DNA from: a virus
Direction: 5' to 3' (one strand)
Length of the DNA stretch: 36,776 nucleotides
IMG/VR virus record: IMGVR_UViG_3300009184_000094
Location: 1 to 36,776 of that record
Shown here: one piece after another, positions 1-36,776 of the stretch
Layout of the letters: each line of letters starts with the position of its first letter
How positions within the stretch are numbered: position 1 is the stretch's first letter
The notes under the pieces: model-generated
What the model was told of the DNA's origin: nothing
The model's database searches: none
The model's input: only the letters and a program-made list of their open reading frames with translations
Program-made: the position numbers and the translations under genes

Positions 1-1
1 A

Positions 2-202
2 ATAACTAAAAGATATGCTAACGTTAGTATTAGAGAATATTGGAAAAATGAAGTTAATAGTTATTTTGAAGACGAAGATGATGTTAATGATTTTATTTCT
101 TGGTTTGGTGATGATTGGTGGGAAGGTGAAATGATTGATAGAGAAGATTATGATGAAGAAACAACAGATACCGATATTGATAAAATAAATAAATTAACTT
201 GA
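2..202 (+). CDS. 3' end of an acidic hypothetical protein (partial)
   Basis: An open frame enters from the left edge and stops at TGA 200-202, giving about 66 residues. The peptide is rich in Asp and Glu and contains the aromatic stretch WFGDDWWEGEMID. No start codon is visible, so the true length is unknown. It lies 22 bases before the next plus-strand gene. No family was recognised, and composition alone does not assign a function. Confidence 0.6.
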   Translation: MTKRYANVSIREYWKNEVNSYFEDEDDVNDFISWFGDDWWEGEMIDREDYDEETTDTDIDKINKLT

Positions 203-210
203 TATTTATT
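201..210 (+). promoter_or_regulatory. Candidate phage late promoter element
   Basis: GATATTTATT lies 14 nt before the ATG at 225. It matches the recurring (G/A)ATATTTATA-type element found before many virion genes here, with T instead of A in the last position. Confidence 0.4.
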
Positions 211-224
211 ATAAAACAAAAAAA

Positions 225-941
225 ATGAAATTTGGTGAATTAAAATCTAAGATAGAAAAATGTTTGGCGGAATCTTATGCTAAAGACTCAGTTAAAAAAG
301 ATTTATTCGTGTTCAGTGAAATGGTCCTGAAAAATAAAAACGTGTCAAAACTATTTTACTTGTATGATGAATTATCATCAAAAAAAGGTTTAAATGAAGA
401 CGTTGCAAACGAATATATAAATCAATCTATCATTATTTACGAAAACACAATAAATAAAATCCCAACCAAAACTTTTTCTGAATTAAAAATGTGGATTGGT
501 CATATTAAAGCAGAAAATGATTACAAAAACATCGACAATCTATTTTCTAACGGACTTTTGACTTTGGAAGATAAAATTAAAAGTAAAAAACTTATTTCAG
601 AAAATTTACAAAAAAGTGTTATTGTGGAAAATAAAGAAACTATCAATGTACCTTTAAAATCTATGTTGAGTGTTGCAAACAAAAATGTGAAATCATTTTT
701 ATCGTCTTTAAATGAGTCCGAGAAAAAAGAGGTTATGAAGATTTTATCCACACCAAAATCAGAATTGATAGAATCTTATAATAAAATTAAAGAGGAAGTT
801 TTAGAGAAACTTGAAGATAAATTATCTGAAAGTGATCAAGAAACAAATCAAACCATAGACCAAGTAATAAATAAACTTACCACCGAATCTTTTAACGAAA
901 TCAACTACTTTAAATTGAAAAATCTTTCAGAAGGAATTTAA
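225..941 (+). CDS. Hypothetical helical protein upstream of the head-assembly block
   Basis: A 238-residue, Lys/Glu/Asn-rich protein with almost entirely helix-forming composition and no signal peptide, membrane segment or metal motif. The segment from about residue 155 to 205 (SFLSSLNESEKKEVMKIL onward) looks like a long amphipathic or coiled-coil helix. The start is an ATG after an A-tract, without a Shine-Dalgarno sequence, 14 nt after a TATTTAT-type element. Its 3' end overlaps the convergent bS21 gene by 4 nt. Its position before the protease, scaffold and capsid genes makes a head-related role possible, but no family was recognised and no function is claimed. Confidence 0.75.
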   Translation: MKFGELKSKIEKCLAESYAKDSVKKDLFVFSEMVLKNKNVSKLFYLYDELSSKKGLNEDVANEYINQSIIIYENTINKIPTKTFSELKMWIGHIKAENDYKNIDNLFSNGLLTLEDKIKSKKLISENLQKSVIVENKETINVPLKSMLSVANKNVKSFLSSLNESEKKEVMKILSTPKSELIESYNKIKEEVLEKLEDKLSESDQETNQTIDQVINKLTTESFNEINYFKLKNLSEGI

Positions 942-1123
942 TTATTGTTTCTGAGTTTTTGTACATAAGTTGCTTTTTGAATAGATCTTCTTCTTTTAAC
1001 AGAATCTTTTTCAAACTCTTTGTTTTCAAACAAAATTTTGTTTTGTTTAGTTTTAATAACCTTACTTTTTAAATCCTTTAACGATTTTTCAATATTACCT
1101 TTTTTTACTTCTACTATTAGCAT
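938..1123 (-). CDS. rpsU: Phage-encoded small-subunit ribosomal protein bS21
   Basis: A 61-residue basic protein that reads along its whole length like the short Bacteroidota form of bS21: an MLIVEVKKG beta-strand start, a helix with IEKSLKDLKSKVIKTK, then an FE(N/K)KEFEKDSVKRRR segment matching the typical REFYEKPS-x-KRR core, and a basic C-terminal helix. bS21 sits on the 30S platform near the 3' end of 16S rRNA. In Bacteroidota it helps sequester the anti-Shine-Dalgarno sequence, and phage copies are known in Bacteroidota-infecting phages. The gene is on the minus strand between plus-strand genes and overlaps the preceding gene end by 4 nt. Overlapping TATTTATA elements lie 19-25 nt upstream, so late expression is plausible. 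Assignment is by motif reading, not a database search. Confidence 0.85.
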   Translation of the reverse strand: MLIVEVKKGNIEKSLKDLKSKVIKTKQNKILFENKEFEKDSVKRRRSIQKATYVQKLRNNN

Positions 1124-1142
1124 AAATTTTTAACTTTGTTGA

Positions 1143-1156
1143 TATAAATATAAATA
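1143..1156 (-). promoter_or_regulatory. Candidate late promoter for bS21
   Basis: Read on the minus strand the segment is TATTTATATTTATA, two overlapping copies of TATTTATA, ending 19 nt before the bS21 start codon. The plus-strand gene at 1204 starts about 48 nt from the other side, so the element could also be read as TATAAATA toward that gene. Confidence 0.4.
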
Positions 1157-1203
1157 TTTCATATAATTAATCAAAATAAACGATAAGAGTATGATAAAAA
1201 TTT

Positions 1204-1671
1204 ATGAAAAAAGGTAAAACAAGTAAGATCAATGGGTTTAGAACATTAAAATCACAGTATGGGACCATTGATTCTCAAAATCTCAAATCAATTTACGTCA
1301 ACATTCAAACGTGGGTAGAACCTAAAGATGAGGTTGAAAATTGGGACAGAGTTGTTTTGAACATGACAAGATCAGTTAAACATTCTATATATGAGAATAT
1401 AGATAAAGAAATTTTTGACGACAAATTTATCGTCGATTTGGATTTAAGAACAAGTGGAATCCAATTAAAAAAGAAATCTTTTATGAATATAGAAACAAAT
1501 TTATATTTAAAACAACATATGGATTTTAAATCACCAAAATTAAAAAAAGTTGTAAAAAATCTCGTTAAAGATATATACGGTGATGTGTTAAATAAAAACA
1601 AATACTTCAAATTTTATTTAACTAAAAACGGAAATCAAAAACCCATAAAGAAAGAAACTGAAACTATTTAG
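1204..1671 (+). CDS. Hypothetical protein upstream of the prohead protease
   Basis: A 155-residue basic protein with a mixed alpha/beta composition. An N-terminal basic stretch (MKKGKTSKINGFRTLKSQYG) is followed by strand-like segments (SIYVNIQTWVEP, FIVDLDLRTSGIQLKKKSF), a Lys-rich helix (SPKLKKVVKNLVKDIYGDVL) and a basic tail. There is no signal peptide or membrane segment. It ends 21 nt before the protease gene, and the candidate promoter for that gene starts at its stop codon. The position suggests a head-morphogenesis or DNA-associated role, but no family was recognised. Confidence 0.75.
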   Translation: MKKGKTSKINGFRTLKSQYGTIDSQNLKSIYVNIQTWVEPKDEVENWDRVVLNMTRSVKHSIYENIDKEIFDDKFIVDLDLRTSGIQLKKKSFMNIETNLYLKQHMDFKSPKLKKVVKNLVKDIYGDVLNKNKYFKFYLTKNGNQKPIKKETETI

Positions 1672-1679
1672 TATTTATA
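1671..1679 (+). promoter_or_regulatory. Candidate late promoter before the prohead protease
   Basis: GTATTTATA ends 13 nt before the ATG at 1693 and begins at the last base of the previous stop codon. It is a perfect TATTTATA copy with an A-rich leader. Confidence 0.5.
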
Positions 1680-1692
1680 AAGAAAATATTAA

Positions 1693-2421
1693 ATGGACAA
1701 TTTAAAAATATTAGGACCAAGAGATTCAGGTCGTGGGATTCTTGTTGAGTATGATGCGGGTTATATCGATCCAAATGAACGAAGAAACTTATCTATGATA
1801 AGAGAAAATCGTAATATGTTAGATCATTCAAAACCTTTTGAGTTTTATGCCGTATTACAAAAATACGACACCCCAAATAGAAACGGAAGAATTTACCCTG
1901 AAAATATTTTAAAAAGAGAAGCCGAGAATTATAAAAAAATGATTCAAAAAGGAACCGCTCTTTCAGAATTAAACCACCCTGAGTCTTCTCTAATAGATTT
2001 AGATAGAGTTTCCCATATGATTACTGATATATGGTGGGAAGGTCCTGTATTGTTAGGTAAATTGAAATTACTAACAAGTCCTGGATTTCATGAAAGAGGT
2101 GTTGTTTCTACTAAAGGTGATTTAGCAGCAAACTATCTTCGTCAGGGAGTTACTTTAGGTATTTCTTCTCGTGGGGTTGGGTCATTAAAAAAAGTTGGTG
2201 AGCAAAACGAAGTTCAGGAAGATTTTGAATTAATTTGTTTTGACCTTGTATCTTCACCTTCTACACCGGGAGCTTATTTGTTTTTAGATAAAGATGATAG
2301 ATTACAATTTGAAGAAAACTTAGAAGAGGAAAATAAAAGAAAAGTTGAGTTAAATGTTGGTCCTACAGGAAATGCTTCTCTTGACTTAATGAAAAGATTA
2401 TCCGATTATTTGGATAAATAA
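1693..2421 (+). CDS. 21: Prohead core protease, T4 gp21-like
   Basis: A 242-residue serine protease of the T4 gp21 prohead maturation family. It digests the scaffold and trims the capsid protein after (I/L)-x-E. The N-terminal half contains YDTPNRNGRIYP at about 58-69, typical of the family. The likely catalytic His is in LSELNHPE (His95) and the likely catalytic Ser in LGISSRGVGS (Ser158/159). The conserved FDLVSSPSTPGA segment follows at about 183-194. The order of His then Ser agrees with T4 gp21. The next genes are the scaffold and capsid genes, the canonical order of this block. The start follows an A-rich leader and a perfect TATTTATA element. The Glu-rich tail after residue 205 may be removed during activation, which is inference. 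Confidence 0.93.
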   Translation: MDNLKILGPRDSGRGILVEYDAGYIDPNERRNLSMIRENRNMLDHSKPFEFYAVLQKYDTPNRNGRIYPENILKREAENYKKMIQKGTALSELNHPESSLIDLDRVSHMITDIWWEGPVLLGKLKLLTSPGFHERGVVSTKGDLAANYLRQGVTLGISSRGVGSLKKVGEQNEVQEDFELICFDLVSSPSTPGAYLFLDKDDRLQFEENLEEENKRKVELNVGPTGNASLDLMKRLSDYLDK

Positions 2422-2428
2422 AAAAATT

Positions 2429-2641
2429 ATGGACGAAAAGTATTTTATCGCAAGAATCACAACTGATATGGTTGATGAGAACACAGGAAAAATTAAAAAA
2501 ATGAAAGAGGAGAAATTGGTTAAGGGTTATTCACCTACCGATGTTGAGGCGAAAGTAACAAAAGTTTATGAAAATTATTCTATGGATTGGCGAATTACCG
2601 CAATTGTGGAATCAAAAATCGATGAGGTTATCGAAGAATAA
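2429..2641 (+). CDS. Small DUF4494-like protein
   Basis: A 70-residue protein: strand YFIARITTDMVDENTG, charged turn KKMKEEKLVKGYS, helix PTDVEAKVTKVYENY, then strand DWRITAIVESKIDEVI. This strand-strand-helix-strand layout, with incoming Lys/Glu substitutions and the S-x-T-(D/E)-A-E-A-like helix start, resembles DUF4494, a short family common in Bacteroidota; the match is a judgement by eye. It begins 7 nt after the protease stop, so it is probably cotranscribed, and a hairpin terminator follows directly. Function is unknown. A small protein sits between protease and scaffold in some T4-like phages, but orthology is not shown. Confidence 0.7.
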   Translation: MDEKYFIARITTDMVDENTGKIKKMKEEKLVKGYSPTDVEAKVTKVYENYSMDWRITAIVESKIDEVIEE

Positions 2642-2659
2642 TAATCATTAAAATAATGG

Positions 2660-2698
2660 AAAATGGGAGGAGATTAAGTTCTTTTCCCATTTTTTTTT
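2660..2698 (+). terminator. Intrinsic terminator after the protease operon
   Basis: A 9-bp stem, AAAATGGGA (2660-2668) with TCCCATTTT (2685-2693), closes a 16-nt loop and runs into a T tract to 2698. It separates the protease and DUF4494-like genes from the scaffold gene, which has its own promoter-like element. Confidence 0.85.
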
Positions 2699-2738
2699 GC
2701 CTACAAGTGTCAAAAATCAAATTTTTTTTAAAAACAAA

Positions 2739-2748
2739 GATATTTATT
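2739..2748 (+). promoter_or_regulatory. Candidate late promoter before the scaffold gene
   Basis: GATATTTATT, one mismatch from the common element, ends 22 nt before the ATG at 2771 and lies just after the upstream terminator. It could drive scaffold and capsid genes together. Confidence 0.4.
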
Positions 2749-2770
2749 TGATAAACTATTGAAAAATAAT

Positions 2771-4303
2771 ATGTCAAAAAACAAAAATGTAGTAGAGGAT
2801 GCTCTTTTCCAAATTAAAAATTTGGAGGAAGCCCTACAAGAAAATGCAAAAGGAATACTTCATTCTACAATGAAAGAAGAAATCAGACAATTAGTAAAAG
2901 AGTCTTTGAAAGAACAAGATGAGACTGAAGATGATGTCGAAGTTAGCGGTGATGAAGAAATTATGATGGGTGATGAAATACCATCAATTGATGATCAAGA
3001 TGACGAAGACGAAATAATGATGGATGATAAAATGCCAAACATGAATGACGAAATGCCAAACATGGATGATACCATCGATATGACCGACGCAAGCGATGAT
3101 GAGGTCTTAAGAGTTTTCAAAGCTATGAGTGATGAAGATGGAATAATCGTTAAAAAAGAAAATGGTATGTTAAATTTAAAAGACGGCGAAGACGAGTACA
3201 TGATCCAATTAGGAGAATCAGAAGAAGATTTCATGGGTATGTTTGATTCAGATGAAGATGATTCAGATGAAGATGATTCAGATGAAGATAATTTTTCATT
3301 CGAAATGGGTGAAGAATATTCTGAAGATGATTTCGAAGAAAAAGACGAAATTATTTTTGAATTAGAACTTGATGATAAACTTCCTATGGAAGAAGAAGAT
3401 ATGAATATGTTTTCTATAGAAGAAGAAGACGATGATGATATCGACTTAGGCCCAATGGAAGAAGAAGAAACTGATATGATGGGTTATGAAAAAATGTCAA
3501 TCGACGACGAAATCATGGAATCAATTAAAAAATCAATGAAACCAAAAGGTGTTGGGTTAGGGAAAGGTCCTAAATTCGGTTACGATAAAAAACCTAACAT
3601 GAATGGAGGTTTTAATACTAAAAGAAAAGAAGCGTTTGGTAAAGGAACAAAGGCTGTTGGTACAGGTAAGGCCAAATTCGAATACAAAGAAGGATTTGAT
3701 AAAGTAACTTTAGGTGGAAACAAAGGTGATAAATCAAAAACACATCCAGGTAAAAAAGATTACATGGATACAAAAATGATGATGAAACCTAAAAAAATGG
3801 AAACCAAAGAAGCGTCTCGTACTTACGGTAACGGATCTAAAGAAGGAAGAGGTTTAAGAAAAGGTATCACACCTAACAGAAACCTAACATTTGAATCCGT
3901 AGATAGGAGCGAATTAAAATTGTTAAGAGAAAAGAATAACGAATACAGACAAGCACTTGACGTATTTAGAACTAAACTAAATGAAACTGCGGTATTCAAC
4001 TCAAACTTAGCATACGCAACTCGTTTGTTCACTGAACATTCAACAACAAAACAAGAAAAAATCAATATCCTAAGAAGATTCGATTCTGTTGAGAGTTTGA
4101 AAGAATCTAAAGCGCTATATCAAACAATCAAAAATGAATTGGGATCAACAACAAAGGGTAGTGAATCAACAATTGTAGAATCAATTGAAAGAAATGTCGT
4201 TAAAACACCTTCAACAGGATCGGCAGTAAATTTAATTGAATCTAAAACGTATGAAAATCCTCAATTTATGAGAATGAAGGATTTGATGGCGAAAATAAAA
4301 TAA
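2771..4303 (+). CDS. 22: Prohead core scaffold protein, T4 gp22-like
   Basis: A 510-residue scaffold candidate placed directly between prohead protease and major capsid protein, as gene 22 is in T4. The N-terminal helix includes MKEEIRQLVKESLKEQ. A long Asp/Glu/Met-rich low-complexity region follows to about residue 250. A strongly basic Gly/Lys-rich section (about 255-370) comes next, then a helical C-terminal domain (about 375-510) ending MRMKDLMAKIK. T4 gp22 is much shorter (about 270 residues), so the acidic and basic low-complexity regions are extra. Many (I/L)-x-E tripeptides suit digestion by the protease. The ATG at 2771 is preferred to an in-frame TTG at 2759 because it follows an A-rich leader. 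It ends 29 nt before the capsid gene, with no promoter element between, so the two are probably cotranscribed. Confidence 0.85.
   Translation: MSKNKNVVEDALFQIKNLEEALQENAKGILHSTMKEEIRQLVKESLKEQDETEDDVEVSGDEEIMMGDEIPSIDDQDDEDEIMMDDKMPNMNDEMPNMDDTIDMTDASDDEVLRVFKAMSDEDGIIVKKENGMLNLKDGEDEYMIQLGESEEDFMGMFDSDEDDSDEDDSDEDNFSFEMGEEYSEDDFEEKDEIIFELELDDKLPMEEEDMNMFSIEEEDDDDIDLGPMEEEETDMMGYEKMSIDDEIMESIKKSMKPKGVGLGKGPKFGYDKKPNMNGGFNTKRKEAFGKGTKAVGTGKAKFEYKEGFDKVTLGGNKGDKSKTHPGKKDYMDTKMMMKPKKMETKEASRTYGNGSKEGRGLRKGITPNRNLTFESVDRSELKLLREKNNEYRQALDVFRTKLNETAVFNSNLAYATRLFTEHSTTKQEKINILRRFDSVESLKESKALYQTIKNELGSTTKGSESTIVESIERNVVKTPSTGSAVNLIESKTYENPQFMRMKDLMAKIK
3245..3289 (+). repeat. Three tandem 15-bp repeats in the scaffold gene
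   Basis: GATTCAGATGAAGAT is present three times without mismatch (3245-3259, 3260-3274, 3275-3289), coding for Asp-Ser-Asp-Glu-Asp units. It lies inside the acidic region and is in frame, so copy-number changes would only alter length. Confidence 0.95.
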
Positions 4304-4332
4304 ACATAAACAAAAAATAAAAAACCAAAAAA

Positions 4333-6189
4333 ATGGGAGCATTATTAGAATCAGGTCTTGTTGGTAACATCGGTCTTAAGCACCTTAAAGTTATCAAAGA
4401 AGATACAATTAACAAATGGGACAGATTAGGGTTCCTTGAAGGTCTTAGAGGCCACCTAAAAGAAAACGTAGCTCAGTTATATGAAAACCAAGCTTCTTTC
4501 TTGATTAACGAAGCAACTGCTGATGGAGGTTCTAACGGAGCTTTCGAAACTGTTGTTTTCCCAATCGTAAGAAGAGTTTTCTCTAAATTGTTGGCTAACG
4601 ACATCGTTTCTGTACAAGCAATGAACTTACCTATCGGTAAATTGTTCTATTTTGTACCACGTATCCAAGGATACCAAGAAACAGCACCTACAACTCATTA
4701 TCCACCAATTGGATCTCCTGAGGCAGTGAACGGAAACATTAACGATCCTAACCAAGGATATCCTAACAACCCTAACGCTTACTCTAAAAACCTTTATGAC
4801 TTGTTCTACGAAGGAAATGAGGCGGCATTAGATCCTCCAGGATTATTTGATTACTCAAAAGGAAGATATACTGCTTGTACATCTAACACAACAGTTCAAA
4901 AATGGGTTGGTGATCAATTAGTAAACGCTAGTAATAATGATCCAGTTTATATTGGAAACCATAGAAAAGTTTTAATGAAACTTTGTGGATTTACAAACGT
5001 TGGAGCTGGAAAACTTATCGGTCCTGATGGTCAAGAAATGGATACAGAATCTTTCTTATCTGATTTGACAATTACTAAAGGTAATGGTTTAGGTTTAGAT
5101 GCTAGTACTCCATGTCCAGTTGGAACTGGTCCTCTATTATTTAGAGTTGTTACTCAAATCTACGGAAAAGGTATCGTACAATACGGAAACCAAAGAAAAA
5201 CTAACTTTAATTCATTTACAGGAGCTGCGGCGACTTTGAATGATTCAGGTAACGGAGGTTCTTTCTATGATATCTGTGATACAGAAGGATGTATCTATTT
5301 AGAAGTTGATTTATCTTGTCCAGCATGTCCTACATGTGGTGACGATAGTTTAGATGGTTACACAGGAACTACAATCACTGGAATTACATCAGGTACTTCA
5401 TTCAGCGCAACTTGGAGACGTTACGAAGAGTTAGAGTTTGAAGACAAAATTGGTGAGGTTTCTTTTGACCTTGAGTCAGTAACTGTATCTGTTACAGAAA
5501 GAAAACTAAGAGCACAATGGTCTCCTGAATTAGCTCAAGACGTTGCGGCGTTCCACAACATCGATGCTGAAGCTGAATTGACAGCATTGTTGTCAGAGCA
5601 AGTAGCTGCTGAGATCGACCGTGAAATTTTACGTGACTTACGTAAAGGTGCGGCTTGGAACTTACGTTGGGACTACAACGGATGGAGAAGAATTGGTGCT
5701 ACCACTTCTTACACTCAAAAAGACTGGAACCAAACTTTGATTACAGCAATCAACCAATTGTCAGCACAAATCCACAAATCTACTTTGAGAGGTGGTGCTA
5801 ACTGGATCGTTGTATCTTCTGAGGTTTCTGCCATCTTTGACGATTTAGAATACTTCCACGTATCTAACGCGGCTCCTGAGCAAGACCAATACAACATGGG
5901 TATTGAAAGAGTTGGTACATTAGCAGGTCGTTACCAAGTTTACCGTGATCCTTACTTCCCACCAAACCAAGTTTTGATCGGACACAAAGGAACTTCATTG
6001 TTAGACACAGGTTACATTTACGCACCGTATGTTCCTCTACAATTAACACCTACAATGTATAACCCATTCAACTTTACGCCAATCAAAGGTATTATGACCA
6101 GATACGCGAAAAAGATGGTAAATAATCGCTTTTATGGCCGCATTACCGTTGATGGTGTTAGAACATTCGATTTAAGAGAATTGAGATAA
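4333..6189 (+). CDS. 23: Major capsid protein, T4 gp23-like
   Basis: A 618-residue HK97-fold capsid protein. The family signature is VSVTERKLRAQWSPELAQD (about 385-403), followed by HNIDAEAELTALLSEQVAAE with its DAEAEL core and IDREILRDLR. The N-terminal propeptide of about 60 residues ends in SFLINE followed by ATADGGSNG, the expected position and sequence type of the gp21 cleavage (T4 cuts after Glu65 at a similar site). The C-terminus (RYAKKMVNNRFYGRITVDGV) is also family-like. Unusual features are a long insert around residues 130-260 and a Cys cluster, Cys315, 320, 329, 332 and 335 (CX4C-X8-CX2CX2C). By eye the gene uses more GC-ending codons (AAC, GGT, TAC) than its neighbours, as expected for the most abundant virion protein. 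A hairpin terminator follows. Confidence 0.97.
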   Translation: MGALLESGLVGNIGLKHLKVIKEDTINKWDRLGFLEGLRGHLKENVAQLYENQASFLINEATADGGSNGAFETVVFPIVRRVFSKLLANDIVSVQAMNLPIGKLFYFVPRIQGYQETAPTTHYPPIGSPEAVNGNINDPNQGYPNNPNAYSKNLYDLFYEGNEAALDPPGLFDYSKGRYTACTSNTTVQKWVGDQLVNASNNDPVYIGNHRKVLMKLCGFTNVGAGKLIGPDGQEMDTESFLSDLTITKGNGLGLDASTPCPVGTGPLLFRVVTQIYGKGIVQYGNQRKTNFNSFTGAAATLNDSGNGGSFYDICDTEGCIYLEVDLSCPACPTCGDDSLDGYTGTTITGITSGTSFSATWRRYEELEFEDKIGEVSFDLESVTVSVTERKLRAQWSPELAQDVAAFHNIDAEAELTALLSEQVAAEIDREILRDLRKGAAWNLRWDYNGWRRIGATTSYTQKDWNQTLITAINQLSAQIHKSTLRGGANWIVVSSEVSAIFDDLEYFHVSNAAPEQDQYNMGIERVGTLAGRYQVYRDPYFPPNQVLIGHKGTSLLDTGYIYAPYVPLQLTPTMYNPFNFTPIKGIMTRYAKKMVNNRFYGRITVDGVRTFDLRELR

Positions 6190-6212
6190 TCATAATCTTA
6201 AAGAATAACACT

Positions 6213-6241
6213 AAAGGGACAAGAAATTGTCCCTTTTTTTT
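6213..6241 (+). terminator. Intrinsic terminator after the major capsid gene
   Basis: A perfect 10-bp stem, AAAGGGACAA (6213-6222) with TTGTCCCTTT (6227-6236), closed by a GAAA tetraloop, then a T run to 6241. It isolates capsid transcription from the downstream HNH gene. Confidence 0.92.
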
Positions 6242-6282
6242 ATGTTTTTATATATAACTATATGTTTTTTGGATTAATACCC

Positions 6283-6292
6283 TATATTTATA
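6283..6292 (+). promoter_or_regulatory. TATTTATA element before the HNH gene
   Basis: TATATTTATA ends only 3 nt before the ATG at 6296. If it acts as a -10 element, the transcript would start at or inside the start codon region, so either this copy is fortuitous or the message is leaderless. Confidence 0.25.
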
Positions 6293-6295
6293 TAT

Positions 6296-6976
6296 ATGAA
6301 AAAATATGTCCCATCAGAAGAAGAAATTAAAACTATCCTTAAGATGTATAATGAGGATTTAATTGGGAGTCAAACAATTTCGGAAAAAATAGGATTAAAT
6401 AAACAACAAGTGTTAAGAATACTTAAAGAAAATGGTGTTAAATTAGGTCCATCAGGTAGAAGAAATATTGGTGGTAAAAAAGTTGCGGATAAAAAATGGA
6501 GAGATTCTAATAAAGAATATTTATCTAATAAATCCAAAACTTGGTATGAAAATAACAAAGAACACAGAAAACAATATCTTAAAGAATACCGTGAAAAGAA
6601 TGTTGATAAGATTAAACAAATAAAACGTGATTACGAAAGAAATCGTAAAGCGAGAGACCCCCTCTATAAACTAATCAGTAATTTCAGAACCGCAATTTAT
6701 CAAGTATTAAAAGAAAATAACGTTAAAAAAAACGGACATTATTTTGATATTTTAAAATACACTCCCCAACAATTAATAGAACATTTAGAAAAACAATTTA
6801 GTGATGAAATGACTTGGGATAATTATGGTTTATGGCATGTCGATCACAAACACCCAATCTCATTATACAATATTAAAGAAATTGGTGATGATGAATTTTT
6901 AAAATGTTGGTCTTTAGATAATTTACAACCAATGTGGGGTTGTGAAAATATTAAAAAATCTAATAAATTATTTTAA
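6296..6976 (+). CDS. Free-standing HNH homing-type endonuclease
   Basis: A 226-residue protein. Residues about 6-45 (SEEEIKTILKMYNEDLIG, then KIGLNKQQVLRILKENGV) form a resolvase-like helix-turn-helix for DNA recognition. A long basic helical linker (about 60-120) follows. The C-terminus carries the HNH nuclease core: WHVDHKHPIS (180-189, with D183-H184) and WSLDNLQPMWGCENIKKSN (205-223, with Asn209 and Asn218 in the expected places). Enzymes of this type cut DNA at a target allele and spread by gene conversion. It sits directly after the capsid terminator and has its own start region. Its last 9 bases overlap the convergent small gene at 6968-7171. No intron is apparent in the capsid gene. 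Confidence 0.88.
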   Translation: MKKYVPSEEEIKTILKMYNEDLIGSQTISEKIGLNKQQVLRILKENGVKLGPSGRRNIGGKKVADKKWRDSNKEYLSNKSKTWYENNKEHRKQYLKEYREKNVDKIKQIKRDYERNRKARDPLYKLISNFRTAIYQVLKENNVKKNGHYFDILKYTPQQLIEHLEKQFSDEMTWDNYGLWHVDHKHPISLYNIKEIGDDEFLKCWSLDNLQPMWGCENIKKSNKLF

Positions 6977-7171
6977 TAAAACTCTAATTGCTTTTGAAAT
7001 AACTTCTGTTTCCCCAATTGTGAAAGCGCTTTTTCTATGTGCAGATTTTACAGACTCAATTATATAATATAAAGCGTGTTCATTATCCATTGTGGATAAA
7101 ATAATCTCTAAATGTTCTTCAGATAACAAATCTATTGTTCCAAAAAGATTTCCGTATTTTTGTTGTTCCAT
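6968..7171 (-). CDS. Small hypothetical protein
   Basis: A 67-residue, probably all-helical protein: an LSEEHLEIILSTMDNEHALYYI helix and a SAFTIGETEVISKAIRVLLK helix. There is no signal peptide or Cys motif. It is convergent with the HNH gene and overlaps its end by 9 nt. Its start is divergent from the plus-strand gene at 7206, with only 34 nt between them. Coding likelihood rests on ordinary amino-acid composition and gene packing. No family was recognised. Confidence 0.65.
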   Translation of the reverse strand: MEQQKYGNLFGTIDLLSEEHLEIILSTMDNEHALYYIIESVKSAHRKSAFTIGETEVISKAIRVLLK

Positions 7172-7184
7172 AACTAAAATATAA

Positions 7185-7194
7185 GATATTTATA
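7185..7194 (+). promoter_or_regulatory. Candidate late promoter before the Cys-containing packaged-protein gene
   Basis: GATATTTATA, a perfect copy, ends 11 nt before the ATG at 7206. The divergent minus-strand gene starts at 7171; on that strand the region reads TATAAATATAAATATC, so it could carry signals both ways. Confidence 0.5.
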
Positions 7195-7205
7195 TTTATA
7201 ATCAA

Positions 7206-7922
7206 ATGAATAAGTTAGATCAAATAATTAGAAAAGTCATTAGGGAGGCAACTGGTGATAGCACGAATTCAAGAGGATCTTATATTTTACCGTTACAACC
7301 TGGTTTTAGACCGTGGAGTAAATCTTCTTTAGGTCCATTTACCGATAAAGTTTCTGATTTTGATAGTCCTTTATTAGATTATGATAGTTATGATGGTTCT
7401 TTAGATGAAAGACTCGATGATATTAAAAAAATAGAAACGACGGCAAGAAAGGTGACTAATTTTATAAAAAATCATCCATACGCCACTTTTTCTGATGATG
7501 ACGGTAATGTTATAAATCCCTTTATGACAAAAGAAGGACAACCTTCTTTTTCAGAAAAAATGAGTCCGTTTACAGAAAAAGTTCCATTTAATGAGTGGGT
7601 TGAAGTTGCCGATAAAGGTGTTTTAAATGAAGATTTAGCCGTTTGGTTTGGGACAAAGAAGAAACCTAAGGGGTCTTCTCAACCAAAAGGTCCTTGGGTA
7701 GATATTTGTCGTAAAGTCGATGGAAAACACCCTCCCTGTGGACGACAAGACACATCTAAAGGTTCATACCCAAAATGTCGAGCTGCAGGTGTTGCCGGTA
7801 AAATGAGCGATTCGCAAAAAAGATCTGCTTGTCAACAAAAAAGAACAGCAGAAAAAAAAGATACTCAAACAGGTAAAGGTCAAAAACCTGTTATGACAAG
7901 TTATAAACCAAGAAAAAAATAA
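7206..7922 (+). CDS. Putative capsid-targeted protein with DUF5872-like Cys/Lys C-terminus
   Basis: A 238-residue protein. Residues 1-14 (MNKLDQIIRKVIRE) form an amphipathic helix ending I-R-E before Ala, the form of a T4 capsid targeting sequence with a gp21 cleavage site. The same 14-residue layout begins the protein at 9183-9650. The middle is acidic and Pro/Ser-rich. The C-terminus (about 148-213) has WFGTKKKPKGSSQPKGPWV, then C168, C178, C191 and C209 in a CRK..PPCGR..YPKCRAAG..MS pattern, then a basic tail. That pattern resembles DUF5872, a phage and large-virus domain of unknown function; the match is by eye. A basic packaged DNA-associated protein is plausible. The gene follows a perfect TATTTATA element and is 5 nt from the next gene. 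Confidence 0.75.
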   Translation: MNKLDQIIRKVIREATGDSTNSRGSYILPLQPGFRPWSKSSLGPFTDKVSDFDSPLLDYDSYDGSLDERLDDIKKIETTARKVTNFIKNHPYATFSDDDGNVINPFMTKEGQPSFSEKMSPFTEKVPFNEWVEVADKGVLNEDLAVWFGTKKKPKGSSQPKGPWVDICRKVDGKHPPCGRQDTSKGSYPKCRAAGVAGKMSDSQKRSACQQKRTAEKKDTQTGKGQKPVMTSYKPRKK

Positions 7923-7927
7923 AGATT

Positions 7928-8392
7928 ATGAATACAAATAGATTTAAACAACTTTTAGAATCTCACATGGGTAATGTAAGGCCACTATTAGTCGAACAAG
8001 TAACAACAGGTAGTAATTTAGGACCTATTAATTGTTATAAATTAATTGACATTAGAAAAATGAGTGAAGGAACTCCATCGATCGAAATAGGGTCCTCGGT
8101 TGTAAATAACATTACTCAAGAAGAACCTGGACTTTGGAGTGTTGTGGTTAAAGTTCAAAACCCATCTATGATTCCTGACAGTCCTGTAGGTGAAGTTCAA
8201 ACAGAATATGAATTAGATATTGTTCCTTTATCAAGATTTTTTAAAAGTCAATTAAATGCTGAAAATCCTGTAGATTCTAAAGAAATGATTGTGTTAACTT
8301 ATGATTCTACAGGACAAAAACATTTTTGTAAGGCTAAAGACCCAAATGATCAATCAAATATAGTAGCTGTAAATCCTGCTAGTGGAGGATAG
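7928..8392 (+). CDS. Hypothetical virion-candidate protein with leader-like N-terminus
   Basis: A 154-residue protein. The N-terminus (MNTNRFKQLLESHMGNVRPLLVEQ) offers two (I/L)-x-E sites, after Glu11 and Glu23, so it could be a capsid-targeting leader trimmed by the prohead protease. The remainder is beta-rich (CYKLIDIRKM, SIEIGSSVVNNITQ, GLWSVVVKVQNP, YELDIVPLSRFF) and Gly/Ser-ended, suggesting a compact beta domain. It is probably cotranscribed with the preceding gene (5-nt gap) and abuts the convergent lipoprotein gene end to end. No family was recognised; packaging is inference from the leader. Confidence 0.7.
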   Translation: MNTNRFKQLLESHMGNVRPLLVEQVTTGSNLGPINCYKLIDIRKMSEGTPSIEIGSSVVNNITQEEPGLWSVVVKVQNPSMIPDSPVGEVQTEYELDIVPLSRFFKSQLNAENPVDSKEMIVLTYDSTGQKHFCKAKDPNDQSNIVAVNPASGG

Positions 8393-8656
8393 TTATTTTA
8401 ATTTTAGACCTAATTTTTGATCTAATTCTTCATAAGAAAAAACAAAATTTTGGTAAAAATAATTTCTTTCTTCTTGAGTCCAAGTTGAGATTATCAACGC
8501 ATCTTCATCCAAACTTTTTTGTATTTTTTGAAGTTTAGTTAAGGTATCTGAATTATTAATTGAATTTAAAGAATAAGCATCACAACCTGCATTTTTAGAA
8601 GTTTTACAACTAAGTAATGTTAGTGACAAAATAGTTACAATTATTAGACTTTTCAT
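8393..8656 (-). CDS. Small lipoprotein
   Basis: An 87-residue protein with a classical lipoprotein signal: MKSLIIVTILSLTLLSC, with lipobox LLSC and acylated Cys17. The mature part is a roughly 70-residue helical, charged domain (TLTKLQKIQKSLDEDALI, WTQEERNYFYQNFVFSYEELDQKL). The residues after Cys (KTSKNAG) lack the acidic cluster used for surface export in many Bacteroidota, so the protein probably faces the periplasm. Phage lipoproteins of this size act in superinfection exclusion or as outer-membrane spanins. No inner-membrane spanin partner is obvious next to it, so the role is open. The gene is 2 nt downstream of the next minus-strand gene. Confidence 0.78.
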   Translation of the reverse strand: MKSLIIVTILSLTLLSCKTSKNAGCDAYSLNSINNSDTLTKLQKIQKSLDEDALIISTWTQEERNYFYQNFVFSYEELDQKLGLKLK

Positions 8657-8658
8657 TT

Positions 8659-9090
8659 TTATTGGTTTTTTTGGGTTTCTTTAATTATTGCTTCATATAC
8701 TTTATCTAACGTATTTTTTACATTAGACTTAATTGTAATTTCGGTGTTTGATCTTCTTTTTTCAGTTTCTGTATCATATAAATATGTAATTCTTTCGTAA
8801 TCTCTATTAGAAAGTCTAACATCATAATGAAAAACGTGATTTGTTATTTCGACTCTACCATAATCAATTAAGATGAAAAGATTTAACTTTTCATTAATTA
8901 TAAATCTTTTTTGAGACATGGGTGCGATCATAAAATCTGAATCTTTATCAGAAATCAATTTTACACAAATTTTAAATGCTGTTTTTTCATGTAACTCGAC
9001 TTCTTCATAAGTCTTCATTGATGAAGATCTACCAATCTTATTTAATCTTACTTTAAATCGTTTGTAGAACCTGTTGAATAATTTTTTCAT
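8659..9090 (-). CDS. Hypothetical protein next to the lipoprotein
   Basis: A 143-residue protein with a strongly basic N-terminus (MKKLFNRFYKRFKVRLNKIGR) followed by a beta-rich body (FKICVKLISDKDSDFMIAP, LNLFILIDYGRVEITNHVFHYDVRLS) and a C-terminal helix. There is no membrane segment or signal peptide. It is probably cotranscribed with the lipoprotein (2-nt gap). A TATATTTG sequence 20 nt upstream resembles the Bacteroidota housekeeping -7 element rather than the TATTTATA element, so this pair may be expressed early. No family was recognised. Confidence 0.7.
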   Translation of the reverse strand: MKKLFNRFYKRFKVRLNKIGRSSSMKTYEEVELHEKTAFKICVKLISDKDSDFMIAPMSQKRFIINEKLNLFILIDYGRVEITNHVFHYDVRLSNRDYERITYLYDTETEKRRSNTEITIKSNVKNTLDKVYEAIIKETQKNQ

Positions 9091-9110
9091 ACGTTTGTTT
9101 TATTGTTCTA

Positions 9111-9118
9111 CAAATATA
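9111..9118 (-). promoter_or_regulatory. Possible host-type promoter -7 element
   Basis: On the minus strand this reads TATATTTG, matching the Bacteroidota -7 consensus TAnnTTTG, 20 nt before the start codon at 9090. No clear TTG -33 element was found at the proper distance, so the call is weak. Confidence 0.3.
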
Positions 9119-9182
9119 TGAATTAATTAGATTAAAAAAAATTTTTGGAAAAAAAATTCTTAAAAAAGTGGTTTTATTTTTT

Positions 9183-9650
9183 TTAACAATAAGGTGGGGA
9201 ACATTTTTTATTTCCGTCTAATCCTTTGATTTTACCTTTACATACTTGAATAGCGTGGCCATTCGCATAAGCTGAAGGGTACACGTCATATTTTGCTTTA
9301 GCCGATGCCTTTCCTCTAGCACATAACTTTGTTCCTGTTTTTTTTCTACCTTCCATCATAACCATATCTCTATCATCAATGTTCATAGAGAGTTCCATAC
9401 CATCTTTTTTTGATTCATTCATTAAAAAATCAAATACTTGATCCATGTTGTTTTTTGCTTCACTAATATGATCTTGTGCCCAATCATGTCCATTTTCTAA
9501 TACAGATTCGATCATCCCATGATCCAAATCTAATAATAAATCACATTGTCTTCTCATTTGTTCTAAATTTGAAAAGAACATATATCTCGAAGATCTTTCT
9601 TCGTGAGTTTCTCTAATAACTTTTTTAATGATTGAGTTTAAATTTTTCAT
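9183..9650 (-). CDS. Putative capsid-targeted protein with YPSAYANGHA-type C-terminus
   Basis: A 155-residue protein. Residues 1-14 (MKNLNSIIKKVIRE) are nearly the same amphipathic leader as in the protein at 7206-7922, ending I-R-E before Thr, a likely prohead protease site. The middle (about 25-100) is acidic and helical. The C-terminal module (about 103-155) reads KKTGTKLCARGKASAKAKYD, then VYPSAYANGHAIQVCKGKIKG and a CSPPYC end, with Cys at 110, 137, 150 and 155. This Cys/Lys/Ala module with YPSAYAN is recurrent in phage small proteins of unknown function. It is transcribed just after the 9654-10031 gene (3-nt gap). Packaging is inferred from the leader. Confidence 0.75.
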   Translation of the reverse strand: MKNLNSIIKKVIRETHEERSSRYMFFSNLEQMRRQCDLLLDLDHGMIESVLENGHDWAQDHISEAKNNMDQVFDFLMNESKKDGMELSMNIDDRDMVMMEGRKKTGTKLCARGKASAKAKYDVYPSAYANGHAIQVCKGKIKGLDGNKKCSPPYC

Positions 9651-9653
9651 ATA

Positions 9654-10031
9654 TTAGTTGTTTAATCCGTCAGGTCCTCCGAGAGTAACCGCATTTTGTT
9701 GTACTACATTCATACCATAATTTGTTGTCCAAACAGGATGAGGTAATATTAATTCTGTGGTTCCGCCAGAACAATTAGGAGCACATAATGTGTATTCGTA
9801 ATTAACATCTATTGTGTTATCATCCATACATTCAGAACAACCCCCAAAATACGCTGAAATTCCCGTGTAATTTGATGTTGGTGATTCACTATCATCTAAA
9901 ACTTCACCACATAGGACAATCCCATTTTCTCCACTAAAGGAAAATGATATTCCAGGTAATACTGAACCATCTATTTCAACATCAACAAGTCCTCCTGATG
10001 TACAAAGTTGTAATACATAAATTGCTGCCAT
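9654..10031 (-). CDS. Cys-rich small virion-candidate protein
   Basis: A 125-residue beta-rich protein that starts directly with strands (AAIYVLQLCTSGGLVDVEIDGS) and has seven Cys residues, including a GGCSECMDD pair and LCAPNCSGG. It has no signal peptide and no charged helix. It is acidic and Gly/Asn/Ser-rich, which suits a small external decoration or fibre-associated protein. It has a perfect TATTTATA element 13 nt before the ATG and is followed at 3 nt by the leader-bearing gene. No family was recognised; the virion role is inferred from composition and promoter type. Confidence 0.7.
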   Translation of the reverse strand: MAAIYVLQLCTSGGLVDVEIDGSVLPGISFSFSGENGIVLCGEVLDDSESPTSNYTGISAYFGGCSECMDDNTIDVNYEYTLCAPNCSGGTTELILPHPVWTTNYGMNVVQQNAVTLGGPDGLNN

Positions 10032-10044
10032 TTTCTTTTTTTAT

Positions 10045-10053
10045 TATAAATAC
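10045..10053 (-). promoter_or_regulatory. Candidate late promoter before the Cys-rich small protein
   Basis: Minus strand GTATTTATA, a perfect copy, ends 13 nt before the ATG at 10031. The leader is almost pure A with one G and one T. Confidence 0.5.
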
Positions 10054-10055
10054 TT

Positions 10056-11519
10056 CTATTTTTTATTTACGATTTGAAATTGTATTTGTTTTTTATACGT
10101 ATTGATCTGACCTGTCGATTTTACTTGAATATCTATAAAATATTCATTAGGTATTTTATCTCTCGTATCGAACATAAAATAATATTCATTAGGTGTTCTA
10201 TTAATTTTAGTCCAATCTTGAACAATAACTTCAGTTTGACCTTCTCTAACATAAACACGATAGGACGCATCTACATTTGGTAATAATTTGTTTGTCGTAT
10301 ATGCCTCTTTAATTATAACACCAACTTTTCTTAAATCTGAATTAAGAATTTTTTCATTTTGTAAAATACCATAATAATCAAATCCAAATTGTTGTGGATT
10401 ATTTACAGAAGTTCCAATTTGAATTGATTTCTTTGTTGGGTATATTGTAAAATCGTTAATTACATTTGGTAATTGTATCCCATTTAAAAATATATTTGAC
10501 CATGTATCAGTAAAAATACAAGGGGTCTTGTAACCTAAAAGAGGTGGTATTGTTATCTCATACACACCTTGAGTTCTTTTACAACTTGGTAAATTTATTA
10601 ACCCTTGAATTGGGGTTCCATTTGAATCACTTATGGTAACCAATGGATTTTGATCTAAATTCATAAAACTGCCATCTTCAAAAACATACAAATATAACTT
10701 GTTTGTTTTACCCAATGTAAAATAATTTCTGTCGTCTTGAATTAGATCGTCATAAGTAGTTTCTAAAAATGGTTCATAAAAAGTTTGTGTATGTCGAGTA
10801 AAAAACCCTACAGAATAACTTCCTTCAGTTCCTGTTAATAACTCAACTTGAGGTAGATATGCAATCCCCCAACCTACATGGTTAGGTATTCCACCATTAA
10901 GAAGACTATTGATCTCGTTTGTCATATCAAATTCGATATTTTCATCCCCAAACTGAAAATGTTGTACATCGACAATGGTTAATGCTGAAAATGGATAACC
11001 CCCCAAATTTAAATTATTATAAATTCCAGGTGCCCCCCATTTTCCTAATGTTGTAGTTTGATACCAATTTGATGGTCTATTGGAATAATTTCGATCACTT
11101 TCAATCGGGTCTTTGACATCGTAATAATCATAACCAACCCCTTCGTCCCAATATTGAGGTTTTGATGGATCATCATTCAAATAAGGTATTCTAAATAAAA
11201 TTAAATCAAACGAAGTTGCTCTAAATCTACCATCAGGAGTTGTTGTATTCAATAACTCTTTGTTGAAATAAGAGGTATTAGTCATTTTTAACTTATGGAC
11301 CATACCTGAAATACTACAATTCGTTGAGATAACTCCTGTTGTAATTTTTTGTTTTAAAAGTTCTAAATCTAAATCAAAAATAAATCTAGAATATCCCGTA
11401 GGATCACTTATACCACCATTTCCATAGAATAACTCCATAACAGGGTTTCTTCCTGTATTAACGTAACTATTAGAAACTATAGTATTATTTTTACTAAAGT
11501 AAGAATTATTTATCGACAT
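10056..11519 (-). CDS. Putative tail-fibre or baseplate-associated structural protein
   Basis: A 487-residue, aromatic- and Asn/Thr-rich beta protein without signal peptide or membrane segment. The first 250 residues (TGRNPVMELFYGNGG, SRFIFDLDLELLKQKI, VQHFQFGDENIEFDMTNEIN) look like a DNRLRE-type carbohydrate-associated beta sandwich, judged by eye. The C-terminal 200 residues resemble Ig-like domains (SIQIGTSVNNPQQFGFDYYG, YRVYVREGQTEVIVQDW). It sits immediately after the gp5-like hub gene in the transcription direction and has its own perfect promoter element. It is likely a virion protein of the tail end; exact identity is unknown. Confidence 0.75.
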   Translation of the reverse strand: MSINNSYFSKNNTIVSNSYVNTGRNPVMELFYGNGGISDPTGYSRFIFDLDLELLKQKITTGVISTNCSISGMVHKLKMTNTSYFNKELLNTTTPDGRFRATSFDLILFRIPYLNDDPSKPQYWDEGVGYDYYDVKDPIESDRNYSNRPSNWYQTTTLGKWGAPGIYNNLNLGGYPFSALTIVDVQHFQFGDENIEFDMTNEINSLLNGGIPNHVGWGIAYLPQVELLTGTEGSYSVGFFTRHTQTFYEPFLETTYDDLIQDDRNYFTLGKTNKLYLYVFEDGSFMNLDQNPLVTISDSNGTPIQGLINLPSCKRTQGVYEITIPPLLGYKTPCIFTDTWSNIFLNGIQLPNVINDFTIYPTKKSIQIGTSVNNPQQFGFDYYGILQNEKILNSDLRKVGVIIKEAYTTNKLLPNVDASYRVYVREGQTEVIVQDWTKINRTPNEYYFMFDTRDKIPNEYFIDIQVKSTGQINTYKKQIQFQIVNKK

Positions 11520-11530
11520 TTACTTTTATT

Positions 11531-11540
11531 TATAAATATC
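11531..11540 (-). promoter_or_regulatory. Candidate late promoter before the putative fibre/baseplate gene
   Basis: Minus strand GATATTTATA, a perfect copy, ends 11 nt before the ATG at 11519 and overlaps the stop end of the hub gene. Confidence 0.5.
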
Positions 11541-13089
11541 AATTAATTCGAATATTTTGATTAAGAATTGTGTTATCGGCATCCTGTATTAATTTTCTAA
11601 TATCATCAATACTTGTTCCGTCCGTTCCGATTGGTATTGGAGCTTTATTTATGTTATGTACGTGAGACCCTAAAAAATTCACAATAACATTTAATAATTT
11701 CATAAGTTGGTCACCTCTAACCATTGGATCTGTTCTATCTACAATTTCTTCAGTAAATTGAAGTTGATCAATTCCGTATAAAGAATCTTGTAAATTTATT
11801 TTTTGACCTTTTGCTTTTGTTGGTATTTGAGTTTTATGTGATAACAAATAAACATTATCACTACCTAAAACACTATATGATGTTGGATTTGGTCTGTATT
11901 CACTAACCTCAATATCTATTTTTTTAATTTCATTTTGTTGTCCAATAACCCCTCGAGACCAAACTAAAAAACTACCACTAAAAATATCATAAGGATTTAG
12001 TTTTATTTTTTTATTAAACAAAGACACCATTGGAAAATCTGTGGTTCCTGAAGAAATTAATGTATCTGCATTTTTTTTACTAGGTCTAACATAAAAAGGA
12101 AATTGATTTTCTAACATTAGATCTGGTTGTGGTGGATACATGGGATATCCATCTATTTTAATTTTTCCATCATTTACGTTATCGATAAATGTGTTTATCA
12201 AGTTGGATGCTAAATCAAAAGTTAAACCAGTAAAAAAGATTTCATAATCTACAGAACTTTTATAATTGTCTAAGTCCGACAAACCATTCACGTTTATTGT
12301 TGTTGTTTGTGGATTGCTAACTAATGTGAATAACTTTACATTACCATTGTAAAAAGTGTCACCTGTTGATCCACCACCAATTGTTTGTCCGCTAATAACA
12401 ACACTATTAGTTAATTCCCACTCTATTAGTCTTTTTACTTGTAGAGACTTTGTTTGAGTAACATCTGCAGTTTCTTTGGGTAATTTTGTTCTTTCTAAAT
12501 CAAAGTTTGAAATTTGTAAAAAACCCCAATTTGAATTTTTTGTTGGAAATGGGGACTCAAGAGTCGGAGGAGAACTTACTCCTGATCTAACTAAAACCGA
12601 ATCTTGTTTAACAATAACATCTGACGCACCTCTCCCTAAAAGTGCATTGTCTTCAGGTTCTGGATAAATACCGAATACTTTAGGTATGGTTTTACCTTCA
12701 TTATCTTTTAACGGGGCGGCTTGTTTCATATACTCACCACTAGACAACATACTTTGTGAGTTAACGTAAGTTTCTAATAAATTATTTTGTGGTTTTTGAA
12801 TCGGGCCTTGTATGTAAAATTTAGAATTACCTGTTCTTTCTTTAACGTTTGAATAAAAAACATGAACGTATTCACCAATAGCCGGAACTTGTGAAATATA
12901 ATATGGTAATAATGGTAAAAAAACTAATGTATCTTTTGAGGTCCATTGTTCTATTACTGGTATATCACCATTTGGTTCTATATCCACTTTAGTTTCTTGT
13001 TTTGGAAATACCCTTAGTCTTCCTAACATTAAAGGATCTTTATTGTCTAAGACCTCACCTTGAAAAATAGTTCTTCCCTTAAACATCAT
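11539..13089 (-). CDS. 5: Baseplate hub / central spike OB-fold protein, T4 gp5-like
   Basis: A 516-residue protein starting with the gp5/VgrG OB-fold signature: FQGEVLDNKDPLMLGRLRVF at about 9-28, where G-x-V, DP-x3-GR-x-RVFP is the family pattern. It continues with DIPVIEQWTSKDTLVFLPLLPYYISQVPAIGEYVHVFY, also typical of the OB domain. The C-terminus has FLGSHVHNINKAPIPIGTDG, a late conserved region of these spike-associated proteins. Unlike T4 gp5, no lysozyme domain is visible, so peptidoglycan digestion, if needed, must be elsewhere. The start overlaps the stop of the 13086-13313 gene as ATGA; a second ATG follows directly. Confidence 0.82.
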   Translation of the reverse strand: MMFKGRTIFQGEVLDNKDPLMLGRLRVFPKQETKVDIEPNGDIPVIEQWTSKDTLVFLPLLPYYISQVPAIGEYVHVFYSNVKERTGNSKFYIQGPIQKPQNNLLETYVNSQSMLSSGEYMKQAAPLKDNEGKTIPKVFGIYPEPEDNALLGRGASDVIVKQDSVLVRSGVSSPPTLESPFPTKNSNWGFLQISNFDLERTKLPKETADVTQTKSLQVKRLIEWELTNSVVISGQTIGGGSTGDTFYNGNVKLFTLVSNPQTTTINVNGLSDLDNYKSSVDYEIFFTGLTFDLASNLINTFIDNVNDGKIKIDGYPMYPPQPDLMLENQFPFYVRPSKKNADTLISSGTTDFPMVSLFNKKIKLNPYDIFSGSFLVWSRGVIGQQNEIKKIDIEVSEYRPNPTSYSVLGSDNVYLLSHKTQIPTKAKGQKINLQDSLYGIDQLQFTEEIVDRTDPMVRGDQLMKLLNVIVNFLGSHVHNINKAPIPIGTDGTSIDDIRKLIQDADNTILNQNIRIN

Positions 13090-13313
13090 GTTCTACTTGT
13101 ATATTCTTTATGTAATAAATTATAGGTATATTCTAACTTATCTAAATGGTCGGACATCTTTAATAAAGTCTCTTTAGTGTAATTAAAATCTTTTTCGACA
13201 TATTGTAAAGCGAGTGCCAAATCTTTGTTTGAAGAATCTTTATAATTTCTAATGATTTCTAATATTTTTGAAGATTCTACTTTTTCTGTTTCTATTTTAA
13301 ACTGATTTTCCAT
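13086..13313 (-). CDS. Small coiled-coil hypothetical protein
   Basis: A 75-residue charged helical protein. The second half (YTKETLLKMSDHLDKLEYTYNLLHKEY) has coiled-coil heptad spacing. It overlaps the end of the upstream 644-residue gene by 17 nt and the start of the hub gene by 4 nt (ATGA), which strongly supports coding and translational coupling. In T4-like phages small chaperones or adaptors can sit beside hub genes, but this one was not matched to a family. Confidence 0.7.
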   Translation of the reverse strand: MENQFKIETEKVESSKILEIIRNYKDSSNKDLALALQYVEKDFNYTKETLLKMSDHLDKLEYTYNLLHKEYTSRT

Positions 13314-15231
13314 ATGCTTTTTTAGGTGTTGTTAAAAATAATGGGGTTACCGTCAATTTTGGTACTGCAATTAATGTTTTACCATTTTGAGTACTTTCTT
13401 CATCCATTCCATCGATCATTGCAAAAACAGAGGCCATGAATTCATTTGGACTACCGTCCGGCATTGGTCCAGTCGGTATCCCTAACTCCTCAAATTGTTT
13501 CACAACGTTTATATATGCTCTTGTTGGTGAATACCCATCCAACAAACGAGATGTGAAAAGTAACGGTAAAGGAACATCGGCTCCCGAATTTTTTTCTATG
13601 CTGGATATTTTCTTTTTAAGTGCTAAACTTAATAACTTAGATAAATCATCAACTATTGATTTGCAATCTCGAAAGTCTTTTAACACTTTAATTCCAATAC
13701 CAATACCTAATATTGTTAAAGGAAAAATCATATTTTTAATTCTTTTTTTACTTTCTTTGGCAATATCTTTCTTTAGTTCTAAAATCAATAGAGCAATATC
13801 TTTACGGACTATTTTGAAAATAATACCAGTAAAAATAGCACCTACTTTTGAAACAAACTCAATAAAAAATGTTTTGAAATTTTTAGTAAAATCTTCTAAA
13901 GTTACTGTTGAATCAACATCTACAGGATTTCCTATGGTTTTTGCCAAATACATAAACGGTAAAAGAATTTTAGGCGATAATATTGACGTAAGTAATGCTT
14001 TTGGGAATTCTTCAATCCATGATGAATCAAAGGCCAATTTAAATCTACCATCCGTCGTGTTGTAAATAACCGCAGATGTTTCCTCTAAAAAATTTGTTTG
14101 ATTAGTACCTTCGGTAAATTGAATACTTGATAACGCATCAACTACGGCTTCGGTATTCATTTGTATATCTAAATTTTCACAATCCTCGAACTGAATTATA
14201 TTTCTTTTGATATTTGACACATTTTCTTCGATTAACCTTAAATCTAATTCGGTTAATTCAAAAAAAGAATCGTCAATTAAATCATTTTCAGAGACTTTTG
14301 CGTTACCAGAAACATCAATAGATGCACTTGAATCATAACACAATCCCAAAGCTCTTTGGCATAATTTCATAAATTTTTGAAAGGATGCTATTTGGTTTTT
14401 ACTACTATCTTTATATGAAAAAATAGAACCTGTTATGATGTTCATTAATTGTGTGTAAAAATTTTTTTGATCAAAAAGATCAATTGTTTCGAAGTAGTCA
14501 CTTAAAAATTTATCAACAGTAAAAGGTGTTGATCTAACACTACTTGTCATTTTAATAAAATTACCATTTACAATATTACCGGTAATAGGGTCATTATAAC
14601 TCTGAACATACTCATAATTAAAAATTCCTTCTCCTGATTTACCAATATAATCTGTACCAACAACCGCACTTATTGGTTGATTTAAATTTTGTATTCTATC
14701 ATAAATTGATTTGTTCATTGCAAACGGAGGAACAAAATATGCGATAGGTTCTTTTTCGTATATTAATTTACCAAGTTTTGAATCTGAATTAGTTGTTAAA
14801 GTTTCAAAAAAATCGATAGATTGAACTTTTATATATTGAGTTTGGTTAAAACTAATCTGAAAATCCACGGAACACCCTAACGTTTTAATTATTGTTTCAG
14901 TCAAAATTTCTTTAAGATCTGGTTTTATTTCTTTTAAAGATTTTGTTAAAACTTTTTTTACATAGGAGTTAGTTTCCGCTCCACTACCTCTTGCTAACTT
15001 TATAAGGTTCACTAACTCTTCAAAGGCGGTTTTAGTTGTTTTTTGATATTCTTGTTTTTTTTCTGACCACTCAGTAAGTTGAGTTTTTAAAAATTTTTCA
15101 TTTTTGTCAAAAGAATTAGAAACTTTTTTTTTTAAATTTTTTTGATCTTTTTTAAGTTCTTTGTATTTTGGGAAAACCTGAGCTTCTTTATCTAATTTTT
15201 TGAACCCTTCTGAAATATCTATCTGTGCCAT
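13297..15231 (-). CDS. Large putative baseplate or tail structural protein
   Basis: A 644-residue protein of unknown family. Residues 1-95 form a Lys-rich coiled coil. The region from about 110 to 400 is mixed. Three hydrophobic stretches follow: near 410-445 (KALLTSILSPKILLPFMYLA), 455-477 (FFIEFVSKVGAIFTGIIFKIV) and 501-517 (MIFPLTILGIGIGIKVL). A soluble C-terminal domain contains DGYSPTRAYINVVKQFEEL and GIPTGPMPDGSPNEFMASVF. The hydrophobic segments could insert in the host membrane during infection or pack in a tail core. Operon linkage with the hub gene argues for a tail role. A convergent-strand shadow ORF exists inside and is not considered real. Confidence 0.75.
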   Translation of the reverse strand: MAQIDISEGFKKLDKEAQVFPKYKELKKDQKNLKKKVSNSFDKNEKFLKTQLTEWSEKKQEYQKTTKTAFEELVNLIKLARGSGAETNSYVKKVLTKSLKEIKPDLKEILTETIIKTLGCSVDFQISFNQTQYIKVQSIDFFETLTTNSDSKLGKLIYEKEPIAYFVPPFAMNKSIYDRIQNLNQPISAVVGTDYIGKSGEGIFNYEYVQSYNDPITGNIVNGNFIKMTSSVRSTPFTVDKFLSDYFETIDLFDQKNFYTQLMNIITGSIFSYKDSSKNQIASFQKFMKLCQRALGLCYDSSASIDVSGNAKVSENDLIDDSFFELTELDLRLIEENVSNIKRNIIQFEDCENLDIQMNTEAVVDALSSIQFTEGTNQTNFLEETSAVIYNTTDGRFKLAFDSSWIEEFPKALLTSILSPKILLPFMYLAKTIGNPVDVDSTVTLEDFTKNFKTFFIEFVSKVGAIFTGIIFKIVRKDIALLILELKKDIAKESKKRIKNMIFPLTILGIGIGIKVLKDFRDCKSIVDDLSKLLSLALKKKISSIEKNSGADVPLPLLFTSRLLDGYSPTRAYINVVKQFEELGIPTGPMPDGSPNEFMASVFAMIDGMDEESTQNGKTLIAVPKLTVTPLFLTTPKKAYGKSV

Positions 15232-15239
15232 AATAAAAA

Positions 15240-15605
15240 TTACATTTTATATTTATTATCAGATTTAATGTCTTTTTTTAAAAGATTTTGAAATGTTGTA
15301 TCATCTATATCTAAATCAGACAAAGTAAAATCTTCTTCTTTGTCTGTATTTTTTTGCCACATTTGTGCTTGTAATTTTGAAAGAGTTAATTTTTTCTCAA
15401 CACAATCATTAATAATTTTTTGTTGTTTCTCTATGACAGGACCAATAAGAGTCATATCTTCAGGTTCTTTCATCATTGTTAGCATTTTATTTTGGATTCT
15501 AATCGCAGTATTTCTTTGCTCAACAAGTTCATTATATATCTCCTGCATCAATGACAACATAGATTCCTTAGATAAATTAATTTGTTTTTTTGACGGTCTT
15601 GGCAT
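15240..15605 (-). CDS. Hypothetical helical protein
   Basis: A 121-residue protein that begins MPRPSKKQINLSKESML and is then a long helix (SLMQEIYNELVEQRNTAIRI to KLTLSKLQAQMWQ) with a short acidic tail (DFTLSDLDIDDTTFQNLL). It precedes the 644-residue gene by 8 nt and is likely cotranscribed. A TATTTATA element lies 4 nt before the start. It could be a small tail-assembly protein by position; no family was recognised. Confidence 0.7.
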   Translation of the reverse strand: MPRPSKKQINLSKESMLSLMQEIYNELVEQRNTAIRIQNKMLTMMKEPEDMTLIGPVIEKQQKIINDCVEKKLTLSKLQAQMWQKNTDKEEDFTLSDLDIDDTTFQNLLKKDIKSDNKYKM

Positions 15606-15609
15606 AATA

Positions 15610-15618
15610 TATAAATAT
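15610..15618 (-). promoter_or_regulatory. Candidate late promoter between the sigma gene and the tail block
   Basis: Minus strand ATATTTATA, a perfect copy, begins at the last base of the sigma gene and ends 4 nt before the ATG at 15605. The very short spacing means the transcript may be leaderless. It would give the tail genes 15605 to 11539 their own late start. Confidence 0.4.
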
Positions 15619-16364
15619 TATTTTTTTAATATTTCTTGAACTAAGTCAAAATATATTTTTTTATACTTTTTCAAAGAAGTTCTTATTTCTTTTGTTGATA
15701 GGTTGGTCATTTCTCTTATCTCAAATAAAATAATATTTTTGTTAAATTTGTTATTATTTGAATCTGGAAAAATTGTACCGTAATTTTCAAAAATGTCATA
15801 AATCGCAGAACCTAATTTATATTCCTGATCAGATATTATTTCAGATTCTAACGACAACCTCAATCTTTCTAAGAATTTTTTAATTATATATTCCGAACTT
15901 ATACTATCGTCATCAATATAATAACACATATTCATATTGTTTGACAGATCACTTGAGATGTCTTCGTATGATATCTTACGATTCATTTCTTTTTGGTCTT
16001 TCATAATTTGACCCATCAAATAATTTTTACATATGGTACCAAAATAAGAATATGCCTTCTTTTCTTTAGAAGGTTTAAATTTCTCAATTTTAGTCATTAG
16101 AAAAGAATGAGTATCATTATGTATTTCCTCATAATTCATATCTTTCCTGTACAATTTATACCTTCTAATTATTGAAGATATCATTTTATCTAAAGGTTCT
16201 CTCAGAAACTCATTATAAATTTTATTTTTTTCATAATGAGTTTCTGCGACTAAAAAATTTCTAACAGCTTCTTCTTCTCTTTCGGCGAAGTAATTTGTTG
16301 TGCTAGGTTTTCTACCTTTCTTTTTCTTTTCTTCTATCTCGTTAATTTCATTTACTACTATCAA
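15618..16364 (-). CDS. 55: Late-transcription sigma factor, T4 gp55-like
   Basis: A 248-residue sigma-70-type protein. Residues about 25-130 match region 2 of gp55-like factors: EREEEAVRNFLVAETHYEKN, then LDKMISSIIRRYKLY, then FKPSKEKKAYSYFGTICKNY and LMGQIMKDQKEMNRK, where AYSYFGTICKNYLMGQI corresponds to the core-binding and -10 recognition helices. The C-terminus (about 212-240, FEIREMTNLSTKEIRTSLKK) looks like a helix-turn-helix, which T4 gp55 (185 residues) lacks. It probably directs host RNA polymerase to the TATTTATA elements of virion genes, an inference. The start overlaps the end of the upstream glycosyltransferase as ATGA. It has a basic N-terminus (KKKKGRKPS). Confidence 0.8.
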   Translation of the reverse strand: MIVVNEINEIEEKKKKGRKPSTTNYFAEREEEAVRNFLVAETHYEKNKIYNEFLREPLDKMISSIIRRYKLYRKDMNYEEIHNDTHSFLMTKIEKFKPSKEKKAYSYFGTICKNYLMGQIMKDQKEMNRKISYEDISSDLSNNMNMCYYIDDDSISSEYIIKKFLERLRLSLESEIISDQEYKLGSAIYDIFENYGTIFPDSNNNKFNKNIILFEIREMTNLSTKEIRTSLKKYKKIYFDLVQEILKK

Positions 16365-17167
16365 ACTTCTTGATGTTCATAATTTATTTTTCTTTCTATA
16401 TTATAAAAATATTCTTTTTTTGCCGAGTCGATCCAAAATTTAACTTCATCGGCACTTAATCTATCATCACTATTTTTGTAATTCCAAAATAAAGAACCTA
16501 ATCTAAGATTCATATGTTTGTAACCAATTTTAGGTATTGTCATAATTCTTGATGAATTATGTGTTAATCTTAAAAAGAATTCATAACCAAAAGTTAATTT
16601 AATATTTGATTTTAAACCACCAATATTCAAAAACTTTTCTTTATTTATAATCATACCTGAAATTTGAAAATTTTGAAAATTTTGTAAAATTTCATTGGAC
16701 AAAATTCCTATCTCGTTTGTTATGTTTGCTGCGAATGTTGCCTCGTTTGTAAATCCTGCAAATACCGCTTTATCATCAACATCCACTACAATAGGTAAAA
16801 ATGCATCAACATCTTTATAAATATCCATATATTTTTTTGAAACTCTAAACCAAATTTTAGAGTACTCATCATCGAACTCTAACAAAGAAACCCAATTTGA
16901 TGATGAAACTTCAACACCTCTATTTATTTGGTTGGCATAATTTGGTTCTTCAGTCCATTTTTCAAATTTAACATTAATACCGTCAAAATCGTAATTTGTT
17001 AAATAATTCTCAAGTTGTAGTTCATCACAATGAACAATAACTAATTCATCAAATTCATCTTTTTGGTTTTTTAATGATTGAATGCTTTTATCAAAAAAAG
17101 ATTCAAAATCATAAGCGGTTCTTGTTTTTAAAGGTAATACTACCGAAATTGTATTTTTATTTTCCAT
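16361..17167 (-). CDS. Family 2-type glycosyltransferase
   Basis: A 268-residue GT-A fold enzyme. The N-terminus (TISVVLPLKTRTAYDFESFF) is the nucleotide-binding strand-loop. LLEFDDE at 95-101 takes the place of the DxD metal-binding motif. GGLKSNIKLTFGYEFFLRL is the usual second-half acceptor region with the E-F-F motif. The protein lacks a membrane anchor. It overlaps the sigma gene by 4 nt (ATGA) and follows the GT-B gene by 6 nt. The sugar and acceptor cannot be read from the sequence. Confidence 0.82.
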   Translation of the reverse strand: MENKNTISVVLPLKTRTAYDFESFFDKSIQSLKNQKDEFDELVIVHCDELQLENYLTNYDFDGINVKFEKWTEEPNYANQINRGVEVSSSNWVSLLEFDDEYSKIWFRVSKKYMDIYKDVDAFLPIVVDVDDKAVFAGFTNEATFAANITNEIGILSNEILQNFQNFQISGMIINKEKFLNIGGLKSNIKLTFGYEFFLRLTHNSSRIMTIPKIGYKHMNLRLGSLFWNYKNSDDRLSADEVKFWIDSAKKEYFYNIERKINYEHQEV

Positions 17168-17173
17168 AATAAT

Positions 17174-18232
17174 TTATTCTATAGTTTGTAGTTTATTTAA
17201 TTGATTTTCAAATCCTTCCATTCTTGTTGAAATTAACCTATCAAAAAGTTCTACAACATCGGATTCAAATTTTTCTTTAGATGGTAATGAATCAATAGTT
17301 TTTTTCATATTTTCATATAATGCTGGATTGATGTTGTCTTCTAACCAATTTTGAATAAAATCGGAAATAACATCAGTAACTATTGTTTTGTTATTAATCC
17401 AAACACCATTATCTTCATTCATCCATGTCGGTACAATATCAGGTACTAAACCAATAACAGGTATGTTCATTTTCATAGATTCCAAAGGAAAAGTTCCATA
17501 TGAACTATATTGGTCAATCCAAACTGAAACAAAACTATCTTTCATTGCTTCTGCGAATTCTTGTTCTGACAAACCTCTTAAATCTCTGAATGTGAACCAT
17601 CTATATTGTGGAAACTTAGCATAGAAAGATTTAATAAGATTTACTGTATCTCTATGATCTCTTGTATGTACGTTAATGATTGTTTTTGGTGGAAAAGGGT
17701 TCATAACAAAAGTATCTGAAATGTATGGTTCTACAACATCAAAAGAAACATTTCTCATTTGTGTTTCTAAATATTCTTTTTGTTTTTCAGATGTTGTTAT
17801 ACATTTTAAAAATCCTAATGAATTCCACGTTTGACCTGGCTGTAATGTCTCAAAGATGTAATCATATGATTGTGAAAGTACAATTTTACCACATGGTAAT
17901 TTTGTAATTTGATCCATAACGAATCCGTAAATTTCGGGAATAATAATTAAATCTTCTGGTGAGATCTCTAAGTTTGTACCCTCAATTGCTTTGTGACTTA
18001 AAGTCATATATTCTTCACCTAACCAACTTGACACTCCGTAGTAATCAGGTTTTTCGTGAAGCATTATTGAGTTGTACCCATTATTTTTTAAAGACAACGC
18101 CATTTGGTAAATATATCTTACCGAAGCTTTTGCATTTCCTTTCGTGTCTTGTACCAAGAAATATATTCTTGATTTTTTCTCCCTCATGTTGGAGATTGCG
18201 TTTTCTAATTTAGAAATTTGTTCGTTAGTCAT
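17174..18232 (-). CDS. GT-B fold glycosyltransferase
   Basis: A 352-residue protein with two Rossmann halves. The N-terminal half has RIYFLVQDTKGNAKASVRYI and LIIIPEIYGFVMDQI; the C-terminal half has SYGTFPLESMKMNIPVIGLV, in the position of the donor-binding glutamate motif of GT4-like enzymes. There are no membrane segments. It sits 6 nt upstream of the GT2 gene in the same run. A role in glycosylating virion proteins, DNA or host surface is possible, but donor and target are unknown. Confidence 0.8.
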   Translation of the reverse strand: MTNEQISKLENAISNMREKKSRIYFLVQDTKGNAKASVRYIYQMALSLKNNGYNSIMLHEKPDYYGVSSWLGEEYMTLSHKAIEGTNLEISPEDLIIIPEIYGFVMDQITKLPCGKIVLSQSYDYIFETLQPGQTWNSLGFLKCITTSEKQKEYLETQMRNVSFDVVEPYISDTFVMNPFPPKTIINVHTRDHRDTVNLIKSFYAKFPQYRWFTFRDLRGLSEQEFAEAMKDSFVSVWIDQYSSYGTFPLESMKMNIPVIGLVPDIVPTWMNEDNGVWINNKTIVTDVISDFIQNWLEDNINPALYENMKKTIDSLPSKEKFESDVVELFDRLISTRMEGFENQLNKLQTIE

Positions 18233-18238
18233 AACTTT

Positions 18239-18493
18239 TTAGAATTTATTTATTATTTTATTAACAAGTAATGTGTTAAATGATAGTTTAAAAGGTATTG
18301 TTAATTCGCTATTATTAGGTCCCAACTTTTCATCCACTTCTTCTACTTCGGATAAAATTGTTTCTAACATCATTTTTACAACTTCATATTTAACAATGTG
18401 AATTTGAGTTTCACCTGACGGGTTTTCAATTTGTAATTGTTTATCTAAAACATCTAAATCAATGTAATAGTTTTCATTTAAAATTTTAATCAT
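18239..18493 (-). CDS. Small hypothetical protein
   Basis: An 84-residue protein: strands MIKILNENYYIDLDVLD and QIHIVKYEVV, a helix KMMLETILSEVEEVDEKLG, and a beta-like C-terminus LTIPFKLSFNTLLVNKII. It is packed between the HAD-like gene (2-nt gap) and the GT-B gene (6-nt gap), which supports coding. No family was recognised. Confidence 0.7.
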   Translation of the reverse strand: MIKILNENYYIDLDVLDKQLQIENPSGETQIHIVKYEVVKMMLETILSEVEEVDEKLGPNNSELTIPFKLSFNTLLVNKIINKF

Positions 18494-18495
18494 TT

Positions 18496-19143
18496 TTAAA
18501 GTTTTTCTATCAATTTTTTAAACTCAGATAGATTTGATATTTCATATTCTGAATTTATGTGTTTATTGTAGTTAGTATTGTATTTTACAACAATCTTCCC
18601 ATCTAACTTATTTAATAATAAAGAAGGATCTGCGGTAAGTAAAACATCTATTTCATTCCACATGTCATTTTTTGTGATTTCACTGTAAAATATGATTTTT
18701 TCGATTAAACAACCAAACTTTGAAAGAAAAAATAGGGATGCTGGTTTAGATTTACCAATCTCATTTGATACGATTAAAAAATTGTACTTGTCTCTAAACT
18801 CGACATACAAATCATTTAAAGTGTTAAATGAATTTATTTCTGTTGATGGAGAATGTCCAAATAACTCCATGGTATATTCTTCATACATGAAACTAAAAAG
18901 TTCATCTTTATTTTTAAATGAAAAGTGTTTATCAAGTTCTAAACTAGTCACATCGGACAGAATTTCATATACAAAATTATCTTCTTCAAGATCAATTGAT
19001 TCAGTGTTTCCTGACAAATCAACATTGTATGTTTGAACTGAAAAAGTATTATTTTCTGACTCAATCAAATACTTTTCGTAGATTTGTGTAAATTTTGTGA
19101 TATTGTCTCTTAAGACTCCATTTAAATCAATTGCTATCCTCAT
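18496..19143 (-). CDS. HAD-like hydrolase-related protein with altered motif I
   Basis: A 215-residue protein beginning MRIAIDLNGVLRDN, the HAD motif I position. The nucleophile Asp6 is present, but the second acid of D-x-D is Asn8. A strand with YNFLIVSNEIGKSKP follows, resembling motif II (Ser) and the motif III Lys. Later LLTADPSLLLN may be motif IV with one Asp. A large cap-like insertion with Asp/Glu/Phe lies between. HAD enzymes act on phosphate esters, often nucleotides. Here activity is uncertain because of Asn8. The ATG at 19143 is preferred to one codon earlier (19146) as the second of two adjacent Met codons; either fits. It overlaps the phoH gene end. Confidence 0.7.
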   Translation of the reverse strand: MRIAIDLNGVLRDNITKFTQIYEKYLIESENNTFSVQTYNVDLSGNTESIDLEEDNFVYEILSDVTSLELDKHFSFKNKDELFSFMYEEYTMELFGHSPSTEINSFNTLNDLYVEFRDKYNFLIVSNEIGKSKPASLFFLSKFGCLIEKIIFYSEITKNDMWNEIDVLLTADPSLLLNKLDGKIVVKYNTNYNKHINSEYEISNLSEFKKLIEKL

Positions 19144-19855
19144 CATATTTTTTTAATATTTTAGTAATTATAGGATTTCTAACACCGTCTTTTTCGCCAA
19201 ATTCAAAAACTCCAATTCCTGGAATTCCGTTGAACCTTAGTATCGCATCATAAAGTCCTGAGTGTTTTTTGTCTTTATATCTATCGGTTTGCTCAATATC
19301 TCCCGATATAAAAAACTTACTATTGGCTCCAATTCTTGTCAATAATAATTTCATTTGTTTTGGTGTTGCGTTTTGAGCTTCTTCGAAGATTAAAATTGCA
19401 TTGTCTATTGTCATACCTCTCATGTATGCCAAAGCAAATACTTCTATAATATCAGCCTCTTTTAATTTTTCTCTCGAATCTTTTCCAATTATTTTATTCA
19501 AAAGATAATAAGATGGAAAAATGTACGGGTCTAATTTTTCTTCTAAATTTCCCGGTAATGCTCCTAATTTTTCTTCGGCCTCTACGGCTGGTCTTACAAT
19601 TATTATTTTATCATATCCGTTACCACCCTCCAATAATAGATCCACCGCAGTTTTCATTGCTATGAAACTTTTACCAACTCCCGCAGGACCAGAACAAATT
19701 GTTATTTGATTGTTCAAAAGTGTTTCATAATAAATTTTTTGATTTTCAGTTAAAAATTTACTTTTTGATTTTTTTTTAACTACTTGTTCGATTATGTCTC
19801 TTTTGGAATTTAGAAGAACTTCATTATCTTCTGTTTGTTGTGTTTTTTTTCTCAT
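19127..19855 (-). CDS. phoH: PhoH family ATPase
   Basis: A 242-residue protein of the PhoH family, a RecA-like ATPase widespread in marine phages and of unsettled role (phosphate stress or RNA metabolism). Walker A is GPAGVGKS (56-63), Walker B is ILIFEEAQN (154-162), and the family stretches IIIVRPAVEAEEKLGALPG (85-102), AYMRGMTIDNA and ISGDIEQTD are present. Length is normal for phage PhoH. It lies between a glycosyltransferase (3-nt gap) and the HAD-like gene (overlap). Confidence 0.95.
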   Translation of the reverse strand: MRKKTQQTEDNEVLLNSKRDIIEQVVKKKSKSKFLTENQKIYYETLLNNQITICSGPAGVGKSFIAMKTAVDLLLEGGNGYDKIIIVRPAVEAEEKLGALPGNLEEKLDPYIFPSYYLLNKIIGKDSREKLKEADIIEVFALAYMRGMTIDNAILIFEEAQNATPKQMKLLLTRIGANSKFFISGDIEQTDRYKDKKHSGLYDAILRFNGIPGIGVFEFGEKDGVRNPIITKILKKYDEDSN

Positions 19856-19858
19856 TTA

Positions 19859-20581
19859 CTATGAATAAAAGTTTATGGTTTTTGAAAATCCTTCCTCTTC
19901 ATGATAACAGGTTAATTTGTCTATAAAAATTCCTGTTTGACTATTAGAGGTTAGAAATTCTTTAGTTCTTTCCCACAAGTCCGCATCTGCAGGTAACCCA
20001 ACTTTACCTGTTTCTAAATATAAATCCCTGTATCGTAATGGGATTTCTTTAAAATTCATACAAACTGAAGAGTGTATTAAAGAACTGCTTGATGGTAAAA
20101 ATTCATTATATTTCTTTTTAGTTAGTATATTTGGTAAATAATTATTTGGGGATAAACGAGTTGATTTAGTACAAATCCAATTACTATTAGTTTCATTAAT
20201 GCATTTTGATATTTCGTCTAAATGGTCATTAGACCACCAATCATCATGATCTAAATGACAAATATATTCGTAACCCTCATTTAGAGCCATTTCTATACCA
20301 ATGTTAGTTGCATTTACACCACCATATAGCCAAATTGCTCTTGGGATAAGATAATTATCCCTTTCTTTTGCCTCTAATAAATTTGTAAAAAATATTTTTT
20401 TACCGTCATATTTTTTTAAAATCTCTAAAACTTCGATTTCGTTTTCATATTTATCACCCATTAAAAAAATTTTAAAATTTTGGTAAGTTTGGTTGAAAAC
20501 GGAATCTAAGGCTCTCGTTAAATATTTTGATGTATTACCATCTTTTCTGTGATAAGTTGGTATAACTATGGCTATTTTCAT
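19859..20581 (-). CDS. Family 2 glycosyltransferase
   Basis: A 240-residue GT-A enzyme with the classic start MKIAIVIPTYHRKDGNTSKY, a substrate-loop region LYGGVNATNIGIEMAL, and the metal-binding motif HLDHDDWW (109-116; D-x-D-D). GLPADADLWERTKEF is the usual acceptor-loop segment with the ED-like motif replaced by D-A-D. There is no membrane segment. It is followed at 3 nt by phoH. AGTATTTAACC lies about 20 nt upstream, a poor match to the late element. Confidence 0.87.
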   Translation of the reverse strand: MKIAIVIPTYHRKDGNTSKYLTRALDSVFNQTYQNFKIFLMGDKYENEIEVLEILKKYDGKKIFFTNLLEAKERDNYLIPRAIWLYGGVNATNIGIEMALNEGYEYICHLDHDDWWSNDHLDEISKCINETNSNWICTKSTRLSPNNYLPNILTKKKYNEFLPSSSSLIHSSVCMNFKEIPLRYRDLYLETGKVGLPADADLWERTKEFLTSNSQTGIFIDKLTCYHEEEGFSKTINFYS

Positions 20582-20611
20582 TTTGTTTTTTTAAGGTTAA
20601 ATACTAATAAT

Positions 20612-21382
20612 TTAATTCAATAACATTTGGTAGTTCTTAGGAAGATATACGTTATTTTCAGGTTCTATTAGTGTATAGGTTATGTTTTTATTTTCTCTTT
20701 TAAATAAATCTTTTCCTGATTCTATAACTGAAAGAATGTGATTATCATTTAAAAATTCATCTCTATTGTATTCTTGGTGTGAAAAATTTTTAATTTTATT
20801 TTTGATAAAATCAACATCACCAAAATATGAAAAATGCCAACCACCTTTTTCAATGATTGTTCCGTCTTTTATTCTAATGTGTTGAGGTAAATTTGTTTTA
20901 GAATAATGTCTAAAATTACATATTTTTGCCCAATGCCACCTACCATTAAATTTACATTTAATATTATAGTAGTACATATCTTGACCTAAATTGTGAGGAC
21001 CGTCTATCAAACCTTTATTTTTAATCTCACTCAACGTATCAACATCTGGTATTTCATCAACATCACTAACAATGATTATATCTTCTTCATCCAAGTTTAA
21101 TTTTGAAATACCTAAATGAATTGAGTTTCTTTGGTTATATTCATTATTCCAAGCGTTTGTATCATTAAGGTCATCTACAACAATATGAATAATTTTATGA
21201 AGATATTCTTTAAAATTTTCTTTATTTTGTTCGAAAAACAATTCTTTATCGTTTCCTGTAAATGTTTTGGTTGATTCAACAAGTACAAAAAAATCTACAA
21301 CATCATTTAATTCTTTTAACCTAAACTCTAACATTTTCATTTCATTATAAAAAATGAAACAATCTATTATTTTTCTATCCAT
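20612..21382 (-). CDS. GT17-type glycosyltransferase (N-acetylglucosaminyltransferase-like)
   Basis: A 256-residue protein that reads as GT17 (the family of eukaryotic MGAT3). The start IIDCFIFYNEMKMLEFRLKE, VVDFFVLVESTKTFTG, the motif AWNNEYNQRNSI, and SDVDEIP (106-112) as metal-binding D-x-D are all family hallmarks, as is KGGWHFSYFGDVDFIKNKI near the end. The donor is probably UDP-GlcNAc by family, but the acceptor is unknown. It starts 6 nt after the methyltransferase gene and ends 30 nt before the next gene. Confidence 0.88.
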   Translation of the reverse strand: MDRKIIDCFIFYNEMKMLEFRLKELNDVVDFFVLVESTKTFTGNDKELFFEQNKENFKEYLHKIIHIVVDDLNDTNAWNNEYNQRNSIHLGISKLNLDEEDIIIVSDVDEIPDVDTLSEIKNKGLIDGPHNLGQDMYYYNIKCKFNGRWHWAKICNFRHYSKTNLPQHIRIKDGTIIEKGGWHFSYFGDVDFIKNKIKNFSHQEYNRDEFLNDNHILSVIESGKDLFKRENKNITYTLIEPENNVYLPKNYQMLLN

Positions 21383-21388
21383 ATTTTT

Positions 21389-21964
21389 TTATTTTTTAAT
21401 AATTGATGTGACGCTATCAGTATAATCATTTTTATTTTTTGTAAAAATTTCCACATCTTTAAATTCTTTTTTAATTGATTCTAAATTATTTACTAGTTTT
21501 TTATTAGTTAAAAAATCATATGTTGTAGTTTCACTATTAACATATTCTGGTCTGAATGATGTGTGTAAATCCTCAACCACATAAAATCCGTTGTTTTTTA
21601 ATTTTGGCCATAACAACTCTAAAGATTTTTGCTGATGAGAAGTTAAATGACTTCCATCATCAATAATTATGGTAAAAAAATCATCGTCGAATAATTTTGA
21701 TAAACTCGGATCGTCCTGTGAAATTTTATTATAAACAAATCTTTCGTGTTTAAACTTGACATCAATTATGTCTAAACAATAAATTTTTGCATTTTCAAAA
21801 TACTCTAACCACGTAAATACTGAAGATCCATTTAAAAAACCAATTTCAAGAATGTTAATTTTTTCAAATCTAAGATCTTTAAACTTTTGATCGTAAAATT
21901 CCATAAAATTATGGTGCGTTGATTTATCAGTACCATTTTTTAATCCTATTTCTTGTAGTGTCAT
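21389..21964 (-). CDS. Class I SAM-dependent methyltransferase
   Basis: A 191-residue Rossmann methyltransferase. GTDKSTHHNFMEFYDQKF is a conserved substrate loop of the sugar-methyltransferase-like group. SAM-binding motif I is NILEIGFLNGSSVFTW (38-52), the acidic ribose-binding residue lies in YCLDII, and DDGSH (102-106) is the metal/substrate motif seen in MycE-like sugar O-methyltransferases. It is next to GT17 (6-nt gap), so it may methylate the sugar added by the neighbouring enzymes. There is a 64-nt gap upstream, with no strong promoter seen. Confidence 0.8.
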   Translation of the reverse strand: MTLQEIGLKNGTDKSTHHNFMEFYDQKFKDLRFEKINILEIGFLNGSSVFTWLEYFENAKIYCLDIIDVKFKHERFVYNKISQDDPSLSKLFDDDFFTIIIDDGSHLTSHQQKSLELLWPKLKNNGFYVVEDLHTSFRPEYVNSETTTYDFLTNKKLVNNLESIKKEFKDVEIFTKNKNDYTDSVTSIIKK

Positions 21965-22028
21965 ATTATTTTTTGTTATTCCATTTATTTGTAAAGTTCC
22001 TCATCAAACCATCGGTCATTTTATAATT

Positions 22029-22709
22029 TTATACAATATTCCATTTTTTTATCATCTCATGAATTAACCCATCAGTCATTTCATGTTTTTTTTCATTCTC
22101 AATAAAATGATGACTTTTACTAAGAAGGTGTGTCACTTTAGAGTCGGTTATAAGTGCGTGTTTTATTCTATGTTTGATCAAAGTCATAGCATAGTCATTA
22201 TCTTGATACCAAAATTTAAATTTCTCATCAAATCCCCCTATTTGGTCAATTACACTTCTTTTAACTAAGATTGACCATCCCGTGATTTCGTAAGATGTTC
22301 TAAATCCATAATAAATTTTAATGTTTCTATTAAATTCGTTATGTCTAAACCAAGTATCATCAATCGGGCTCATTGATAAAAGATCTTTATCAAATTCGTT
22401 TGCTTCAATCATTTTGTCAAGAAAGTTTTCGTGGTATATTGTATCATTGTTTGAAATTAATATCCATTCATTTTTACAAAATTCTAAACCAATATTTAAA
22501 AATCGATTATAATTAAATTCTTCATCAGGTTGAATTACCAAGACATTAGTTTGAGGATAATCAAACTTTCTATCTTTGTTTGTCTCAACTAAAATTATAT
22601 TAAATTTGTGTTCGGTTGTACTATTATTAATACTATCAATACAATCGTTATTCATTTTAAAAATTGAGTCGTCTTTCACATAACTCAATATTATAACATC
22701 TATTTCCAT
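22029..22709 (-). CDS. Family 2 glycosyltransferase
   Basis: A 226-residue GT-A protein: EIDVIILSYVKDDSIFKMN, then ILVETNKDRKFD, FNYNRFLNIGLEF and ILISNNDT (84-90; N-N-D as metal site), then GGFDEKFKFWYQDNDYAMTL with the D-N-D acceptor element. The start is coupled to the end of the previous gene as TAATG (1-nt overlap). It belongs to the rhamnosyl-like GT2 type; donor and acceptor are unknown. Confidence 0.85.
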   Translation of the reverse strand: MEIDVIILSYVKDDSIFKMNNDCIDSINNSTTEHKFNIILVETNKDRKFDYPQTNVLVIQPDEEFNYNRFLNIGLEFCKNEWILISNNDTIYHENFLDKMIEANEFDKDLLSMSPIDDTWFRHNEFNRNIKIYYGFRTSYEITGWSILVKRSVIDQIGGFDEKFKFWYQDNDYAMTLIKHRIKHALITDSKVTHLLSKSHHFIENEKKHEMTDGLIHEMIKKWNIV

Positions 22710-24232
22710 TATCTAATACTATAAAGATAGTTTATTGTTTTGTAAACGACATCAACATTAAACAAAGGAGTTTCAGTTGGTGTTACACCATGTTTTTGTT
22801 TATAATGTTCTGTACCCTTTATAAAATTTTCATTCCACTCAGGAGTTCTTGCGATTGTACTTTCCGCAATCGAATTTGGTATGTCTGTTAAATACTCCCA
22901 ACTTTTTTCGATATCTGCAAAATACCAAAATGGAGGGTGAAAATTATTTTTTATTGTTTGAAAAGTATGCTCAACGTGTTCCCATGCGTTTTTAAACATA
23001 GGATCAAATAACCCAATTTTCTCCAAAACTGATCTATGATAATAAGAAAATGCCCCCACACAATTTGGATACAGAGGAATTTTAATTCCTTCAGGGTATG
23101 GTATAATTATTCTTGGATTTGGTTCTCCATCAACATCTTTTCTATCCTCCAAATTTTTAAACCCTGTCGATCCTGTTTTATTTGCTGGTCCGTGCAGACC
23201 GAAATTTAAATGTTTGATTCCTGATATTACCGATTGTCTAATGTATTGTTCAAAAACTTTTTCGTCTTTTATTAAAATATCATCTTCCATAAGAAATATA
23301 TGTTCGCACCCTTGGTCTAACAAGTATTGTAATGCCGAATTTTTTGCTGCTCCGACACACATATTTGTCTCGTGTTGTATTAAATGTGCTTGTTCAGGGT
23401 AAGAAGAATTATCATATGGTGTCCCATCATTTACAATGACAAAATGTTTCATCCATTTGGGAACCGTAAATGCACTTTGTTTTATTCTATGTTCGGCCTT
23501 ATAAGTTGTCATACCAATACCGACCTTATCAATATCAAAAAACATTTTTTCTTCCAATGTTCTATTATTTGAGAGTCTTACCGGTAAATTAGATTTATAT
23601 TTTTCTTCAAATTGTTTTTTATTTTCCTCCCATTGTTCGTTTGTCATACCTATTGATTTATGGGTTACACGAATCAAAGTTGTTACCGCTAATTTCACAC
23701 CATTAATATGGTTTTCAAAACAAAATGGGATTTCATAAAAGTGAAACCCTTTAAAATTCTCATCAAAAGAATTTTTGATTTTATTTTTATCAACAGCAAA
23801 GAATAATCCATCCAAGACAACAACTTCTTTTAGTTTATTTCCTTGATCTTGTGAGTATGTATTAGTCCATTTTTTACCTTCGTGTTTATGAGATACGATA
23901 CCCGTCATAGATTCTTTCATAGACCACCAACGACCATCGATAAGATCCGTAGTTCCTGCAATCCCAATTATACCAAATTCAGGGTTTTTAGAAAATAATT
24001 TTACTAATTTTTCACCCCAATTTTTTGTATCAAATTCAATGTCATCGTGACAAAAAACAACAATATTATTTTTTGATTCATTTAAAATTTCATTATAAAT
24101 TTGAGCTAATCCTTTTTCTCCATTATTAACTTTTTCAATTACTTCATAATGTTTGTTACCCCCACAACTTTTTTTTATGTATTCCGCTAGTTGAGGGTTA
24201 TGACTTCTTGTTGAGTATCCGATTGTTATCAT
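22709..24232 (-). CDS. Two-domain glycosyltransferase
   Basis: A 507-residue protein with two GT-A-like domains. Domain 1 (about 1-215): ITIGYSTRSHNPQLAEYIK, IVVFCHDDIEFDTKNWG (metal motif HDD at 62-64), FGIIGIAGTTD, then EVVVLDGLFFAVD. Domain 2 (about 230-490): VGIGMTTYKAEHRIKQSAFT, IVNDGTPYDN, CVGAAKNSALQYLLDQG and IFLMEDDILIKDE (EDD at 316-318), then GLFDPMFKNAWEHVEHTFQT. Both halves keep acidic metal motifs, so both may be active. Domain 1 resembles single-domain glycosyltransferases of marine phages. Its first 35 nt overlap the end of the 24198-24380 gene, and its stop is coupled to the next gene. Confidence 0.85.
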   Translation of the reverse strand: MITIGYSTRSHNPQLAEYIKKSCGGNKHYEVIEKVNNGEKGLAQIYNEILNESKNNIVVFCHDDIEFDTKNWGEKLVKLFSKNPEFGIIGIAGTTDLIDGRWWSMKESMTGIVSHKHEGKKWTNTYSQDQGNKLKEVVVLDGLFFAVDKNKIKNSFDENFKGFHFYEIPFCFENHINGVKLAVTTLIRVTHKSIGMTNEQWEENKKQFEEKYKSNLPVRLSNNRTLEEKMFFDIDKVGIGMTTYKAEHRIKQSAFTVPKWMKHFVIVNDGTPYDNSSYPEQAHLIQHETNMCVGAAKNSALQYLLDQGCEHIFLMEDDILIKDEKVFEQYIRQSVISGIKHLNFGLHGPANKTGSTGFKNLEDRKDVDGEPNPRIIIPYPEGIKIPLYPNCVGAFSYYHRSVLEKIGLFDPMFKNAWEHVEHTFQTIKNNFHPPFWYFADIEKSWEYLTDIPNSIAESTIARTPEWNENFIKGTEHYKQKHGVTPTETPLFNVDVVYKTINYLYSIR

Positions 24233-24380
24233 TCTCGTTTTCTATTTCTTTTAATATTTTTTCTAAAATTTCTTTTTTTTCTATCATGTATCGATTCCAC
24301 CACCCATCGTTATAAGACGACATAATCAATTCTTGATTTACAGAATCCAATTCATTTATTATTTTTTCTTTTGTTTTCAT
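24198..24380 (-). CDS. Small hypothetical helical protein
   Basis: A 60-residue charged protein (KEKIINELDSVNQELIMSS, then WWNRYMIEKKEILEKIL), probably two helices. It overlaps the stop of the dUTPase gene by 4 nt (ATGA) and the start of the two-domain glycosyltransferase by 35 nt. The ATGA coupling and typical codon use favour a real gene, although it is short. No family was recognised. Confidence 0.5.
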   Translation of the reverse strand: MKTKEKIINELDSVNQELIMSSYNDGWWNRYMIEKKEILEKILKEIENENDNNRILNKKS

Positions 24381-24973
24381 ATTCCTGAACTACCAAAACC
24401 ATTATCTCCTCTATCCTTTTTTTCAAAATTTCCAACTTCAACTAAATCAACCCACCTTCCTGAAACTACGGGACAAAGAACCCCTTGTGCAATTTTTTGA
24501 CCTTTTTGTATTTTAACTTTTTCTTTTGTGGTATTAAATAAAATAACTTTGATTTCACCTATATAACCTTGATCGACAGTACCAGGTGAGTTTAACACCA
24601 TTAGACCTTGGTTTAATGCTAAACCACTTTTTGATCTAATTTGTAATTCATAATTTTGCGGTATGTCAAAATGTATTCCTGTTGAAATTAACGCTCTGTC
24701 CAATGGGAAAATCCATTTTTCTTCACTTGAATATAAATCAAATCCGGAATCTGACTCATATACGTATGAAGGAGTTATAGCGTCAGAATTTAGTTTTTTA
24801 AATTTAAATTCTAATTTTTCATTTTCTAAATCCTCCGCTTCTTGCTCAATGCCCATTACATCAAATCCAAAGTATTCATTCATTTGATCAAAATTAATAT
24901 TATCAATATCCGATACATCGAATGAATTTAACAAATCGTTAAGTTCTTCTTCAGAAAATTTTTCTTCTTCCAT
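24377..24973 (-). CDS. dut: dUTP diphosphatase with acidic N-terminal extension
   Basis: A 198-residue trimeric-type dUTPase that hydrolyses dUTP to dUMP. All five motifs are present: DSGFDLY (75-81), RSKSGL (113-118), GTVDQGYIGEIKV (131-143), GQKIAQGV (158-165) and RGDNGFGSSG (188-197). A normal enzyme begins near residue 54 here (LEFKFKKLNSDAITP). The 50 or so preceding residues are an acidic, helical extension (EEEKFSEEELNDLLNSFDVS). The long start is supported because it is coupled to the stop of the exonuclease gene as TAATG. The extension may be a regulatory or docking tail; that is inference. Confidence 0.95.
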   Translation of the reverse strand: MEEEKFSEEELNDLLNSFDVSDIDNINFDQMNEYFGFDVMGIEQEAEDLENEKLEFKFKKLNSDAITPSYVYESDSGFDLYSSEEKWIFPLDRALISTGIHFDIPQNYELQIRSKSGLALNQGLMVLNSPGTVDQGYIGEIKVILFNTTKEKVKIQKGQKIAQGVLCPVVSGRWVDLVEVGNFEKKDRGDNGFGSSGI

Positions 24974-25698
24974 TATTTTAAACTTTTTAATTTCATTATT
25001 GCGTCAATCAATACCTCAACATCCCTTTCACAATAGTCTGAAATTTCTTTTAATCTGTTGTGACTCCAATATGCTTCATGAACCATTCCACCATTAACCT
25101 CACCGTCTTTTGGTGTTGGAATATCTAAACATGCACACATAAGATCTAAAGAACCAATGGCGGTGTAGGCTCCGTATTGCCAAATTTCTTTTGTATCGAT
25201 TGCTTTAACCTCCCAAGGCTTTGTATCGTATGAAGGAAGAATCTTTGATGGCATAATACCATTAACAATCATTCGTTTTGCCAACATCGGAATATCAAAG
25301 TTTTTTAAATTATGACCACAAAGATAAAAATCCAATTTATAACATCTGTTTAAAAGATCTCTAACTTCTAAAAGTAATTGATATTCATCATCTCCTGAAA
25401 ATGTTTGTTTTTTAGTCTCTCCATTATCTAAAACGAAAGCCATAGACACACACACAATTTTAGCAAATTCAGGAACAAGTGCTGCTCTTTTTCTAAAAAC
25501 TATGTCCATATGTTCTTCAGTTGTTCTATCTTCACCAAATTCTTTATCTTCGGGAAATCTTTTTAAAAACCAATCAAAATATTTATCATATTGTTCTGCA
25601 ACTCTTGGATTAGTTTTAATACATGATTGGTAGTCGGCACATCCCCCAACGGTTTCAATGTCTAAAAATAAAATTTTTGTTAGTGGTATATTAATCAT
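24973..25698 (-). CDS. DnaQ-like 3'-5' exonuclease (PolB exonuclease-type)
   Basis: A 241-residue RNase H-fold exonuclease. ExoI is ILFLDIETVGG (D13 and E15), ExoII is GHNLKNFDIPML (128-139, with N130 and D135) and ExoIII is YCERDVEVL (222-230, D226). The spacing and motifs match the stand-alone PolB-like exonuclease group, with no polymerase domain. It could proofread, trim DNA ends or degrade nucleic acid during phage replication. The gene is coupled to dut (TAATG) and follows the GT-B gene by 3 nt. Confidence 0.88.
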   Translation of the reverse strand: MINIPLTKILFLDIETVGGCADYQSCIKTNPRVAEQYDKYFDWFLKRFPEDKEFGEDRTTEEHMDIVFRKRAALVPEFAKIVCVSMAFVLDNGETKKQTFSGDDEYQLLLEVRDLLNRCYKLDFYLCGHNLKNFDIPMLAKRMIVNGIMPSKILPSYDTKPWEVKAIDTKEIWQYGAYTAIGSLDLMCACLDIPTPKDGEVNGGMVHEAYWSHNRLKEISDYCERDVEVLIDAIMKLKSLK

Positions 25699-25701
25699 TT
25701 C

Positions 25702-26916
25702 TTATTTAATTAAAGATTTATAAAATTCAGCTCTTGTAATCGAAACTTTATTTAGGTCATATCTGTCTTTTACGGTTTCATATAGTCTTTCACCAAGATC
25801 GGAAATCATATTTGGATTGTCAACCAACCTTTTAATTGATTGAGTCCAATCTTTGTGATTTCTAACCTCATCAACCAATAGTGCATTTCCATCGGAAAAT
25901 TTACCATCGTTGTATGCATTTTTTAAATCGATGGTGTAAGGGCCAACATTTGACGCGATTAATGCTTTTTTGTAGAAACCTGCTTCGATTACTTTTAATT
26001 GTGATTTTAATCTATTGAATACATGGTTTTTAATTGGTGCCAATGAAATATCAAATTTCGAATAGTTTCTTGCGTATGACTCGACAGGTCTTGTCCAAAC
26101 TCGAACATAGTTTTCATTTTGAATTGCGGGATAATCTCCTTCTTGGAATTTATCTAAAAATGATTTGTATTCAGGTGAAATAATTTTATAATTGTTTGTG
26201 AAGATTTGTTCGTATTTTACCCACACGGTTTCTTGTGGTTTAATAGCTCTTTGTTTTTTCTCACCCGTTGCTTGATTAATTTCCGTAACTACACCTCGAG
26301 TATCAAAACCACAAACATAATATTGTAGTTTATCTTGTAGTGATGACAATTTAGAAACCATACCATCTAACAATTTTAAATCGTGTAAATGGGATGAACC
26401 ACCTAACCAACCTACTCTAATTTTTTCTGATGGTAATGTAGGTTCATTAAATTGTTCTTCACTTGGGTCAATTGCATTTGGTAAAACAAATACATTTTTA
26501 TTAAATTTTCTAATCTCGTTTGCAAATAATTCAGTTGTTGTTGTGACATAATCACAAACTTTTAAATTTGCAATAATTTTTTTGTGAATTTGGTTTTGTA
26601 TGATTAAATCATGAATTGGGTGTTCTTTAGTTGGTAACCAATAATCGTCAATGTCACCAATAACAACAATGCCCATAGACTTTAATTTCTGTATAATATT
26701 TGGGGACTCATCCATATCTCTTCCGATACTTCGGTGAAAATGTACGATTTGATAATTTTTCCAATAGTTATCATCTTGAACGTTTGGTTCGTAGTCAATG
26801 TCGATTTGAAAATCGTTTAAGAAATGTTTTTGTAAATTTACGTGAGGGTCTACTGATCTGTATCTACCAACTCCCGCTCTGTCTGAAGGTAATACTAAAA
26901 TATTAATTTTTTGCAT
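25702..26916 (-). CDS. GT-B fold glycosyltransferase
   Basis: A 404-residue GT4-like enzyme. N-terminal: INILVLPSDRAGVGRYRSVD (glycine-rich acceptor loop), IVVIGDIDDYWLPT, VTTTTELFANEIRKF and VFVLPNAIDP. C-terminal: IRVGWLGGSSHLHDLKLLDG, and KSQLKVIEAGFYKKALIASN, where E-A-G-F-x3-A-L-I-A-S is the donor-binding motif. It is the first gene of the minus-strand run. A terminator for the upstream operon lies 48-73 nt before its start, so it should have its own promoter, which was not identified. Confidence 0.87.
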   Translation of the reverse strand: MQKINILVLPSDRAGVGRYRSVDPHVNLQKHFLNDFQIDIDYEPNVQDDNYWKNYQIVHFHRSIGRDMDESPNIIQKLKSMGIVVIGDIDDYWLPTKEHPIHDLIIQNQIHKKIIANLKVCDYVTTTTELFANEIRKFNKNVFVLPNAIDPSEEQFNEPTLPSEKIRVGWLGGSSHLHDLKLLDGMVSKLSSLQDKLQYYVCGFDTRGVVTEINQATGEKKQRAIKPQETVWVKYEQIFTNNYKIISPEYKSFLDKFQEGDYPAIQNENYVRVWTRPVESYARNYSKFDISLAPIKNHVFNRLKSQLKVIEAGFYKKALIASNVGPYTIDLKNAYNDGKFSDGNALLVDEVRNHKDWTQSIKRLVDNPNMISDLGERLYETVKDRYDLNKVSITRAEFYKSLIK

Positions 26917-26963
26917 ATGATTTTTAACAAAAGATAAATGAATCCATTGGAATAATCAACAAC

Positions 26964-26989
26964 AAAAAACCCACCTTTTAAAGTGGGTT
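26964..26989 (-). terminator. Intrinsic terminator after the 26999-29666 operon
   Basis: On the minus strand, AACCCAC (26989-26983) pairs with GTGGGTT (26974-26968), 7 bp, loop of 8 nt, followed by a T run. The plus strand also has a T-rich tail (26992-27000), so the hairpin could act both ways. Confidence 0.82.
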
Positions 26990-26998
26990 ATGTTTTTT

Positions 26999-27604
26999 TT
27001 ATTTAGAAACTCGTTTGATTTTAGTTAGTTTTCCCTCGAAGATCCTATCACCGACTCTGAATTTAAAAACTTCATTAGAGTTACTTTCTGATTCAACCAA
27101 TAAACCATTTTCATATAAGACTTCTTCTACCGTTTCTCTAACAATATTTTTTATTTCTTCAGAAGTAATAGAGTTTGAAACAGGTTGTTGAGTTTGAGAT
27201 TTTTGTGGTCTATTTTCACTTAGAACATCACCTTTCGCATTTACGTTCATAAGACGAGATGCCTTTTCAACCAATTCATTACTTAAAATTGAGTTAGAAC
27301 CCGCACCCATATTAGGTTGTTCGATTGGGTGCTCAATCATTAATCTTTTTATTTCATCAGGTAGTTTTGAATTTAAAATTCTATCTTGGCTTGGGGCTCC
27401 TTTAGGGATCTCAATTTTTGGTGTTTGTTGTTCTTGTAAAAACTCTTGTGGTAAATTGTAAGTTGCATTTACTGGTTGGTATTCCTCAACATTTGGTGAT
27501 GAAAAACCGCCAGAACTTGCACCACCCCTACCAATTTGGTCGTGTCTTTCCATTATCTTTTTAGATACCATCAATTTTTGTAAAAGTTCTTGTTCTGAAT
27601 TCAT
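26999..27604 (-). CDS. Hypothetical protein with disordered middle and conserved-looking C-terminus
   Basis: A 201-residue protein. Helical N-terminus MNSEQELLQKLMVSKKIMER, then a Gly/Ser/Pro/Gln-rich disordered region, a helix LPDEIKRLMIEHP, then EEIKNIVRETVEEVLYENG (about 149-167) and a C-terminal beta hairpin FKFRVGDRIFEGKLTKIKRV. The EIKNIVRE helix resembles the N-terminal helix of the scaffold protein here (EIRQLVKESLKE), which hints at a head or core link. It is the last gene before the operon terminator. No family was recognised. Confidence 0.7.
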   Translation of the reverse strand: MNSEQELLQKLMVSKKIMERHDQIGRGGASSGGFSSPNVEEYQPVNATYNLPQEFLQEQQTPKIEIPKGAPSQDRILNSKLPDEIKRLMIEHPIEQPNMGAGSNSILSNELVEKASRLMNVNAKGDVLSENRPQKSQTQQPVSNSITSEEIKNIVRETVEEVLYENGLLVESESNSNEVFKFRVGDRIFEGKLTKIKRVSK

Positions 27605-27622
27605 ATTATTTTAATTTTAACT

Positions 27623-28015
27623 TTATACAGGTCTATCAAACTTTGCATTTACAATCACTTTTGACATACTTTTATCTCCATTCGGATTATAGTTTGGTCT
27701 TGGTTCATTAAATGTTTCTGCCGATGGTTGATAATAAGTTATTCTATCGACTCTGAATAATCTCCATCCTGGTAGTGGTTTTTTACCTAAATATGCGGTG
27801 TGAGAAGCTCCCTCGTAATCCCAAGCTCTTAACACAGGATTATCAGATTTACTATACCCATAACATACAGGTTCAATAACTCTAAGTCCTCTACCACCTG
27901 GCTCATCACCTTCATAGTAAATTACAACTCTCTTTCGATTCCTAATAGAATCAACAATATTATCAATTGCTGCTACCTCAAGAATAAGATTTTCAAGTGT
28001 ATTGTAAAGTTTCAT
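27623..28015 (-). CDS. WYL-like domain protein with a possible capsid-targeting leader
   Basis: A 130-residue protein. The first 13 residues (MKLYNTLENLILE) resemble T4 capsid targeting sequences such as those of internal proteins and end I-L-E before Val. Residues about 17-100 read like a WYL ligand-sensing beta barrel: AIDNIVDSIRNRKRVVIYYEG, then GLRVIEPVCYGYSKSDN, VLRAWDYEG and WRLFRVDRITYY, matching the pattern v-i-Y..r-v-i-P..l-a-w-d..g..r-l-F-r-v-d-r-I. WYL domains bind nucleic acid or ligands in regulators of anti-phage systems. No DNA-binding helix-turn-helix is present here. The stop of the 28015-28302 gene is coupled to this start (TAATG). Domain call is by eye. Confidence 0.72.
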   Translation of the reverse strand: MKLYNTLENLILEVAAIDNIVDSIRNRKRVVIYYEGDEPGGRGLRVIEPVCYGYSKSDNPVLRAWDYEGASHTAYLGKKPLPGWRLFRVDRITYYQPSAETFNEPRPNYNPNGDKSMSKVIVNAKFDRPV

Positions 28016-28302
28016 TATGCTGATGGTGTTGTATAAGGTTTTTCTTTTTGATATTCATTAATTTTTATTTCGTTAATTCTTTCAACATTATCTATTGAAG
28101 AACCACCGTTTGAGGTGTCTAAAAAAACACCCGTACCTTTACCGAACTCATCACCATCAGAAACTGCATCTTTATTAACCGCAGAATATTTGTTAGTTTC
28201 CTTATAATCGTTTTTAGGAAACAGCCTTTTTCTTTGTTCGTCAGCAATTGAGGACATTTCATTTTCGGGTTGGTTGTAATTTAATCTTTCTGTAACTGGC
28301 AT
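28015..28302 (-). CDS. Hypothetical disordered protein
   Basis: A 95-residue polar, Asn/Lys/Glu/Asp-rich protein without hydrophobic core (LNYNQPENEMSSIADEQRKR and DGDEFGKGTGVFLDTSNGGS), likely intrinsically disordered. It is coupled to the WYL-like gene by a 1-nt overlap and follows the 28304-28774 gene with a 1-nt gap. Coding is supported by tight operon packing. No family was recognised. Confidence 0.65.
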   Translation of the reverse strand: MPVTERLNYNQPENEMSSIADEQRKRLFPKNDYKETNKYSAVNKDAVSDGDEFGKGTGVFLDTSNGGSSIDNVERINEIKINEYQKEKPYTTPSA

Positions 28303-28303
28303 T

Positions 28304-28774
28304 TTAAATTATTTTTTTTATTATTTGGTTTATCCTTTGTAAGTCTTCTCTAATTTTTATATCCTGAACGAAAGTACTATGTTCTTTGGATGGTCTATTC
28401 ATATCGGCCAACCAACCCATGCTATCGATTAAATCATCATTTACATCATCAGGCATGTAATCGTTTTTTACATCATTATGAAATTCATCACCACTTCTTA
28501 GATCTCCAATAGTCTTTTCAACCCAATTTTTAACATAGTCAGCACCATTTAATATATATGGAGCATCTTTACCATCACCAGCATAATTATCAAACCAATT
28601 TTTAATTCTACCTAATTGTTGGTAAGTCACATGTCCTGATTTTCTTAATTCTTCATTTCTTTTGTGACCTTGTATTGTTGGGTCAGAATTTGGAAACATG
28701 TCATAACATTTTTGCAAATACTCCGTAACCTCTTTAGGTAAAGGGATAGTTTTATTATATAAATTACTATTCAC
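28304..28774 (-). CDS. Conserved-looking hypothetical protein
   Basis: A 156-residue protein with motif-like stretches: TIPLPKEVTEYLQKCYDMF, GHKRNEELRKSGHVTYQQLG, RIKNWFDNYAGDGKDAPYIL and NGADYVKNWVEKTI. The VTYQQL-RIKNWFD region is a type I recall from other marine T4-like phage proteins of unknown role. The C-terminus ends in INQIIKKII, similar to the hydrophobic core of the leaders at 7206 and 9650, but at the opposite end. It overlaps the upstream gene by 8 nt. Confidence 0.7.
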   Translation of the reverse strand: MNSNLYNKTIPLPKEVTEYLQKCYDMFPNSDPTIQGHKRNEELRKSGHVTYQQLGRIKNWFDNYAGDGKDAPYILNGADYVKNWVEKTIGDLRSGDEFHNDVKNDYMPDDVNDDLIDSMGWLADMNRPSKEHSTFVQDIKIREDLQRINQIIKKII

Positions 28775-29666
28775 CTGTTTTTAAATGTTTAATTAGTTTA
28801 TCTATACTTACACCTTCTTTTTCTGCGAGTCTCTTGATTGCTTCAATATTTCTTATTAACAATTTCGATATTACGCTATCGTCATTGTCTTTTTCATCAT
28901 TTTTTTTTGTTTTTACAACATCATTAGATTTATTTTTTTTACTTAATAAAATTTCATCTAACATTTTTTGCATTTTTCCTTTCTCCAATTCAGATAATCT
29001 TCGTTTAGAAAAACAATCTTTACAAAATCCATTTTCTTTTTGTTTTTCTAATTGATCGTCATACTCAGGATCAAATCCCATTGTTTCCAATCTATCATTT
29101 CTTTCAAATGGATCTTCTACTCCCATTTTTTTTAATATTTTTGAGGCTTCTTTGTAACTTTTTGCATCTTCAGTTTCCTCATAACCAAAAGCATCTTCCA
29201 TATTTATTTCACCTAACAAATTATCAACTTCCTCCTCAGATTCACCATAATAAACACGAATAAATGGAAATTGAGATGCCTTTGTCATTCTCACGGTTTG
29301 GTCGGTTGTATTTTTAGTTACTTGTCTTTGATTTAACATTGGGATATTAGATCCCAAAAAAGATCCATCAGCACCAACAAATTCATCTAATTCGCCATCT
29401 AACTTAACGTCTTTTTCCTTTTTTTGTATTTTATTAAAAATTTTTTTTAATTGATCTTTTGTAAATTTTTTACCCGATGAAATTATTTTTTTTATAAAAT
29501 TTTTTACTTTATTTAAATCTTCTTTTAGGAAAACAATTTCGGAATCTTGGTCTTTTGACTCTTTTAACGTTTTACCAACAGAATAATAAACCGAAAATTT
29601 ATCACCCCTATCTTTAAGATAAAAGTAATGTTCATTACTAAAGTATTCTTTTCCGAATTCTAACAT
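28767..29666 (-). CDS. Hypothetical protein with CX2C motif
   Basis: A 299-residue protein. The N-terminal part (MLEFGKEYFSNEHYFYLKDR, then FSVYYSVGKTLKESKD) is beta-like, a Lys-rich helix follows (VKNFIKKIISSGKKFTKDQL), and a middle region has PMLNQRQVTKNTTDQTVRMT and FPFIRVYYGESEEEVDNLL. Near residue 220 NGFCKDCFSKRRLSELEKGK has a CX2C pair, and the C-terminus is a charged coil. An upstream in-frame ATG at 29720 would overlap the divergent fibre start. The ATG at 29666 is chosen because a GTATTTATT element ends 14 nt before it. First gene of its operon; role unknown. Confidence 0.72.
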   Translation of the reverse strand: MLEFGKEYFSNEHYFYLKDRGDKFSVYYSVGKTLKESKDQDSEIVFLKEDLNKVKNFIKKIISSGKKFTKDQLKKIFNKIQKKEKDVKLDGELDEFVGADGSFLGSNIPMLNQRQVTKNTTDQTVRMTKASQFPFIRVYYGESEEEVDNLLGEINMEDAFGYEETEDAKSYKEASKILKKMGVEDPFERNDRLETMGFDPEYDDQLEKQKENGFCKDCFSKRRLSELEKGKMQKMLDEILLSKKNKSNDVVKTKKNDEKDNDDSVISKLLIRNIEAIKRLAEKEGVSIDKLIKHLKTGE

Positions 29667-29679
29667 AATAGTTTTTTTA

Positions 29680-29689
29680 CAATAAATAC
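29680..29689 (-). promoter_or_regulatory. Candidate late promoter for the 29666-26999 operon
   Basis: Minus strand GTATTTATTG; the GTATTTATT part ends 14 nt before the ATG at 29666. It is one mismatch from the common element and is divergent from the next element. Confidence 0.4.
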
Positions 29690-29700
29690 TTTGATATGTT

Positions 29701-29710
29701 GTATTTATAG
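29701..29710 (+). promoter_or_regulatory. Candidate late promoter for the fibre/adhesin gene
   Basis: GTATTTATAG, a perfect copy, with 8-9 nt to the ATG at 29719. Together with the minus-strand copy at 29680-29689 it makes a compact divergent promoter pair. Confidence 0.5.
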
Positions 29711-29718
29711 ATAAAAAC

Positions 29719-32700
29719 ATGGCGTATCAAAATATAAATCAATATGTTTATCAAAAGTGGAAATTAAAACTTGTCTATGATGGTCAAGATATGTCACTTG
29801 CATCCGATGAACGAGATTTTAATGAAGAGGTAGTTTTTTCACCTTTTTTGATCGCCCAAACATATGGAAAAAAATTACCAATATATTTTGATATTAATAG
29901 TTCAGAATCTTGGATTCCAAAAAATTTAACATATAAAAATTATAATGAAGAAAATTTATTTGTTTCTGAAAACTATTATGAACCTGATAATTTAGATATT
30001 GATTGTTTTGAGATAAACCAATCCTGTGATATTGGTTTAACAGGTATAGATAACGGATTGGTTGATAAAATGACAGGTGAAACAATAACTTTTACCAACG
30101 GACTATTCAACGACTATTTAAAATTTGATAGACTATATTTTGATAGAAGGTTAAAATTATTTCAAGTTACTGGATATACAGGAACTTACAGTAGATTTTC
30201 AGGAATAACCGCACAAACATTATACGAAGTAGTTTCAAAAGAAAATTTACAAGTTGGTAAGTATCACGAACTATATGGTGGTTTTTATCAAGGGTTTTAT
30301 AAGTTATTTGGTTACGATTATAACATTTTACCTGATCGAATGAATAAAGGTTGGTCAATTGAAATGTTACTAAAACCTCGTTTCATTAATGAATACTTAC
30401 CAAGTCCAGGTGAAACAACTTTAAATGAAATATATCCGAATAATAAAAATACATTTTTTTATTTAGGTACGAGAGCAGAAAATAAATTTTATCACCACGC
30501 CGATGGAACGGCACCTTGTTTTACAGGATATACAAGAGTTACAACTCCTTTGGCAAATTGTGTATCAACTTGTAGTTGTTGTGATCCTGAAATTTTTAAT
30601 AGTAGATGTATTTTTATATATCCACCAAGATCTCAAAATAATCAACATGATCCACATGTTAATTACGGATGTAATGTTTGTAATGGTGATAATACCAAAA
30701 AAATACAATGTGGTTGTGATTGTAATGAATTACCTTGTCAATCATGTGGGTGGGAATGTCAAACTCATGTGTGTCCAATATACTTTAAAAGAGTGTTGTC
30801 ATTTAGCATATGTAACGATAATGGTACGATAGATGATAATTTTGATGTATATTTTAATAACCATTTGGTTGGTAGTGTTGTCTTTTCAGCAAACTCAGTA
30901 ACAAATTATATTTTTGTCGCCGATAACACATCACCGTCAATTTCATTTAGTGGGATTCCATATACTTGTAGTGGTACGACAAATATTATTAGATTTTCTG
31001 AAGATAAAGTAAGAGATGGTCAAAATTTAATCAAACTTTATAATGTAAAAAATAATAACAACGGAAATTCAGGTATTGTTGAAGTAAAACAATTTTCTCT
31101 AACAGGAAGTACTTTAGTCGAACCTACAACAATTGATAATTTTACATTTTCAGGAGTTTCAAACCAAGATTATAATTTTTATTTTAATTATGGTCACATT
31201 ATTCCTGGTATAACACCAACACCGGTACCAACACCATCACCAACTCCGACTTGTGATGCTCCACCACCACCTTCATGTACTCCAAAATGTCATTCATGTG
31301 ATAGTTGTGGGGGGTCTTGTTATCCAGGTTCCACTTGTGGATGTGGATGTAGTGGAGTTCAGTCGAATCCTTTTGACACTATCGAGGATACTTGTGAAAA
31401 AGATCCTAAAATGGATACCTTATCAAATAACATTTCACTAAGACTTTGTGGTGACCCTAAAAATCCCGGAATTGGAGTTAGAGTTTTAAAAATTACGGGT
31501 GATTGTGAAACAACAGGTACTTGTGTGACAGGACAAACTTATGTAACAGGATATACTATTCAAGATATATGCACACCACCAATCTACCCATATTGTTTGA
31601 ATGTAAATCCAGAATGGTTAGATGATGAACATTGGTTTCAAGTTAATGTGGTTTGGGAAAGATATACATTTATAGAAGAATGTGATTTATTTTGGTATGG
31701 AGGTTTGGGTGTTATAACCCAAGAAGAATACTTACAATCATTAGCAAATAATGCACAATCACTAATAGCACCTCCATACACAAATGATCAGTCTGTTGCC
31801 GAAAAAATTACATTGGTTCAAATGAACCAACTTTGGTTAGAACAAGAAAAATACAGAAGAGGTAGATTAAAAATTTATATTAACGGAAAAATATTTTACA
31901 CAATTGAGGATTTTGAAGAAGTAATCCCAAGAGCTTTGAATACCGATAAAGAAAGACAATTGGGTGTTCCGTTTAGTGTTTCTTGGGGTGGTGGAACGCA
32001 AGGATTACATGAAAATTTAACTTTTTCGAGTTGTTCAGGACTAACGGGTAATTATATTCAAGATCCCGAGTGTCTTCCAACAAACATTTTAAACAATTCC
32101 TCATTGTCAGGAATGCAAACCAATATTTTATTAGAACAAAATTTTGGTGGTACTTTTGAGGGTGGAATTTCACAATTTAGAATGTATGTTGAGCCATTAG
32201 GAAGTGATGAGGTTAAACATAATTTCAAATTACTCAAGGACAAATTTTTAATGTTTGATCCTGATTGTCCTGATTGCCAAACTAAGTTCTGCCCACCTAA
32301 TGATTTCACTTATGAAATTATACCAGTTCCGTCTCCAACACCATTACCAACTACCACACCGACACCAACTCCTACACCAACACCGTCACCTTCACCATTA
32401 CCTTTTGAAGTTACTGTTCTAATTTTAATTATACAAGGATCAATTAAAATACAATCATATTTAAATTACAACTATCCGTTAGATACAAATAGTTGTGTCT
32501 TATTTACTTTGAATATTGTAAAGTTGGATGGAACTTTATTGGAAATACCTTATGAGGTTGAATTTGATGCGGGTCAAACAACGGCACAGATTGAGACTAT
32601 ACTTGACGATGATTTTTCAACGGTATCTGATCAAGCATATTGTACCAATGCCGAACTTAGCGGAGCAACAGTAGATGTAAGATTCAAAGAAGAAATTATA

Positions 32701-33519
32701 TCTCAAGTAACACCAACGCCAACACCAACTACAACTCCTACACCAACGCCAACTACTACTCCTACACCAACGCCAACTACTACACCAACTAACACACCAA
32801 CACCTACACCAACCCCTACACCAACGACTACACCTAGAAATACTACAACACCAACACCTACGCCTACATCGACAACTACACCAACACCTACGCCTACTAA
32901 CACTCCTACACCAACACCTACCGCAACTCCTGGTGCAACGCCAACGACTACACCAACAAATACACCTACGCCAACACCTACTTCGACTAACACACCAACA
33001 CCGACACCGACATCTACAACAACTCCTACTCCTACACCGACATCTACAACAACACCTACTCCTACACCGACATCGACAAGTACCCCAACACCTACACCTA
33101 CTCCTACACCGACATCAACAACAACACCTACTCCTACACCGACATCAACAAGTACTCCTACACCGACCCCAACACCAAGTCCGTCTGTAGGTCCTACAAT
33201 TTATTTTGGAAAATTATCAACTCCTGATTTCACAGCTGGACAAGAAATATTATTGATTGACACCCAATCATTTGATTCGACAAACATTCATATAATGATA
33301 CCTCAAGGTGGTGGTTATGGTTATTATTTAATACCAGAAGATATGACACAACCTTCATTAGTTAGAAACAGCTCCGAAGGATGTGCAGGATTTGTCGTTC
33401 CAATAATTTCAAAACCTAATGTAACAATACCTGACATTTTTGGTAACCTCACTATTTATAAAGTATATAGAACCTATGTATCAACTTATGCTCAAGTTGA
33501 TCTGTGGTTATGTGAATAA
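29719..33519 (+). CDS. Large Cys-rich adhesin or tail-fibre protein with Pro-Thr linkers
   Basis: A 1266-residue virion protein, the longest gene here. Residues about 1-220 are beta-rich ([20 protein letters not shown]). LamG/concanavalin-like segments are suggested by [19 protein letters not shown] (about 212-230) and, later, [33 protein letters not shown] and [13 protein letters not shown], a split lectin-like fold. A dense Cys region spans about 275-355 (for example [31 protein letters not shown]), and a second is near 512-545. Pro-Thr linkers lie near 497-510, 871-893 and 996-1155. A final domain of about 110 residues begins [11 protein letters not shown]. The layout fits a host-recognition fibre with flexible stalks. 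Start is ATG at 29719, 8-9 nt after a perfect promoter element. Confidence 0.85.
32706..33186 (+). repeat. Pro-Thr codon repeat tract in the adhesin gene
   Basis: About 480 bases of degenerate (ACA CCN)-type hexamers coding for TPTPT with some Ser, Asn, Ala and Arg substitutions, about 160 residues. A shorter tract of the same type is at 32331-32400. The opposite strand reads as Gly-Val repeats, which explains a long open frame there. Confidence 0.95.
33025..33146 (+). repeat. Near-perfect 20-bp direct repeats within the Pro-Thr tract
   Basis: CCTACTCCTACACCGACATC occurs at 33025-33044, 33055-33074, 33097-33116 and 33127-33146, spaced 30, 42 and 30 bp. All spacings are multiples of three, so recombination between copies keeps the frame. 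Confidence 0.93.
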
Positions 33520-33544
33520 TATTTTATGAATATAATAAGGTTAG

Positions 33545-35047
33545 ATGGCTGATTTTAGTAATATTGGTGGCGTTGGTATTATGGGTTTCATCTCCCCAAT
33601 GGACACTCGAGATACGTATGCGGTAATTGATCCACTATATGGTATTGATGGTATCAGAAATGTTGGTTCTGAGTCAGATTTGAACTTGATACCATACGAT
33701 CGAAGAAGATCAGGAATGATTGTTGGAGTCGAGGGAGGTAATAGATACTTCAAACTTAAAGACATTACTTGGTCTTTTAATATCAATGATTGGCAAGAAA
33801 TATTTCTTTATACAATTCCTCAATCTGCAATAACAACAAATGAAATCACAGGTGGTAGTGTAGATTACTCGGCACAAACTTTAACTCTATTGACCAGTAA
33901 TGGAAGTGAAATTATTATCACAGGAGTTACTGATACTTACGTTATAGGTGGAAATTATAACTCAAGTGGATCGACTTTGGAATTGGTCGATAATTACGGG
34001 GGAGTCGTTGAAATTACAGGATTTTCCCAATCTCAATCTATTTCAGTTCAACCAGATTCAGGTCTTGGTTTAGATGAAAATACGTTATTTACCACTTATA
34101 ATACTTTATTGGATTCGACTTTAGAAATGGCATCCACAATAGGGGGCTTACCTGCAGGAACTTCAGTGTCTGATTTATCAGGTAGAACATTTGTATCGAT
34201 ATTAGATGAAATGTTTTTTCCAACCCTTCAACCTACATACACCACACCAACTATTACTATTAGTAATAATAACACAACAGTAGAAGTGGGATCAACTTAT
34301 TCTGCAAATTTAATTGCAAGTGCAACAAAAAATGACGCAGGAAACTTTACCTATTTAGAAATTATTCGAAACAACTCGACCTCGTTAATTTCTACAAACA
34401 TACCTGATTTTTTACAAACAAGAAATTCACCCGACCAATATGGTTATGTTGATCCAAATAACCCCAATTACATTTTTTCATTATCATATAGTGAAACTTA
34501 TGTTATTCCTACGGGAGTTACTATTTCATCAACAACTTATAAATCGAGAGGAAATTATTTATCAGGATTGGCGAAAAAAACAAATAAAGGTTTAGATGAT
34601 AAAACAACTCCTCAAGTAAGATCGACAAACGCACCTCAACTAGCTGCAAATTCATATGATTCTTCCACTAAAACTATTACAGGAATATTCCCTTATTATT
34701 ATGGAAAATCATCGACAGAAATTACGGTTCAAAATATTATTAATTCAATAGTTTCGGGGACTGCAAACAAAGTACTTGCAAGTGCGTCGGGAAATCTCAC
34801 AATAACTTATAACGCATCAACTGAGTTTTTATGGTTTGCACATTTATCATCATATGGTTTAAAATCTCAATGGTATATGGCGGCCGATAATAAAGGTTTA
34901 ATGTCCAATTCGAGTTTGTTTGATCCAGGTACTATCGGGATAGTAAGTAGTGAGCTCGGATATTGGTCAAACGCCAGTTTTTACATTTATTTGGGAAATT
35001 ATAAAACAACACTAAACACAATAACTTTGGGTAACGGATTATTCTAA
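33545..35047 (+). CDS. Putative tail-fibre protein
   Basis: A 500-residue beta-rich protein with a short N-terminal attachment-like section (MADFSNIGGVGIMGFISPMD). DRRRSGMIVGVEGGNRYFKL and SGSTLELVDNYGGVVEITGF are followed by LPAGTSVSDLSGRTFVSILD and EMFFPTLQPTYTTPTITISN, a transition seen in phage fibres where an Ig-like domain begins after a P-T-x-x-P-T segment. The C-terminus contains GIFPYYYGKSS and WYMAADNKGLM, resembling a receptor-binding fibre tip domain. It follows the adhesin gene by 25 nt, has a weak ATATTTTATG element upstream and an AAGG before the start, and is close to the next gene (3 nt). Confidence 0.78.
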   Translation: MADFSNIGGVGIMGFISPMDTRDTYAVIDPLYGIDGIRNVGSESDLNLIPYDRRRSGMIVGVEGGNRYFKLKDITWSFNINDWQEIFLYTIPQSAITTNEITGGSVDYSAQTLTLLTSNGSEIIITGVTDTYVIGGNYNSSGSTLELVDNYGGVVEITGFSQSQSISVQPDSGLGLDENTLFTTYNTLLDSTLEMASTIGGLPAGTSVSDLSGRTFVSILDEMFFPTLQPTYTTPTITISNNNTTVEVGSTYSANLIASATKNDAGNFTYLEIIRNNSTSLISTNIPDFLQTRNSPDQYGYVDPNNPNYIFSLSYSETYVIPTGVTISSTTYKSRGNYLSGLAKKTNKGLDDKTTPQVRSTNAPQLAANSYDSSTKTITGIFPYYYGKSSTEITVQNIINSIVSGTANKVLASASGNLTITYNASTEFLWFAHLSSYGLKSQWYMAADNKGLMSNSSLFDPGTIGIVSSELGYWSNASFYIYLGNYKTTLNTITLGNGLF

Positions 35048-35050
35048 ATC

Positions 35051-35776
35051 ATGGCAATATTAATTAATGATAATTTAAATCCACTAGCACCCAAGATCTT
35101 AGATAATAGATATGGACCCTATACTTCGACCACTGAAGCCAATTTAGCGATCGACGTATCTTTTAGAGTTGTTGGTTTAACGGTGGGTATTTTATCAGGT
35201 GATACCGTATTTTCAGGAGGACGTTATGTTTCTGCGTCCGAAGGTATTGTTGAATATTGGTATTACGCAGGAATTACTGATTCTGATTTAGTTTTAAAGT
35301 CCGATTGCACAACTCAATGTGGAGATCCAAATTTTGTTGATAAAGAAGTTTTATATCCTGTTGATGGTGTAAATAAACTATTCACATTACGATATACTCC
35401 TGAAATAAATTCTGAATCCATTTATTATAATGGTCTTTTACAAAAAGAAGGTATAAATGCCGATTATATAATAATTGGAAGAACAATTGAGTTTAATGTT
35501 GCACCATTTGCAAATAGTAGATTATTAGCGTCATATAGAACATACTCTGAAATTAACTTTGTTGATAATGAAACTCCTATGGGATTAATTAATGGTGTTA
35601 ATACTGTATTTGAATTGTCTATTACACCAATTGAGGGTAGCGATCATATTTATTTGAACGGTTTACTACAAGATGAAGGAGTTATGTTTGATTACGATAT
35701 TACGGGTAAAATAATAACATTCAATATTCCACCACCAATCGGTAGCATAATATTATGTTCATACAGATTTAATTAA
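35051..35776 (+). CDS. Putative fibre-associated protein with duplicated beta domain
   Basis: A 241-residue protein. Residues 1-95 form an N-terminal domain (YTSTTEANLAIDVSFRVVG, VFSGGRYVSASEGIVEYWYY). Two repeats of about 65 residues follow: one from PVDGVNKLFTLRYTPEIN with YYNGLLQKEG and ADYIIIGRTIEFNVAP; the other from LINGVNTVFELSITPIEG with YLNGLLQDEG and FDYDITGKIITFNIPPP. They share an NGV..F.L...P...S..IY.NGLLQ.EG..DY...G..I.FN..P pattern known in phage tail-fibre and baseplate proteins. A 3-nt gap to the previous gene implies cotranscription. It probably trimerises as part of a fibre. Confidence 0.78.
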   Translation: MAILINDNLNPLAPKILDNRYGPYTSTTEANLAIDVSFRVVGLTVGILSGDTVFSGGRYVSASEGIVEYWYYAGITDSDLVLKSDCTTQCGDPNFVDKEVLYPVDGVNKLFTLRYTPEINSESIYYNGLLQKEGINADYIIIGRTIEFNVAPFANSRLLASYRTYSEINFVDNETPMGLINGVNTVFELSITPIEGSDHIYLNGLLQDEGVMFDYDITGKIITFNIPPPIGSIILCSYRFN

Positions 35777-35816
35777 AAAAAAAGTAAAAATTACTTAAAC
35801 AAAGAAAAAAAATAAC

Positions 35817-35825
35817 ATATTTATA
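35817..35825 (+). promoter_or_regulatory. Candidate late promoter before the DUF5659-like gene
   Basis: ATATTTATA, a perfect copy, ends 20 nt before the ATG at 35846, with an A-rich leader. Confidence 0.45.
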
Positions 35826-35845
35826 AAAAGAACAAAAAATTAAAA

Positions 35846-36079
35846 ATGGAACAAGAAGAAAAATATACAACAAGTGACCTATATTTGGGAGCTTATTTGA
35901 AATTGAAGGGGTTTAAAATGATTCTTGAAAAACAAAGAAATAAAGCGATTTTTGTGTTTGAAAAAACAGAAGAATTACAACAAGAAGTTAATAACTATTT
36001 GAATGAGAGTGGTTCTTGTGAACCTCTTTTATATACAAATTCTATTAAGAATTTAAAAAACTTATTATATAATTTGTAA
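35846..36079 (+). CDS. DUF5659-like small protein
   Basis: A 77-residue protein that reads as the DUF5659 family found in phages and bacteria: YTTSDLYLGAYLKLKGFKM, a strand with KAIFVFEKTEELQQEVNNYL, then CEPLLYTNSIKNLKNLLYNL. The hallmark S-D-L-Y-L-A/G-A-Y-L-K-x-K-G-F start and the N-S-I-K-N-L-K-x-L-L end are both present. The function of the family is unknown. It stands alone between fibre genes with its own promoter-like element. Confidence 0.75.
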   Translation: MEQEEKYTTSDLYLGAYLKLKGFKMILEKQRNKAIFVFEKTEELQQEVNNYLNESGSCEPLLYTNSIKNLKNLLYNL

Positions 36080-36310
36080 AATTTTTGAATTTTTCAAATA
36101 TATAAAATATTTATATGTAGATCAAAGTCTTATCTAGACGATTATTAATATTCTTATTTATCCTTTTATTTAAATTTATAAACATATTAAGTGAATAACC
36201 CATTTTAGGTTGTTCAGGTCTGAATTTGTATGTATCATTAAAACATAAAATTTGAGTTGAATTTTATGATGTGAAAGAACATTTAAAGTATAAAAAATAA
36301 TTTTTTTTTT
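36080..36310 (+). other. Intergenic leader of about 230 bases
   Basis: The gap holds a perfect ATATTTATA at 36107-36115, about 195 nt before the next gene, and no clear hairpin terminator. A 30-codon minus-strand frame (36111-36203, MGYSLNMFINLNKRINKNIN at its start) is present but unsupported. It could encode a long 5' leader or small RNA; no defined fold was recognised. Confidence 0.4.
36107..36115 (+). promoter_or_regulatory. Candidate late promoter for the repeat-rich fibre
   Basis: ATATTTATA, a perfect copy, but unlike other copies it lies about 195 nt from the next start codon (36311). Confidence 0.35.
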
Positions 36311-36776
36311 ATGGCTACAAACACTAGAATAGTCTTAGACTTACAATCAGACTTATTTTTGACCAGTCCAGTAATAACTAACCCATCAGGTATTACCGCA
36401 ACAAACATTGAATTTTTAGGTAATAGCACTTTTGGACCCTCAACTAACAATGTTACTGCGGCTTTAAATGAATTGGGAGTTGAATTATCAACTGAAGAAT
36501 CATCTAGAATTTCAGGTGATGCATCATTAACAACAAGAGTATCAACTGAAGAATCTACAAGAAATTCTGCGGATACATCATTAACAACAAGAGTTTCTTC
36601 TGAAGAATCAAGAGCTACTTCTGCTGAGTTAGTATTAACTAACAATTTATCTGCTGAAGTTTCTACAAGATCTTCTGCTGACGCTTCATTAGCAGCAACT
36701 ATTTCCACGAATGCTTCTGCTGACGCATCTTTAGAGACTAGAATTTCTACTGAAGAATCTACAAGATCTTCTGCTG
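36311..36776 (+). CDS. Repeat-rich tail-fibre protein (5' part, continues past window)
   Basis: An open frame from the ATG at 36311, after a 10-T run, continues to the window end (about 155 residues). The N-terminus MATNTRIVLDLQSDLFLTSP is followed by VTAALNELGVELSTEESSRI, then a series of 18-residue units of the type STEESTRNSADTSLTTRV. Such Ser/Thr/Ala/Glu-rich units with Leu/Val at regular positions form trimeric coiled-coil shafts in phage fibres. Trimeric shaft and tail-fibre role are inferred from the repeat type and neighbours. The 3' part is not seen. Confidence 0.75.
   Translation, partial: MATNTRIVLDLQSDLFLTSPVITNPSGITATNIEFLGNSTFGPSTNNVTAALNELGVELSTEESSRISGDASLTTRVSTEESTRNSADTSLTTRVSSEESRATSAELVLTNNLSAEVSTRSSADASLAATISTNASADASLETRISTEESTRSSA
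36488..36776 (+). repeat. 54-bp coding repeats in the fibre shaft
   Basis: Units of 18 codons: STEESSRISGDASLTTRV, STEESTRNSADTSLTTRV, SSEESRATSAELVLTNNL, SAEVSTRSSADASLAATI, a shortened 14-residue unit STNASADASLETRI, then STEESTRSSA at the edge. The DNA copies are diverged but clearly related. Confidence 0.88.

Follow-up and report, generated by a model that had tools for sequence, protein, structure and literature searches.

We analysed a 36.8-kb IMG/VR fragment (the window, 36,776 nucleotides) that carries a T4-like head block. Its source is probably a T4-like myovirus of Bacteroidota, and probably a jumbo phage. The initial annotation had placed a bS21 gene on the opposite strand inside the head block, and this arrangement is indeed what we find: bS21 is antisense to the two genes on either side of it, 225 and 1204 (named by their first positions), near a gp21-like protease and a gp23-like capsid gene (Table 1). 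The gene in the scaffold position matched no family in Pfam or PHROGs, and no terminase was identified within the window. Between genes 2429 and 2771 (positions 2641-2710), a stem is followed by a T run. Stem and T run recur in relatives with varied sequence (e.g., GTGGTC...GACCAC TTTTTTT), and we read them as a probable terminator separating the protease unit from the scaffold-capsid unit.

Table 1. Features of the head block and a distant regulatory gene in the window.
Feature	Position	Strand	Remarks
Head-block gene, function not assigned	225..941	+	Converges on bS21; 4-nt overlap with the bS21 stop
Phage bS21 (rpsU-like), 61 aa	938..1123	-	ATG start; PF01165, phmmer, Y53 alignment
Divergent promoter-like TTGATA-N17-TATAAT	1139..1167	+	11/12 consensus; toward gene 1204
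Proximal TATTTATA	1143..1150	-	Ends 19 nt before the bS21 ATG; retained in relatives as TATATTTATATCAAC
Distal TATTTATA, overlaps proximal copy	1149..1156	-	Some close relatives only
AAAATAAAC block in gene 1204 leader	1173..1181	+	AATAAAC kept in nearly all relatives, all clades
155-aa gene (1204), function not assigned	1204..1671	+	Divergent from bS21; constant neighbour
TATTTATA of prohead protease	1672..1679	+	TATTTAT upstream of protease in 112/112 distinct relatives
gp21-like prohead protease	1693..2421	+	PF03420 E = 9.3e-22; phrog_207 E = 1.6e-42
Probable scaffold (gp22 position)	2771..4303	+	Position only, between protease and capsid genes
gp23-like major capsid protein	4333..6189	+	PF07068 E = 2.6e-73
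Probable gp55-like late sigma factor	15618..16364	-	phrog_234 via homologues

We searched the small antisense gene against families and structures. PF01165 (Ribosomal_S21) matched residues 4-54 with E = 4.5e-8 and 33.1 bits, above the curated cut-off of 27, which settles its identity as bS21; a PHROGs search gave no match. By phmmer the nearest solved chains were 9i5v (9i5v_9, E = 1.9e-7, 47% identity) and that of Flavobacterium johnsoniae, 7jil (7jil_z, E = 3.3e-6, about 44%). In the alignment, Y53 falls on F. johnsoniae Y54, which there stacks on A1534 of the anti-Shine-Dalgarno (ASD); with this aromatic residue in place, the proposed Bacteroidota type is upheld as well. The Y54 position is Tyr, His or Phe in 117/117 distinct relatives: a pattern read 105 Y, 8 H, and 3 F, and the remaining Y was read by eye where the pattern had failed.

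The phage bS21s have a stretch of their own, LKxKVIxTKQN, where two aligned cellular bS21s carry KRKFxKTG. All of them are at most 54% identical to six cellular proteins (four Bacteroidales rpsU products and two PDB chains), a level that argues against capture from these sampled lineages but not from other hosts. A search of named phages returned five uncultured records only, at 44-54% identity, and a scan of genomes for bS21 returned a single locus. Contig CAJXLN010000028.1 (locus L146), binned in a MAG labelled "uncultured Thermotogae", encodes a bS21 that shares 60% identity with the phage protein; this is likely a phage contig mis-binned into the MAG.

We wondered how stable the antisense arrangement is. 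Scanning with the bS21 protein gave 64 relatives, and scans with the protease and gene 1204 added loci (best 80 matches each). Antisense bS21 between two conserved head-block genes was found in about 200 relatives, and all bS21-scan relatives whose contig extends far enough keep the gene order 225-bS21-1204. Among the best matches listed, bS21 was present in 139/139 loci that carry gene 1204 and leave 600 nt or more of room; since the protease and 1204 scans covered the best 80 matches each, phages without bS21 may exist further out. Outgroup phages without bS21 have been described by Chen et al. (PMC9723584).

Gene 1204 is perhaps the "bS21_CN" of Chen et al. Its product gave a confident predicted model (pLDDT 88) that had no PDB match at E <= 0.001 and matched a single viral model, A0A8S5L9A5, itself of unknown function. 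A profile match to DsbA chains (E = 0.002) covered only part of the fold, and we do not believe it. The gene presumably occupies the place where T4 has its small prohead core genes.

The two overlapping TATTTATA copies upstream of bS21 had been said to match a motif of the virion genes, and the protease gene does share it. The window contains 17 copies of TATTTATA versus 7.5 expected, a number reached in 0/100 shuffles. Sense copies lie within 45 nt upstream of 9 of the 44 window genes (0.6 in shuffles), a distance that is approximate because gene calling was mechanical and took the longest ORF, started at its first ATG; for the reverse complement the enrichment there is slight (2 versus 0.9). 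The same sense enrichment was seen in a 272-kb relative (53/321 genes versus 5.4 in shuffles) and a 182-kb relative (29/192 versus 2.8). The upstream count exceeded that of every shuffle in five of six genomes, the exception being G005. We conclude that TATTTATA, enriched about tenfold, is in these phages a genuine upstream signal with a fixed orientation. We rejected TATAAATA in the T4 orientation as the late motif: sense TATAAATA is only weakly enriched, and sense TATTTATA is the enriched form.

Which genes carry the signal? In the window they include the protease gene, gene 7206, and the large putative tail/fibre gene 29719. In the 272-kb relative, the motif-bearing families (top 25 listed) include portal, tail sheath, tail tube, head maturation/prohead protease, tail fibres, tape measure, and the gp25 wedge. 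The families of genes lacking the motif (top 25 listed, longer proteins only) include DNA polymerase, primase, helicases, ribonucleotide reductase, thymidylate synthase, gp32, and RNA ligase. The motif/virion split is not clean: the capsid and terminase genes fall in the set lacking the motif. The capsid gene may be served by a site before the scaffold gene.

An HNH endonuclease-like ORF directly after the capsid gene (6296-6976, plus strand) has TATTTATA 3 nt before its ATG. Gene 29719 (29719-33519, plus strand), with TATTTATA in front, encodes a 1266-aa protein with long Thr-Pro repeats near the C-terminus, possibly a tail, fibre or adhesin protein. Several glycosyltransferase-like ORFs, PhoH, and a probable dUTPase form a cluster on the minus strand (16361-26916) with no TATTTATA in front.

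We then compared the region upstream of bS21 across relatives. TATTTATA occurs within 70 nt upstream of the gene in 51 of 117 distinct loci; the protease tally in Table 1 covers all loci readable there. A quick tree built from the protease and gene 1204, with 104 rows, places TATTTATA at bS21 in 45 of the 49 rows of the window's clade and also in L053 and L061/L063, a distribution that needs four changes. The two other clades lack it at bS21: in its place stand TATATATC in the sister clade and, for the most part, TATTTGTA or TATTTCTA in the far clade, each one base off the late motif. Four sister-clade rows carry TATATATCAA, and a GTCAAA label there came from a loose pattern. Given these one-base variants, a late promoter at bS21 is not universal; putative late control of the gene has support in the window's clade.

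The same intergenic region faces gene 1204 with a promoter-like sequence of its own. A TTGATA or TTGACA box stands at exactly 17 nt in all three clades, paired with TACAAT, TATAAT, TAAATT, TATTTT, and similar hexamers. Its scores are not extreme against shuffles, where 9-10 is common, and support for this candidate promoter comes from the constant box and spacing, not from the score. The TCAA flank of the bS21 motif belongs to the -35 box of this conserved divergent promoter. We had considered TATATCAA (window and sister clades) and GTCAAA (far clade) as bS21-specific elements and rejected both, because they are the reverse complement of the TTGATA/TTGACA -35 box, exactly 17 nt before the -10-like TAnnnT facing gene 1204. 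Because the box and the proximal TATTTATA share 2 bp, the bS21 and 1204 promoters may exclude each other. The primary sigma factor of Bacteroidota is thought to read a consensus other than TTGATA-17-TATAAT, and the host-type promoter consensus of the group is TTG-N-TAnnTTTG. Host-type sites (TTG-N17-23-TAnnTTTG) are enriched in these phages (13 versus 3.4 and 15 versus 1.6), in keeping with a Bacteroidota host.

A possible reader of TATTTATA is encoded in the window. The product of 15618-16364 has many close homologues, and 17/17 of those scanned reached phrog_234 ("late sigma transcription factor") at E <= 10, with a best value of 2.4e-4; the window copy alone gave a weak match (E = 0.062). 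Pfam and single-sequence PHROGs searches missed this likeness to gp55, and a profile search of the PDB found no relative. The gene is present in phages of both bS21-promoter groups first seen. It probably encodes a gp55-like late sigma, and we infer that this sigma is the likely reader of TATTTATA. The 272-kb relative additionally has Sigma70 regions 2 and 4 (PF04542, PF04545; phrog_351) among the genes of its set lacking the motif. These possibly represent a second phage sigma, which could read the TTGAYA-17-TAnnnT sites.

The leader of the phage gene was compared with those of cellular rpsU. F. johnsoniae rpsU is autoregulated through an extended Shine-Dalgarno (SD) sequence, and SD pairing below -13 kcal/mol occurs in rpsU of about 80% of Flavobacteriales, nearly all Sphingobacteriales, half of Chitinophagales, and no Bacteroidales (PMC9976891). 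For the leader of the window bS21 the pairing energy is -0.9 kcal/mol, outside the range below -13 of autoregulated rpsU, on a scale (simple duplex fold, assumed 16S tail) that differs from that of the published values. No strong SD was found in 92 distinct phage bS21 leaders, the strongest reaching -6.8 kcal/mol. Four Bacteroidales rpsU leaders examined likewise have no strong SD, so phage and host differ in this respect only if the host comes from one of the orders with a strong SD. The leaders of the window are SD-less in general, 1 of 42 lying at or below -7 kcal/mol. In the host system, ribosomes without bS21 initiate more slowly on SD-less mRNAs (PMC9976891).

What the sequences show is the identity of bS21, its conserved residues and gene order, the motif enrichment with its virion-gene association, and the lack of an SD; late timing, sigma-motif pairing, incorporation into ribosomes, and a benefit to the phage are inferred. 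We propose that bS21 is transcribed late from TATTTATA, alongside the virion genes, with the probable gp55-like sigma as reader. Its product would then replace host bS21 in host 30S subunits. With the ASD-hiding residue retained, these ribosomes would stay SD-blind and competent for SD-less phage messages. Since its own leader lacks a strong SD, bS21 synthesis would not be damped once ribosomes are replete, unlike that of rpsU in many Flavobacteriales and related orders. We give this combined reading a probability of roughly two in three. The late expression that the initial annotation had proposed thus stands in part: the motif, gene order, and metatranscriptomes of related phages speak for it, and a probable gp55-like sigma is present, but at bS21 the motif in its exact form is confined to the window's clade and a few others. 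The accompanying statement that other phages express S21 late agrees with related phages, in which bS21 is expressed with structural genes (PMC9723584).

We favour a late, unregulated supply of bS21 as the function; such a supply would maintain ribosomes suited to phage messages while damping host rpsU. A more far-reaching form of this idea is tentative, and we hold it to be clearly the less probable one: bS21 would be a late, SD-independent substitute uncoupled from the host autoregulatory loop, keeping ribosomes replete and SD-blind for late phage mRNAs while host rpsU is damped, and small alterations in a common bidirectional promoter region would have rewired its timing from clade to clade.

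Other explanations bear on what the protein does and on how it is transcribed. Chen et al. proposed that phage bS21 alters message choice, its divergent N-terminal helix favouring phage over host mRNAs, and the initial annotation had likewise suggested that a phage copy could retune which messages are selected. The mRNA-facing helix is indeed divergent (PMC9723584), and the contrast between LKxKVIxTKQN and KRKFxKTG noted above is of this kind. However, the aromatic residue that hides the ASD is retained and phage genes are SD-less like host genes, which leaves no obvious sequence handle separating the two sets of mRNAs. It is more parsimonious that phage bS21 maintains SD-blind ribosomes rather than changing them, and we regard altered message choice as unlikely.

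About equally improbable, in our view, is a reading without a late promoter at bS21, in which the divergent promoter of gene 1204 constrains an AT-rich region and TATTTATA arises there as a by-product. The adjoining TATCAA is the reverse complement of the conserved -35 TTGATA and is kept even where TATTTATA is lost, as this idea would have it; yet TATTTATA lies mostly in the spacer of the divergent promoter, where there is no evident reason for conservation, and it persists through most of the window's clade (the 45/49 tree rows) and recurs at another spacing in L061 and L063. Early or constitutive transcription of bS21 by the host RNA polymerase seems to us less probable still. Host-type sites are enriched in these phages, as described above, and in the far clade GATATTTG, or a sequence close to it, stands directly in front of the bS21 ATG, but we saw no host-type site in front of the window bS21, and metatranscriptomes of related phages tie bS21 to the structural genes (PMC9723584). 

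These results touch on the question of why bS21 is the ribosomal protein that phages most often carry. They offer a candidate late promoter motif that can be tested, together with the sigma that probably reads it, and phage copies without the SD needed for host autoregulation. A general idea of ribosome hijacking is thereby turned into specific predictions on timing, on dose, and on the choice of messages, for a group whose ribosomes are SD-blind.

How does the locus compare with known systems? In 2022, Chen et al. described 47 genomes of Bacteroidetes phages whose head block includes a reverse-strand bS21, expressed together with structural genes and with a conserved aromatic residue at position 54 (PMC9723584). 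The bS21 phages, the antisense position, Bacteroidota hosts, and late expression having been published there, the window bS21 belongs to a known kind. Like their clades a-e, it is antisense, flanked by two hypothetical families, and close to a prohead protease and capsid gene; the aromatic at position 54 and PhoH are also shared. The words promoter and sigma are absent from Chen et al. 2022 (PMC9723584). What is new here is the TATTTATA signal, its likely reader, the divergent promoter, and the absence from phage bS21 of the SD for host-type self-regulation.

With F. johnsoniae rpsU/bS21 (7jil; PMC9976891), the phage gene shares a short bS21 with the ASD-stacking tyrosine, but identity is limited and the autoregulatory extended SD of the host gene is missing. 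The regulatory side recalls the T4 late system, in which late promoters with TATAAATA are read by gp55 (PMC1524935): a short A+T octamer lies near virion genes, and a probable gp55-like sigma gene is present. As in T4, the motif stands before virion rather than replication genes in the 272-kb relative, capsid and terminase excepted. The two systems differ in that the enriched motif is TATTTATA and not the TATAAATA that T4 has at -13 to -6, and in that the sigma is only distantly similar. In phage Aeh1, divergence of gp55 is accompanied by divergence of the late promoters (PMC1524935).

Follow-up and report, generated by a model that had tools for sequence, protein, structure and literature searches.

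Short N-terminal leaders ending in a T4-type prohead-protease motif recur on many unrelated phage proteins

In the viral DNA that we analyzed (the window: 36,776 nucleotides, which make up the whole of the 36.8-kb IMG/VR record IMGVR_UViG_3300009184_000094), we found that two otherwise unrelated proteins, F1 and F2, begin with similar 14-residue leaders. The initial annotation had described these two proteins; the observation is confirmed and proves to be much larger than two proteins. Based on sequence comparisons, the leaders are very probably capsid-targeting propeptides that act like those of the T4 internal head proteins and that serve an unusually large, modular cargo set. A few interchangeable tags on unrelated proteins would probably load a large and varied cargo into the head together with the DNA.

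The open reading frames of F1 and F2 lie exactly where the initial annotation had placed them, on opposite strands (Table 1). Its claim that the proteins are unrelated beyond the leader agrees with our finding that the sole notable BLASTP match between them is weak and anchored at the N-terminus (E=3e-4, 27% identity). Both leaders had also been said to end according to the (I/L)-x-E rule, and E14 is invariant in 18 aligned orthologues of F1 and in 24 aligned orthologues of F2. All 27 of the 27 distinct F2 orthologues have a leader at this place, of either the short or the long type; because the orthologues retain the leader, its likeness in the two proteins is not due to chance. In a wider set, P3 is I/L in 97% and P2 takes seven residue types. 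The Cys/Lys-rich C-terminal modules that had been noticed were located in both proteins. AlphaFold models of F1 and F2 have mean pLDDT values of 52 and 44 (low confidence), and a search for related solved structures found none for F1 or F2.

Table 1. Coordinates of head genes, leader-bearing genes and candidate sites in the window (↓, predicted cut)
Feature	Position	Strand	Remarks
Prohead protease, Peptidase S77 (gp21-type)	1693..2421	+	PF03420 E=9e-22; phrog_207 E=2e-42
Probable scaffold/core protein	2759..4303	+	Position between protease and capsid gene and acidic composition only
Major capsid protein, Gp23-type	4333..6189	+	tblastn to annotated Gp23-type capsid proteins
Leader protein F1	7206..7922	+	238 aa; leader, then a middle domain, the internal site and a Cys/Lys module
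F1 leader MNKLDQIIRKVIRE	7206..7247	+	14 aa; predicted cut before A15
Internal predicted site of F1, VLNE↓DLAVWFG	7620..7631	+	Ahead of Cys/Lys module
Cys/Lys module of F1	7632..7919	+	phrog_23735 E=7e-7; related to the DUF5872-like module in gp084 of phage immuto
Third leader protein, second leader dialect	7928..8392	+	Between the F1 and F2 genes
Leader MNTNRFKQLLESHMGNVRPLLVE of third leader protein	7928..7996	+	23 aa; predicted cut before Q24; dialect D2
Leader protein F2	9183..9650	-	155 aa; leader, then a helical domain and a Cys/Lys module
Cys/Lys module of F2 (LCARGK...YPSAYANG...)	9186..9350	-	phrog_27331 E=7e-14; preceded by invariant E, mostly M-x-E↓G
F2 leader MKNLNSIIKKVIRE	9609..9650	-	14 aa; predicted cut before T15
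WYL-like protein, candidate leader MKLYNTLENLILE↓VA	27623..28015	-	PF13280 22.0 bits versus cut-off of 21.8
Protein with leader-like C-terminal helix DLQRINQIIKKII	28304..28774	-	I-R-E precedes helix

The leader genes are found in the neighborhood of a T4-type head cluster (protease, probable scaffold, and capsid). The gp21-like protease that had been proposed for the window is indeed an S77 prohead protease, in which two motifs are conserved, L-[VI]-E at residue 19 and I-x-E at residue 38. Family searches with the probable scaffold protein gave no usable match. The capsid propeptide ends in FLINE↓A at residue 60, and LINE↓A is identical in 61 aligned capsid sequences and in all distinct N-termini listed; this predicted cut fits the T4 gp21 rule L/I-X-E. 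In T4, the internal protein propeptides are 10–19 residues long, follow the rule L/I-X-E and are required for head incorporation (PMC9026906). Every sequence-level feature of T4-type capsid targeting that we tested was found here, namely a common extension, an (I/L)-x-E end, an S77 protease and the capsid motif. Between the capsid and F1 genes there is also a gene (6296-6976) that by eye resembles an HNH-type endonuclease; 28 sequences in the relative set have homologues of it.

A capsid search yielded 80 relative loci, and four long relatives were tiled (272, 296, 229, and 152 kb). With a leader profile trained on three relative contigs and tested on the fourth (leave-one-genome-out), we found 23, 21, 12, and 6 leader-bearing genes per held-out contig, comprising 22, 20, 11, and 6 distinct mature families. 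As controls, the profile matched 1/1171, 0/1215, 4/915, and 0/674 internal Met positions and shuffled N-termini gave an expectation of 0.1–0.7; the overall chance expectation is approximately 0–1 per contig. The earlier interpretation is partly upheld: the reading of the leaders as capsid-targeting, prohead-protease substrates is strongly supported by sequence, ejection of the proteins with the DNA would follow the T4 example, and the size of the set had to be revised to far more than two proteins. Many of the leaders in these relatives are of a longer form, such as the 22-residue MKRIIRLTESDLARIVRRVINE, the second half of which matches the window leaders. The DNA pattern for this long form is present in at least 120 stretches in viral contigs and had 0 matches in 257 Gb of prokaryotic genomes; among the matches listed, the long form sits at the N-terminus in 96/99 ORFs, which represent 61 mature clusters. 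The second dialect, D2 (RFKQLLESxxGNVKPLxxE), is present in 78 stretches in viral contigs, with 0 matches in the same prokaryotic genomes. When we compared the 23-residue leader in the window to named phages by tblastn, we found no match, in a search that is limited by its short query. The two dialects are interchangeable, since homologous mature proteins can carry one or the other. For the clearest swap (L312:3243-3566 versus L331:445-789), BLAST on the mature parts gave an alignment of 53% identity that begins with the first mature residue of each protein, and the leaders are plainly different. A literature search, incomplete in coverage, found no description of these leaders.

To quantify the cut motif, we used an unbiased set, in which leaders were picked by their first half only and those that fetched their own locus via a site-containing pattern were excluded; counts of P3 and P1 over all loci were set aside, as some loci were fetched by a pattern containing those positions. 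In the unbiased long leaders (n=135), P1 is E in 134/135 and P3 is I/L in 119/135 (V in 14 and M in 2), P2 is free (with an entropy of 2.7 bits among cluster representatives) and P1' is varied. In the second dialect, P1 is E in 12/13 and P3 is I/L in 12/13. As judged from these conserved residues, the leader end follows the T4 protease rule. Two features count against our preferred explanation: P1' is mostly Q/N/S/E/D and seldom A, and P3 is V or M in 12% of the unbiased long leaders. At the internal site of F1, E142 is invariant in the alignment of 18 orthologues; in F1 orthologues with LAVWFG or LGVWFG, E precedes the motif in all and P3 is mostly I/L. At the F2 module, P3 before the invariant E is usually M, so a cut there is only possible.

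We found S77 above the Pfam cut-off in 21 of the 27 leader-bearing contigs longer than 90 kb. In the six leader-bearing contigs of this size without S77, Gp23 and the T4 portal were likewise not found, as would be expected if these contigs lacked the head module. The distance from tail sheath to head module is approximately 37–82 kb in contigs having both, and on this basis three of the six plausibly end ahead of the head module; in two of the six, the tail sheath was not found either. The remaining one of the six, the 215-kb contig L306 (G033), has leaders and a tail sheath, and S77, Gp23 and the T4 portal were not found where the head module is expected. Truncation explains this contig less well, and it counts against the leaders being prohead-protease propeptides.

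An uncleaved docking helix, which would bring the proteins to the replication compartment, portal, tail or membrane and would have the final E within the helix, fits some of the same data, as the hydrophobic pairs at i, i+1, i+4, i+5 suit an amphipathic helix and the leader is predicted to be helical (with low confidence) in both F1 and F2. However, two otherwise unlike leader families have (I/L)-x-E alone in common, with the middle residue free, the homology of a swapped pair can begin directly after the motif, and the motif is also conserved inside F1 and ahead of a C-terminal helix; we consider such a helix improbable. A further reading, in which the 5' ends of genes are exchanged as recombination cassettes or translation signals and the encoded peptide has no role, is highly improbable. 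Leader genes are clustered and leaders swap between genes, which would agree with such exchange, but leaders with identical amino acids on different cargo have a median DNA identity of 88% (lowest 74%), and the F1 and F2 leaders are identical at 31/42 nucleotides with many synonymous differences, indicating that the likeness is kept at the protein level. In addition, leaders recur in frame within fused proteins: in L011, L013, L017, L039, L003, L004, L023, and L047, fused relatives of F1 contain an entire long leader within their chain, and the one in L023 has no Met just ahead of it.

If the leaders do target the head and are cleaved there, the proteins could be structural core or scaffold pieces and not ejected effectors. 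We regard this as unlikely, though deserving serious weight: some of the cleaved core peptides of T4 are kept in the head or leave it (PMC9026906), and the Cys/Lys modules occur within podovirus head-assembly gene clusters. On the other hand, the cargo varies from one relative to the next and some of it has peptidoglycan-binding, LysM, or M23-type domains, unlike fixed structural parts. When we annotated 200 cluster representatives of the leader carriers, most matched nothing, and the few matches were to these three kinds of domain and to endolysin-like proteins. Annotation assigns a function to hardly any of the cargo and so reveals no role as delivered effectors, which counts against our preferred explanation. 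By eye, HExxH metallopeptidase motifs are present in two carriers (L229:1962-2999 and L271:1128-1976). Two suspected kinds of cargo were rejected: ArdA-like proteins, for which there was one weak match among 94 proteins and no match when the likely candidates were scanned singly, and ADP-ribosyltransferases in LR756508, suspected from YRG motifs, which had no Pfam or named PHROG support.

Small leaderless ORFs encoding these two Cys/Lys modules are also present close to head genes in the podoviruses HTVC027P and P-SCSP2, in which we found no S77 match. The modules of F1 and F2 score below the gathering threshold of DUF5872 (PF19197) and have no Pfam match at E<=1; resemblance to this family is seen in the module of immuto gp084 (23.0 bits) and in that of P-SCSP2 (52.1 bits).

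For capsid-targeting propeptides, we infer targeting, cleavage in vivo, retention with the DNA and ejection as follows. During head assembly, the N-terminal amphipathic helix would bind the prohead core. At head maturation, the S77 protease would cut after (I/L)-x-E, as suggested by the motif and its conservation, and the mature protein would be freed inside; internal sites would split F1 and release its Cys/Lys module as a small basic polypeptide. By analogy with T4 only, mature cargo would stay with the packaged DNA and enter the host with it. The tag would serve a large and shifting cargo, with approximately 6–23 proteins per long contig examined and at least two interchangeable dialects.

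In T4, IPI, IPII, IPIII and Alt (PMC9026906) likewise are unlike proteins with a common short N-terminal propeptide that ends in (I/L)-x-E, and T4 has a gp21-type S77 protease and a Gp23-type capsid with the same motif. In contrast to T4, with four carriers, there are 6–23 per contig here; the leaders are other sequences, of two dialects and 14–23 residues or more, fused proteins have internal copies, and leader-like helices also occur at the C-terminus. The giant phages SPN3US and phiKZ also have prohead-protease propeptides on many head proteins, and 15 N-terminal residues are identical in gp53 and gp54 (PMC5694885). However, their cut rule is A/S-x-E and several of their propeptides exceed 100 residues (PMC5694885), and gp53 and gp54 are paralogues, whereas the mature parts here are unrelated. 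It is an even call whether a large-phage lineage, with probable Bacteroidota hosts, has a modular delivery system in which interchangeable head-loading tags in several dialects sit on dozens of fast-changing proteins, with internal tags in polyproteins, such that the tag predicts the injected set from sequence. If so, the tag would show which proteins a large group of uncultured phages carry in their heads, and probably also which early proteins they inject, and it would indicate where, and probably when, hundreds of unannotated genes act. T4, with its few internal proteins, would then represent a minor instance of a loading system that is general and evolvable, and new packaging tags would become available.

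What large phages inject besides DNA, a long-open question, would become testable on the cultured relative Flavobacterium phage immuto_2-6A (NC_055915.1; laboratory host, Flavobacterium sp. LMO8), which has S77 and similar leaders. Its gp083 and gp230 are unlike proteins with a common 22-residue leader (20/22 residues and 48/66 nt in common) ending in I-T-E. Immuto differs from the window in having yet another leader sequence and both Cys/Lys modules in one protein, gp084 (L136:11184-11654), in which a leader ending ...EILSE is followed by a PSAY-type module, LQE↓D and a second module. The second module is related to that of F1 (E=6e-7), and gp084 resembles the F2 module only in its motif (E=0.16 in BLASTP). 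All three proteins are annotated as hypothetical, and a literature search of incomplete coverage found no proteomics of immuto.

Other starts of this kind were seen elsewhere. In the 484-kb phage LR756508.1, a run of approximately 250-residue proteins with YRGT-like motifs (L138:25715-41423) includes several with MRLKEILLEN-like leaders, and elsewhere in this locus many small proteins have a MKLTERKLRNLVKEVLKE-like start; from their sequence, these leaders look to be another dialect in a huge phage. The S77 ORF of LR756508.1 (L138:4499-6223) has an intein-like insert (LAGLIDADG_3, with a weak Intein_splicing match). MKII(I/L/V)TExQ begins 64 genes in many loci (e.g., L144:5642-6160), and its I-T-E suggests a further leader type; because this search was anchored at the N-terminus, its zero internal count carries no meaning.

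Further along the window, I-x-E is conserved in five sequences of the WYL-like protein while P2 varies, and in the family of the protein with the leader-like C-terminal helix, I/L-x-E precedes the helix in 5/5 sequences seen (IRE, IKE, ITE, LKE, IKE). The gene at 225-941 was rejected as a protease substrate, as the N-terminal E is missing in several orthologues. Several glycosyltransferase-like and other sugar-related proteins were recognized by eye among other genes at 16361-26916, and a 1266-residue protein at 29719-33519 has long Thr-Pro repeat tracts (TPTPTPT).
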